Part shown: positions 1 through 64,000 of the stretch, piece after piece
Layout of the letters: every line of letters begins with the position of its first letter
Position numbering within the stretch: the stretch's first letter is position 1
Origin: Epinephelus fuscoguttatus
Taxonomy: Eukaryota > Chordata > Actinopteri > Perciformes > Serranidae
Assembly: GCF_011397635.1 (NCBI RefSeq)
Contig: NC_064756.1
Location: 35,502,996 to 35,566,995 of the forward strand
Reading direction: 5' to 3'
DNA length: 64,000 nt
Translations under genes and position numbers: made by a program
Notes under the pieces: generated by a model
What the model was told of the DNA's origin: nothing
The model's input: only the letters and a program-made list of their open reading frames with translations
Databases searched by the model: none

Positions 1-75
1 GCTGTCATCGTTTTTGGATGAAAATGCCAAGCAGCCACAGGCAAACAGGAACCAAGGACACAGAAGCAGGTCTCT
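1..75. repeat. LTR fragment at the window edge
   Basis: These bases match 16637-16709 with few differences, including the run around ATGCCAAGCAGCCACAGG, and stop matching after the GCAGGTCTCTT motif. At 16637 the sequence lies inside an LTR-like repeat, so the window opens in a piece of the same family. The rest lies outside the window. Confidence 0.6.
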
Positions 76-1764
76 TCTTCCATCATTTTGAACTGATTAT
101 AATTTATTGGTCAAAAACAACTAGTCAAGATATAATAATGAAGATATGACAATTTATATTCAAAAGGTCAAAGGTCAACTTCACTGTGACATCATAATGT
201 TCTGCAAACATTTTCCTGAGCGTAATTTAACATGTTAACTCAGGAACAAAAGGGAAGACATTTGGTCAGACACTGAATTGGTGACACTAATCTTGGGTGT
301 CCAACTGTGCTGACTGTATAGATCTGTGCTGCCAGGCTGAAGATGTGTGACGCATCCATGTTTCCCCCCCAAAATACACTTAATATCTTTTATTAAATTC
401 CTTCAAAGGCTTCACTGCTTATATCGTCTCAGTGTGAACAGACATGGACATAAGCTGCAACTTAGCTAACAACTGTGAGGTTGTAAATCTGGTTTAGTGC
501 AACAGATTGTTTCTCAACTAGTGTTCATTAATCATTAAGTTGAGGATACAAATTGAGTTCAAATAGTGTTTAACAGGACAATCAACAATAAACAGCAATA
601 ATAGCTGATAGTTTTATTATCTAAACCACCCATTTAAACATGAAAGCAAAAGTCAGTTGACCTGAAGTGCTGATTTGGAGAAACTTTGCACAACTTCACA
701 GGATCATTTGTCTATGTGACAGTTTGTTTTGCAAAGTTTGCACTGTTGTTGTCTGGTCTGTTCACATAGTCACTAGCAGCAGCTAACACTGAGGCGTCTT
801 GGGGGAATATGATGGTGACACTCTGCAGACATAGTTTGTTTTTCTCCATGTGGATTTAGACTCCAGACAGAGCAGTGATGCTAATGAGCCGATCATCACT
901 ATTCTCTTCAGGCAAATAAACTCCTGTGAAACTCATTAAGAGTTCATCACTTCATTAATTATTTAAACTATCCTCTGTTGTTTTGGCTCTGAGTGGAGAT
1001 GGATGACTCAACAGGTAAAAAAAGTTTTTCATACTTGGAAAACTATTGACTTGTCTTGCAGTTTCTGTAAGGATTCAATATTGTATCAAAAACTATCATC
1101 AACATGCTTGTATTAGATTAGATTAGATTAGATTAGATTATTTTTTACACTGTATGATCAAATTGTATTTAAATGTCCAGTTACATTAACAACTTCGCAA
1201 CCATCACCAGAGCTGCACATTATACAATCAAGCACATCAGCATGATGAGATGTTCACAATGAAGATGCTAGCATGTTGATATAAGGTTTACCATCTTAGT
1301 CAGTAAATAGCTGAAGCAGATTGGATCAAGGGTTACACACGCTTCAAACAAATGTGATACACTATAAAAAGCTTAATAATTGTTTTGGTATGGCTGTGTC
1401 CGTGCAGACATGTTGTACCAAGATGTTGTCAGATTTGTGTTGTATTAAACATGACTTCAAATAAGATCAGCTGGGGCTCGTCTAGTTTATTTATTATTCA
1501 TCAAAATTAGGACTGACAAGAGTTTTTCCACATCAGTAAGGGGGATAAATGTTTTCACAGTTCATCCCTTGGAGACCGCAAATGTCCGTACTAAATGTAA
1601 TGGCTATTTATTCAATAGTTGTTCTGATATTTTAATAAATGTCAAAAATGTCAACCTGCTGGTGGCCCTGCAGGAAATTTCAGGGAATAACCAAAGACAG
1701 TAGGATTTCTCCTGAAGAGCATGTGTTGTTCATACATGCAATTATGAACCAAAAAGTGTCAATC
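76..1764. other. Non-coding 5' part of duplicated segment
   Basis: I see no gene here. Bases 165-177 read AGGTCAAAGGTCA, two AGGTCA half-sites one base apart. Bases 150-530 have a diverged second copy at 10050-10440, and 525-725 another at about 14535-14740. A short pentanucleotide array lies at 1111-1140. Confidence 0.6.
1111..1140. repeat. (GATTA)n microsatellite
   Basis: About six tandem copies of ATTAG/GATTA. Copy B (35757-35792) has one more unit, a typical slippage difference. Confidence 0.9.
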
Positions 1765-4261
1765 TGTAACAGGTGGTGTTTGGACCCAATAGCAGCACAA
1801 CAGAGACCAGAAACAGTTAGTAATAATGTGTATTGTTATTATTTAGTAGGTACTGAGCAGGGATTCAAAACAACACCTGGTTCAGTGCTACACTCTGGGA
1901 TAGTCTCTTCTCAAAGTTCTTGGCAGCCCAGCTGGTTTGGCAGGCTAATCCAGGCCAAGAGGTAGGCAGGTGAGCAGGGGTGCTAGCTCAACAACAACAG
2001 AAGGGGCTACTGCAGGCTATCTTACCGCCATTTTAAAGAGTAAACTCCTGTCGTCCTCTTCTCTGTTTTCCTCTCGAGATTAAACATCAGGCTGTTACTT
2101 TGCTGGTTGGCCATGCACAAGATGATGTCCCATCATATTACCTTCATCACCAAATGTAGTAGCCTATTCTTTCTTCAAAACACTGTGCACTCCTCTGTGG
2201 ATTCCCCATCTGCTTTATTCCTCGCACTTACAGATAACTTTAAGTAGAACCACAACAAACTAACTTCTAACCCTTCACCTCCAGAAGGTGATGGACAATA
2301 AATTCGCAACGGAAATCACTCAGGAATGAAGAGCTGGAAAATCGGTAGCACTTTATAATACAGCCCGTGTTTCTGACGTAACTCCCGTGTCTTACGGGCG
2401 TAACTTCCCGTGTCTTACGGCGTAACTCCTCTAAGACCTGCCGGGGTCTTACAGTGGAACTGCTACTGTCTTATGCTGTCACTCCCAGTGTCTTATAATG
2501 GAACTTCATGCGTCTTACCTTGCACTTACTGGGACTTCCCGGGTGACTCTCTGACATCTACCATGACATTTTGGGGGAGCCTATATGGTTTAGTTTCACT
2601 TATGACTTACAGTGTAACTCGCTATGTCTTACAGTAAAACGTCTTACAGTCCAACTCCTTTTGTCTTACCATGTAGGCCTACTTATTAAAACTTATAACT
2701 ATAAAATCAGATATGATTTACAGTTTTAAAATACTGCAATATGTAACCTGTTTAATCACACAATGACAACTTCAGAGTTATAAAATATCTTTATTCTTTA
2801 CCACGCAGACACCTGGTACTTACATGCTAAGTGCCCACTTCTTAGCCTGTAAGTACCAGGTACCGGGCTGTATTGTAAAGTGCACACTGTTCACCCTTCC
2901 TTACCATGCAGGTACCTAGTACTTACACTCTAAGCACCGAGACTTCTGCTGTACCTACCAGGGACTTTCCTGTAATTACCATCGACCTACAATGTACTTA
3001 TCAGGGAGCGGGCTGTATTCTAAATTGCACACTGTTCACCCTTCCTTACCATGCAGGTACCTGGTACTTACACTCTAAGCACCCGAGACTTCTGCTGTAC
3101 CTACCAGGGACTTTCCCTGTAATTACCAGAGACCTACACTGTACTTATCAGGGACCGGGCTGTATTGTAAAGTGCACACTGTTCACCCTTCCTTACCATG
3201 CAGGTACCTGGTACCAGGCAAAGTGCATACTGGTAAATAAACAGTCTCGGGTGCTTAGAGTGTAAGTACCAGGTACCTGCATGGTAAGGAAGGGCGAACA
3301 GTGTGCACTTTACAATACAGCCCGGTCCCTGATAAGTACAGTGTAGGTCTCTGGTAATTACAGGGAAAGTCCCTGGTAGGTACAGCAGAAGTCTCGGGTG
3401 CTTAGAGTGTAAGTACTAGGTACCTGCATGGTAAGGAAGGGTGAACAGTGTGCACTTTACAATACAGCCCGGTCCCTGGTACTTACAGGGGAAGTCTTGG
3501 GCACTTAGCATGTAAGTACCAGGTGTCTGCGTGGTAAAGAATAAAGATATTTTATAACTCTGAAGTTGTCATTGTGTGATTAAACAGGTTACATATTGCA
3601 GTATGATTTTAGTGTATTTTAAAACTGTAAATCATATCTGATTTTATAGTTATAAGTTTTAATAAGTAGGCCTACATGGTAAGACATCAGGAGTTGGACT
3701 GTAAGACGTTTTACTGTAAGACATAGCGAGTTACACTGTAAGTCATAAGTGAAACTAAACCATATAGGCTCCCCCAAAATGTCATGGTAGATGTCAGAGA
3801 GTCACCCGGGAAGTCCCAGTAAGTGCAAGGTAAGACGCATGAAGTTATGCCGTAAGACACGGGGAGTTACGCCGTAAGACACGGGAAGTTATGCCGTAAG
3901 ACACGGGAAGTTATGCCATAAGACACGGGGAGTTACGTCGTAAGACACGGGGAGTTACGCCGTAAGACACGGGCTGTATTATAAAGTGCTACCGGAAAAT
4001 CTTGCATGAGTGGCGAAGAACCATCTGGCAACAAGTGACTGAGAGGCATATGTGCTGGCTGGGAGTAATGACGAACGGGTGAACTGAGTTGGCTTGATGA
4101 GGTGGGCATGCCGGACAGACAGGAGCATGAAAGGCATAGACAGGTGATTGATTAGCAGGTAGGAGTTGTGGAGTGGCAGTGTGAGAGGAAAATTACTGAC
4201 CAAAGGCTGAATGATTGTTCATGCTGAAAAGAGCAGTGACCAGGAACGCAACACTGTGACA
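1765..4261 (+). mobile_element. Solo LTR (copy A), interrupted by a DNA transposon
   Basis: The element begins TGTAACAGG and ends CACTGTGACA, so it has TG...CA termini, and it is flanked by the 5-bp direct repeat CAATC (1760-1764 and 4262-4266). TG...CA ends with a 5-bp target duplication are the hallmark of LTR retrotransposon insertion. No internal region or second LTR is present, so it is a solo LTR. Without the nested 1658 bp it is about 839 bp, matching the 835-bp copy at 36416-37250. Open frames inside it are incidental. Confidence 0.7.
2344..3993. mobile_element. Non-autonomous inverted-repeat DNA transposon, 1650 bp
   Basis: The ends are inverted copies: GGTAGCACTTTATAATACAG on the left and its complement ending GTGCTACC on the right. 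The flanks are the 8-bp duplication GGAAAATC (2336-2343 and 3994-4001). Copy B at about 36985 has the intact empty site with a single GGAAAATC. Almost the whole element is a fold-back: left arm to about 3220, right arm from about 3240, both built of minisatellite-like units containing TAAGACACGGGGAGTTACG or TACCATGCAGGTACCTGGTA. There is no transposase. The 8-bp duplication fits a hAT-like mover; the ends are not diagnostic to me. Confidence 0.85.
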
Positions 4262-4726
4262 CAATCTGCTTGTGGAGCTAGCGAAAAGTCAGGGGACACC
4301 AAACTCATTAGAAGATATTGTCTCTACGTCTGAGCAAATCCAACCAATAAACTCTGAGGTATTTCAGTGTGGACAAAGTGGTGAACCGACTGACCAACAC
4401 ACCTACCAACAAACCAACACTGCCATTCCTTGAGCCACGCTGCCAGTATGGCGAAACAAAATGCAAAATATATTTTACTATATCCTGTACTGATACATTC
4501 AGGTGGCATAACAGCTCAACTACTCAAGAAAGATGGAAGAGGGCTTAATGTTTGCTGCATGACATTTACTGTACTTATGAAGAGCAACGCACAGCAGCAG
4601 GTTATTATGTGTGTTAGAACACCCAAACCCAGGGCGATGGCTCACTGTTTGAGACACATACCATGTAAAAGACAGGGGTGTCCAATTTTTTTTTTAAATG
4701 GGGGCCAGGTTATCCATCCATCCATG

Positions 4727-6300
4727 TTTTTTTTTCTTATTTTTTTTTAAAAGATACCTTTATTACTTTTTCAGTTTATACAAGAAAAGCATTTTACAAA
4801 AACATAAAAGTGCCTCATACTACACAGAACATGGTGAACAAAAAACCCCACACGGTGAAAAAACAAACTAATAAGTAAAAATAAATTCAAAGAAGATTTA
4901 TATGAAGTACAGAAATATGTAACAACATAAGGGAAAACAAACAAACAAAACAAAAAAAACCCCACTCCATACAACAGCATTGAAAGCTCAAATTGACAGT
5001 TGAAGGAAAACATAAGCAAATATCCAGGCATTACAGTGTTACCATATGGTGTTTGGTTTATACCAAAACTCAAGTATGGTTCTTTCCAGGAATGACTGAC
5101 CAGATAAGTCCACAGAGGCCCTTCTGTAGAGTCTGTGTACTCTCCATACCGATATAATTCAAAAGGGGTTCCAAGTTTTATAAAACAACAGAGGTATGTC
5201 CTTAAGCCAGTAGGTCATTGCTTCCAGAGGAATAAGTTCCATTATACAACATTTAGTTCTGGCCCTGCAATCTGATTGGTCGAGAGACAGTAAAACTGTG
5301 ATGATACTGGAGTACAACATCACGGTTATTTCACTGTGTATGTATCACTCCGCCTCACAGCTGATTGCAATCAACAATCAAATCAAAACTGACGGTTAGT
5401 GTCAGTTAGGTCAGAAGGAGCGTTGTAGGCTAATTAATTCATCCACTGTCAAACAGCCAAAAATACGGATTTATTTCCTAAAATAAGTTTTGAATTGAAC
5501 TATGAATGGTCATCAGAGGAAGATGAGGGAGAGGAGAAGCTGAATCCATCTGAGCACACATCCACGTTTGTCAGTGTTTCATCAGCGGAGCTCAATGACT
5601 TGGAGAAAAGCAACATACTGTCAGATCAGAAGGCAGAGTCGGCTGTGCCTGTGAAGCGACAGTCCACCATGCAGTCACCACAGACTTATTTCACCGGCTG
5701 CACAATTATTGGAAACGTGCAGATAAATGTGTGTAAAGATAAGTGCCTGGCGCACCATGTCTGCATTACATAGCAACGGTGACAGCGGAGTCCTGAGAGA
5801 ACTATTTTTGTTGGCGGAAGACAAATAAAATGCTTAAATGATCTATTTTGTTCTCATTTTTCAACATTTCTTAATCAGCCTTGCTTATTTAACTGTTGAA
5901 CTGTTGTATAAAAGCAATATCACACTCAAGGCCGTGATGTTGTACTGTGATATCGCCACGGCTGTGATTCGTCGTAGGCACGAGGCCGCAGGCAGTGCCG
6001 AAGATATCACAGCACAACATCACGAGCTCAAGTGTGATATTGCTTAATTATACCCTGTTACCACTGTGAGAGATTAGGAGGTTTGTCAGAGATCCACTGG
6101 AGTAGGATACACCGTCTGGCACCAAACAGAAGAGCATCAAGCAGTCATGTTGTTCAATTAGCTGGTTAAAGGATTTGACAGTGCCGTCAACTATGGATAG
6201 CTAATGAGGAGGACTAACAGCAAGTGACGATGATGAAACTGGTGACCACAATTTCACTTGGCGTTATTTTGGGATGTTCTTGTCTTTAAAGTCACTGTGA
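4727..6300 (-). pseudogene. Candidate retrocopy or LINE-tail remnant with poly(A) end (copy A)
   Basis: On the minus strand an AATAAA signal (4759-4764) is followed by a run of A (T run 4727-4748 on the plus strand), the layout of a retrotransposed 3' end. The upstream sequence on the minus strand (4770-5240, resuming at about 6050-6200) gives open but broken frames, including residues WKEPYLSFGINQTP, which I do not recognise. A separate repeat (5240-6050) splits it. The copy at 37735-39200 is nearly the same. It could be a LINE 3' end instead of a gene copy. Confidence 0.3.
5240..6050. mobile_element. Non-autonomous repeat with a short internal ORF (copy A)
   Basis: This block interrupts the flanking retrocopy-like sequence. 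Its right part is a strong hairpin: GTGATGTTGTACTGTGATATC at about 5935 pairs with GATATCACAGCACAACATCAC at about 6003. The left part repeats similar words (GTACAACATCACGG at about 5311). An ORF at 5495-5773 (92 residues, acidic N-terminus then FTGCTIIGNVQINV) is open here, but copy B at about 38479-38750 is shifted by single-base differences. I do not recognise the protein. I take the block as a DNA-transposon derivative of unknown superfamily. Confidence 0.45.
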
Positions 6301-6496
6301 ACAGCTCTCTCTCAGAGGGCTGCAGTAAGCTCCACAGAAGACAGAGTATAGGATTTGAACAGCATGGAGGATTTTGATGGGTAATATTCATCTTTACACC
6401 TCAGAGAAGTCCATTTTGAATGACATATATTTAATAACAACACTTTAATGGAATTTTGGCAGTTCCTCAAAGGCTTTGTTTAAAAAAAATATATAA

Positions 6497-7458
6497 ATGG
6501 GAGATAACAACTCATTGATTGGTGGTGAGTCTTTACAGTGGCAGATCGGTTACGGGTCATTATTGTGCAGCTCCTGGTGATGATTTTTCTTTGCATCAAC
6601 TTTTTGCTCATCTTAACCTTTTTTCAAAAGGAGTGTTTCTACACAACTACACGCTACATCTTGTTTGCAGTTACACTACTGTCTGATAGCTTTGTATTAC
6701 TCGTGACTGATGTCATCCTCATCTTAAACTATTTTCAAATTCCCATGCATGTTTGGTTATGCATCATCATCTCTTTTCTGTTAATTCTGCATCTTTTGAT
6801 CACACCAGTTACTCTGACAGCAATGACCCTGGAGCGCTATGTGGCCATATGCATGCCCCTGCGTCATGGAGAGTTGTGCTCCCGTCACAGCACTGTGAAC
6901 TGCATTCTAATAATTCATGGCCTCAGCTCTGTACCCTGTATTGTTGTCCTCTCTACTTTCTTTGCATCAGTCTCTCTTAGCTTTTATGAACAACACAGTG
7001 TATGTTCTGTTCAGATATTTCTTGTGCACAGGTGGCAGAAACATCTTAGGTCAGCTCTAAATCAGTTTTACTTCTTGATTATGTGTATTACTATTGTATT
7101 CTCCTATGTTAAAATACTGAAAGTAGCTAAAACTGCATCAGGAGAGAATAAAAGTCAACATGGAAAGGACTCAGAACAGTAATTCTTCATGCTTTCCAGC
7201 TGCTGCTCTGTCTCATCCAGCTGGTGTCCATTCATAGAAGCTGCTCTACCTCAGATTAATGTCAATTTGTTTAATACTGTCAGGTATTTTAACTACATAA
7301 TGTTTAGTCTTGTTCCAAGATGTCTGAGTCCTCTCATTTAGGGCCTCAGGGATGAAAAGTTTTTCATGCTATAAAAAATGTCTGCTTTGGCTTATGTACA
7401 AAAAGCATTTGGAAAGGTAGATTAATTATTTCTGAACAGAGAAATGTATTTATTAAAT
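6497..7458 (+). pseudogene. Odorant receptor (OR131-like) pseudogene, copy A
   Basis: A seven-transmembrane odorant receptor related to the intact gene at 19851-20783. The likely ATG is at 6497, but one base is missing near 6547 relative to copy B, so the body lies in the next frame (6538-7182). That frame shows TM3 with the MTLERYVAICMPLRH motif and TM5 with QFYFLIMCITIVFSYVKI. After ASGENK one A is missing from a run at about 7150, ending the frame early. Further on, two bases are lost near 7222, TAT reads TAG at about 7340, and one T is missing at about 7365. Copy B is intact at these sites. Either the gene is dead or this copy carries sequence errors. If it worked it would be a G-protein-coupled chemoreceptor in olfactory neurons. 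Confidence 0.85.
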
Positions 7459-10400
7459 AAAAAGCACCAGAAATTCTGCTGTGCATGTTGCAATTCACCC
7501 ACGTGTTTTCTTTATGACTAGTTTATTCTTATAATCCCAACTGTGATTACATTTCTTTTAACAATTCAAGCTCAGCACTGTTGTGCTTTTGTATTCTTGC
7601 ATCATTGTTCATATGAGGTGACTACTTTCAGGTTTTCTTTGCCCTTCATGTTAAGTTAGATGTAATATTGCGTATAGGCCCTTGTTATGTTTATACTCGT
7701 GTACTTCTGATCAGTCTTCCCTTAGATGAGTGAGCTTCAGTTGTCCTCATGGAATATACAGCTTTATTACAACACAAATATGATCTTAAAAAAAGCTTTT
7801 GGCACAGCACGTGTGCAATGACAGAGATATTCTAAAAACTTAAAGTAACATTACGTTCACTGAGCCTTGAACAGTGTATCCCAGGTCATACAGAATCACA
7901 CATCCATAGAGGAGAAAAAAGCATGTTGTGTAAGCCTTGGTCCAGACTGCTTGGTGGAAACAAATTTGACATACTGGATAAAGTGGACAATGTATTACAG
8001 GAAATAAATCATATGCCACATACTTACCTTTTTTTTCCCTTACATCCTTCACAAACTAAAATATATGCTTAACTAAAAATGTATTAAGAGAAAAACCTAT
8101 TAACATTTATCCACTCACACCACTGCACCCTTCTTTCCATTTTGGAGAACATACAGAAAATTTGTAGTACATTTAATCAAGTATGAAACTAAAAGATGCA
8201 TTGCTGTAGATTAAACAACAGGACAGTGTATAAAAAAGTTAATATCAACACGAATACAAAACACATTAATGTACTTTTAATTTAAAACATTCTGTATGAT
8301 GGTAAAACACTGACAGGGACCATTTTTCTGCACAATGAGTACTTCCTCCATCCTTTAAGTAAATTTATCTGATAATATTACAAGTGTAGTTGTGCAAAAT
8401 TAAAAGAGTGCCAAGACTAATGGCCTTCGACTCATGGAAGGAGCCCGTGCATTGGGTCACTCATGCATCTTGGATTTTCTCAAAACCAATATCATCAGAA
8501 ACCATTACTTTCCCCAGCACAGAGAATCTGCTGCACCCTTACTAGACCGAGTGCATTTTGACCTTCTTCACCTTTTGTTTTTAACATTTTGTTGTTTTTG
8601 CTGACAAAGAGAAAATCTAATAAAAGGATGTTTAGGTCCTAGTTGCCTCTGTCTGTGTGCTTTTGAGGCAGCATTGTACAACAGCCTGGGGTGTAGCTTT
8701 TCTTGTGACAACAACTTTGGCCATCATTCACTTTTCATCTGGTGCCATCGTCCAGTCAAACTTTAAACTTGATTAGTACTTTGGTCTATGACTGAATACT
8801 TCCACAACTATCGACACATCAGCATTAGCTAGTGCTAATTAGCAAATGCTAGCATACTAACTAATATGAACAGAGATGGCATACCTGGTAATCATTATGG
8901 CATCAGGATGATAACTTGCCATTGTGAGCAGGCTAGCATGCTGACATTAGCATTATCTTGAAGCACTACAGTGCCCAGGTTCAGCCTCACAGAGCCACTA
9001 GTCTGTCTGTACACTCTTAGCACTATTATGTGTTAGTCAAAGGTGCAGATTTCACAAGGTGCAAGATACAGAACATGTGCCCAATTTTTAATTAAGGGAA
9101 ATGGAATGCTAGTACCATTTTGCATTCTTACAACACAGGTAACTACAATAGATGTTTCCTCTAGGCCCGTGGCCACACCATCAAGTGTGAGCTTGACTTT
9201 CCAAGGGAAAAAGTTTGGACACCTTTGCTTCAGAGGAGGGCTCATCAACTAAAGGGCCAGAAATTTTCTAAGCTGACACTTGGGATCAGACTTTCAAATT
9301 ATACATGTATGTGGGTGCCTGTTTATGTTTTGAAATAACATGAAAAGATATATTATCGGTGGAGGGTCTGGGGACCCTACCCCAGGAAAAAAAATGTGAT
9401 TAAAACAAATTTTCTGCACTTCTACACCACCTGTACTCACCGAGATTAGTTCGCTTGATGGTGTTGTGAAAATCAAGGATGTATCAGTTTTGTACAGTAC
9501 AGTATGATTGGGTGGCCCTAAACTGAGAGTATAATCATAATAATCTGGGGAGGAATCTACCATTTGGCCTCCAACTTAAAGGGCCCAAACAGTTACATAA
9601 CTCTATTATGATGTTCAGATATGGAAAATACTGAATTATGTTACTGTTCTAACTCTTTGTACCCCACTCTCCAACATTATAGAAAAATTAAAAGCTCCTC
9701 TTTGAACAGACTTGCTGAGTTGGTGAGGCCCTATCTGAGAAATGCCTTGCCTGATGGTTTTGTGAGAGCATCCCCAAGCTTATAGGCAGGCGGGTAGGGA
9801 CCCTGCCACTGTGGTCCACACACACCCTTCCTGCAGTGGGGCAGAGTCCAGCCTTGTTGGGCAGGGTGAGTGTCCAGTACATATGGACAGCAGTGTTATG
9901 GTTTACACCCAGTCTGTTCATACAGGACATGTTGGGCTGTTTGTTGGCAACTTTGTGGTCAAAGGTCAAAGATAACTGTGACCTCAAAAAAACAGATGCT
10001 AATCAAATGTCTAATTGGATAAAATGGGTGATTAAATGAGTGATGACATTTTCCACACAAAGGGTCAAAGGTCAACTTCAGTATGAAATCATAATGTTCT
10101 AAAAAGTCATTTTTTCTGGGTGTAATTTAACATGTTAACTCAGGAACAGAAGGGGAGACATTTGGTCAGACAGTGAATTGGTGACACTAATCTTGGGTGT
10201 CCACCTTGAAACTGCGCTGATCGTATAGATCATCTGTGCTGCCAGGTTGAAGATGTGTGATGCATCCATGTTTCACCCAAAAATACACTTAATATCTTTT
10301 ATTAAATTCCTTCAAAGTTTTCACTGCTTATATCGTCTCAGTGTGGACAGACATGGACATAAACTGCAATTTAGCAAACAACTGTGAGGTGGTAAATCTG

Positions 10401-11018
10401 CTTTAGTGTAACAGATTGTTTCTCAACTGGTGTTCATGAATGTAGAGGAACAGCCTCTCTGGACTTCCCTTCAACCAGTATTATCAGTGAACAAGACAAC
10501 AAGACACCACCGGAGGGTCAAGTGTTTAGGACTCACCCCTGTATTTCCCCGACTGGACAAAAAAACTTCTTTCAGCCATCCTTAGGCCAAAAGGAGGTAA
10601 AAAGTCACTTGGGATCCCTCAAGTTTCAGATGCCATCTTAAAGTATCCAGCCTTGGGGTAAAACGCGGTGATGAACGACCCACTAGTTGTCGTGAGACAA
10701 TGCTTTTTTTCTCGGCCACATCCTGTCTATTCATGTAGCCTTGGGAAATTCCGCCCTCCTCTCTTACCAAATGTTTCTGTGTCACAGAATTGAAATGTCT
10801 GTTGGAAGTGAAATTATACATTTTATCCATATTATGTGTTTGGAGTTGTAAAATATAGTTGCATTTGTTAATCAACCTGTTTTCATGAATATGTGCTTTC
10901 TCATTTTGTTTTTCATTATATGTTGCCACTATAGGTTAGTCTAGAGTGTGTGTATTTGAAGCAATTTATACTTTGCTGATACACGTGGTATAATAATTGT
11001 ATTCATTTTAATTGGATG
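7459..11018. other. Intergenic sequence downstream of the receptor (copy A)
   Basis: I find no supportable gene. A stretch rich in GCTAGCAT/GCTAGTGCTAATTAGC words (about 8820-8960) is a common kind of dispersed fish repeat. AGGTCA-type direct repeats with one-base spacing lie at 9956-9968 and 10062-10074. Bases 10050-10440 are a diverged repeat of 150-530. Confidence 0.5.
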
Positions 11019-11022
11019 TTAA

Positions 11023-12628
11023 AGGGATAGTTCAACATTTTGGCAAATTCGCTATTGCTGTAATCCCTATAGTCATATGAGTAGGTACATTACCTTTAAT
11101 TGTCAGTGCGTGCTGTTCTGAGATCAGTGGGACAGTGCTGCCCGCTGAAATGGAGGTGAATGGTACAGGTCCTTCTCTCCCTCAAAACTAATCAAATACA
11201 CCATCAAATGACTCCAAAAGGCTCTAGTGGAAAACACATGGCTTGCGCATTCTCCACGCTATGAAATAATAATGTATAATTAAGTAACATTACGACACAT
11301 GAAGCAAATACTCGGAACTACTTTCTTAAGTAAACCACTGGGTGGAGTGACACAGTGCGTACCTGAGACAGTGCCGTTGTTATTGCTTGTAGCCATTAGC
11401 GGTATCGTCAGCTGAACACACCAGAAGGTTTGAGGAAAGTTTACAAGTGTTTTTGTAAATCATGGTTTACACATGTATTGTAAAAGGTTGCAGTAACAAG
11501 CCGAAGACATAGAGCAAAGTGAAGTTTCACGTAGTTCCAACCAGTAATACGGACAGGATGAAATAATGGCTATTTGTGCTGGACATCGACCCCAACACGC
11601 CTGTGGAAATGGTTCGGAAAATGTTTATGTGCTCCGGCCATTTTTTACTGGAGGACTACGCTGAAAGGATGGAGCGCAGAAGCTCAGGAATGTTTCAAAT
11701 GCTTTTCTTGAAAGATAGTGTCATACCATCTGTCGGCATCACAAAACGAGCAGACGTGGTAAGTGATCGTTATGTATCTTGCTCAGAAATCTCTCTGCTG
11801 TAACGTTACGTCCATGTTGAGTAACATTAGCCTACAACCCAAGCATGGTAAATAAGGCTAAAATGCAAATGTTGTTGTGGTTATGTTATGGATAAGTGCT
11901 TGCCCAGAGCATATAGTGAAGTGACTGGCATTACTTCTCATTGTTGGGAATAAACAGACTGCTAGGGAACATTTTATGTTGTTGTTCCCTCAGGAGTTGT
12001 GGTGATTTATGAGTGTGGAGTTAGCATGTTCTCCCCGTGTTCCGGTGATTATTTTGAGGCGTACTCTATATTTATATTGCACAGGTGTACCTAATAAAGT
12101 GGCCAGTAAGCCCCACATTTACACTACCGGCTCTGGCTCTCCTCAGCCCCTGGTTGCTCGGCAGCCTCAGCCTCTCTTCTTGCTCTCTCTTCCAAAACCT
12201 GTAACTCTTCCTCTGTATATTCTGGCTTCTTCTCAACAAACTTGTTGTTTTGATGACGCAAGTAACTGTACTAAACATATGCTGTTTGAAATCACTCCGC
12301 CCAGCAAGTACTGTATGTCTGGAATGTAGTTCAGGGTGTGCATTTGGCTTCAAAACAACTCTGTCTCGTAATATTACATTATTATTTCATAGCGTGGTGA
12401 ATGTGTAAGCTACAAGTTGTCCACAAGAGCGTTTTGGAGTCATTTGATGGTGTATTTGATTAGTTTTGAGGCAGAGAGGGACCTGTACCGTTCACCTCCA
12501 TTTCAGCGGGCAGCTCTGCCCCACCGATCTCAGAACAGCACGCACTGACAGTTAAAGGTAATGTACCTACTCATATGACTATAGGGATTACGGCAATGGC
12601 GAATTTGCCAAAATGTCGAACTATCCCT
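11023..12628. mobile_element. Kolobok-like DNA transposon (copy A)
   Basis: The element is bounded by TTAA on both sides (11019-11022 and 12629-12632). Its ends are long inverted repeats: AGGGATAGTTCAACATTTTG on the left and the complement ending GAACTATCCCT on the right, continuing for about 160 bp to GTACAGGTCC / GGACCTGTAC. TTAA duplication and a THAP-type exon inside (11462-11770) fit the Kolobok superfamily, whose transposases carry THAP domains. The catalytic part is missing, so this is an internally deleted copy. Confidence 0.75.
11462..11769 (+). pseudogene. THAP zinc-finger exon remnant of a transposase
   Basis: Read in one frame from the ATG at 11462, the sequence has the THAP C2CH layout: a CIVKGC pair near the start, a tryptophan (WLFVLD) midway, CSGHF for the last Cys and His, then a D-x-V-I-P-S-V end in place of the usual AVPS motif. 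Two in-frame stops (TAG at about 11510, TAA at about 11564) break it. The frame runs into GTAAGT at about 11769, a good splice donor, so it was probably the first coding exon. THAP domains bind DNA; here it would have recognised the element's ends. Confidence 0.7.
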
Positions 12629-14535
12629 TTAAGAACCGATTTCGACCATAATGAGAAAAGTGTGTGCCTATCGCGTAACATTTCAAAGTATATGATCTTG
12701 TATGATAATGTAGCACCCTTAGTCTTGACTTTTAGGTTTAATGGATACTCATATCGCTCTAGGTCCGGTAGGAGTTGCACCAGGAAGTGACTCACAAAAG
12801 GGAGTGGGTGTTGGCATTTGAACAGGTGATATTTTAATATCAATGCAAAACAAATGATATACATCAACAGCTTGGCTGTGCATTTATTTACCAAAATAAG
12901 GCGCCATAAAATAAAAGAAAACCAAAAGAAGAGTCCATAGAACCCAAGCTCTCCTGCTCGAAGGGTTCTGGTAAGGTCAGCTCAAGAAAAAAAAAGGATC
13001 CAATGTGTGTGTATGTGTGTTCTGTGTATCAATGTCCATTCAGTTTCTTTTGTCCTCAATTTCTATAACTACTACCCGAGTAGGTGAGGAGTGTGTGTGT
13101 CTTATCTGTTCTCAGAGTGTGAGATTCAGATGATCTGGAGTCGTCAAGGTAGGTTCTGCAGCTGGCCACACTGCATCTCCAACTCTCTCTCTCTCAGAAT
13201 CGCTGGGCTGGGCTCGCCATCTTAATCATGTCTCTCTATTTCTCAGACAGTAGTTCAGACTAGCAAAAACCAACCGAGTCTCAAGCATTTACTCTCACAA
13301 AGGGGTTTTTCTCCTCGGCTCACAGCTTATCGGGATGAAACCTGGATTCGCCTGTGACTACCAGGTCTGCCTGCGGACTTCTCTGCCTTCATCCGTGGCT
13401 GTCTGCTACTCTTTGCTTCGTGTTTTCTTTGTTTTTTCTGCAACCAACTCTCTCGATATGGTCTGCTCTGCTGCCGTTTGTTTTGTGTCCGAGAGAAAAT
13501 GGCGTCTGCTCACGGGTGCAGACGCCATTTTCTCTCAGACACAAAACAAACGGCAGAGAGAAAATGGCGTCTGCACCCGTGAGCAGTTTTGTGTCTGAGA
13601 GAAAATGGCATCTGCTCACGGGTGCAGACTTCACGCGATACCTGACCTAGGTTCACGGGGAATACAGACACTAACAGGGGAACACTGCCCCCTACTGGAG
13701 GTTTACTGGAACTGTCTAAATGACAAATATAGGGTTAGCAACCTGATTTTTCATGCTGGTTACAATAAGAAGCATTAAGTTTCTTTTGAAATAAAGTAAT
13801 TAGCCTGTTTACAACTACAACTTTATCAGATCCGCCCACTTTGGCGGTTAAAAACATCAGCGCCGCTCTCTTGTATTTCCTCTCTGCTCTTTCTCTTGTG
13901 CTCTTCTTCTTGTTTTTGCTCTTTTCATATCTTAGCCTCTTTCATATTTACGTTTTAGTTATGCTTTTTTACTCTTATGATCAACGTTATTTTAAACTTT
14001 TAAGTTTTGCTTATCTGGTTTTCTTTTATCTCCAGTGTTTTCAACATTTGTATGCACGTTAATAGTAACTTTGATTTCACTATTATTATAAGCGAGTAAT
14101 TATAACAAAGTAGACAAGTGCCCTTTTCGACCTGCCTCTTCAACCAAAGATTCATCTAATCCAGCAGCTGCCAGCCACTTGCCACAGTGGTTCTTTTGCC
14201 AAACCCCATAGGCTTTCTGCAGCATAAAGCAACCAACGTTGGGGTACCCTCAGGGCTTCACAGGCTCAAATGCTCCCCCCACCACAATGCGCCAGCTGGT
14301 TTCATTCAGCTGGAAAGTCTGGGAGCTGCAAAGTGACAGTTCAGGGCCCCAGGAGAAATGCCTGCATGATTCGCTGCTAAGAAGGGAGGCAACAAACTCT
14401 CCTCACAGGTGACCCGTTGGGCAGTGGTATCCTCATTCATGTATTCAGTTGTTACCTATTTAGCTTAGATAAATTTTCATTTATCGCCAAGCCATTGTCT
14501 GTAGATATTTCTCAAAACATTTTCAAAAAGGTATT
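12629..14535. other. End of copy A, hairpin and adjoining non-coding DNA
   Basis: Bases to about 13200 belong to the duplicated segment and hold no gene that I can support. Beyond that is the hairpin repeat at 13473-13630, then T-rich sequence with a chance ORF at 13841-14062, then low-complexity intergenic DNA. Confidence 0.5.
13473..13554. repeat. 37-bp-arm hairpin (inverted repeat)
   Basis: The arms 13473-13509 and 13518-13554 are reverse complements with one mismatch, around the 8-base loop TCACGGGT. The following bases (about 13555-13630) repeat the AGAGAAAATGGCGTCTGC core twice more in alternating orientation with the same CACGGGTGCAGAC word. Chance ORFs on both strands run through it. 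Confidence 0.9.
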
Positions 14536-14740
14536 TCCCCTACATTAATCATTATGTTGAGGATACAAATTGAGTTCAAATAGTGTTTAACAGGACAATA
14601 AACAATAAAGCTGACAGTTTGGCCATATTATCTTAAACCACCCATTTAGACATGAAAGCAAAACTCAGTTCACTTGAAGTGCTGCTTTGAAAAACTTTTC
14701 ACAACTTCACAGGATCATTTGTCTATGTGACAGTGAGTCT
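14535..14740. repeat. Diverged partial copy of the duplicated segment
   Basis: Matches 525-725 (words TTGAGTTCAAATAGTGTTTA and ACAACTTCACAGGATCATTT) with more differences than copies A and B show between each other. Together with 15985-16368, which matches 1628-2000, it marks an older third version of the locus. Confidence 0.75.
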
Positions 14741-14743
14741 CCT

Positions 14744-15508
14744 TGTAACGGGTGTAGGATGAACCCAATTGCAGCACAAATGAACCAGGTTTGCAGTGTA
14801 ACAGCTTTTATTCAGCAGGTAAATGCAAGCACACAGACAATCACTTGATGTGTCAGTGGGTATGGCAGGATAACGCCGGTCTCCCGTGTGGTAAGCAAGG
14901 ACTTTACCACAAGACCAACAGGGCAGGCAGGAATCACAGTGAGGCTCGTGAGCAGTTAATTGTCCACAGTTCTCAACAGGCTCAACGAGTGTGTTGGAGG
15001 GGAAATGTCTCAAATTCACTGCTGTTGGAAGTCTTCCTGGCAGTTGGTACAGATGAGGGCTGGGAACGGATCCGGACCTTGAGACGAAGTCGGGTAGGCT
15101 GACGGTACCAGAGATGAGGAGCTGACGGGGTGTAGCTGACACAGTGGATCTACCGGCAGAGCAGGAACAGGCTGAGTGCCAACCAGCCACAGACTGACGA
15201 CGGACAGAAAGCAGGCAGGCAATACTCGTAGTCGAGGACAGAAGGCTGGTGGATTTACCGGGGCTGAGACGTGAAGCAAAGGTCGGAGGCGAGTCGGGTC
15301 GATACCAGGGAAGCAGTCCGGAAACAAACGCTGGAGAGTCAGGCATGAGAGCGAAGACAATCTGGCAAAGAGTGAGTGGAGTGAGGCTGCATATAAGCTG
15401 GCTTGATTGGAGATGGTGAGCAGGTGACAGCAGCAGGTGAAAGCAGTGAAGCTGATGAGGGGTGTGGCTGAGCAGCAGAGCAGGGGAGAGGGAGAGCAGA
15501 CTGTGACA
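14744..15508 (+). mobile_element. Solo LTR, 765 bp
   Basis: Begins TGTAACGGGTGTAGG and ends GACTGTGACA, flanked by the 5-bp repeat CTCCT (14739-14743 and 15509-15513). The first bases resemble the LTRs at 1765 and 28742 (TG-AACNGGTG...ACCCAA-TGCAG). It lies in the older locus copy. Long minus-strand frames across it are chance. Confidence 0.75.
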
Positions 15509-15984
15509 CTCCTAAGTACAGGGTAACAGCAGTAACAGCGCCAGGTCACCATCGGTTGGGCATCCCTCCTTCTCTTTCAGCTCTCGCCAGCGTGTGAAAG
15601 CCGGGCCAATATTAATCCTTGTTCAAGCTCTTGATTTATCGCTCTCCTGTTTTATTTCTTTGTCTCCTTGGACAACACCTTCACCTCCTTCTTCCTTTTC
15701 TTTATCACTTCAGCCATGACAACCATGTCTAACTTCATTCACCTCTGTTCGGTTACGCTACTCTAAAGAGAGGAAGGGGATATGACGTATGCCATAAAGC
15801 AGCCAAATTTTGTAGTCTTTTTTGTGTCTGGGTTCCTACCCGACCCTGAAACTGCATAGTGCCAGTGCAAGTGAAACAGATGCTCTCAAGCAATGACGGA
15901 TGTGTCATCCAACCTATTGTGAGTTGATGTACCATCACAAGGATCTTGGATATATATTTTGAGGGCTCAAAAACTCAGTTGTGT

Positions 15985-16368
15985 TGCTTTAAGATATTTT
16001 AATAAATGCCAAAAATGTCAACCTGCTGGTGGCCCTGCAGGAAATTTCAGGGGATAACCAAAGACAGTAGGATTTCTCCTGAAGAGCATGTGTTGTTCAT
16101 ACATGCAATTATGAACCAAAAAGTGTCAATCTGTAACAGGTGGTGTTTGGACCCAATAGCAGCACAACAGAGACCAGAAACAGTTAGTAATAATGTGTAT
16201 TGTTATTATTTAGTAGGTACAGAGTAGGGATTCAAAACAACACCCGGTTCAGTTCTACTCTCTGGGATAGTCTCTTCTCAAAGTTCTTGGCAGCCCAGCT
16301 GGTGTGGCAGGCTAATCCAGGCCAAGAGGTAGGCAGGTGAGCAGGGGTGCTAGCTCAACAACAAACAG
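15985..16368. repeat. Second piece of the diverged locus copy
   Basis: Matches 1628-2000 closely, including the LTR 5' end and its CAATC flank, then diverges at a run of CAACAACAA. Confidence 0.85.
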
Positions 16369-16930
16369 TTCAATTCAGCAGTAAGCAACAGTACCGTGGA
16401 GAAGCAGGTAGGTTCGTAGTTTAGGAGGCAGGAAATCCGGAAGCAGGTAAATACACAGTCCAAACAGACAAACTAGAAGGAAGCACGCAGAAGGCAGGTC
16501 GAGGCCAGGCGGAGGGTTGAGAAGACAGCAGGTGAGTACTCACAGGATGCACACACGATGGCGAGTGTGGTGACATGGTGAAAATCTCTGGACCACAGGA
16601 GACCCCAGGTAAGCTGAGTGGAACACTCACTGTAGCGCTGTCATCGTTGTCGGGTGAAAATGCCAAGCAGCCACAGGCAAACAGGAGCCAAGGACACAGA
16701 AGCAGGTCTCTTGGTTAGAAACAGAAATCTGAGGCACTTACTGAGAATCAGAGGAAGAAGGCAGGTCAGAGGCAGGCAGGGTCGGCGCAATGTTTTTACT
16801 TCAACACAAAACACAGTGTACTCTTCTGAGGATTCACCATCTCCTTTATTTCTCGCGCTTACAGAGCTCAACATTAAGCGGAACCACAACAACCCAAATC
16901 TTATTCCTTCACCTCCCAGAGGTGAGGTAT
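16132..16930 (+). mobile_element. LTR-like element, 3' end unclear
   Basis: Begins TGTAACAGGTGG after CAATC, like the LTRs at 1765 and 36416, but keeps about 430 bp of internal sequence (16370-16800) that those copies lack. The words at 16810-16930 (CACAGTGTACTC to CACCTCCCAGAGGTGA) match 2190-2290. I do not see the TGTGACA end, so the 3' end is probably lost. Bases 16637-16709 are the match to the window's first bases. Confidence 0.55.
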
Positions 16931-17084
16931 ACTACATCCCTCCCTTCTCAGATGCTAACTCACTTGAATTTCCCTTGGGGATGAATACATTTCTTTCTAT
17001 TCTATTCTAATATCTCAGGAATATAAACATGCCTAACTATGAAACTCCATTCACACATTCTGCTGTTGATAACACATTCAACTT

Positions 17085-17465
17085 TCAATATGCAACATTT
17101 TTAAGTCCTCACTTGTCATAGTCTCTATACAGACTCTACATTCAGTGAACGTAGTGGAACAGCGGAAGAGCCCTGGTTTCCGGTTGTAGGTTGTTTGTAG
17201 TCCGCGTGATATTGACCAATCGCGTTTGAGCCGGCTGCTAACGAGGCGGAACATAATTGGCGTCACTGCGAACTCTGAATCCATCGCAATGGTTCAGCAT
17301 ATTTACTTTTATAAGCGGAAGTTGGAAACAGAAATTCGCCTCCTCCACCCAAATCAAACCGGAATGCCAAAAAATCAGGAGTCTGCCCCCAGAGGCTGTA
17401 TCGCCGTCTGCCGGAAGTCAGACACCAAATACAGCAGATGGATTACGAGAATGCACTTGCCATAA
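17085..17465 (+). repeat. Dispersed repeat, plus-orientation copy
   Basis: Reverse complement of 22665-23060 with roughly four in five bases alike; shared words include GGAAGAGCCCTGGTTTCCGG and GAGGCGGAACATAATTGG. Ends or target duplications are not clear, so the class is unknown. Confidence 0.6.
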
Positions 17466-17561
17466 CTCACACTAAATACAGGTATTTACTGCAAACATGT
17501 AGTGAATAACCATTTATGCTCAAACAGGAATTTAACCAATCTTTCCCTTCACAAAGCACCG

Positions 17562-17599
17562 CTTTTCTTTTCTTTTCTTTTCTTTTCTTTTCTTTTCTT
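17562..17599. repeat. (TTTTC)n microsatellite
   Basis: About seven uninterrupted CTTTT units. Confidence 0.9.
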
Positions 17600-17619
17600 A
17601 GAGACACATGACCTGAATG

Positions 17620-18200
17620 GTGAGGGGTGGACTACCCTGCCATTAAGACAACACCGTAGATCTTTCTGCTCCATTATAGCAAATGTCTGTCTAAGTGACA
17701 TAGTCTGTTAGATGGGCTGGCCTTCGCCTGGCTCTTTGAGGTTGAGCTCCCTGCTGGGGAATTTTATCTGTGGCCTGCATTTCAACAGGTTGACACAGCG
17801 AGGGGTGCTACAGTAGGCCATAAGGAAAACATCAAGCTCAGTGCACCAGTCTTCACCTTCAGACTGAGCTGCACATATGGCCTTACAAAGGGTCCTGTTC
17901 TGTCTTTCAGCTTCACCATTTGCCTGAGGCCAGTATGGTGTGACATGGCAGTGTGTGATGCCATTTTCTTTGAGATATGTTTTGTTAATCTAATTGCACT
18001 CCATGAGTTGTAAATGAGTGTCTCAAACATTTTATTATGTGCCTTGATGTGTGGTTCCTGAGAATATCTGCAGTCACCCACCTTGAATAATAGTCAGTAG
18101 TAGTAGGTGGTCTCCTGTCTGCCATGGCTTGGCTGGGAGCTCTAGAAGGGTCGTGCTGTGAAGAAGAGCTGTTGAGTTGGCTGGTAGGCCTTAATAATGA
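17620..18200 (-). pseudogene. Ty3/Gypsy-type integrase remnant
   Basis: Reading the minus strand in shifting frames gives integrase core fragments: DYYSRWV (the first catalytic Asp region), SRHIIKCLRHSFTTHG, then YWPQANGEAERQNRT, where the N-G-E-A-E-R match places the catalytic Glu. Integrases of Ty3/Gypsy LTR retrotransposons join element DNA to the genome. The frame is broken several times and no LTR, protease or reverse transcriptase is seen next to it. Confidence 0.75.
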
Positions 18201-19079
18201 TGATAAACTCAAGTTATTTAGCACCTTTCAGAACCAAAGTTGTTTTTCAGGGTAATTAGGTGTCAACTGTAAAACAAAAAGTCTTATACTTTCCAAAGCA
18301 GTGAACATGAGGTAATGAGCAAAATGAAATCCGATGATACAGAATGTATGTAGCAATAGCAATAATGACGATGAAGCAATTGGCAAGATGCTGCAATATC
18401 TGAATAAAAATGACAGCTGTCCAAGGCCCAGAATGAGGCCCAGAAGCACTTAACTCTTAAGGTCAAGTATTTGGCAGAACATGTTTTTCAGAAATTGAGC
18501 AATCTTAAATGGTCTCACTCTGGGAGAAGTCTTAGAACAGAGTGACAGACATTGTGATAGGAAACATTTTGGTTTGAAAAAGGATGTCGGCAGAACAAAG
18601 TGTGGTGGAACACCAAGTGAGATAAACATACGAGCAACTTCACACAAAGCACACACACTCACACACACATACATGGAAAGTTAGTTATGATGTTTATCGA
18701 GTCTTCCTTCAATAACCACACATTAACCAAAGCATTGTTTAAACCTAAGTATCTGCTACATAATAACATGCAAATGTAACATATCCATAGCTTGCAGAAA
18801 TGTACATGGCCATTTTATTTTCTGGCCAGTGGGTTGAAATGAACACATTAATCATTTCAGGTTGCAAATACCAAATGCCTAGTGGGAAGTTTGTCATGTT
18901 ATCAGCACACTTATAGCCTTCAGTATTTCAAAGGAGTGAAGTCCAAGCAGCAACCTGCAAGGCTGAGAAATAAAGCTGATGAGGAAGTGCCCAAACTGCA
19001 GTTCATCAAATGGCCACTTGAGGATGGCTCCAAAGCAGAGTAAATCCCCATAGACAGCCATGTTAACATCGTCGCCTGC
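18201..19079. other. Intergenic, no gene seen
   Basis: AT-rich sequence with a short CA-rich tract at about 18645-18670. Frames here are short and lack recognisable motifs. Confidence 0.5.
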
Positions 19080-19580
19080 AGCTAGTCCAAAATGCCGCGG
19101 CTCGCCTTCAAAATTCTGTTGTTTGTTTTTAAAATCTTACATGGATTGGCCCCTCAGTATCTGGCGGAGCTGTTAAAAACTCACAATCCAGTCAGAGCCC
19201 TTAGGTCTTCAGGTGATCTGCTGCTTGAAGTGCCCAGATCAAGGCTTAAAACTAAAGGCGACCGAGCATTTTCAGTGGCTGCTCCCAAGCTCTGGAATAG
19301 CTTGTCATTGCATGTTAGACATGCAGAATCCCTGGGAAGATTTAAATCATCGTTAAAAACTCACCTTTTCTCGTTAGCTTTTGAACCCGTTTTTTTTTTT
19401 TATGTGAAATTGATGTTGTTTCTAACTGTTTGTCTGTTTTTATATTTTGGTATTTATCATTCTATTTATGTGGTATTGTAATTTTCACAGTGTTCTTGTA
19501 AAGCACTTTGGTGACTTCTGTCTTTTTAAATGTGCTATAGAAATAAATGTGACCTTGACCTTGACCCTTGACCTATAAAT
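19080..19580 (+). mobile_element. L2/CR1-like LINE 3' end
   Basis: A 129-residue frame (19092-19481) matches the familiar C-terminal tail of L2-group LINE polyproteins: FKILHGLAPQYLAELL, then LRSSGDLLLEVPRSRLKTKG, then DRAFSVAAPKLWNSLSLHVR. It is followed by GTGCTATAGAAATAAA and a short (TTGACC)n tail at 19551-19575, as in L2-type 3' ends. The rest of the element is missing, the usual result of 5' truncation. Confidence 0.8.
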
Positions 19581-19850
19581 TGTATGTTTTGTAACCATTT
19601 GTAACAGGATTGGTGTTTTGTTTGTTGCTGATCTGAAGTCATATCAAATTAAAATCAATCAAGGGATGAAACAGAGAAGGTTGTATGGGTCACTTTAATG
19701 TTAGTAAAATTACAGGGAATGGGATTGAATATTCATCAGTACAATAGGATCACACATGTACACATGCACAGAGAATGACATCCAGATAAACATATTTAAA
19801 TATGTTATATATATCATATATAGTGTAACATCATAACAATAATTCATCAA

Positions 19851-20783
19851 TCAAATAAATGATGATTGTTTCGTAAACAAGCCACAGAGAGCATAGCATT
19901 TAAGTGCATGAAAAAACTTTTCATCCCTGACACCATAAATGAGAGGATTCAGACATCTCGGAGCAAGAATAAAAGTAATGTAATTAAAGTACCTGACATC
20001 AATGTATAACCTGAAATTAATCTGAAGTACAGCAGCTTCTATGAGTGGACACCACAGCTGGATGAGACAGAGCAGCAGCTGGAAAGCATGAAGAATTACT
20101 GTTCGGAGTCCTTTCCATGTTGACTTTTTATTCTCTCCTGATGCCGTTTTGGCCACTTTCATTATTTTAACATAGGAGAAAACAATAGCAATACACATAA
20201 TCAAGAAGTAAAACTGACTTATAGCTGCCCTAAGATGACCCTGCCACTTGTGGGAGATGAACACTTCCACGGAGCACAGTCTGCTCTTGGTATAGAGGCT
20301 GTGGGTCGTAAATGCAAAGAAAATAGAGAGGTAAACAATACAGGGTACACAGCTGAGGCCATGAATTACCAGGATACAGTGCAGAGCTCTGTGTGTGGAG
20401 CACAACTGTCCATGGCGCAGGGGCATGCAAATTGCCACATAGCGCTCCAGAGTCATTGCTGTCAGAGTAACTGGTGTGACAAAATTGCACAGAGACAAAA
20501 CAATATACATAATAAGACACAACCACATTTGTATGGTATACTGAAGATAGGACATAATGAGCAGGATATCAGTCATGACTAAAAACAGACAATCAGACAG
20601 TAGTGCTGTAGCAAATAAGATGTAGCGCACGGTTGTGTAGAAGAAATCTTTCATAAAGAAAGTTGTGATCATCAAAAAGTTGATGAAAAGAAAAACTGAC
20701 ACAAAAACTTGAACTAAAATGACCTGATCACTGATCGTGTACACTGAGGATTCACTGCCATTAACTGAGTTATTGGCAGCCAT
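19851..20783 (-). CDS. Odorant receptor 131-2-like, intact
   Basis: A 310-residue class A G-protein-coupled receptor encoded in one exon, as usual for vertebrate odorant receptors; it would sit in olfactory neuron membranes and signal through a G protein. Visible features: two N-glycosylation sequons in the N-terminus (N4, N8), Cys89 at the top of TM3 with Cys170 in loop 2 as the likely disulfide, MTLERYVAIC at 110-119 (the DRY-region motif of this family), QFYFLIMCIAIVFSYVKI as TM5 (190-207), LRTVILHAFQLLLC as TM6 (226-239), and NPLIYGVRDEKF (279-290) ending TM7. No stop or frameshift is present. The ATG at 20781-20783 gives a normal-length N-terminus. It lies between the two broken paralogues and faces the other way. 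The OR131-like assignment rests on recall of the family; the ligand is unknown. Confidence 0.93.
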   Translation of the reverse strand: MAANNSVNGSESSVYTISDQVILVQVFVSVFLFINFLMITTFFMKDFFYTTVRYILFATALLSDCLFLVMTDILLIMSYLQYTIQMWLCLIMYIVLSLCNFVTPVTLTAMTLERYVAICMPLRHGQLCSTHRALHCILVIHGLSCVPCIVYLSIFFAFTTHSLYTKSRLCSVEVFISHKWQGHLRAAISQFYFLIMCIAIVFSYVKIMKVAKTASGENKKSTWKGLRTVILHAFQLLLCLIQLWCPLIEAAVLQINFRLYIDVRYFNYITFILAPRCLNPLIYGVRDEKFFHALKCYALCGLFTKQSSFI

Positions 20784-20973
20784 ATATTTCTCTGTTTAAA
20801 CAAAAAAAAAAGCTTTTCAAGGGTTTTAGACAGGGCCCAAACTCATGTATTGTAGCTCTAAAGACAGATCCAAAATGAAAGAACTTTAATGTGACTAAAC
20901 TGTGTCTGTCAGTGTAATCTAAAATACTGTGTTTGTATAAGTTGGATGCACAGTTTTTTTTTTTGTTGCACAA

Positions 20974-22059
20974 AGATCAAAATATTTTCAATTTTAACAA
21001 CCTCACAGCTGCAACTGGTAGAATTTTAGCTGATTAAACCAAAAACAATACATGTAAGTATAATATCACTTGTACCCACAATAAATTTGATAGAAACACA
21101 CACACAAAACAAGCATATGCAATACCTCACATTACCAAACCATCCCTGCAGTTACAACTGTGGCACACAGTTCTATAGATGAATGGCTTCTGCTGAGCTC
21201 CCTCTGAGAGAGGACTGTGTATGGAGACTTTATAGGGGCAACGATGACAAATCACAGCATCATCAGTTATTTTCATTTTCAAATATTGCAAACAGTGTGT
21301 AAGAAAGTTTGTGTATTGTATGTCATGTGGGTCAATGTTAGCTTAAACCTGCATTAACTGATTTTTCTTTGACCAACTCGGGGAAAGCTTTGAACACAAC
21401 ACTGATAGATTGAGTCAACTTTTAAGTTGATGTAGTGAACTTGTTAGCCAACAGTTGCTAATTTAAACATTCAGCAGGTGCGAAGCAACATAATCATTCA
21501 TTTGATGAATGACAGTCCATATATTGACTCTCTTTTAGCTCTTTTTTAGTCTCCACCAACTCCTAAGGGAAATATCTGTCCCTTTTTAGCTGCTAAATGC
21601 TCCACTGTGTTCACCAGCTAGTCTCTAACCGTGTCTGTCTGCTGTTTGGTGCTGAGCAGTAGAGTGTGGATACCCAACTCAAGCCTTTACAAGCAATATT
21701 TGGGTCGGGTTCAGCCTATTAATGATGGACCCACTGTCTGCATTGGGCTACTTTTTGATCGGTGCTTGGGTTTTTCATTGATGTGACAATATTTGAACAC
21801 AACACATAGCTTTTTTCTCAGGTGGTAAATGTTCATGTCAGTTAACATTAGCTAGCCAGAAGAGGACGCTCTCTGTCATCACCCTCTAGCTAGCAGCAGC
21901 AGCAGCAGCGAACGGAACTTTAGGTGGATAGTGCTTTTGCCATCCATTGTGGATACTATCCTACTAAATCGACAATTAAATCCAAAATGAACACCAACAA
22001 CACATTACAGACATCCCAACTAAGCAACGAGACTATGAAAATCCAAAACTAAACGAAAA
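20974..22059. other. Upstream flank of the receptor and intergenic DNA
   Basis: Apart from the candidate promoter I see no gene. A short (CAG)n run lies at 21894-21908. Confidence 0.5.
21190..21240 (-). promoter_or_regulatory. Candidate receptor promoter
   Basis: On the minus strand TATAAAGTCTCC (TATAAA at 21229-21234) lies about 450 bp upstream of the receptor ATG. The next bases, CTCTCTCAGAGGGAGCTCAG, resemble a block at 6305-6340 upstream of the copy A receptor (CTCTCTCAGAGGGCTGCAG). Conservation between paralogues beyond the coding region suggests a regulatory or 5' exon role. Confidence 0.35.
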
Positions 22060-22400
22060 AAAAAAAAAGTCACCTTACAAACATATATCCATTTCAGACA
22101 CCTCCATAACACTCCCAACCACAAAATGGGAAAATGACTTGGCTCTCTCTCCCAACCCCAACTTCTAGATACAAATCAATAACAACAACTTCTCTCTGAC
22201 AACTAACAGAAATTTACAACTTATACAATATAAAACCATCCACAGAACCCACATCACGCAGAGTAAAATGTTTAAAATGGGATTGGCTGACACAGAAACC
22301 TGCTCACAATGCACACTGGGTAGCACAGATAATTATATGCTATGCTTGGGTCTGTCGACCAGTTCACTCCTTCTGGACAGCAGTCACAACAATAGCATGA
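22060..22400 (+). pseudogene. L1-type LINE ORF2 C-terminal fragment
   Basis: Plus-strand reading gives LIQYKTIHRTHITQSKMFKMG followed by a Cys-x2-Cys pair (CSQC), which is the C-terminal Cys-rich part of fish L1-type ORF2 proteins. It is short, carries an in-frame stop and has neither reverse transcriptase nor a poly(A) end. Confidence 0.65.
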
Positions 22401-22664
22401 TAAGGACAAACTTGTCCTTGATTGATTGCTACTTGGCCTGAGCCATACTCTACTGATCAGCAGTGTTGGGCATGTTACTTTAAAAAAGCAATTCTTTATA
22501 GTTACTAGTTGCTTCTCCCAAAAACTAACTGAGTTAGTAACTGAATTACTCCACTATAAAAGTAACTAGTTACCAGGGAAAGTAACTATTGTGTTACTCT
22601 TTTTTCTTTTTTTTTTTTCAAGTTTAAATATGTCTAAGAATTTGGATTTTTTTCTCAGCAGGTT

Positions 22665-23060
22665 TCACAAGCCAGTTGCATAGAGCACATTCTCGGAACC
22701 CATCAGCTGTATTCCGCGTCTGACTTCCGGCAGACGGCGATATAGCCTCTGGGGGCAGACCCCCAGTTTTTTGGCATTCTGGTTTGATTTGGTCGGAGGA
22801 GGCGAATTTCCGTTTCCGTCTTCCGTTTATATATAAGTAAATATGCTGAACCACTGCGATGTATTCAGAGTTTGCAGTGACACCAATTATGTTCCGCCTC
22901 ATTAGTTCACCGCACAAACCATTTAACCTGGCAACAACTGCAGCCGGCTCAAACGTGATTGGTCAATATCACACTGACTACAAACAGCCTACAACCGGAA
23001 ACCAGGGCTCTTCCGCTCTTCTTCCGGAGGCATGATCTCCATGGTTTGCCTACAGACTCT
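22665..23060 (-). repeat. Dispersed repeat, minus-orientation copy
   Basis: Inverted partner of 17085-17465. It sits inside the hAT element, so it moved or duplicated after the hAT arrived. Confidence 0.6.
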
Positions 23061-23404
23061 ACATTCACTGTCTGTATAGAGAGACTACATAGCGTAGAAC
23101 TGCATAGACAGGTAGTTACACAGAACTTTTAATATTTATTGCACCTCAACAGACCACAACTGGTAGACATACTGTACTTCAAGTATTTTCTTCATCACAA
23201 AAACACACAGTTTAACAATCAGAAATACTTTATGTATGAAGTGCTTTAACTCTCTGTAGTGTAAATTAAATAAATCAAACTTTCACACAACTGGTAGACA
23301 TACTGTACTTCAAGTATTTTCTTAAAAACAAAAGAAACAGTTTAACAATATGAAGTACTTTTAAAATAGTACTGAAAAAGTATATGAATTACTTGACAAA
23401 TCCA

Positions 23405-23510
23405 ACTTGAGCTCCTAAACATTCATTCATTCATTCATCTATCCATCCATACGCTCCATCCTAACACTCATCCATCCATGCATGCATGCATTCATTCATC
23501 CACCCAGCCA
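23405..23510. repeat. (ATTC)n/(ATCC)n simple repeat
   Basis: Imperfect tetranucleotide tract: CATTCATTCATTCATTCATC, then CATCCATCCA and GCATGCATGCATTCATTC. Confidence 0.8.
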
Positions 23511-23534
23511 ACCCAGTCATCTACTGTGACCATC

Positions 23535-24012
23535 TCAGCCATTAAACCAGTGATTGTATCTTAAAAGTAGAAGCTTTTCAAACTTCTGGTCAGAGAGCCT
23601 GTTCCTCTTTGGAGTGAAGACGAGCTTCCCCAGGCTAAACAGTCTCTCCACGGGGGCACTGGATGGAGTGGCTGCATTGTATTTGAGTGAAATTTTCTTT
23701 ACTAGTGGAAATCCATTAAGACTGTCCATCCCTTGTGCTCCTGATTTGAAATAATCCGTGACCTGACTTTTGGCAGTAGCAGAGGTGTCATCCTCATCCT
23801 CATCCTCAAAGGAAAATAACTCATGCTCTGTGGCTAAGTCAGTGTGTGTTGGTGTGCTGTTTGCCGGTCTTCATCTCGAGCACTTTTCCGGCAAGTTTAA
23901 ACCTGGGCAGAGTCACAGCAGCCAAGACAGCATTCTCACTTTCCAGCACCTCTGCAAATCTTGTTTTAATTGCCTGCAATGATATATAATGCAAAGGACA
24001 TATTATACTGAC

Positions 24013-24053
<41 letters not shown>

Positions 24054-24830
24054 CATTACACATTATGAGTATGTTCATAAATATATTTCATTTCACATTA
24101 TATTTTTTTCATTGTGTATGGATGTATGTATTTACAGATAAATACTTGTTCTTACCATAACAATTGCCTCTGGAAGGTCGACAAGCATTTGAAGACCACT
24201 CTTCAGGTCCAGGGTCTTGAACATCAATGTCTCCAGCGTGGGTAGGAGTGTGCCATGGAAACAGTTGTCTTCTCCCTGAAGAATGTCTAAGGCTACAGTA
24301 CTCCCTGAAGAACTGATGCTCCCGTTCTGTGATGGCTTTCAACCCAAACTTGGAGGGGATGGTGTTCAGCTCAACTACAGGGATCTCACAGATGCGAGCA
24401 AGGGCATCATAAAACGAGTTCCATCTCGCAGTGCAAGGGACTAGCAGCTTCTTTGCGATGACATAATCAACAGTCTCTGGAGCCACAGTTGAATGGCTAG
24501 CCTTGTTCTAAGGTGTGCGATGCACATCTCTGATGTGCGCAAGTAACTACAACATCATCATCATTATCATCACCAACACTGTTTTGCAGTCCCCAGACTC
24601 ATCCTCCTTGCCTGGCTGGTACTTTTTGAAGGCCTTGACGAAATTAGAGCCATTATCCGTGACAGTTGATGTTAATTTGTGGGATATGCCATAGGTTGAG
24701 TGAATGTTGTCAAGCTCAGTTGCAATACTGTCATGACCATGACGGCCTTTAAACCGTCTGCATGCCAGGGCTGCTTTCCTTCGTTCCATGCTATGTGGAT
24801 GTATTCAATCAATGGGCAGTTACGCCAAGA
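23535..24830 (-). pseudogene. hAT transposase, middle and C-terminal part
   Basis: Three minus-strand blocks in order from high to low coordinate: SYLGVTAH then IATELDNIHSTYGISHKL with TDNGSNFVKAFKKY (24547-24835), the catalytic-core region; VPCTARWNSFYDALARICEI (24109-24486); and the C-terminal dimerisation domain NAATPSSAPVERLFSLGK then NRLSDQKFEKLLLLRYN (23535-23729). This is the ZBED/hAT transposase fold, which cuts and pastes DNA in the nucleus. Stops (for example after GVTAH) and a (CA)n insertion break it. Confidence 0.85.
24017..24050. repeat. (CA)n microsatellite
   Basis: About 17 CA units inside the hAT remnant. Confidence 0.95.
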
Positions 24831-24955
24831 TAGCTTTTTTTTTTTTTTGTGAACATTCTTTTTATTGAATATTTTCAAAATTATAACAGTCCAGCACAGT
24901 ACATATACTGGTTGTATAAGATCTGTAGCAAATCCAAAATACATCCACAGCAATG

Positions 24956-25343
24956 GGGCGGCACGGTGGTGTGGTGGTTAGCACTCTCGCCTCACAGCAA
25001 GAGGGTTGCCGGTTCGATCCCGGGCGTGGGAGCCCTTCTGTGCGGAGTTTGCATGTTCTCCCCGTGTCAGCGTGGGTTCTCTCCGGGCACTCCGGCTTCC
25101 TCCCACAGTCCAAAGACATGCATATTGGGGACTAGGTTAATTGGTAACTCTAAATTGTCCATAGGTGTGAATGTGAGTGTGAGTGGTTGTTTGTCTCTAT
25201 GTGTCAGCCCTGCGATAGTCTGGCGACCTGTCCAGGGTGTACCCTGCCTCTCGCCTGATGTAGCTGGGATAGGCTCCAGCCCCAGGGCCCCACCCCCCGC
25301 GACCCTCAAGAGGATGAAGCGGTTAGAAGATGAATGAATGAGG
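24956..25343 (+). mobile_element. tRNA-derived SINE, full length
   Basis: The head has pol III promoter boxes: TGGTGGTTAGCACTCTCG (box A region) and GGTTCGATCCC (box B). The body carries the familiar fish words TTTGCATGTTCTCCCCGTGT and GTCCAAAGACATGCA, and the tail is (TGAA)n. It is flanked by the 13-bp duplication ATCCACAGCAATG (24943-24955 and 25344-25356), direct proof of retroposition into the L1. Confidence 0.92.
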
Positions 25344-25674
25344 ATCCACAGCAATGATCTCAAAAGTACTTATTAGGTCTGACATTTCAGGCAAAATGCA
25401 CTCTGAGTGTCCAGGTACTCCAACACCTTGCCAAACTTTGCTGTAAAGAGGTCCTCCTGACCATTAATACAAAATCTTTCCAGAGAACTATAATCTGATA
25501 TCAAAGACTTAAATAGTCTTACATTTTGGGCAGTTTGGAGAGGCCCCTGTCGTATATTTACTGTACATATATGGAGATATAGTATAAACATTTTGTAAGA
25601 TATTATATTGCATTTCTCTGAATCTGTTACATATGGATATTTTTGTAGGTAAAAGTAAAATTTCCTCCCACACT

Positions 25675-26913
25675 TCAGTATCTATTGTTGTTTTCAACTG
25701 AGTTTCCCATGATTTCCGTAGGGAATGACAACCTGTCGGTATTCAAATGTTGCAGCTGTGAGTAAAATTTGGATACAAAGTGACTTTGTTTAAGACTATC
25801 TAAAAGAGTCTTTTCTAATAAATTAAAGTCGTCTGGGAGATTAAGAGTATCCATTTTAGTATGTACATAGTGTCTGACCTGAAGGTATTTGTAAAATTCT
25901 TTTGTTTGTAATTTGTATTTAGCCTGTAAGGACTCAAATGTTTTGAATTTACCACTTTCCCAAAGATTATAAATATGGTGAATTCCTGCTTCATACCATT
26001 TCTGAAAGCTAGATCCAGTGCCCTCTCTGGTTAAATCAGGATTATCAATCATTGTTGTTAAACAACTCAGTTTATGTTTAGTCCCAAATAATTTCCTCAA
26101 AGCATTCCAGGTACTACACACATTAGTAATTAGAAAATTGTCTTTAGCGATAATTGGTAGTTCACTCCTGTGTTTATCAAGTAAGTTGACAGGAGAGTAT
26201 GGTTTGGAGAGGCTTGCTTCAATCTCAAACCATGGCAGCTTCGGTTGAGCAGTTGCCCATATTGAGATAATCCTGGTTTGCACTGATGTTGTATAATTTG
26301 TGATGTTGGGGAGGCCACATCCTCCTGGTTCTTTTGGTAGTTGTAAAATATTTAATTTAATTTTAGGCTTTCTGCCAGCCCATATAAAGTCAGAGAGCTT
26401 TATTTATATATTTAATGTTGTTTCTCTTCAGAGATATGAAGAGCATAGATAGAGGTTAAGTAATTTTGGGGAGAATTTTATTTTAACCCCAAATATGGCA
26501 CCAGATGGATTCACCCCCAAATATGTGAATCCATCTGGTGCCCAGTGAAAGAGTTTGACAAAATCAGGTTCGTACTCATATGAAAAACCTCGAGGCATGA
26601 TTTCAGATTTTGTAAAATTAACCTTGTATCCAGAAATTTGACTGAACTCTTTCACACAATTGATTAGCGCAGGTATTGAGTTTGATGCGTCTGTTAATGT
26701 CAGGAGGATGTCATCCGCGTACAATAAAATTTTGTGTTGTGTTGTTCCTATCACCGTTCCCTTGATACTGGAGGTTTGCCGGACAGCAATTGCTAATGGC
26801 TCTATAGCTAAAGAGAATAATAGAGGTGATAGTGGTGACCCTTGAGCTATACCTCTATTAAGCTGAAATTGGGTGGAAATTAGGCCATTTGTTAAGACTG
26901 GGGCAGTGGGCAC
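25675..26913 (-). pseudogene. L1 ORF2: reverse transcriptase and C-terminal parts
   Basis: Minus strand 26428-26913 has the reverse transcriptase motifs RGIAQGSPLSPLLFSLAIEP and the catalytic LLYADDILL, followed by GYKVNFTKSE. Minus strand 25675-26283 continues with the C-terminal region (IISIWATAQPKLPWFEIE, WYEAGIHHIYNLW). The two frames are separated by shifts and stops, so no full protein can be made. Confidence 0.85.
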
Positions 26914-27075
26914 TTTATATAAAAGTTGTACCCATCAAACAAATCTGACGGAAAGCCAAATCTTTTCAGCACTTCAAGCATGTATTTTCGTTCAATACGA
27001 TCAAATGCTTTCTCTGCATCCATCGTTACTATAGCACTTGGAGTTTGATGAAAATTAAGATAATGAATAATATTA

Positions 27076-27432
27076 TTAGCACTCTCACCTCACAGCAAGA
27101 GGGTTGCCGGTTTGATCCCGGGCGTGGGAGCCCTTCTGTGCGGAGTTTGCATGTTCTCCCCGTGTCAGCGTGGGTTCTCTCCGGGCACTCCGGCTTCCTC
27201 CCACAGTCCAAAGACATGCAGATTGGGGACTAGGTTAATTGGTAACTCTAAATTGTCCGTAGGTGTGAATGTGAGTGTGAATGGTTGTCTGTCTCTATGT
27301 GTCAGCCCTGCGATAGTCTGGCGACCTGTCCAGGGTGTACCCTGCCTCTCGCCCGATGTCAGTTGGGATAGGCTCCAGCCCCCCTGCGACCCTCAAGAGG
27401 ATGAAGCGGTTAGAAGATGAATGAATGAATGA
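27076..27432 (+). mobile_element. tRNA-derived SINE, 5' truncated
   Basis: Same family as 24956-25343 but starting within box A (TTAGCACTCTCACC). Flanked by the 13-bp duplication ATGAATAATATTA (27063-27075 and 27433-27445). It interrupts the L1 reverse transcriptase. Confidence 0.92.
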
Positions 27433-27445
27433 ATGAATAATATTA

Positions 27446-28740
27446 ATTGAACGTCTTGTGTTATTTGATGAAGTACGGCCTTTTATAAACCCTGTTTGGT
27501 CTGCATTAACTATATCAGTCACCACTCTTTCTAGTCGATTAGCCACTATTTTTGAGAGTATTTTTGCATCCACTCCAAGTAGGCTAATTGGGCAATAAGA
27601 AGCACATAGTTCTGGATTTTTCCCTTTTTTAGGGATAACTATGGGATAACTATAATATGAGCTAAATACATAGATTTTGGAAGTTCATCCTCTTCAAAAG
27701 ATTTGTTGAACACACATTGTAGTCATTTGTAGTATTTGAGTGTAGAGATTGCTTTATCAATTTCTGTTAATGTAACAGGACCTTCCAGCAGTTAGGCTCA
27801 TTCATCTGTTAGTTGAGGCATCTTTAAGCCATCTAAAAAGTTTCCACTGGTTAGTGTATTATTGTCCAATTCCAACGCATACAGTGTTTCATAAAACTTC
27901 TGAAAGCATTCATTGATCTTTGTATTGTTTGTTTGACGGATTTGATCCTCATCAGATATTGCAGAAATAAAAGTTTTTTGGGGAGAGTTTCTTGCTCAAC
28001 GAGCTAAGAACTGATTTGGCTTATTCCCAAATTCAAACAATCTTTGTCTAGCGAACAAAATATTAGACTCAGCCTTCTTTGTTAGTAAATCAGACAACCG
28101 TAGTCTTTTCACCTTTAACTCTTTAAGCACGTCATCCAATTTGGATCTATGAAAATCTTCCTCTAATTTTTTGATTTTCTTTTCAATTTGTGATTATTCT
28201 TGTGTGTGCTCTTTCTTTTTCTTACTAGAGTAGGATATAATCATGCCTTGCATGTAAGCTTTATAAACCTCCCACACCAATCGTGGATCACAGTCATTGC
28301 AGTCATTTACTTCTAAATAGAAGTCTGTCTGAGTTTCCAAGAATTTGATAAAATTATCGTCATGAAACAGTGATGCATTAATTTTCCAATAAAACGATCG
28401 CTCTGCGGGCTTAAGAGGCTGCATTTTCAGAGTGACAGGAGTATGGTCTGAAAGAACGATGGCTCCAATATCAGACTGCTCTACTAAATGGGAGAGGTGT
28501 TCAGATACAAATATGTAATCAATTCGTGAGAGTGACAAATGAGGTGGAGAATAAAATGTGTAATTTCTGCTATTAGGATTCATGTATCTCCAACCATCTA
28601 ACCATTTTGTAGTGCTCTGCCAGATTTTGACTGATCTTTATGAGGGGGGTCTCTATCTAAAGAGGGGGAAAGATAACAATTAAAATCACCCCCAATTATC
28701 ATATTTGTACAGTCCATTTCAGCAATTTTACTGATTAGGA
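27446..28740 (-). pseudogene. L1 ORF2: N-terminal reverse transcriptase and endonuclease
   Basis: Minus strand 27446-27573 gives ILSKIVANRLERVVTDIV then NADQTGFIKGR, the start of the reverse transcriptase. 28194-28583 gives SRIDYIFVSEHL and IVLSDHTPVTL, and 28600-28740 gives MIIGGDFNCYLSPSLDR: the apurinic-type endonuclease with its catalytic Asp-Asn and Ser-Asp-His. Frames are broken between these blocks. Confidence 0.85.
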
Positions 28741-28741
28741 A

Positions 28742-29350
28742 TGAAACGGGTGTGGTATGGACCCAAATGCAGTATACAGGCGCTTTCAGCCGATGATGAT
28801 GAGGAGGAAGCTCCGTGGTCCGAAGAGCCGGCTGCACGTGTGGAGGTGCCGACGGGGAGAGGGCAGAGGAGTGGTCGGAGGCAGGTGGGGGCCGGAGCCA
28901 GATGAGCAGTCCGCGAAGGCAGAGGCACCGAAGGGGAGCAGGCAGGAGGATAAACGAGGACAGGCGGAGGAGTCGTTACCAGCCGAGCAGTCAGATACCA
29001 GAAACGCTGAGGCAGAGCACGAGGTCAGGGACAGAAGGCAGGTGAGTTTACCGGGAGGCAGACGAGGAGAGCAGGTCGGGAACAGGCAGAGTCGGCACCA
29101 GGAGATCAGACAGGAGAAGAATGCTGGAAAGTCTCGCATGACGCTGAAGAACAATCTGGCAATGAGTGAGAGTGCTGGAGAGGCTTATATGCAGGGCTGA
29201 TTATGATGAGCTGCAGCTGTGTAGGCAGGTGAGCAGAGTTGGGCTGATGAGGTGGGCGTGGCTGGCAGGTAGAGTGGAGCAGAGGGAGGGAGAGTGGAAA
29301 ATCACTGCAGCAGAGTGACAGGAGGGGAATGAGAGGCAGGGACTGTGACA
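28742..29350 (+). mobile_element. Solo LTR, 609 bp, inside the L1
   Basis: Begins TGAAACGGGTGTGG and ends GACTGTGACA. The flanks are AGGAA (28737-28741) and AGGAG (29351-29355), a 5-bp duplication with one change. L1 endonuclease codons (GNIYAP on one side, SFLISKI on the other) continue across it. Long frames inside it are chance. Confidence 0.75.
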
Positions 29351-29884
29351 AGGAGCATAAATATTTCCTAACAATACTGATAGTTCTCCTTTTACTAAAA
29401 CTATTTTTCCATCTTTATCTTTGTAACTACCTAATGTGGCTGAAACTGAGCCAAGAAAAACAAAAAACAAAACCCTTGTCATACTTTAGCTATATCAATA
29501 CAGCTGAAGGGGCAAAAGAAACAAAGTGAAAAAAGAAATATGTCAAGTCTCTCCATCTGGATTAAGTCCAAACCATAATGCTAGCATGTCAACTGCTATG
29601 TAAATAATAGTAGGCAGCAGTAAACTGAGAAATACCCATGTACAAATGCCTTTAAATTTAAGATGAACAAAAGCTATCTTAATGTTATATGGTACCCACT
29701 GTCCATTATTAAGTCTTTCTTTATTCATTTGTATAATGCAGTCTTTTGAGGCAGATGGTACCGTTTACCTGAATACAGGTGGATTGATACAGTTATCGGG
29801 TAGTTGGGATTGTCTTCACATAGTTGGTGATTTCCCTCATTGTGGAAAGGGAGATCGGTTTTCCATTCGGAGGGAGAACCTTAA

Positions 29885-30451
29885 TCACAGCTGGGTAAAC
29901 GAAAGCGTATTTGATCCCCGCTTCCCGAAGCCTTCTGTGTGCGTCTGCAGATTCACAGGTGGATTCTTGCCTTCGGTGCCTTCTTTCAGTCCAATAATCC
30001 TAACGTTTTGCTGTCGACTCTGGTTCTCATAATTCTCGAGTTTTTCCATTGCTTTTTTCAGCGCTGACTCCACCGAGTCAAGCCGTGGTTCATTAGCTGC
30101 TGCTTTATCCTCCAAGTCGGACACTCGTTGTTCCACTGTCCCCAGTCTGTCCACCAGCGTGTCTAGCTTTCCTGACATTTCTGTGACTGGTTTCAGGATA
30201 TTAGTGAGTTTAGTGTCTAACATCTCTGCAATATTACGAGTCACCTGCTGTATCACTGTGTCATCGTTAGTGGGGCTGGCGTCCTCTTTTTCGGGCTTGG
30301 TACAAGATTCTGGCTCTTCTTCGTTAGCTAGCTCTACCTGTGCTTCGCCGTCTTGATTAGCCAGTGCTTCACTAGCCGCCGACTTGTTGCCCTTTTTCCG
30401 AGTATCTCTCCTCTTGGGCATAATGAGAAAGTTTTCCATAGACATGTTCAA
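29885..30451 (-). pseudogene. L1 ORF1 fragment
   Basis: Likely start MPKRRDTRKKG at about 30421. Residues then show an acidic stretch, a heptad-rich coiled coil (KLDTLVDRLGTVEQRVSDLE) and the beginning of the RNA-recognition fold (QSRQQNVRIIGLKEGTEG). This is the RNA-binding ORF1 protein of L1 elements. The frame ends early at 29885. Confidence 0.85.
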
Positions 30452-30569
30452 TGTCTATGTAGTTTTAGCGACAGTAACCAAAGTTTTAGCAATGGGCAAA
30501 TCGAGAAATATTGTTTTAGTTAAATCCAGTGAGGAGACCGACAGCGGAGCGTCTGTCTGTCGAATGGCC

Positions 30570-31110
30570 GCAGTAGAAGAGACATATTCTAATTCTTCAA
30601 ATCCCCTTTTGAGCTTGGCATTCATTTTAGCGTACATGGCATCTATGTATTTAGAAAATGTCTTTCTGCATGGCGGACCAGCACCTGCTTTCCCCGGTAT
30701 TTTGCCAATGAGGGCTCTGAAGTAGTCTTAGCCAACTGTTGATAATGGGAGCATGTTCTCAACAACATACCTGCTTATCATTCCATTCAGTTCAGTCTGT
30801 GTCACAAGTTTTTGTGAAGCTGGAGCAGAAAAATCCAGCTTTAGCTGCTTGAACAGTGTGGCTCAGTGTCCTTCTTCGTTAGCAGAGCTCACGTTAGCCA
30901 CACCTGGCCTGCTATCATCATCAACAGTGTCAACAACAGTGTTATTGGCCACTAGTTTTGTAGAAGCGTGTGCCGTTGAGAGATGCTTCATCAGATTTCA
31001 GTTGCTTACAACGGACATGGACAAACACTTCACTCCGGGACATAATGTACACTTAACATTAAAGTTCTTGCCTTTTATCTCAAGGAGATTGAGCCGTTAT
31101 TCCCATCACT
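30570..31110 (-). pseudogene. hAT transposase, N-terminal part
   Basis: The minus strand gives a BED-type zinc-finger tail (HLSTAHAST at about 30970-31000), LKLDFSAPASQKLVTQTELN, then IGKIPGKAGAGPPCRKTFSK and MYAKMNAKLKRGFEELEYVS, where the L1 begins. This joins in order with the transposase blocks below 24835. Stop codons are present in the BED region. Confidence 0.75.
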
Positions 31111-31174
31111 GCTGATCAGGTAGTGTGCAGTTTTAGAGCTTTATCACTGAAAACAACTGTCTGTTGGGGTCCAT

Positions 31175-31474
31175 GTTATTGGTTCAACAGCCCATTGGTT
31201 TGACATCCCATTAGTCCGACTGTTCGCGGTGCTGAACGGCTCGCGGCGGGCGTATGGTGTGCCGCGACCGGCTTGAGGCAGAGCAGGCTCACGGCTTATG
31301 TGTTTGTCACTTTCTTTTTCATTTTAACCCACACCATGATCTTTTCCTGACCCTAACCAAGTGGTTTTCGTGCCTAAACCTAACCAGACCTTAACCACAG
31401 GGCATCATGATGATTTCGAAACGGACTTCGGAACAATGGGATGTCGGATCAATGGGCTGTCGAACCAATGGGCA
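31175..31474. mobile_element. Short inverted-repeat element (MITE)
   Basis: The left end ATTGGTTCAACAGCCCATTGG, then GACATCCCATTAGTCCGAC, is mirrored at the right by GATGTCGGATCAATGGGCTG then TCGAACCAATGGG. The middle has CTAACC-rich words (CCTAACCAAG, CCTAACCAGACCTTAACC) and no coding capacity. Confidence 0.7.
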
Positions 31475-31645
31475 GTTCCCGTCTGTTGCAGCCACTGTGA
31501 GAGTGAAACAAAAGAGTAAAGTTACAGGCCCAACAGTGAAACAGTGACCTAAACTCTCTAGAAATCTCTGTAAAGCCATGGGGCAGTGTTGTAATTATGA
31601 CCACCTAAACTGAGACCAGGTCATGACCAAGACCAGAGTGTGTTG

Positions 31646-34108
31646 TAGGGCATTAACAGAAAAGTCGATTTGTCGACGTGTCAACGTCAGTGGCACAAGT
31701 CGACACCCCCCGGGAGGAGTTGACAAGTCGTGTGTTTTTTCCTTCTCTCTCTCTGTGTGCTTGTGTACGGAATGCAGTCGCTGCCTCTGATTACGCTGAT
31801 ACTTTATCCTTGACTTAGTGAACTATGGGGTGCCGTTTGTAAAGTGTCTCACGCTGAAAATAACATCAACATTTTGCCACATTTAGCTTCAAACAATGTT
31901 TAAAAAAGTATTGTGATTTTTTTAACGTCACCTTTTACCACATTTACAGCAATATTTGTTAACTTAGAAATATATTAAATAGTTAAATCTAAATATTAAA
32001 TGTGGCACCTAAATGTTAAATGTTAAATCTAAATATTAAATCTAAATCTAAATGCTAAATCTAAATCTAAATCTAAATGTTAAATCTAAATATTAAATCT
32101 AAATCTAAATGCTAAATATAAATATAAATATAAATGTTAAATCTAAATATTAAATCTAAATCTAAATCTAAATGTTAAATCTAAATGTTTTGGGTGAAAC
32201 TAAATATTTAGCTAATATGCAAATTCACACTGCCGGTCACCGGAAGTACCAAAATAAAAGCTCGAGAGGGTCAGACTGTTTATAGAATCAAATAACGAAT
32301 TAAAACCAACTTATCGGGGGAAATGGACACTTGAACATACATTAGCGTGATAATAACTACCTAAAATAACAAGAAACGTGTTTGGAGAAATTTTATTTGA
32401 CGTGTACTTTGAGTTGTTACCGTCCCTTCGAAGGGATTAACAACCTAAGCTAAACTAACAACCGTCAGTTCTTAGCCCCGTTAGCAGTGTCTGTAATGAC
32501 TCATTAACTCTTAAACGGTCCGTGAAAAAAATATTTTTTTCCAGCGGATGTGTTAGTTACAACATGATTGAGCTAGCAAAGCAGTTTTGTGTTGCGATGT
32601 GTGGTATTTATTCAGTTTTGGGAAATCACGATGTCTAGAAAGCACCAGTGGCCGCAGCAGCAGCAAAGCTATCAGGACGTCATCTGTTAAATGTCTCCCA
32701 TTGTCGGATACGACATTAAACTACTCCAGTTAGCTCAATCATGTTGTAAGTAAGACATCCGCTGGACAAGATATTTTCTGCACGGACCGTTAGAGTTAGT
32801 GAGTCATTACAGACACTAACGGGGCTAACAGCTAACGGTTAGCCCCGCTAATCTACGATAACCATGTTATTAATTTCAGACCGTGATAGTAATGTTTGTT
32901 CAGTCATAGTGTTTATAGGCTTTACAAACACCAGATTAGTCTAAACGGTGATACAGTGATGTGAAAAACGTGAGATGTGCATATATATATATGTTGCTAA
33001 ACTCCGCTGGTTTTCTACCTGGAAGTATTTGTAAACAACAAGGTGATTCCCTCAGAAGGGACACTAACAGCTCAAAGTACACATCAAATAAAATTTCTCC
33101 AAACACGTTTCTTATTATTTTAGGTAGTTATTATCACGCTAATGTATGTTCAAGTGTCCATTTCCCCCGATAAGTTGGTTTTAATTCGTTATTTGATTCT
33201 ATAAACAGTCTGACCATCTCAAGCTTTTATTTTGGTACTTCCGGTGACCGGCAGTGTGAATTTGCATATTAGCTAAATATTTAGTTTCACCCAGAACATT
33301 TAGATTTAACATTTAGATTTAGATTTAGATTTAATATTTAGATTTAACATTTATATTTATATTTATATTTAGCATTTAGATTTAACATTTAGATTTAGAT
33401 TTAGATTTAATATTTAGATTTAAATTTAGCATTTAGATTTAGATTTAATATTTAGATTTAGATTTAGATTTAGATTTAACATTTAACATTTAGGTGCCAC
33501 ATTTAATATTTAGATTTAACTATTTAATATATTTCTAAGTTAACAAATATTGCTGTAAATGTGGTAAAAGGTGACGTTAAAAAAATCACAATACTTTTTT
33601 AAACATTGTTTGAAGCTAAATGTGGCAAAATGTTGATGTTATTTTCAGCGTGAGACACTTTACAAACGGCACCCCATAGTGAACATACTCGGGCGTATTA
33701 TAAGCGGAGCAGACTCCGCGAGGAATGTCCGCAGTCCTTCAGGCTTTCATAGTCGAGCGCACTTCCGCGTTGTAGTTTCCTGTAAAAATGTCCGTGAATA
33801 ATCCCCGCGATGTGAAAAATACATGCCGAGCAGTCACTCGTGCGCGGAGCAGAGTCCGTGCGGTCGTAAAATCCGAGCTTTGCACGCGGACGTCCGCTTT
33901 GAGTCCGCACAGACCTCCGCAGAGTTCATTCCGCATACGTTCCGCCCGAGTATGTTCGGGCCTTGGCAGACACACATCACATGTGTGGAGATACTTCACT
34001 TTTCTCCGCCGTGTCAATGTGATGATGTCATCAAATGACTTGTCGACTCAACTCAACTTTATTGACAGATAAGTTGACCTGAAAAAAATCAAAGTCGTTA
34101 AAGCCCTA
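31646..34108. mobile_element. hAT-like non-autonomous element with a nested palindrome
   Basis: Ends are TAGGGCATTAAC and GTTAAAGCCCTA, inverted with one change, followed inward by GTCGACTT/AAGTCGAC-type words. Flanks GTGTGTTG (31638-31645) and CTGTGTTG (34109-34116) match at seven of eight bases, an 8-bp duplication as in hAT insertions. Most of the interior is the nested element 31824-33676; the residue at 33690-34035 is GC-rich with no convincing coding frame. Confidence 0.6.
31824..33676. mobile_element. Giant fold-back element
   Basis: Flanked by the 8-bp repeat TAGTGAAC (31816-31823 and 33677-33684). The ends TGGGGTGCCGTTTGTAAAGT and its complement are near-perfect inverted copies. The left arm runs to about 32573 and the right arm starts near 32728; both contain inverted arrays of AAATCTAAATNTT words (31975-32190 and 33300-33525). 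The right arm has about 200 extra bases (about 32820-33030). No coding sequence is seen. Confidence 0.85.
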
Positions 34109-34289
34109 CTGTGTTGAGACAGAGACAAAACCAAGAATCCAAGTCAAGATCAAGCCCAGCTGTACACTACATGACAAACTTATAATGTGGAACATGCTAA
34201 GCCATCGACACTCCGCAAATAATCTGGAAGATCCACATTCCCATAAAAATACCCACTCTAAAAACTTAGATTCCTCTTAACTGACCTTT

Positions 34290-34850
34290 TTTATGCCTCC
34301 CTGGTGGCAATAGCTGGAGGCACTATGTTGTTCATCTATCCGATCCATTCTTGTGAATGTGATTGTGAGCACATGGGAATTTTGTTAAATTTGGCACAAC
34401 GATCCACTTGGACTCAACAATGAACTGATTAGATTTTAAGCGGTCAAAGGTCAAAAGTCAAGGTATGATATCCTCTGTCTCATTCTCTTACATCATACAT
34501 AATATACATACATAATAATTCCAGAACACCTTGAAAGAATTTCTTTAAATTTGGTAAGAGAAAATGTCCATTTGGAGTCAAGGAAGAACTGACTAGATTT
34601 TGGTAATCAAATGTCAAGGTCACTGTGACCTTGCATTGGTCTCATTCTTGTGAATTCAATATCTTAAGAGGGCCTTTAAGGAATTTCCTCAGGTTTTTTT
34701 TTCAGACGTTCACTTGGACTCAGTGATGAACTGATTAGAATTTATTGGGCAAAAACAACTAGTCAAGATATAATAATGAAGATATGACAATTTATATCCA
34801 AAAGGTCAAAGCTCAACTTCACTGTGACATCATAATGTTCTGCAAAAACA
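34290..34850. repeat. Degenerate tandem repeat with TCAAAGGTCA words
   Basis: Three or so imperfect units contain CACTTGGACTCAACAATGAAC (with variants), TGATTAGATTTT and TCAAAGGTCAAAAGTCAAGG or GTCAAGGTCACTGTGACC. Similar words recur at 43270-43330 and 9950-9990. Copy B of the segmental duplication starts inside it at about 34728. Confidence 0.6.
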
Positions 34851-35756
34851 TTTTTCTGGGCGTAATTTAACATGTTGACTCAGGAACAAAAGGGAAGACA
34901 TTTGGTCAGACACTGAATTGATGACACTAATCTTGGGTGTCCAATTTGAAACTGTGCTGACTGTATAGATCTGTGCTGCCAGGCTGAAGATGTGTGACGC
35001 ATCCATGTTTCCCCCCCAAAATACACTTAATATCTTTTATTAAATCCCTTCAAAGGCTTCACTGCTTATATCGTCTCAGTGTGAACAGACATGGACATAA
35101 GCTGCAACTTAGCTAACAACTGTGAGGTTGTAAATCTGGTTTAGTGCAACAGATTGTTTCTCAACTAGTGTTCATTAATCATTAAGTTGAGGATACAAAT
35201 TGAGTTCAAATAGTGTTTAACAGGACAATCAACAATAAATAGCAATAATAGCTGATAGTTTTATTATCTAAACCACCCATTTAGACATGAAAGCAAAAGT
35301 CAGTTGACCTGAAGTGCTGATTTGGAGAAACTTTGCACAACTTCACAGGATTATTTGTCTATGTGACAGTTTGTTTTGCAAAGTTTACACTGTTGTTGTC
35401 TGGTCTGTTCACATAGTCACTAGCAGCAGCTAACACTGAGGCATCTTGGGGGAATATGATGGTGACACTCTGCAGACATAGTTTGTTTTTCTCCATGTGG
35501 ATTTAGACTCCAAACAGAGCAGTGATGCTAATGAGCCGATCATCACTATTCTCTTCAGGCAAATAAACTCCTGTGAAACTCATTAAGAGTTCATCACTTC
35601 ATTAATTATTTAAACTATCCTCTGTTGTTTTGGCTCTGAGTGGAGATGGATGACTCAACAGGTAAAAAAAGTTTTTCATACTTGGAAAACTATTGACTTG
35701 TCTTGCAGTTTCTGTAAGGATTCAATATTGTATCAAAAACTATCATCAACATGCTT

Positions 35757-35792
35757 GTATTAGATTAGATTAGATTAGATTAGATTAGATTA
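35757..35792. repeat. (GATTA)n microsatellite
   Basis: Copy B counterpart of 1111-1140, one unit longer. Confidence 0.9.
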
Positions 35793-36415
35793 TTTTTTAC
35801 ATTGTACGATCAAATTGTATTTAAATGTCCAGTTAAATTAACAACTTCGCAACCATCACCAGAGCTGCACATTATACAATCAAACACATCAGCATGATGA
35901 GATGTTCACAATGAAGATGCTAGCATGTTGATATAAGGTTTACCATCTTAGTCAGTAAATAGCTGAAGCAGATTGGATCAAGGGTTACACACGCTTCAAA
36001 CAAATGTGATACACTATCAAAAGCTTAATAATTGTTTTGGTATGGCTGTGTCCGTGCAGACATGTTGTACCAAGATGTTGTCAGATTTGTGTTGTATTAA
36101 ACATGACTTCAAATAAGATCAGCTGGGGCTCGTCTAGTTTATTTATTATTCATCAAAATTAGGATTGACAAGAGTTTTTCCACATCAGTAAGGGGGATAA
36201 ATGTTTTCACAGTTCATCCCTTGGAGACCGCAAATGTCCATACTAAATGTAATGGCTATTTATTCAATAGTTGTTCTGATATTTTAATAAATGTCAAAAA
36301 TGTCAACCTGCTGGTGGCCCTGCAGGAAATTTCAGGGGATAACCAAAGACAGTAGGATTTCTCCTGAATAGCATGTGTTGTTCATACATGCAATTATGAA
36401 CCAAAAGTGTCAATC

Positions 36416-37250
36416 TGTAACAGGTGGTGTTTGGACCCAATAGCAGCACAACAGAGACCAGAAACAGTTAGTAATAATGTGTATTGTTATTATTTAGTAG
36501 GTACTGAGCAGGGATTCAAAACAACACCTGGTTCAGTTCTACACTCTGGGATAGTCTCTTCTCAAAGTTCTTGGCAGCCCAGCTGGTTTGGCAGGCTAAT
36601 CCAGGCCAAGAGGTAGGCAGGTGAGCAGGGGTGCTAGCTCAACAACAACAGAAGGGGCTACTGCAGGCTATCTTACCGCCATTTTAAAGAGTAAACTCCG
36701 TCCTCTTCCCTGTTTTCCTCTCGAGATTAAACATCAGGCTGTTACTTTGCTGGTTGGCCATGCACAAGATGATGTCCCATCATATTACCTTCATCACCAA
36801 ATGTAGTAGCCTATTCTTTCTTCAAAACACTGTGCACTCCTCTGTGGATTCCCCATCTGCTTTATTCCTCGCACTTACAGATAACTTTAAGTAAAACCAC
36901 AACAAACTAACTCTAACCCTTCACCTCCAGAAGGTGATGGACAATAAATTCGGCAACGGGAAATCACTCAGGAATGAAGAGCTGGAAAATCTTGCATGAG
37001 TGGCGAAGAACCATCTGGCAACAAGTGACTGAGAGGCATATGTGCTGGCTGGAAGTAATGACGAACGGGTGAACTGAGTTGGCTTGATGAGGTGGGCATG
37101 CCGGACAGACAGGAGCATGAAAGGCATAGACAGGTGATTGATTAGCAGGTAGGAGTTGTGGAGTGGCAGTGTGAGAGGAAAATTACTGACCAAAGGCTGA
37201 ATGATTGTTCATGCTAAAAGAGCAGTGACCAGGAACGCAACACTGTGACA
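36416..37250 (+). mobile_element. Solo LTR (copy B), 835 bp, uninterrupted
   Basis: TGTAACAGG...CTGTGACA between CAATC repeats (36411-36415 and 37251-37255). It has the empty target (GAGCTGGAAAATCTTGC at about 36980) for the transposon found in copy A. Confidence 0.75.
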
Positions 37251-37714
37251 CAATCTGCTTGTGGAGCTAGCGAAAAAGTCAGGGGGACACCAAACTCATT
37301 AGAAGATATTGTCTCTACGTCTGAGCAAATCCAACCAATAAACTCTGAGGTATTTCAGTGTGGACAAAAGTGGTGGACCGACTGACCAACACACCTACCA
37401 ACAAACCAACACTGCCATTCCTTGAGCCACGCTGCCAGTATGGCGAAACAAAATGCAAAATATATTTTACTATATCCTGTACTGATACATTCAGGTGGCA
37501 TAACAGCTCAACTACTCAAGAAAGATGGAAGAGGGCTTAATGTTTGCTGCATGACATTTACTGTACTTATGAAGAGCAACGCACAGCAGCAGGTTATTAT
37601 GTGTGTTAGAACACCCAAACCCAGGGCGATGGCTCACTGTTTAAGACACATACCATGTAAAAGACAGGGGTGTCCAATTTTTTTTTAAATGGGGGCCAGG
37701 TTATCCATCCATCC

Positions 37715-39200
37715 ATGTTTTTTTTTTCTTATTTTTTTTAAAAGATACCTTTATTACTTTTTCAGTTTATACAAGAAAAGCATTTTACAAAAACATAAAA
37801 GTGCCTCATACTACACAGAACATGGTGAACAAAACCCCTGACACGGTGAAAAAACAAACAAACTAATAATAATAAATAAATTCAAAGAAGATTTATATGA
37901 AGTACAGAAATATGTAACAACATCAGGGAAAACAAAACAAACCATACAACAGCACTGAAAGCTCAAATTGACAGTTGAAGGAATACGTGAGCAGATATCC
38001 AGGCATTACAGTGTTACTGTATGGTGTTTGGTTGATACCAAAACTCAAGTATGGTTCTTTCCAGGAATGACTGACCAGATAAGTCCACAGAGGCCCTTCT
38101 GTAGAGTCTGTGCACTCTCCATACCGATATAATTCAAAAAGGGGTTCCAAGTTTTATAAAACAACAGAGGTATGTCCTTAAGCCAGTAGGTCATTGCTTC
38201 CAGAGGAATAAGTTCCATTATACAACATTTAGTTCTGGCCCTGCAATCTGATTGGTCGAGAGACAGTAAAACTGTGATGATACTGGAGTACAACATCACG
38301 GTTATTTCACTGTGTATGTATCACTCCGCCTCACAGCTGATTGCAATCAACAATCAAATCAAAACTGACGGTTAGTGTCAGTTAGGTCAGCAGTTGCGTT
38401 GTAGGCTAATTAATTCATCCACTGTCAAACAGCCAAAAATACGGATTTATTTCCTAAAATAAGTTTTGAATTGAACTATGAATGGTCATCAGAGGAAGAT
38501 GAGGAGAGGAGAAGCTGAATCCATCTGAGCACACATCCACGCTTTGTCAGTGTTTCATCAGCGGAGCTCAATGACTTGGAGAAAAGCAACATACTGTCAG
38601 ATCAGAGGCAGAGTCGGCTGTGCCTGTGAAGCGACAGTCCACCATGCAGTCACCACAGACTTATTTCACCGGCTGCACAATTATTGGAAACGTGCAGATA
38701 AATGTGTGTAAAGATAAGTGCCTGGCGCACCATGTCTGCATTACATAGCAACGGTGACAGCGGAGTCCTGAGAGAACTATTTTTGTTGGCGGAAGACAAA
38801 TAAAATGCTTAAATGATCTATTTTGTTCTCATTTTTCAACATTTCTTAATCAGCCTTGCTTATTTAACTGTTGAACTGTTGTATAAAAGCAATATCACAC
38901 TCAAGGCCGTGATGTTGTACTGTGATATCGTCACGGCTGTGATTCGGTCGTAGGCACGAGGCCGCAGGCCGAGTGCCGAAGATATCACAGCACAACATCA
39001 TGAGCTCAAGTGTGATATTGCTTAATTATACCCTGTTACCACTGTGAGAGATTAGGAGGTTTGTCAGAGATCCACTGGAGTAGGATACACCGTCTGGCAC
39101 CAAACAGAAGAGCATCAAGCAGTCATGTTGTTCAATTAGCTGGTTAAAGGATTTGACAGTGCCGTCAACTATGGATAGCTAATGAGGAGGACTAACAGGA
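37715..39200 (-). pseudogene. Candidate retrocopy or LINE-tail remnant (copy B), with nested repeat
   Basis: Copy of 4727-6300: T run near 37720-37740, then the same unrecognised minus-strand frame (37923-38150, LSFGINQTPYSNTVMPGYL) and the nested hairpin repeat at about 38225-39030. The short ORF in the nested repeat is shifted here by base-count differences (GAGGAGAGG for GAGGGAGAGG). Confidence 0.3.
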
Positions 39201-39472
39201 AGTGACGATGATGAAACTGGTGACCACAATTTCACTTGGCCTTATTTTGGGATGTTCTTGTCTTTAAAGTCACTGTGAACAGCTCTCTCTCAGAGGGCTG
39301 CAGTAAGCTCCACAGAAGACAGAGTATAGGATTTGAACAGCATGGAGGATTTTGATGGGTAATATTCATCTTTACACCTCAGAAGTCCATTTTGAATGAC
39401 ATATATTTAATAACAACACTTTAATGGAATTTTGGCAGTTCCTCAAAGGCTTTGTTTAAAAAATATATATAA

Positions 39473-40437
39473 ATGGGAGATAACAACTCATTGATTGGTG
39501 GTGAGTCTTTACAGTGGCAGATCAATGACCGGGTCATTATTGTGCAGCTCCTGGTGATGATTTTTCTTTGCATCAACTTTTGCTCATCTTAACCTTTTTC
39601 AAAAGGAGTGTTTCTACAACTACACGCTACATCTTGTTTGCAGTTACACTACTGTCTGATAGCTTTGTATTACTCGTGACTGATGTCATCCTCATCTTAA
39701 ACTATTTTCAAATTCCCATGCATGTTTGGTTATGCATCATCATCTCTTTTCTGTTAATTCTGCATCTTTTGATCACACCAGTTACTCTGACAGCAATGAC
39801 CCTGGAGCGCTATGTGGCCATATGCATGCCCCTGCGTCATGGAGAGTTGTGCTCCCGTCACAGCACTGTGAACTGCATTCTAATAATTCATGGCCTCAGC
39901 TCTGTACCCTGTATTGTTGTCCTCTCTACTTTCTTTGCATCAGTCTCTCTTAGCTTTTATGAACAACACAGTGTATGTTCTGTTCAGATATTTCTTGTGC
40001 ACAGGTGGCAGAAACATCTTAGGTCAGCTCTAAATCAGTTTTACTTCTTGATTATGTGTATTACTATTGTATTCTCCTATGTTAAAATACTGAAAGTAGC
40101 TAAAACTGCATCAGGAGAGAATAAAAAGTCAACATGGAAAGGACTCAGAACAGTAATTCTTCATGCTTTCCAGCTGCTGCTCTGTCTCATCCAGCTGTGG
40201 TGTCCATTCATAGAAGCTGCTCTACCTCAGATTAATGTCAATTTGTTTAATACTGTCAGGTATTTTAACTACATAATGTTTAGTCTTGTTCCAAGATGTC
40301 TGAGTCCTCTCATTTATGGCCTCAGGGATGAAAAGTTTTTTCATGCTATAAAAAATGTCTGCTTTGGCTTATGTACAAAAAGCATTTGGAAAGGTAGATT
40401 AATTATTTCTGAACAGAGAAATGTATTTATTAAATAA
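39473..40437 (+). pseudogene. Odorant receptor (OR131-like), copy B, one net frameshift
   Basis: From the ATG at 39473 the frame reads a normal N-terminus to VIIVQLLVMIFLCINF, where one T is missing (about 39578) relative to copy A. The next frame (39568-40437) then runs without a stop through TM2, MTLERYVAICMPLRH, TM5, LRTVILHAFQLLLC, SPLIYGLRDEKF and the C-terminus EQRNVFIK. Two nearby deletions (one T and two bases near 39596-39617) together cost one codon. So a single frameshift separates this copy from an intact receptor of about 320 residues. It may be a recent pseudogene or a base-count error; the conserved motifs argue that it was recently functional. Confidence 0.88.
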
Positions 40438-42920
40438 AAAGCACCAGAAATTCTGCTGTGCATGTTGCAATTCACCCACGTGTTTTCTTTATGACTAGTT
40501 TATTCTTATAATCCCAACTGTGATTACATTTCTTTTTAAGCAACAATTCAAGCTCAACACTGTTGTACTTTTGTATTCTTGCATCATTGTTCATATGAGG
40601 TGACTACTTTCAGGTTTTCTTTGCCCTTTATGTTAAGTTAGATGTAATATTGCGTATAGGCCCTTGTTGCGTTTAAACTTGTGTACTTCTGATCAGTCTT
40701 CCCTTAGATGAGTGAGCTTCAGTTGTCCTCATGGAATATACAGCTTTATTACAACACAAATATGATCTTAAAAAAAGCTTTTGGCACAGCACGTGTGCAA
40801 TGACAGAGATATTCTAAAAACTTAAAGTAACATTACGTTCACTGAGCCTTGAACAGTGTATCCCAGGTCATACAGAATCACACATCCATAGAGGAGAAAA
40901 AAGCATGTTGTGTAAGCCTTGGTCCAGACTGCTTGGTGGAAACAAATTTGACATACTGGATAAAGTGGACAATGTATTACAGGAAATAAATCATATGCCA
41001 CATACTTACCTTTTTTTTCCCCTTACATCCTTCACACACTAAAATATATGCTTAACTAAAATGTATTCAGAGAAAACCTATTAACATTTATCCACTCACA
41101 CCACTGCACCCTTCTTTCCATTTTGGAGAACATACAGAAAATTTGTAGTACATTTAATCAAGTATGAAACTAAAAGATGCATTGCTGTAGATTAAACAAC
41201 AGGACAGTGTATAAAAAAGTTAATATCAACACAAATACAAAACACACATTAATGTACTTTTAATTTAAAACATTCTGTATGATGGTAAAACACTGACAGG
41301 GACCATTTTTCTGCACAATGAGTACTTCCTCCATCCTTTAAGTAAATTTATCTGATAATATTACAAGTGTAGTCGTGCAAAATTAAAAGAGTGCCAAGAC
41401 TAATGGCCTTCGACTCATGGAAGGAGCCCCGGTGCATTGGGTCACTCATGCATCTTGGATTTTTCTCAAAACCAATATCATCAGAAACCATTACTTTCCC
41501 CAGCACAGAGAATCTGCTGCACCCCTTACTAGACCGAGTGCATTTTGACCTTCTTCACCTTTTGTTTTTAACATTTTGTTGTTTTTGCTGACAAAGAGAA
41601 AATCTAATAAAAGGATGTTTAGGTCCTAGTTGCCTCTGTCTGTGTGCTTTTGAGGCAGCATTGTACAACAGCCTGGGGTGTAGCTTTTCTTGTGACAACA
41701 ACTTTGGCCATCATTCACTTTTCATCTGGTGCCATCGTCCAGTCAAACTTTAAACTTGATTAGTACTTTGGTCTATGACTGAATACTTCCACAACTATCG
41801 ACACATCAGCATTAGCTAGTGCTAATTAGCAAATGCTAGCATACTAACTAATATGAACAGAGATGGCATACCTGGTAATCATTATGGCATCAGGATGATA
41901 ACTTGCCATTGTGAGCAGGCTAGCATGCTGACATTAGCATTATCTTGAAGCACTACAGTGCCCAGGTTCAGCCTCACAGAGCCACTAGTCTGCTGTACAC
42001 TCTTAGCACTATTATGTGTTAGTCAAAGGTGCAGATTTCACAAGGTGCAAGATACAGAACATGTACCCAATTTTTAATTAAGGGAAATGGAATGCTAGTA
42101 CCATTTTGCATTCTTACAACACAGGTAACTACAACAGATGTTTCCTCTAGGCCCGTACACACCATCAAGTGTGAGCTTGACTTTCCAAGGGAAAAAGTTT
42201 GGACACCTTTGCTTCAGAGGAGGGCTCATCAACTAAAGGGCCAGAAATTTTCTAAGCTGACACTTCGGGATCAGACTTTCAAATTATACATGTATGTGGG
42301 TGCCTGTTTATGTTTTGAAATAACATGAAAAGATATATTATCGGTGGAGGGTCTGGGGACCCTACTCCAGGAAAAAAAAATGTGATTAAAACAAATTTTC
42401 TGAACTTCTACCACCTGTACTCACGAGATTAGTTCGCTTGATGGTGTTATGAAAATCAAGGATGTATCAGTTATGTACAGTACAGTATGATTGGGTGGGC
42501 CCTAAACTGAGAGTATAATCATAATAATCTGGGGAGGAATCTACCATTTGGCCTCCAACTTAAAGGGCCCAAACAGTTACATAACTCTATTATGATGTTC
42601 AGATATGGAAAATACTGAATTATGTTACTGTTCTAACTCTTTGTACCCCACTCTCCAACATTATAGAAAAATTAAAAGCTCCTCTTTGAACAGACTTGCT
42701 GAGTTGGTGAGGCCTATCTGAGAAATGCCTTGCCTGATGGTTTTGTGAGAGCATCCCCAAGCTTATAGGCAGGTGGTAGGGACCCTGCCACTGTGGTCCA
42801 CACACACCCTTCCTGCAGTGGGGCAGAGTCCGCAGCCTTGTTGGGCAGGGTGAGTGTCCAGTACATATGGACAGCAGTGTTATGGTTTACACCCAGTCTG
42901 TTCATACAGGACATGTTGGG

Positions 42921-43293
42921 CTCTTTTCAGTGTCTGTGCTCACTGGAACAACACAGAAGTGGTGAAAAGGGGCTGAGTATGATACACTTGCATGTTCCTG
43001 TGCTCCTTGATGACCTGGAGAATGTGGCATGCAGGGTGTCTTTTGCTTGTCTTTTGACCCCTGCAAGGTCAGGCCATGGCTCGACCTGGTTCAGGTGCAT
43101 ACCTGGGTTAGCTGGGGGCCCCTACCTCTCTGCTGGGGTGGTGTGGTAAAGAAGTAAAGAAGTAGGTGGGCTGCGGCGACTAACCTTTAACGTGTCAGGA
43201 TCAGTGTGGCAGGGTCAATGTTATATTATGACAGGGTCCATGGCTTCACCCAGTTTACTGATATCCACTTGGACTCAACAATGAACTGATTAC
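42921..43293. other. Sequence present only in copy B
   Basis: After ACATGTTGGGCT the copies differ until ACTTTGTGGTCAAAGG. The extra bases include CCTGCAAGGTCAGGCCATGG and end in ATCCACTTGGACTCAACAATG, the word of the 34290-34850 repeat. Because that repeat word normally precedes the TCAAAGGTCA block, a deletion in copy A is as likely as an insertion here. Confidence 0.7.
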
Positions 43294-44365
43294 AACTTTG
43301 TGGTCAAAGGTCAAAGATAACTGTGACCTCAAAAAAACAGATGCTAATCAAATGTCTAATTGGATAAAATGGGTGATTAAATGAGTGATGACATTTTCCA
43401 CACAAAGGGTCAAAGGTCAACTTCAGTATGAAATCATAATGTTCTAAAAAGTCATTTTTTCTGGGTGTAGTTTAACATGTTAACTCAGGAACAGAAGGGG
43501 AGACATTTGGTCAGACAGTGAATTGGTGACACTAATCTTGGGTGTCCACCTTGAAACTGCGCTGATCGTATAGATCATCTGTGCTGCCAGGTTGAAGATG
43601 TGTGATGCATCCATGTTTCACCCAAAAATACACTTAATATCTTTTATTAAATTCCTTCAAAGTTTTCACTGCTTATATCGTCTCAGTGTGGACAGACATG
43701 GACATAAACTGCAATTTAGCAAACAACTGTGAGGTGGTAAATCTGCTTTAGTGTAACAGATTGTTTCTCAACTGGTGTTCATGAATGTAGAGGAACAGCC
43801 TCTCTGGACTTCCCTTCAACCAGTATTATCAGTGAACAAGACAACAAGACACCACCGGAGGGTCAAGTGTTTAGGACTCACCCCTGTATTTCCCCGACTG
43901 GACAAAAACTTCTTTCAGCCATCCTTAGGCCAAAAGGAGGTAAAAGTCACTTGGGATCCTCAAGTTTCAGATGCCATCTTAAAGTATCCAGCCTTGGGGT
44001 AAAACGCGTGATGAACGACCCACTAGTTGTCGTGAGACAATGCTTTTTTTCTCGGCCACATCCTGTCTATTCATGTAGCCTTGGGGAAATTCCGCCCTCC
44101 CCTCTCTTACCAAATGTTTCTGTGTCACAGAATTGAAATGTCTGTTGGAAGTGAAATTATACATTTTATCCATATTATGTGTTTGGAGTTGTAAAATATA
44201 GTTGCATTTGTTAATCAACCTGTTTTCATGAATATGTGCTTTCTCATTTTGTTTTTCATTATATGTTGCCACTATAGGTTAGTCTAGAGTGTGTGTATTT
44301 GAAGCAATTTATACTTTGCTGATACACGTGGTATAATAATTGTATTCATTTTAATTGGATGTTAA

Positions 44366-45967
44366 AGGGATAGTTCAACATTTTGGCAAATGTGCCTATT
44401 GCTGTAATCCCTATAGTCATATGAGTAGGTACATTACCTTTAATTGTCAGTGCGTGCTGTTCTGAGATCAGTGGGACAGTGCTGCCCGCTGAAATGGAGG
44501 TGAATGGTACAGGTCCTTCTCTCCCTCAAAACTAATCAAATACACCATCAAATGACTCCAAAAGGCTCTAGTGGAAAACACATGGCTTGCGCATTCTCCA
44601 CGCTATGAAATAATAATGTATAATTAAGTAACATTACGACACATGAAGCAAATACTCGGAACTACTTTCTTAAGTAAACCACTGGGTGGAGTGACACAGT
44701 GCGACCTGAGACAGTGCCGTTGTTATTGCTTGTAGCCATTAGCGGTATCGTCAGCTGAACACACCAGAAGGTTTGAGGAAAGTTTACAAGTGTTTTTGTA
44801 AATCATGGTTTACACATGTATAGTAAAAGGTTGCAGTCAAGACATAGAGCAAAGTGAAGTTTCACGTAGTTCCAACCAGTAATACGGACAGGATGAAATA
44901 ATGGCTATTTGTGCTGGACATCGACCCCAACATGCCTGTGGAAATGGTTCGGAAAATGTTTATGTGCTCCGGCCATTTTTTACTGGAGGACTACGCTGAA
45001 AGGATGGAGCGCAGAAGCTCAGGAATGTTTCAAATGCTTTTCTTGAAAGATAGTGTCATACCATCTGTCGGCATCACAAAACGAGCAGACGTGGTAAGTG
45101 ATCGTTATGTATCTTGCTCAGAAATCTCTCTGCTGTAACGTTACGTCCATGTTGAGTAACATTAGCCTACAACCCAAGCATGGTAAATAAGGCTAAAATG
45201 CAAATGTTGTTGTGGTTATGTTATGGATAAGTGCTTGCCCAGAGCATATAGTGAAGTGACTGGCATTACTTCTCATTGTTGGGAATAAACAGACTGCTAG
45301 GGAACATTTTATGTTGTTGTTCCCTCAGGAGTTGTGGTGATTTATGAGTGTGGAGTTAGCATGTTCTCCCCGTGTTCCGGTGATTATTTTGAGGCGTACT
45401 CTATATTTATATTGCACAGGTGTACCTAATAAAGTGGCCAGTAAGCCCCACATTTACACTACCGGCTCTGGGTCTCCCCTCAGCCCCTGGTTGCTCGGCA
45501 GCCTCAGCCTCTCTTCTTGCTCTCTCTTCTTCCAAAACCTGTAACTCTTCCTCTGTATATTCTGGCTTCTTCTCAACAAACTTGTTGTTTTGATGACGCA
45601 AGTAACTGTACTAAACATATGCTGTTTGAAATCACTCCGCCCAGCAAGTACTGTATGTCTGGAATGTAGGTCCCGGCTGTGCATTTGGCTTCAAAACAAC
45701 TCTGTCTCGTAATATTACATTATTATTTCATAGCGTGGTGAATGTGTAAGCTACAAGTTGTCCACAAGAGCGTTTTGGAGTCATTTGATGGTGTATTTGA
45801 TTAGTTTTGAGGCAGAGAGGGACCTGTGTTCACCTCCATTTCAGCGGGCAGCTCTGCCCCACCGATCTCAGAACAGCACGCACTGACAGTTAAAGGTAAT
45901 GTACCTACTCATATGACTATAGGGATTACGGCAATAGGCGAATTTGCCAAAATGTCGAACTATCCCT
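44366..45967. mobile_element. Kolobok-like DNA transposon (copy B)
   Basis: Same element as 11023-12628, between TTAA sites at 44362-44365 and 45968-45971. The THAP exon (about 44805-45103) is more decayed: eight bases are missing after GGTTGCAGT, shifting the frame, and the TAA before TGGCTATTTG remains. Confidence 0.75.
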
Positions 45968-46537
45968 TTAAGAACCGATTTCGACCATAATGAGAAAAGT
46001 GTGTGCCTATCGCGTAACATTTCAAAGTATATGATCTTGTATGATAATGTAGCACCCTTAGTCTTGACTTTTAGGTTTAATGGATACTCATATCGCTCTA
46101 GGTCCGGTAGGAGTTGCACCAGGAAGTGACTCACAAAAGGGAGTGGGTGTTGGCATTTGAACAGGTGATATTTTAATATCAATGCAAAACAAATGATATA
46201 CATCAACAGCTTGGCTGTGCATTTATTTACCAAAATAAGGCGCCATAAAATAAAAGAAAACCAAAAGAAGAGTCCATAGAACCCAAGCTCTCCTGCTCGA
46301 AGGGTTCTGGTAAGGTCAGCTCAAGAAAAAAAAAGGATCCAATGTGTGTGTATGTGTGTTCTGTGTATCAATGTCCATTCAGTTTCTTTTGTCCTCAATT
46401 TCTATAACTACTACCCGGGTAGGTGAGGAGTGTGTGTGTCTTATCTGTTCTCAGAGTGTGAGATTCAGATGATCTGGAGTCGTCAAGGTAGGTTCTGCAG
46501 CTGGCCACACTGCATCTCCAACTCACTCTCAGAATCG

Positions 46538-46637
46538 NNNNNNNNNNNNNNNNNNNNNNNNNNNNNNNNNNNNNNNNNNNNNNNNNNNNNNNNNNNNNNN
46601 NNNNNNNNNNNNNNNNNNNNNNNNNNNNNNNNNNNNN
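46538..46637. other. Assembly gap (100 N)
   Basis: Exactly 100 unknown bases, the usual placeholder for a gap of unknown size. Sequence on the two sides need not be adjacent in the genome. Confidence 1.
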
Positions 46638-46906
46638 CACTCAGCCATTTAGAATAATATGTGGGTTGCAACTGATGCCCCCGCACACCGTATTAAAAGT
46701 GGGGCATTTGTCAGTGAAACGTGTCAAGTCACAGTGGCAGCGGCTCTCCGTTGTTAATATGAAGACAGTCAGTGAGTAGAGACAAATCTTAAATTGTTGA
46801 CTTTAGTTTGCGGATATTTATGATGGATGCACTGTATGTTTTGAAACCTTCTGAAGGTCGCCAACGTGCCGGAAAAAACACAGCAGATTACGACCAGTCG
46901 GCGCGG
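46638..46906. repeat. snRNA array unit, upstream segment (unit 1)
   Basis: Nearly identical to 53848-54113. In unit 1 it continues into the U2 promoter region; in unit 2 it is cut by a LINE at 54114. The distance between the two copies is 7210 bp, or about 2.05 kb once the LINE in U1 is removed. Confidence 0.9.
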
Positions 46907-47160
46907 GGGACCGTGCTGTGACTGCCTCCTTTTCCGCTGACCCATTGGCAGTGTCACTTTTCGGCCCGCGTTAACTCCCGTAACCTTTTGTAATAAAAGG
47001 CTGCGGTCGGATGCATATTTGTGTTGCCCATCAGTCATAAAACATCGAACTTCGCGTTCACAGTCTGCCGTGTGTTTTCGTAGCGATCGAAATCATATTG
47101 AACCCGCGAGCCAGAGTCACAATGAGGAGACTGAGTCTCCCACTTCACTCGGCAGTCAGT

Positions 47161-47347
47161 ATCGCTTCTCGGCCTTTTGGCTAAGATCAAGTGTAGTATC
47201 TGTTCTTATCAGTTTAATATCTGATACGTCCCCTACCCGGGGACCATATATTAAATTGCTTTTTGGAACAGGGAGATGGAAAAGGGGCTTGCCCCGTCCA
47301 CTCCACGCATCGACCTGGTATTGCAGCACTTCCAGGAACGGTGCGCC
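47161..47347 (+). ncRNA. U2 spliceosomal snRNA
   Basis: Begins ATCGCTTCTCGGCCTTTTGG and continues through AAGTGTAGTATCTGTTCTT, which contains the branch-point recognition sequence GTAGTA. The Sm-site region reads GCTTTTTGG, one base from the usual ATTTTTGG, then AACAGGGAGATGG. The 3' hairpins end CTTCCAGGAACGGTGCGCC. The 187-base length agrees with vertebrate U2. U2 pairs with the intron branch point in the spliceosome. It is transcribed by RNA polymerase II from a TATA-less promoter; the first 500 bp downstream of the gap must hold this. Confidence 0.96.
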
Positions 47348-47366
47348 CCCCCCCCCCTCCCTTAAC

Positions 47367-47380
47367 GTGTTGAAAGCAGA
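47367..47380 (+). terminator. U2 3' box
   Basis: GTGTTGAAAGCAGA, 19 bases after the RNA end, fits the vertebrate snRNA 3' box (GTTT, short spacer, AAA-rich, AGA) that directs 3'-end formation by the Integrator complex. Confidence 0.7.
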
Positions 47381-48271
47381 CCATGTAGGTGCCCTCGCCT
47401 TGCTTTCTTGTTCTCGCCATGCTAGTGTGCAAATTGCGTATGTGTTGACTGAGCCCCTCTACCAGGTGCGCGTTTCTAATAGTCATGCGCTATGACATCA
47501 TTTGCACACTTGCCCAACTTCTCTTTTTGGAACTTTGGCCCTGTTTGAACTTTTCGCCACTGTCTAGCACTTTCCTTTTGAGGGCGTGTTATATGCATCT
47601 CACTGTAAAATGAACTGAACCGGTACCTGTTGAGTGAGACCACTAGCTGCCAGTTCAGTCAGATGAATAGATCCATTCCCCCAACGTGAAAATCCACTCT
47701 GCATAATTTCTGCCGCTGTTTGCCACAGTCGGGTCTGTGCCCACATGTCAAAAGAAAGGCAAACACTCTTCACGTGGTTGCGCTTTATTTATAATATTAT
47801 TTTCTTCTTTCCTTTAGTTTCAAACAGAGAAGCATGCGGATATATTTTTTTAACAAAGTGTTGTTCACACTCCAGACCAATAGGTGGCAGCAGCGGGCGG
47901 ATCACGCCGTGTCTCTCATGTGAGGAGACTGGCCTGTTTTTTAGTCTTTCCGCTGATTTTTTTCCTTTTAAATGCAGATCAAACAACACTTGATTGCAGT
48001 GTCATTTATCTTTGTCTGGTGTCAACTCACGTAGGTTTTTGCCTCATTTATTGGAGATCAGTGGACAGCCTGGCCATGTTAGCTTAGCTTTTACTATGGA
48101 TATACAGCATGACGTGATGAGACATGTGCCCATTTCTCTCAAGTAAAATGTGAACAAGTTTTTTTCAGTCTCACTGCAAAAGTGTCTCTTGTATATTAGC
48201 GTCCTGTAGATTATCAGAGCCTTTATAGTGTGTGCTTCTGGACTGGTCATTGCCATACATTGCCAGCACCA
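47381..48271. other. Spacer between U2 and U1
   Basis: No gene seen. Frames here are short and unmatched. The region probably holds distal promoter elements of U1, but I could not identify an octamer with confidence. Confidence 0.5.
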
Positions 48272-48290
48272 TCACCTATCATCGTATGAC
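48272..48290 (+). promoter_or_regulatory. Candidate proximal sequence element of U1
   Basis: TCACCTATCATCGTATGAC lies at -55 to -37 from the U1 start, the position of the vertebrate proximal sequence element, and begins TCACC as the vertebrate consensus does. The match beyond the first bases is only partial. Confidence 0.45.
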
Positions 48291-48326
48291 CGTGAGTGAG
48301 GCCCCTGTGTGTGAGGTGTACAACTC

Positions 48327-48369
48327 ATACTTACCTGGCAGGGGAGATACCATGATCAAGAAGGTGGTT
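48327..48369 (+). pseudogene. U1 snRNA, 5' half
   Basis: ATACTTACCTGGCAGGGGAG then ATACCATGATCAAGAAGGTGGTT is the first 43 bases of U1, including the ACUUACCUG that pairs with 5' splice sites and the start of stem-loop I. The usual CACGAAG of loop I reads CAAGAAG, a change in the region bound by the U1-70K protein. A LINE follows at once; the rest of U1 lies at 53526-53651. Confidence 0.95.
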
Positions 48370-48468
48370 CACTTCACTTCATTGCAGTCGAGCGGTGTAG
48401 GGGGCGCAATCAAGTGCTTGTGGACGATTTGTGGCTTACTGATCAACTTGGTCTATTCTTTTTAAGTA

Positions 48469-49923
48469 ATGGCTTCGGTTTTAGCTGGTTCCCGTAGGAA
48501 TGCAGTTCGTTTCGTGCTCCTTGAAAATCTGGAAATGGACAGGCTACAGTTCAGCCGGAACGTCATCCAGAAGGAACTGGGATTTACACCTCCACAACTG
48601 GATTACGTCTTTGCCTTGCCTGGAAAAAAGATTTTTGAGGTAATCTTTGCTACCTATACCTTGTTTGAACAATGCCTTGAGCGCTACAACCAGAAGAAGG
48701 ATAACAACCCAAGACTGAGTAAAGTGCAGCTTATACCCCTTTCCGAGAGGGATGCAAAAACAGTTACTGTCATAATGTACTCTGAAAAAGTAACAACGGA
48801 AGACATTACTACATGGTTGTCTTTCCAATGCACTGTCTTACGATCCATGGAGCTGAGAGATGAAGATGGTATCAGAACTGGGGCTAGACGCTTCTATGTT
48901 TGGCTGAAGACTGATGGGGACTCCGGGAGACTCCGCCACCTGCCTTCCACTATCCAACTGGGACCAATAAGAGGCCATGTTTTCTATGCTGGGCAGCCAA
49001 AAACCTGCAGGAAATGTGGCTCTTCATCCCACCTGGCAGCTGATTGTAACACTACCTTCTGCAGAAACTGCCAACGTGCTGACCATTACACCAAAGACTG
49101 TGATCAACCAATGAGATGTAATTTATGCGGATCAAACAGTCATACATTCAGGGGTTGCCCCGCGTCATACGCAAATAGGACCAGACGTTTTGATCCTGCT
49201 TTCCAACACCCTGAACCCCCACCAGCAGAGGAACAACAAGACCTTCAGGAGCCGGACAACAATGACAACGAACCAAGACCCTCTGCCCACAACCAGCCAA
49301 GACCTGGTGACCAGCAGCAACTGGTATCTGCGGGCCAGGGAAGCCTGGAATCTACTGGCGAAGGAACTCAGCAGTGCTCAGAGTCTGGAGTTGAGGACAA
49401 GTCCTGCCAGTCGTCCGCTCACTGTCAACTAGACCAGCCAGCTTCTGAACCCCAGGAGATGCGGCGGTCCCAGGAGGATCTCCCAGCAGGCCAACTAGGG
49501 CAGGCACCTGTGGAGAAGGCTCCTGTCTCATCCAAAGACTGCAGAGATCTCCTGGACCTTATGCTCGCAGACCTGCCCCCTACAGGTAGCTCAACCAGCA
49601 CCTCTCAGGGACTTAACCAAGTCCCAATGGGGGATATGGAGGTTCCTCCTTCTCCCCCATCATTCCCCAACGTCTTCCTGGAGACGACACCATCCCGAAA
49701 ACGCGCCCAGAAAACATCAAGTGATTCTGCTACCCCAAGCCCAGATTTGGAGGTATGGTCTGACCTTTTGCCCACTTCCCCCCCTTTCTTGGATCCCCAG
49801 AGCCTGTCTGCATTTTCTCTTGCCACCCAAATGAGCAGTGGCATGGGGGAAGCAGAGGGGGACTGGAGAAAACAAAAGAAAAAGAAAAAGAAAAGGACAA
49901 AACCTCCGTCCCCAATGGTATGA
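48469..49923 (+). CDS. LINE ORF1 protein with three CCHC zinc knuckles
   Basis: A 484-residue open protein beginning MASVLAGSRRNAVRF, about 100 bases after the element's 5' edge. Residues 1-170 resemble the N-terminal domain of Tx1-type ORF1 proteins only in general layout. Three CX2CX4HX4C knuckles follow at 180-193, 198-211 and 217-230, which would bind RNA or single-stranded DNA. The remainder is rich in Pro, Gln, Glu and Ser, with a DCRDLLDLMLADLPP motif shared with the LINE at 54114, and ends in a lysine-rich tail (RKQKKKKKKRTKPPS). No stop interrupts it. It would coat element RNA as a ribonucleoprotein and may aid target recognition. ORF2 starts 41 bases after the stop. Confidence 0.9.
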   Translation: MASVLAGSRRNAVRFVLLENLEMDRLQFSRNVIQKELGFTPPQLDYVFALPGKKIFEVIFATYTLFEQCLERYNQKKDNNPRLSKVQLIPLSERDAKTVTVIMYSEKVTTEDITTWLSFQCTVLRSMELRDEDGIRTGARRFYVWLKTDGDSGRLRHLPSTIQLGPIRGHVFYAGQPKTCRKCGSSSHLAADCNTTFCRNCQRADHYTKDCDQPMRCNLCGSNSHTFRGCPASYANRTRRFDPAFQHPEPPPAEEQQDLQEPDNNDNEPRPSAHNQPRPGDQQQLVSAGQGSLESTGEGTQQCSESGVEDKSCQSSAHCQLDQPASEPQEMRRSQEDLPAGQLGQAPVEKAPVSSKDCRDLLDLMLADLPPTGSSTSTSQGLNQVPMGDMEVPPSPPSFPNVFLETTPSRKRAQKTSSDSATPSPDLEVWSDLLPTSPPFLDPQSLSAFSLATQMSSGMGEAEGDWRKQKKKKKKRTKPPSPMV

Positions 49924-49964
49924 TTTTTACTGTAGGCCCTTGATTCCCATAACACCAAACTGCA

Positions 49965-52900
49965 ATGTCATCAATTAAAATTGTCACTATTAACACTAGA
50001 GGTCTTAATGACCCTGTTAAGTGCCAGTCCGTGTTCAATTTCTTGCACAGAGGTGGGGGGGACATTTTCCTTCTTCAAGAGTGCTCCATCTCCTTCAAAG
50101 ACAATTACAAACTGTATGAAAACAGATGGGCACATGGACAGTCAGTGTGGTCAGGGGACAACAAGAACAGAGCCTCTGGTTTGGTTATCCTTTTCAACAG
50201 CCAACTTTTCCACATTCAGAGGGTTGAGAGGGTCATAGATGGAAGACTGCTGTTGGTGGATGTTGAGGGAAAAGGAGCTAAATTTAGGATCATAAACATT
50301 TACTGCCCTACTGACACTCAAGATCGTATAACTGTAATACAGGCTATTCAACCTCTAATTCACTGTGGGAGGGAAGTTATTATTGGGGGTGATTTCAATT
50401 GTCTTGTGGACATAGCAGACAGAAAATCCACCTCTCCTGTGAGATTAGATGGCAGCTCCTATGTACTTCAGAATATGCTCAAAGACTGTAAACTTGTTGA
50501 CACCTATAGAAAAAAAAATCCCAATACACCAGGGTATACCTGGTCAAATGGGAGAACCTTCTCCCGTATAGATTTCCTGTTCACCACACGAGGAGTCACA
50601 CCAGTGAACTGTACAATTGAACCAGTGCCTTTCTCAGACCACCACAAACTGGTCTGTTCAATAGAAATCTCCAGTTCCTTTAAGTCAGGGCCAGGCATTT
50701 GGAAACTCAACACAAGCTTATTAGACAATCCAGAGGTAGTCACAAGATATAGGGACAAACTTAACCAGTGGTTCACTTTGCAGTCCTTGTTTGACTCCTT
50801 GGGAGAGTGGTGGGAGGACATCAAATGCAAAACAAAAAAGTTTTTCATGGCAGAAGGCAAAAAAGCAGCAGCAAAGAAACGAACTCTTCAAAAAAGGCTG
50901 CAGGCTAAGTTGCAACGTTACTACCTCCTTTCTCTGTCTGGTTTTGAGGTAAATGAGGAGATAGCAAAACTCAAAAAAGACATGATGAAGTTGTACAATG
51001 AAAAGAGTAGAGGGGTCCTCACAAGAAGTAGGGTTCAACACTTAGAAGAAAATGAAAAGTGTACCCGTTACTTTTTCAACAAACTGTCCAGATCCAGACA
51101 TTGTATTGAAGCCGTGTTAGATAGAGAGGGGAAGGAAGTGAGTGACCAACAAGATGTACTTGGGGTTGTCAGGTCTTTCTACCATGATCTCTATCAAGAT
51201 AGCACCATATCTGAACAGTCAATTAGTTTCTTTCTGTCACACTTAACAACAAAACTCAACAATACAGATAGAGAATTTCTTGAGAGGGACTTGACGATCA
51301 ATGAGTTAACGAAAGCTATGCAGAGCATGCAGAGCAACAAATCTCCTGGTCTGGACGGTCTACCCAAAGAGTATTATAGCACCTTTTGGGACCAGCTTAA
51401 AGATCCTCTGCTACAAGTTTTTAACGAGAGTTTCTCTAGAGGTACACTACCCCCTTCACTAAGAACAGGCTCTATCTCCCTCCTTGTTAAAAAAGGGGAC
51501 AAAAAAGACTTGAAGAACTGGAGACCTTTAACCTTGCTTGGAGTGGATGTTAAAATCCTGTCAAAGGCCCTTTTTTTCCGAATGCAACCAGTAGTCCACC
51601 AACTAGTCAACATAGATCAAACATGTGGAGTAGTAGGCCGGTCCATGTCTGACAGCCTAGCCTTAGTTAGAGATTCATACCTGTTTGCCCAAGATCGTCA
51701 TCTTCCACTCTGCATTCTTGGGCTAGACTTGGAGAAAGCTTTTGATAGTATTAGTCACCAGTACCTTAAAGCTGTTTTGAACCAGCTCAACTTCGGTAAT
51801 ACTTTTCGAACCTGGGTAGACCTGCTCTATGCAGACATCTCTAGTGCAGTTTTGGTAAACGGTAAATACACAGACCCGTTTAAAGTAAAATCAGGTGTAC
51901 GACAGGGCTGTTCTCTCTCCCCTGCATTGTTCGTACTAGCAATCGAACCTCTCGCATGTCTTTTAAGGCAAAAGAAAAATATCAGAGGCCTCCCAATTCC
52001 AGGGGCATTGGGTAAGGAAGCAAAACTCAGTCTGTATATGGACGACCTAACCCTCCTTCTCACAGATAATAAGTCGGTAAGAGACACTCTAGCTATTTGT
52101 GAAGAATTCAGTGCAGCATCAGGAACAAAAGTTAATAAAGAAAAATGTGAAATACTCTACCTCAACTGGAAAGAGCCAGTGGAACACCTAGGCCTTATAG
52201 AAAAAAAAGATACAATCAAAGTTTTAGGGGTACAGATTGGAAAAGACATGGAAAATATTAACTGGGAGTCAAAATTACCAAAAATTAGAGGAAAACTCAC
52301 TCAATGGCAAGACAGGGATCTATCAATAACAGGGAAAGTACTAGTCATAAAAACTGAAATCCTTGCACCCCTGACTTTTCTGGCTACCACCTTTCCAATC
52401 CCACATAGGTTCATGATGATAATTAGAAGAATGGTTTTCCAGTTTATATGGGACGGGAAACATGAGAAGCTTAAACGTGAAATAATGTGCAGGCCATTGG
52501 AGATGGGGGGTAAAGGTGTCCCAGACATTGAGAACAAACTAAAGGTGATGTTTGTGACCCCCATTCTAAAAGCCTGCTTGAAACCTGAAGCGGGTCCAAG
52601 CTGGGCTCACTTTGCTCTGTTTTGGGTGGGGCGGGGTGTGCTTAGAGCGTGGGGGAAAAGGCCACCACAAACCATTCCATATGCACAGACATGGCCAAAG
52701 ATCTACGATATAGTATTTTCATGTCTAAAGAAAGGTGTATCTCAACTCGCTCATGACAAAATCACAAGAAAGGGTATAGAACAGGCCTTGTCCCCATCTC
52801 TCTCAAGGTTAACTCCCGTGGGCACATTAACAGAAGAGGACTCAAAAATGGCATGGGTTAATGTTAATAACTCCATCTTAACAAATACCCATAAAGACTT

Positions 52901-53372
52901 AGCTTGGCAAATTGTCCATAAGTGTTTACCCACGAGAGCTTTCCTTGAGAGAAGAAAATGCAGTCGCATTGCTAAGTGCCCTAGGCATTTTTGTAGTGAC
53001 AATGAAACTGTAGAACATCTCTTCTGGTCATGCCCCTTTGCGAAATGTGTGTGGTTGCTAGTATCACCATGGCTGAAAAATTTGTATAAAGCTCCCATCT
53101 GTTATGAAGAAATAGCTTATGGTTGCTTGCAAAAAAATTCAACAACTAAGGTTAAAAAATGGTGGGTTGTTATTAACTGTGTCAAAGAGAGTCTGTGGAA
53201 AGCAAGAAATGTATGTGTTATGAAAAAGTATTGTATGTCAGAAAAAATTGTAATAAGAACTATGTTAAACATTTTTAAGGACTATCTGTTAAAAGACACA
53301 ACAGCAACAGAAATGAAAACAAAATTGCTATTATGGAAGGTGCCACAAACCACATGGTTTGATCATATTTAG
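49965..53372 (+). CDS. LINE ORF2: endonuclease and reverse transcriptase
   Basis: An open 1135-residue protein. Residues 1-230 form an apurinic-type endonuclease: INTRGLND near the start, LLQE with Glu39, GGDFN with Asp143 and Asn145, and SDHH with Asp225 and His226. The reverse transcriptase follows, with NKSPGLDGLPKEYY, WRPLTLLGVDVKILSKAL, LDLEKAFDSI, GVRQGCSLSPALFVLAIEPL and the catalytic YMDD at 691-694. Near the C-terminus is a Cys/His cluster (CSRIAKCPRHFC...EHLFWSC). It would nick the target and prime reverse transcription from the nick. YMDD replaces the more common YADD and is shared with the two downstream copies. With an intact ORF1 it appears potentially active. Confidence 0.94.
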   Translation: MSSIKIVTINTRGLNDPVKCQSVFNFLHRGGGDIFLLQECSISFKDNYKLYENRWAHGQSVWSGDNKNRASGLVILFNSQLFHIQRVERVIDGRLLLVDVEGKGAKFRIINIYCPTDTQDRITVIQAIQPLIHCGREVIIGGDFNCLVDIADRKSTSPVRLDGSSYVLQNMLKDCKLVDTYRKKNPNTPGYTWSNGRTFSRIDFLFTTRGVTPVNCTIEPVPFSDHHKLVCSIEISSSFKSGPGIWKLNTSLLDNPEVVTRYRDKLNQWFTLQSLFDSLGEWWEDIKCKTKKFFMAEGKKAAAKKRTLQKRLQAKLQRYYLLSLSGFEVNEEIAKLKKDMMKLYNEKSRGVLTRSRVQHLEENEKCTRYFFNKLSRSRHCIEAVLDREGKEVSDQQDVLGVVRSFYHDLYQDSTISEQSISFFLSHLTTKLNNTDREFLERDLTINELTKAMQSMQSNKSPGLDGLPKEYYSTFWDQLKDPLLQVFNESFSRGTLPPSLRTGSISLLVKKGDKKDLKNWRPLTLLGVDVKILSKALFFRMQPVVHQLVNIDQTCGVVGRSMSDSLALVRDSYLFAQDRHLPLCILGLDLEKAFDSISHQYLKAVLNQLNFGNTFRTWVDLLYADISSAVLVNGKYTDPFKVKSGVRQGCSLSPALFVLAIEPLACLLRQKKNIRGLPIPGALGKEAKLSLYMDDLTLLLTDNKSVRDTLAICEEFSAASGTKVNKEKCEILYLNWKEPVEHLGLIEKKDTIKVLGVQIGKDMENINWESKLPKIRGKLTQWQDRDLSITGKVLVIKTEILAPLTFLATTFPIPHRFMMIIRRMVFQFIWDGKHEKLKREIMCRPLEMGGKGVPDIENKLKVMFVTPILKACLKPEAGPSWAHFALFWVGRGVLRAWGKRPPQTIPYAQTWPKIYDIVFSCLKKGVSQLAHDKITRKGIEQALSPSLSRLTPVGTLTEEDSKMAWVNVNNSILTNTHKDLAWQIVHKCLPTRAFLERRKCSRIAKCPRHFCSDNETVEHLFWSCPFAKCVWLLVSPWLKNLYKAPICYEEIAYGCLQKNSTTKVKKWWVVINCVKESLWKARNVCVMKKYCMSEKIVIRTMLNIFKDYLLKDTTATEMKTKLLLWKVPQTTWFDHI

Positions 53373-53525
53373 TCTATATTTAGTAGATGCAAACCATGTT
53401 TTTTTTGTGATGATTCTAAATTTTAAACTGTAAAACGTAAATGTAGTGATGTAAAAGTAATTGTGTGATTGTTATATTACCCTGCACTGAATTCAATAAA
53501 CGTCTAAAAATTGAAAAATTGAATT

Positions 53526-53651
53526 GGTTCGCCCAGGGCGAGGCTCGGTCATTGCACTCCGATTGCGCTGACCTCTGCGAATTCCCCAAATGCGGGAATC
53601 TCGACTGCATAATTTCTGGTAGTGGGGGACTGCGTTCGCGCTCTCCCCTCA
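53526..53651 (+). pseudogene. U1 snRNA, 3' half
   Basis: GGTTCGCCCAGGGCGAGGCT and the following bases through ATTGCACTCC, AATTTCTGGTAGTGGGG (Sm site) and GACTGCGTTCGCGC continue U1 where 48369 stopped. The two halves sum to about 165 bases, the length of U1. A G is missing in CTCCGATTGCG compared with the usual CTCCGGATGTG, so the gene is altered as well as split. Confidence 0.95.
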
Positions 53652-53847
53652 TGTGCTTGTTTAATGCAACCAACAGCCGTAGCAGCATATGGCGCTAGAG
53701 AACCACCTGCATCAAACGCCATTGCACGCTCACTCACAGGCTTTGCCCTTGCCCGCTGTGTCAATGCAAGTCGGTACCGCATCACTTCACGTCTGTGCCA
53801 CTACTGAAGAAGCAAAAGAAGCTCCTATGATATTGTTATATCCTCAC
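53652..53847. other. U1 downstream spacer
   Basis: Short GC-richer spacer with no gene seen. It probably has a counterpart hidden in the gap before 46638. Confidence 0.5.
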
Positions 53848-54113
53848 ACTCAGCCATTTAGAATAATATGTGGGTTGCAACTGATGCCCCCGCACACCGT
53901 ATTAAAAGTGGGGCATTTGTCAGTGAAACGTGTCAAGTCACAGTGGCAGCGGCTCTCCGTTGTTAATATGAAGACAGTCAGTGAGTAGAGACAAATCTTA
54001 AATTGTTGACTTTAGTTTGCGGATATTTATGATGGATGCACTGTATGTTTTGAAACCTTCTGAAGGTCGCCAACGTGCCGGAAAAAACACAGCAGATTAC
54101 GACCAGTCGGCGC
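53848..54113. repeat. snRNA array unit, upstream segment (unit 2)
   Basis: Near-identical to 46638-46906 up to GACCAGTCGGCG, where the LINE at 54114 begins. The U2 gene expected about 260 bp further on is not present. Confidence 0.9.
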
Positions 54114-54509
54114 AGACTGAGGACTGAGCTCCAGGAGGACCTGCCACACGGCCAACCAGACTCGGCCCCTGAGGAGTGCCGCCCACCCAGTGCCACACCA
54201 TCTGACTGCAGAGACCTTCGAGACCTCCTAGACCTAGGCCTCCAAGACCTGCCCTCCCCAGGTGGTGCTGCAAGCTCTTCCATCCTCTCCTCGTCCAACG
54301 AGAGCACACCACCTTTGAAACGGCCCAAGGGGATCTCAGGGACCCCTTCCATCAACGTCCCAGATGTAGAGGTATGGTCCAACGCCCCACCCCCCTCTAC
54401 CCCCTTTCTAGACCTCGAGGCTCTGTCTGCTTTTTCTGCAACCACCCATATGGGTGGCTCCCGAAAAGATAAGAAGAAAAGGAAGAAGCAGAAACTAGTC
54501 TGTGCTTGA
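54114..54509 (+). pseudogene. LINE ORF1, C-terminal part
   Basis: About 131 residues, in frame to TGA at 54507: TELQEDLPHGQPDSAPEECR, SDCRDLRDLLDLGLQDLPSP, a PDVEVWSNAPPPSTPFLD motif and a lysine-rich end, all alignable to the end of the ORF1 at 48469. The zinc knuckles are missing, so it cannot bind RNA as the full protein would. Confidence 0.88.
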
Positions 54510-54580
54510 ATAGCTTGAACCTGTATAAATTCCTCATGCTAAGCTGCCCCCTGACCCCTGCATTCCACTTTCTTCTCTTC

Positions 54581-57500
54581 ATGACTTCTCTCTCTGTTGC
54601 TTCACTCAACACCAGAGGGCTGAATGATCCCCTAAAATGTCTTTCAGTCTTTACTTTCCTACAAGCAGAGCCTAGTAACATCTTCATGGTACAAGAGTGT
54701 AATATCCCATACAGAGATAATTATAGAGAATTTGAAGAAAGATGGACTTATGGACAATCAGTGTGGTCTGGTGACAACCAAAATAGGTCATCTGGCATCG
54801 GGATTCTTTTTAAAGGTCCTAACTTTATTGTGCAAAAGGTGCAGCGCATCAGGGATGGGAGGATTTTGTGTGTTAATGTCTCATACCTCAGCGTTAATAT
54901 GAGAATAATTAATGTGTATTGTCCAGCTGAGCTTAAAGAGCGTCTAGAGACCATGAAAGAGATACAGCCATTATTGTTGTGTAGCAGAGAGGTAATCCTG
55001 GGGGGAGACTTTAATTGTCTGGTTGAAAAAGAAGACCGTTTATCTACTACTGCTGTCAAACTTGATTCTAGCTCCATCGCCTTGAATAATCTTATCCAGG
55101 ATTTCAACCTCACAGACACATACCGTTCCATAAACTCCAACTCACCTGGTTTTACATGGTCCAATGGCAAAACACATTCAAGAATTGATTTTCTGTTTAC
55201 CTCAAAGAGCTTGCAGGTCTCCCAAGCCACAGTTAAGCCGGTCTTCTTTTCTGATCATGCACTTCTTAACTGCTCTCTCGTCTTAAAAAATGTGACAGAA
55301 CGAGGTAAAAGCTCTTGGAAGCTGAATGTTTCTGTACTGCAAGATGAAGGGGTGGTTAGAAGATTTAAGAAAAAGTTATCTCTCTGGTCTTCTCTTCAAT
55401 TCGCCTTTGACTCCATTGGGGAATGGTGGGAGGATGTGAAAGGTAGAGCTAAGTCATTTTTCATAGAGGAAGGTAAAAGAGCAGCAAAGAGGAAACGCTT
55501 TAAGCTAAAAAAACAGCAGGCTAAGTTGCAGCGTCTTCATTTATTATCTCATGCTGGCTGGGATGTAGCCGATGAAATAACTATGCTAAAAAGAGAAATG
55601 CTAAACGCCTCCGCAGAAGCTAGCCGTGGCTTGCTAACACGCAGCAGATTACAACATATAGAAGCAAATGAAAAGTGCACAAGATATTTTTTCAGAAAAC
55701 TAGCACAACCTAGAAATGTCATCGAAGCACTTTACGATAGCAATGGTAATGAAAAGACTGAAACGAATGATATACTTACCTGCGTTCACTCCTTTTACTC
55801 AGATCTCTACAGATCTGAGGAGATAGATGAAACAGCCATGTCACAGCTCCTGTCAAAAATAAATAAGAAAATAACTGATGTTAATGGAAAACTTGAAATG
55901 GAACTGTCTGTAGAGGAACTAACAAAAGCAATGAATAGTATGGCAAACAACAAAGCCCCGGGGTCAGACGGCCTGCCAAAAGAATTCTATGTGACCTTTT
56001 GGGAAGAATTAAAGGGCCCACTTCTTGAAATGTTCAATGAGAGTTTGAGTATTGGAACATTACCATCATCCCTTAGAGAAGGCTCCATCACTCTCTTGTT
56101 CAAAAAGGGAAACAAAAAAGATATAAAAAATTGGCGCCCCCTCACACTACTTGGGGTCGACCGCAAAATTTTAGCAAAAGCACTTTTCTTCCGTTTACAC
56201 GAAGTAATAGATCAGATTGTAGGAGTAGAACAGACTTGTGTAGTATCAGGCCGAAGTATGGGTGACAGTCTCGCCCTGGTGCGAGACTCTTACCTATACG
56301 CAGTAGACCGCAAGCTTCCTCTCTGCATATCAGGCCTAGACTTAGAAAAGGCCTTTGACAAAATTAACCATGATTATTTTAAAAGAGTTTTGTTGAGTTT
56401 TGGTGTTGGTCCTCAGTTGAGGGCCTGGATCAATCTCTTGTACACTAACTGTTTTAGTAAGGTTGTTGTGAATGGCACTCACACTGCTCCCTTTAAGGTA
56501 CAGGGTGGGGTTCGACAAGGTTGCCCTCTATCTGTTATTTTGTTTATTCTTGCGATGGAGCCTCTTGCTTGTGCGATCAAACAAGATCCCTCTATCCATG
56601 GCTTGCTTGTTCCGGGGTGTGGAGGGAGGGAAGCCAAAGTGTCACTGTACATGGACGACTTGACTATTTTATGCTGTGATAACAGATCTGTTTTTAATAG
56701 TCTCAGATGGTGCGATCTCTTCTCTCGTGCCTCTAGGGCTAAACTAAACAGGGCCAAGAGTGAGATCTTATATCTGAACTGGTGGGAGGGTAAATTGGAT
56801 CTTGGCCTGGAGGAAAAAACAGACAGAATAAAACTACTTGGGATTGAGATAGGGAGGGAGATGGAAACGGTAAATTGGGAACAAAGGCTCCCCAGAATAA
56901 AAGGGAAACTGCGCAGCTGGGAACAAAGAGATCTCACCATCACAGGGAAGGTCCTGGTCCTGAAGGCAGAGGTCCTGGCCTCCCTCACCTTTCTTGCAGC
57001 CACCTTACCAGTCCCCAGCTTCTTCCTCACTGCCCTGAGAAGAGCAATGTTCCAATTTATATGGGGCTCCCAGCAGGAATTATTAAAGAGAGACATTATG
57101 TACAGGCCTCTTGAAAAAGGTGGGAAGGCAGTACCTGATTTCAGCTCCAAACTTGATGCCCTGTTTCTTTGCCCAGTTATTAATGCGGTGTTATGTGATA
57201 GTGCCAGTCTATGCTCTAAGTTTGCAAAATTTTGGGTGGGTCGAGGGATTTTGGCTGGTATGGGTAAAAGGATTCCTCTCAACACGCCCCATTCAGAAAC
57301 GAGGCCCGCCTTGTTTGAAAGGGCTTTGACTCTTTTCAAATCTGCAAAGTTCGACAAGTCTCATTCAGGTCACATTAATAGAAAATCTGTTGAGAGGAGT
57401 CTTTCTGGCCATTCCCTATGCCTCGTGCCAGTGGGTACTTTTGTTGAATCACAATGCACCCAGATATGGAAAAATGTCAACGCCACATTCCTTTTCAACA

Positions 57501-57997
57501 GTCACAAGGATCTGGCCTGGAAGGCAGCACATGGCTGTCTCCAGACTAGATCCTTCTTACATAGAAGGAGATGCTCCAGAAGCGCAGTCTGTCCTAGATT
57601 GAATTGTCATGTCGACGAATCTGTTATCCATCTCTTTTGGGCCTGCCCCTTTGCACAAAGGGTGTGGGGAATTGTTGGCAGGTGGCTGACCTCTTTGCAC
57701 AGATATCCCGATGCTAATGATATATTGTATGGGGATATGGCTCCAAAAGAGACTGGAAAAAATGCAAAATGGTGGATTGCTATCAACTGTATAAAAGATG
57801 GAATGTGGAAATGTAGGAATTTACTGGCCTTTAAGAGAGTATATAAATCCCCAGAATCAGTTGTGAGGACTGGCCTCACTTTAGTTAAAGACTACATTCA
57901 GAGAGACAAAAAGAATCATACCTGTGAAGAATTAACTACATTATGGAAAATCCAAAATGGTATCATTAGAGAAATATTATATGATGTAATTTATTAG
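54581..57997 (+). CDS. LINE ORF2: endonuclease and reverse transcriptase
   Basis: Open frame of 1138 residues from the MTSLSVASLNTRG start at 54581; the frame is open from 54506, but those 25 extra residues are not seen in related copies. Endonuclease signatures are SLNTRGLNDP, VQECNIPYRDNY, LGGDFNCLVEKEDR, SRIDFLFTS and FSDHALLNCS. Reverse transcriptase signatures are NKAPGSDGLPKEFY, WRPLTLLGVDRKILAKALFF, GLDLEKAFDKI, GVRQGCPLSVILFILAMEPL and SLYMDDLTIL. The C-terminal Cys/His cluster (CPRLNCHVDESVIHLFWACPF) is present. It is clearly the same family as 49965-53372 but a separate lineage. It looks intact; the truncated ORF1 means it could move only with help. Confidence 0.93.
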   Translation: MTSLSVASLNTRGLNDPLKCLSVFTFLQAEPSNIFMVQECNIPYRDNYREFEERWTYGQSVWSGDNQNRSSGIGILFKGPNFIVQKVQRIRDGRILCVNVSYLSVNMRIINVYCPAELKERLETMKEIQPLLLCSREVILGGDFNCLVEKEDRLSTTAVKLDSSSIALNNLIQDFNLTDTYRSINSNSPGFTWSNGKTHSRIDFLFTSKSLQVSQATVKPVFFSDHALLNCSLVLKNVTERGKSSWKLNVSVLQDEGVVRRFKKKLSLWSSLQFAFDSIGEWWEDVKGRAKSFFIEEGKRAAKRKRFKLKKQQAKLQRLHLLSHAGWDVADEITMLKREMLNASAEASRGLLTRSRLQHIEANEKCTRYFFRKLAQPRNVIEALYDSNGNEKTETNDILTCVHSFYSDLYRSEEIDETAMSQLLSKINKKITDVNGKLEMELSVEELTKAMNSMANNKAPGSDGLPKEFYVTFWEELKGPLLEMFNESLSIGTLPSSLREGSITLLFKKGNKKDIKNWRPLTLLGVDRKILAKALFFRLHEVIDQIVGVEQTCVVSGRSMGDSLALVRDSYLYAVDRKLPLCISGLDLEKAFDKINHDYFKRVLLSFGVGPQLRAWINLLYTNCFSKVVVNGTHTAPFKVQGGVRQGCPLSVILFILAMEPLACAIKQDPSIHGLLVPGCGGREAKVSLYMDDLTILCCDNRSVFNSLRWCDLFSRASRAKLNRAKSEILYLNWWEGKLDLGLEEKTDRIKLLGIEIGREMETVNWEQRLPRIKGKLRSWEQRDLTITGKVLVLKAEVLASLTFLAATLPVPSFFLTALRRAMFQFIWGSQQELLKRDIMYRPLEKGGKAVPDFSSKLDALFLCPVINAVLCDSASLCSKFAKFWVGRGILAGMGKRIPLNTPHSETRPALFERALTLFKSAKFDKSHSGHINRKSVERSLSGHSLCLVPVGTFVESQCTQIWKNVNATFLFNSHKDLAWKAAHGCLQTRSFLHRRRCSRSAVCPRLNCHVDESVIHLFWACPFAQRVWGIVGRWLTSLHRYPDANDILYGDMAPKETGKNAKWWIAINCIKDGMWKCRNLLAFKRVYKSPESVVRTGLTLVKDYIQRDKKNHTCEELTTLWKIQNGIIREILYDVIY

Positions 57998-58350
57998 TCT
58001 GGAGAAGCGTCAAGTACATTAATGTACATTGCTGGTCCTTGCCTCATATTGTAATTATGCTTGTGTGAATGCGCTGTTGTAACCCCAGGTGAAAAAAGTA
58101 TTGGGAATTGGGAAAATGTATTCATATGGAATGTCTCCGTTTTCCTTGTATGGGCAGAAAATATCTGTATAAATTGTAAATTTTGTAGGTTGTACTTGTG
58201 ACATTTATTAATAAAAGCGTCTAAAAATTGAAAATTGAAATTGGTTCACTTCAGCAAGTAAAACTAGCCCCAGTTTGAGAAGCTTGTACCTATACAATCT
58301 CCATGTTGTTAATTTGGCCGTCTGAACCCCCCATTGTACTATTCTTCTCC

Positions 58351-59094
58351 ATGCTTTCTTTCTCTCTTGCTTCACTCAACACCAGAGGACTGAGTGACCC
58401 CACTAAGTGCCTTACTGTTTTCACCTTTCTGCAATCTGAGTCGAGTTACATTTTCCTTTTGCAAGAATGTAACATCCCATATAGAGACAATTATAAGAAC
58501 TTTGAGGAAAGATGGACTCATGGACAATCTGTTTGGTCTGGTGATAACAAAAATCGGTCATCAGGGGTTGCGGTCCTGTTCAGAGGGCCTGAGTTTAATG
58601 TGCAAAAGGTGCAACGCTTAAGTGACGGGAGGATGTTGTGTGTTGATTTCACATACCAAAATATTGATTTGAGAATTATTAATGTGTATTGCCCAGTTGA
58701 GCTTCAAGAGCGTCTAGAGACTATACAAGAGATACAGCCACTTTTGTTATGCAATAGAACAGTAATTTTGGGGGGTGACTTTAATTGCCTGGTCAGGAAA
58801 GAGAAGCGATCATCCCATACAGTTGGTAAATTGGATTCCAATTCCACAGCCTTGACTAACCTCATACAGGATTTCAGACTTACAGACTCATACTGTTCCC
58901 AAAACCCCAACTCACCTGGTTTTACATGGTCCAATGGTCGAACACATTCCAGAATTGACTTTCTATTTACCAAAAAGGGACTGCAGGTTACACAAGCCTC
59001 AGTCAAGCCAGTCTACTTTTCTGACCATGCATTAATCAACTGCTCTATTGTTCTAAAGAATGCAAAAAAAAAAAAAAAGAAAAAAGCTCCTGGA
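58351..59094 (+). pseudogene. LINE ORF2 endonuclease domain
   Basis: MLSFSLASLNTRGLSDP starts the endonuclease; LLQECNIPYRDNY, GGDFNCLVRKEKR, SRIDFLFTKKG and FSDHALINCS follow. The frame is lost at an expanded A run (about 59064-59085). From there to 59420 homologous codons continue in other frames with several shifts. Confidence 0.88.
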
Positions 59095-59422
59095 AGCTGA
59101 ACATTTCTGTGCTACAAGATGAATGGGTGGTTAGAAAATTTAAGGAAAAGTTAACTCAATGGTCTTCTCTTCAGTTTGCTTTTGACTCCATCGGGGATTG
59201 GTGGGAAGATGTGAAAGATAGAGCTAAGTCCTTTATTTGTGGAGGAAGGTAAAAAAGCTGCAAAGAAGAAACGCTTTATGCTAAAAAAACAACAACAGGT
59301 TAAGCTGCAACAACTTTAAACATTGTCTTATGCTGGCTGGAATGTGGTTGATGACATAAATGTGCTGAAAAAAGGAATGCTAAGCATATACTCAGAGGTT
59401 AGCCGTGGCCTTCTAACACGCA

Positions 59423-60970
59423 GTGTTAGAAGGCCAAGAAGAAAATGAAAAATGCTCTAGATATTTTTTCAGGAAACTAGCACAGCCTAGGAACATAATG
59501 GAAGCGCTATATGATAAAAATGGTAATGAAAAGACTGAAATGAATGATATACTTACCGGTGTTCACTCCTTTTACTCAGATCTCTACAGAACTGAGGAGT
59601 TAGATGAAGCAAAAGTAACTGATGTTAATGGAAAACTAACTAAAGCAGTGAATAGTATGGCAAACAACAAAGCCCCGGGGTCAGACGGCCTGCCAAAAGA
59701 ATTCTATGTTACCTTCTGGGAAGAACTAAAGGGCCCACTTCTTGAAATGTTCAACAAGAGTTTGAGTATTGGAACATTACCATCATCCCTTAGAGAAGGC
59801 TCCATCACTCTCTTGTTCAAAAAAGGAAACAAAAAAGATATAAAAAATTGGCGCCCCCTCACACTACTTGGGGTTGACCGTAAAATTTTTGCGAAAGCAG
59901 TTTTCTTCCGTTTACACGAAGTAATAGATCAGATTGTAGGAGTAGAACAGACTTGTGTAGTATCAGGCCGAAGTATGAGTGACAATCTCGCCCTGGTGCG
60001 AGACTCTTATCTGTATGCAGTAGACTGCAAGCTTCCTCTCTGCATATCAGGCCTAGACTTAGAAAAGGCCTTTGATAAGATTAATCATGATTATTTAAAA
60101 AGAGTTTTGTTGAGTTTTGGCTTTGGTCCTCAGCTGAGGGCCTGGATCAATTTTTTGTATGTTAACTGTTTTAGTAAGGTTGTTGTGAATGGCACTTACA
60201 CTGCTCCCTTTAAGGTACAGGGTGGGGTTCGACAAGGTTGCCCTCTATCTGTCATTTTGTTTATTCTTGCGATGGAGCCTCTTGCTTGTGCGATCAAACA
60301 AGATCCCTCTATCCATGGCTTGCTTGTTCCGGGGAGTGGAGGGAGGGAAGCCAAAGTGTCACTGTACATGGACGATTTGACTATTTTATGCTGTGATAAC
60401 AGATCTGTTTTTAATAGTCTCAGATGGTGCGATCTCTTCTCTCGTGCCTCTAGGGCTAAACTAAACAGGGCCAAGAGTGAGATCTTATATCTGAACTGGT
60501 GGGAGGGTAAATTGGACCTTGGCCTGGAGGAAAAAACAGACAATAAAACTACTAGGGATTGAGATAGGGAGGAAGATGGAAATGGTAAATTGGGAACAAA
60601 GGCTCCCCAGAATAAAAGGGAAACTGCGCAGCTGGGAACAAAGAGATCTCACCATCACAGGGAAGGTCCTGGTCCTGAAGGCAGAGGTCCTGGCCTCCCT
60701 CACCTTTCTTGCAGCCACCTTACCAGTCCCCAGCTTCTTCCTCACTGCCCTGAGAAGAGCAATGTTCCAATTTATATGGGGCTCCCAGCAGGAATTATTA
60801 AAGAGAGACATTATGTACAGGCCTCTTGAAAAAGGTGGGAAGGCAGTACCTGATTTCAGCTCCAAACTTGATGCCCTGTTTCTTTGCCCAGTTATTAATG
60901 CGGTGTTATGTGATAGTGCCAGTCTATGCTCTAAGTTCGCAAAATTTTGGGTGGGTCGAGGGATTTTGGC
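59423..60970 (+). pseudogene. LINE ORF2 reverse transcriptase part
   Basis: 59436-60540 encodes the reverse transcriptase with NKAPGSDGLPKEFY, GLDLEKAFDKINHDYL, GVRQGCPLSVILFIL and LYMDDLTIL. A deletion at about 59620-59640 removes about 22 residues present in the neighbour. A base loss at about 60540 (GACAATAAAAC for GACAGAATAAAAC) shifts the frame, after which ITGKVLVLKAEVLASLTF continues to 60970. A perfect 13-bp palindrome at 59407-59435 also replaces normal codons. Confidence 0.88.
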
Positions 60971-61049
60971 TGGTATGGGTAAAAGGATTCTCCTAAGTGC
61001 AAAATTAGTAAGAAAACCATTGCAACATACAGCATGCATGAAATAAGTA

Positions 61050-63245
61050 AATTAAGAAAAGTAAAAATAAATAAATAAGGCTATTAGAAAAGGGTTTTGT
61101 CGATCATATTCAAAATCATTGGGTGTTCATGTTTACTCCAGTCCACATAGTTACAAAACAAATCTTTTTATATATCGGGGAAAAATGATTTTCCATTTTG
61201 TCTTGATGGAAGTTTTCCCCATTTCAAGACCTCACAATGGTATTGTTTGATTATTTCTTGTTTGATCCCATACACCAAACTCAATTCTGAACTTATATAG
61301 GTTTCTTTAATTAAATTACATCTGGCTTCCCACAATTTAACTTTGATCACAGAAATTAAGCATACTATTGGCAAGCGCTGGTTTTTCTTAACTTTTTTTT
61401 AACTCAAAATACACCATATCTCTATAATCAATTTCATTCAAACAAGGGAACTCACTTTTTAATTTCTGCCATATGGACTGTGCAAAGGAACATTCCCATA
61501 ATACATAGGCGATTGTTTCTACAATGTTGCATTTGTGTCTAGGACATGTTTTACTATTTGTTAACATTTGATCGTACAAGGTCTCACGGACCGGCAGCCT
61601 TCTGTGTAATACTAACCCATTAAAGTCCTTTAATCTGTTATCCAGTTCTTTTGGTTGTGATCTAATCCAAGTTATTGCAGGAATGCTCATTGTTTCAGAT
61701 AGTACTTGTTTAGTGACTAATTCACAATACAACAGTTTATGATTTTCTCTTAAGTTCGCATCTAAACATTCGGGGTTATTTTTGATCCACTTGACAATAT
61801 TTCCTAGGTGTAAAGGTAAGGCCTCTGCTTTTGTCAATCTATTATTCCATTTGACCAAGGGACGTAAAGGAAAACTCAGCCAAAATTTTAACAGACATTG
61901 ACACTTGTGTGAAAACTCCTCTGAGAGTAATTTAACTAAAGAAGAAAAAAACAAAACATTTAATTTTATAGGGATACATGGCAAATCTCTCCCTCCTGCC
62001 TCTATGGGCTGATAGATTCTTCCTCTCTTTATATATTCATATCCATTCCAAAAGAAGTTAAAGATCATTGAAGTTTACTTTTTTCTCAGACTTGTTGGTA
62101 AACTGAAAATGTAGGCGAGGTGCAGTAAACTGGGTAGGATATCTGCCTTCACCACCAGCACTTTCCTTGTAAATGTCAATCGTCTTTGTTTCCATAAGCC
62201 TAATTTTTTGTTTACTTTGTCAATTTTTGCCTTCCAGTTTACCAAACCGTCATCTTTAAGCCTGTGGAACTTGACACCCAGTATATTAACAGGGCCAGTA
62301 CATACTGACATCCCATGTGGACTTTCATTTCTATTTCTCCATGTACCTAAATATTTGATTTCTGATTTTGTTTTATTTATTTTTGAACCTGAGACCTCTG
62401 AGTACTCATCCATGGCACTTACAGCTTCAGCAAGACTTTGATCATCATTACAAAATAGAACTAAATCATCACAATATTGAGATAGTTTTACAGTTTCACC
62501 TCCAGGTAGTTTGATCCCCTTGATTCTTTCATTATTTCTAATTGCACATGCTAGTCGCTCAACATATAAAATATACAACAGAGCTGATAAGGCACATCCC
62601 TGTCTAACTCATTTGCCTTGGTTGATCAGCGGACTTAGGTTTTCATTTATGTTCACCCTGCTTCCCACATCGTTATACAAAGTTTTGATTATGTTGATGA
62701 AATTCTCACTGAAGCCAAACGTTTCAAGGGTGTTGAACATACAAACATAGTTCACCCTGTCAAAAGCTTTTTGCTGATCAATGGTCACTGAGATGGCAGA
62801 CTGGTTTCTATCTTGCAGGTAGGCCATTATGTCTCTATACAGACTAATGTTCCATGAGATTTTTCTGCCCTTCATTCCACGTGTCTGGTCATTTTCAACT
62901 ACATGCGGCATCACTTTTACCAGTCTATTTGTTTTAGCTTTACTTATGATTTTGTAGTCTATACAGAGCATTGTTATTGGTCTGTAATTTGACAGATCTT
63001 TGGGGTCGTCTTTTTTGTACAGCAGAGATATGATCCCCTCCCTCATTGATTGGCACATTCTCCCCATAGCAAGAATTTCTTTAACTACCTCAAGGAAATG
63101 AAGTCCTATCACATCCCAAAAATTAATATAGAATTTTTTTGACAGCCAGTCTATTCCTGGTGTTTTATTATCTTTCATTTCTTTTACTGCCCTGTATAGT
63201 TCCAACAATTCCACATCTTTTCCCAAGTCTTCAACCATTTCCATA
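61050..63245 (-). mobile_element. L1/Tx1-group LINE fragment, 5' truncated
   Basis: Minus-strand ORF2 from the reverse transcriptase to the C-terminus; no endonuclease or ORF1. The 3' end is near the A/T-rich (AAATA)n tract at 61055-61080. It is a different family from the U1 LINE: the catalytic motif is YCDD rather than YMDD. Confidence 0.8.
61388..63244 (-). pseudogene. LINE ORF2 reverse transcriptase with two in-frame stops
   Basis: From 63244 downwards: ELYRAVKEMKDNKTPGIDWL, LSNYRPITMLCIDYKIISKA, VTIDQQKAFDRVNY, then a TGA at 62606-62608 just before VRQGCALSALLY. The frame resumes with LSQYCDDLVLF (catalytic motif) and GSKINKTKSEIKYLG. A second stop (TAA, about 62070) follows TSLRKK, and the thumb and C-terminal part go on with MIFNFFWNG to a Cys/His cluster (CPRHKCNIVETIAYVLWEC). 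Only two stops in some 620 codons suggests a fairly young copy. Confidence 0.85.
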
Positions 63246-64000
63246 CACTGTAAAAAAAAAAATCCTAATTTTACGGTAAATAACTTTAAATTTTTACAGT
63301 AGTTTTCTGTATTTTAAAATTAGTATACAAAACTGTAAAATTACAGATATTTTCTGTAAATTAAGAACCCATCTGTTTTTTTAAAGTGTCATACCAGTAA
63401 TGACAAACTATGTTTATTTCTCATTTTTTTACAGAAAATTTACTGTATTAATTATACATTATCTTTCTGTTTTCTTAAATTACAGTCAAATTTATGTAAA
63501 ATAACAATAATTGTCTGTAATTAAACATGTAGCACATTATATTTATGGTTTATTTCTATACTAACAATCTAAAGTTTTTCTCTGTAAATTAACGATAAAT
63601 CTTATTGTTTTTATATTCATATGTACTTTTACATTCAGTCTCTGTAATTAAACATGTAGCTTGTTATATTATGGTTTTTTTCTATACTAACAATCTAATG
63701 TTTTTCTCTGTAATTTAACAGTAAATCTTATTAGTTTTACATTTATATGTACTTTTACATTCAATGTCTAATTAAACATGTAGCTCGTTATATTAAGGTT
63801 TATTTCTGTACTAACAATCTAATGTTTTTCTCTGTAAATTAACAGTAGATCTTAGTTTTATATTTATATGTACTTTTATATTCAATCTCTGTAATTGAAC
63901 ATGTAGCTCGTTATATTAAAGTTTATTTCCGTATTAACAATCTAATGTTTTTCTCTGTAAATTAATGGTAAATCTTATTAATTTTATATTTAGCCTATAT
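63246..64000. repeat. AT-rich tandem array, period about 124 bp
   Basis: The word AAACATGTAGC (last copy GAACATGTAGC) recurs at 63523, 63650, 63774 and 63897, at spacings of 127, 124 and 123. Each unit also has TACTAACAATCTAA and TTTTTCTCTGTAA. The left edge ACACTGTAAAAAAA then TTTTACGGTAAA resembles the end of a CACTA-type element, so the array may be the subterminal part of one. It runs off the window. Confidence 0.75.

Follow-up and report, generated by a model that had tools for sequence, protein, structure and literature searches.

The U1 snRNA gene examined here is interrupted by an intact LINE, and this raises the question of whether a family of retrotransposons is directed to one exact position of U1 genes or whether a generic element landed there by chance. 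U1 RNA is a core component of splicing. The window, i.e. the whole stretch of 64,000 nucleotides that was analysed (C5:35502996-35566995), also holds a U2 gene and further elements (Table 1). Taken together, the sequence comparisons reported below make it very probable that the element, named el1, belongs to a Tx1/Keno-like family of LINEs that inserts at a single, precise position of U1 snRNA genes.

An intact LINE inside a U1 snRNA gene

The segment preceding the insertion reads ATACTTACC...GAAGGTGGTT, corresponding to U1 bases 1 to 43, and the gene resumes at base 44 beyond an insert of 5156 bp with GGTT at both edges, so that the preliminary description, which placed an intact LINE precisely inside a U1 gene, is borne out to the base. 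The right part of the gene scores over the Rfam cut-off and the left part under it. With the junction marked by a slash, the edges are GGTGGTT/CACTTC on the left and GAATT/GGTTCGCCC on the right, which corresponds to a target duplication of 4 bp, or of 7 bp with one mismatch. When the flanks are rejoined with a single GGTT, a U1 sequence of 165 nt is obtained. Among the seven complete U1 genes compared, it shows one mismatch to five genes on C11, five mismatches to another gene on C11 and seven to the gene at C5:35417161. Approximately 130 nt of sequence upstream of the interrupted gene closely match the C11 U1 genes, and the DNA directly past its 3' end is unlike that of other U1 genes.

Table 1. 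Features of the interrupted U1 gene, of its neighbours and of the second full-length insertion (positions are those of the window unless a contig is given).
Feature	Position	Strand	Remarks
Intact U2 snRNA gene, same cluster	47161..47351	+	Rfam RF00004; site of U2-dwelling elements 47197/47198; GATCAAG 47185-47191
U1 snRNA left half, bases 1-43	48327..48369	+	sequence read directly; same as left halves of intact U1 genes
GGTT target duplication, left copy	48366..48369	+	4 bp, or 7 bp (GGTTCRC) with one mismatch allowed
el1, full-length non-LTR retrotransposon, 5156 bp	48370..53525	+	
5' UTR hairpin	48374..48417	+	conserved loop GWGCGGTGTANGG; core motif 48385-48406
ORF1, 484 aa, open	48469..49923	+	two ZCCHC3-type RNA-binding domains; LIN-28 zinc knuckles matched weakly
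ORF2, 1135 aa, open	49965..53372	+	AP-type endonuclease, reverse transcriptase, C-terminal zf-RVT
el1 3' terminus	53495..53525	+	AATAAA, CGTCTAAAAAT, short tail
GGTT target duplication, right copy	53526..53529	+	
U1 snRNA gene, base 44 to about its end	53530..53651	+	Rfam RF00003, 94.5 bits
el2, second U1 subfamily, 5'-truncated	54127..58242	+	ORF2 54581-57955 open; GGTTC after 3' end
GGTT, then el3, defective, in tandem behind el2	58243..60990	+	el3 cut off at its 3' side
Copy B, full-length	C11 ~18870894-18876225	-	flanked by the left and right halves of a U1 gene

The two open reading frames previously read in the insert are both present (484 and 1135 aa). ORF2 matches the RVT_1 and Exo_endo_phos domains and its nearest solved structures are those of LINE-1 ORF2. 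The alignment of human L1 ORF2 to that of el1 ends at residue 858, and the database relatives (P0001-P0018) span 91-100% of the query. An endonuclease and a reverse transcriptase in one ORF, a target duplication and a short 3' tail, the features of a sequence-specific non-LTR retrotransposon, are all found in el1. The Tx1 clade is characterized by an AP-type endonuclease, two ORFs, a CCHC motif in ORF1 and a zinc motif after the reverse transcriptase, a layout that el1 shares in each point. Among the ORF2 database matches no row is named Tx1, Keno or Mutsu, the named ones including a Danio 'pol-like protein' (39%) and a Takifugu 'reverse transcriptase' (36%). The el1 family would thus be of the Tx1/Keno kind by a label taken from the domain layout and not from named references.

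Genomic distribution of the family

From the single locus the family had been proposed to be target-specific for U1, with the suggestion that genomic ORF2 copies be collected and their flanks tabulated, GGTGGTT being expected on the left and GGTTCNCCC on the right. This was carried out in the genome of the window (1.047 Gb, 26 contigs) by a six-frame ORF2 search, in which the best 41 of 10,550 candidates were scored and 48 match rows were obtained. Among the matches listed, all 22 rows whose identity reaches 34% fall within C5:35.41-35.60 Mb and C11:18.84-18.88 Mb, both places being clusters of U1 and U2 genes, and all 26 weaker rows (28-33%) are scattered outside these clusters. Since 41 of the 10,550 candidates were scored and a local search gave more pieces at C11:18.816-18.819, within the cluster, the 48 rows represent a lower bound. 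When the best 42 of 13,439 candidates were scored with the Rfam U1 model, at least 21 matches were found in the genome, 18 of them over the cut-off, and two of these 18 are the right halves of interrupted genes (C5:35556469 and C11:18870767). At C12:12259897 a U1-like pseudogene contains an interruption of about 250 bp; it was not retained, being a decayed U1 with no insertion at the site.

The interrupted U1 gene on C11 contains copy B, whose edges are GGTGGTTCGCCCAGG/TATATC on the left and CTAAAAATT/GGTTCGCCCAGG on the right, with a duplication of 12-13 bp. Upstream of this gene, the U1-type sequence is retained over about 30 nt only. B and el1 lie on different chromosomes, have 53% ORF2 identity and different 5' ends, and share the same U1 3' junction. 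They are the only two U1-subgroup copies with both edges intact, the others being truncated, tandem or rearranged. Two decayed copies were found behind U1 left halves, comprising bases 1-34 at C5:35447844 and bases 1-39 at C11:18850519.

The 3' ends of the elements were also compared. Exact termini of the form AATAAA-CG(T/C)CTAAAAAT occur five times in the cluster sequence examined, four of them adjoining the U1-type GGTTC and one adjoining the U2 sequence ATCTGTTC. Throughout the genome the pattern gives nine matches, these five and four outside the clusters (C13:22881156, C15:5289798, C22:33912613 and C23:9949466), which may be due to chance since 44 matches were obtained with the reversed pattern as control. 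Two tandem pairs show GGTTCACTTC or GGTTCGCCCAGGG between the 3' end of one element and the 5' end of another. As regards the tandem copies el2/el3 and X/Y, one half of the target, either one, may have been enough for insertion.

A DNA search with the 5' part of el1 revealed, outside the clusters, an ORF1-like fragment at C23:8924828, U1 and ORF2 being absent from the 9 kb examined, and a 76-nt piece at C6:5326459 with no U1 beside it in the sequence examined. Rfam returned no family at the gathering threshold for six off-cluster loci, and the prokaryote genome contigs and viral contigs searched gave pattern matches and no relative.

Specificity for U1 is thus supported, with some amendments. 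The 22 stronger ORF2 rows are all in snRNA clusters, and both two-edged U1-subgroup copies occupy one U1 junction. Against a strict reading, one close relative resides in U2, the duplication length varies, the C23 fragment and the C6 piece lie off-cluster, and element Y (C5 ~35456388-35461595, minus strand) ends with a different tail followed by the 5' UTR of another element, without GGTT. The copies are concentrated at a single site of a repeated gene, but they are few and one relative is found in U2.

A close relative in the U2 gene

This relative, Kin_U2 (C5:35411848-35415946), interrupts U2 at base 37/38 and is flanked by a long duplication. Its ORF2 is 50-60% identical to those of the U1-associated copies (54% for el1, 60% for B) and its 3' terminus, AATAAACGTCTAAAAAT, is the same as that of el1. 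In a tree of 31 rows, Kin_U2 groups with the B subgroup (99/99), and el1 and Y form the other subgroup (98/99). Since Kin_U2 falls inside the U1 clade, the tree suggests that the clade changed its target gene at least once, in either direction, and the fact that U1 and U2 adjoin in the clusters makes a route for such a switch plausible. The U2 site of the C5 cluster also harbours more distant elements, the one compared having 31-36% ORF2 identity to the U1 copies. In a comparison of U1 and U2 elements, 13 differences were counted in residues 1-240, and this count was set aside because the U2 side of the clade consists of one sequence only.

The two target genes share the heptamer GATCAAG, which occupies U1 bases 28-34 (48354-48360 at el1), 5-6 nt before the insertion site, and U2 bases 25-31, 6 nt before the site. 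With a one-base shift allowed, an in-register run this long arose in 60 of 20,000 shuffles and in 123 of 18,875 pairs of U1/U2 sites, these figures applying to a single observation made after the fact.

This spacing, together with the U2 position of Kin_U2 and its firm grouping with one U1 subgroup, is what could be expected if the elements had a looser specificity for snRNA clusters, a short address common to U1 and U2 (GATCAAG and about 6 nt) making either gene usable. Such a reading would widen the insertion at the U1 site and is compatible with it. We consider it rather unlikely, because each subgroup with a readable edge is found in a single gene here (U1 for el1, B, el4 and C11b, U2 for Kin_U2), and because the heptamer is one post hoc observation from which recognition by the elements is presumed.

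Improbable alternatives: insertion by chance and assembly artefact

The presence of several copies in the clusters could also be explained if a generic L1-like LINE had landed by chance in one U1 gene and had then been spread by recombination or gene conversion. The snRNA clusters are rearranged, with a duplicated block of 267 bp, mosaics and an assembly gap. Moreover, el2 and B are located on separate chromosomes, and their alignment over 4102 bp contains 22 mismatches and 46 gap positions (98.3% identity), indicating that copies moved or were converted recently; conversion could yield such a pair. ORF2 is broken in B and open in el1 and el2. Copying does not account for the comparison of el1 with B, which differ in subfamily, in their 5' ends and in their duplication (4-7 bp versus 12-13 bp) and have the same 3' junction. 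Since a copy of another subfamily interrupts another U1 gene at this junction, chance is not a reasonable explanation. The restriction of all 22 listed rows of at least 34% identity to snRNA clusters points in the same direction. Chance followed by copying is thus largely refuted and highly improbable. An assembly artefact, in which LINE reads would have been joined to a collapsed U1 repeat, is scarcely credible in spite of the repetitive clusters and of one tandem element that reaches an N gap, since two loci on two contigs each show a target duplication and ORF2 relatives with 76-83% identity are present in other public sequence sets.

Proposed insertion mechanism and putative 5' UTR hairpin

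In the case of insertion at one exact U1 site, the AP-type endonuclease of ORF2 would nick U1 on the bottom strand, between bases 39 and 41. Reverse transcription would be primed by the freed end, the template being the element RNA, which terminates in AATAAA-CGYCTAAAAAT and a short tail. The top strand would be cut 4-13 nt further on, giving duplications of 4-7 or 12-13 bp. The shared 3' junction of el1 and B, combined with their differing second cut, fits the expectation for target-primed reverse transcription, with which the varying duplication is consistent. ORF2 itself would read the U1 sequence, and GATCAAG may belong to the address. Transcription of the element may depend on the U1 promoter, the element being oriented like the gene and placed behind U1 +1 to +43.

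Seven elements carry, close to their 5' end, a motif able to form a hairpin. Five of them have U1-subgroup sequence (one of these lies behind another element and not behind U1), and two are of the U2-dwelling type. Folded singly, the sequences show no unusual stability (z from -1.9 to +0.5). In an alignment of six sequences, 90.1% of the cells pair and six pairs change on both sides, a number reached by 2 of 500 shuffles, and the covariation score of these six sequences is 0.429 versus 0.195 +/- 0.041 for the shuffles (0 of 500). The outer stem hardly forms in K1, which is one of the U2-dwelling pair. Coming from few related sequences, these data are only suggestive of a conserved hairpin. The core was found genome-wide in 7 exact and 23 one-mismatch matches, versus 18 in the reversed control, and some of the off-cluster matches, e.g. 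an array at C16:24507447, are also in hairpins, showing that the motif is not limited to these LINEs. On the 5' end of the element, Rfam gave no family except U1 up to E = 1.

A wider picture could be drawn from these observations: a LINE clade with a common U1/U2 address (GATCAAG and 5-6 nt) and at least one switch between the genes, in which transcription of the element would start from the host U1 promoter and the hairpin would serve a step common to U1 and U2 dwellers. We put it forward tentatively, as a possibility that falls somewhat short of an even chance.

Comparison with known elements

Mutsu is a fish LINE specific for another small-RNA gene, that of 5S rRNA, and thus differs from the el1 family in its target gene. 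Keno resembles el1 by its AP-type endonuclease and, having U2 as target, by its use of an snRNA gene, as given in a 2015 paper (PMC4640811). The same cluster contains a Keno-like element within U2 (C5:35441562-35446876), with U2 bases 38-55 on both sides. Unlike Keno, whose members are recognized by their insertion in U2, el1 and B are in U1, and their ORF2 identity to this Keno-like element is 36% and 34%, respectively. According to the same paper, Utopia also targets an snRNA gene (U2) and shows occasional tandem insertions, but it possesses a restriction-like endonuclease (PMC4640811), whereas el1 has an AP-type enzyme and lies in U1, which places it outside Utopia. Dada-U1 shares the U1 gene as target but is a DNA transposon with a DDE transposase, which makes a duplication of 6-7 bp at CTGCGAAT, another position of U1, as reported in two papers (PMC3706591, PMC8869645). 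In contrast to Dada-U1, defined by its DDE transposase and the absence of a reverse transcriptase, el1 carries RVT_1 and Exo_endo_phos domains.

Regarding LINEs in snRNA genes, the consulted part of the 2015 paper deals with U2-specific ones only and contains no U1-targeting LINE (PMC4640811). Among the matches listed in our literature search, whose scope lay outside Repbase and most subscription journals, none describes a U1-targeting LINE. U1 may therefore be a new target gene among the sequence-specific LINEs of the Keno/Tx1 kind, a description after 2015 being possible. As targets, snRNA genes have a low copy number. A family specific for U1, together with a close relative dwelling in U2, provides a natural test of which residues of the protein and which bases of the DNA set the target choice of a LINE, a choice that bears on site-specific gene insertion.

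Putative hairpin near the 5' end of the LINEs

The LINEs dwelling in the U1 and U2 snRNA genes, including the full-length element el1, carry a putative hairpin, with suggestive covariation and the loop GWGCGGTGTANGG, close to their 5' end. The same loop also lies within hairpins elsewhere, with stems different from the LINE version. In Rfam searches, one covering the element 5' end and one covering six off-cluster loci, the hairpin matched no family.

Sites of the loop GWGCGGTGTANGG (bare coordinates, window; C5, contig of the window; C11 and C16, other contigs)
Feature	Position	Strand	Location
Hairpin with loop	48374-48417		window, el1 5' region
Further site	C11:18876187	-	
Further site	C5:35447915	+	
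Further site	C5:35455854	-	
Further site	C5:35586317	-	
Loop	C16:24507447-24512466		off-cluster

Related pieces and the surroundings of the snRNA genes

A piece of the el1 ORF2 (residues 275-491, identity 96-98%) adjoins a U2 fragment at C5:35588659-35589306, apparently brought there by recombination. Distant L1/Tx1-like LINE pieces, with 34-45% identity to ORF2, occupy 61469-63232 and 26596-27639 of the window (minus strand). Outside the snRNA clusters, an ORF1-like fragment (C23:8924828-8925465) and a 76-nt piece (C6:5326459-5326534) were observed, and neither U1 nor ORF2 was found within the fetched surrounding sequence.

Upstream of the snRNA genes of the window lies a segmental duplication of ~12-13 kb (89-13191 versus 34727-46530; identity 97.8-98.8% across three aligned blocks). 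A 267-bp block upstream of U2 (46638-46904) recurs with 100% identity at 53847-54113, behind the interrupted U1 and immediately ahead of the 5'-truncated element el2. Immediately 3' of the interrupted U1, the sequence from 53652 on is unlike that behind the compared C11 U1 genes, which suggests that the 3'-box region of this gene may have been replaced.
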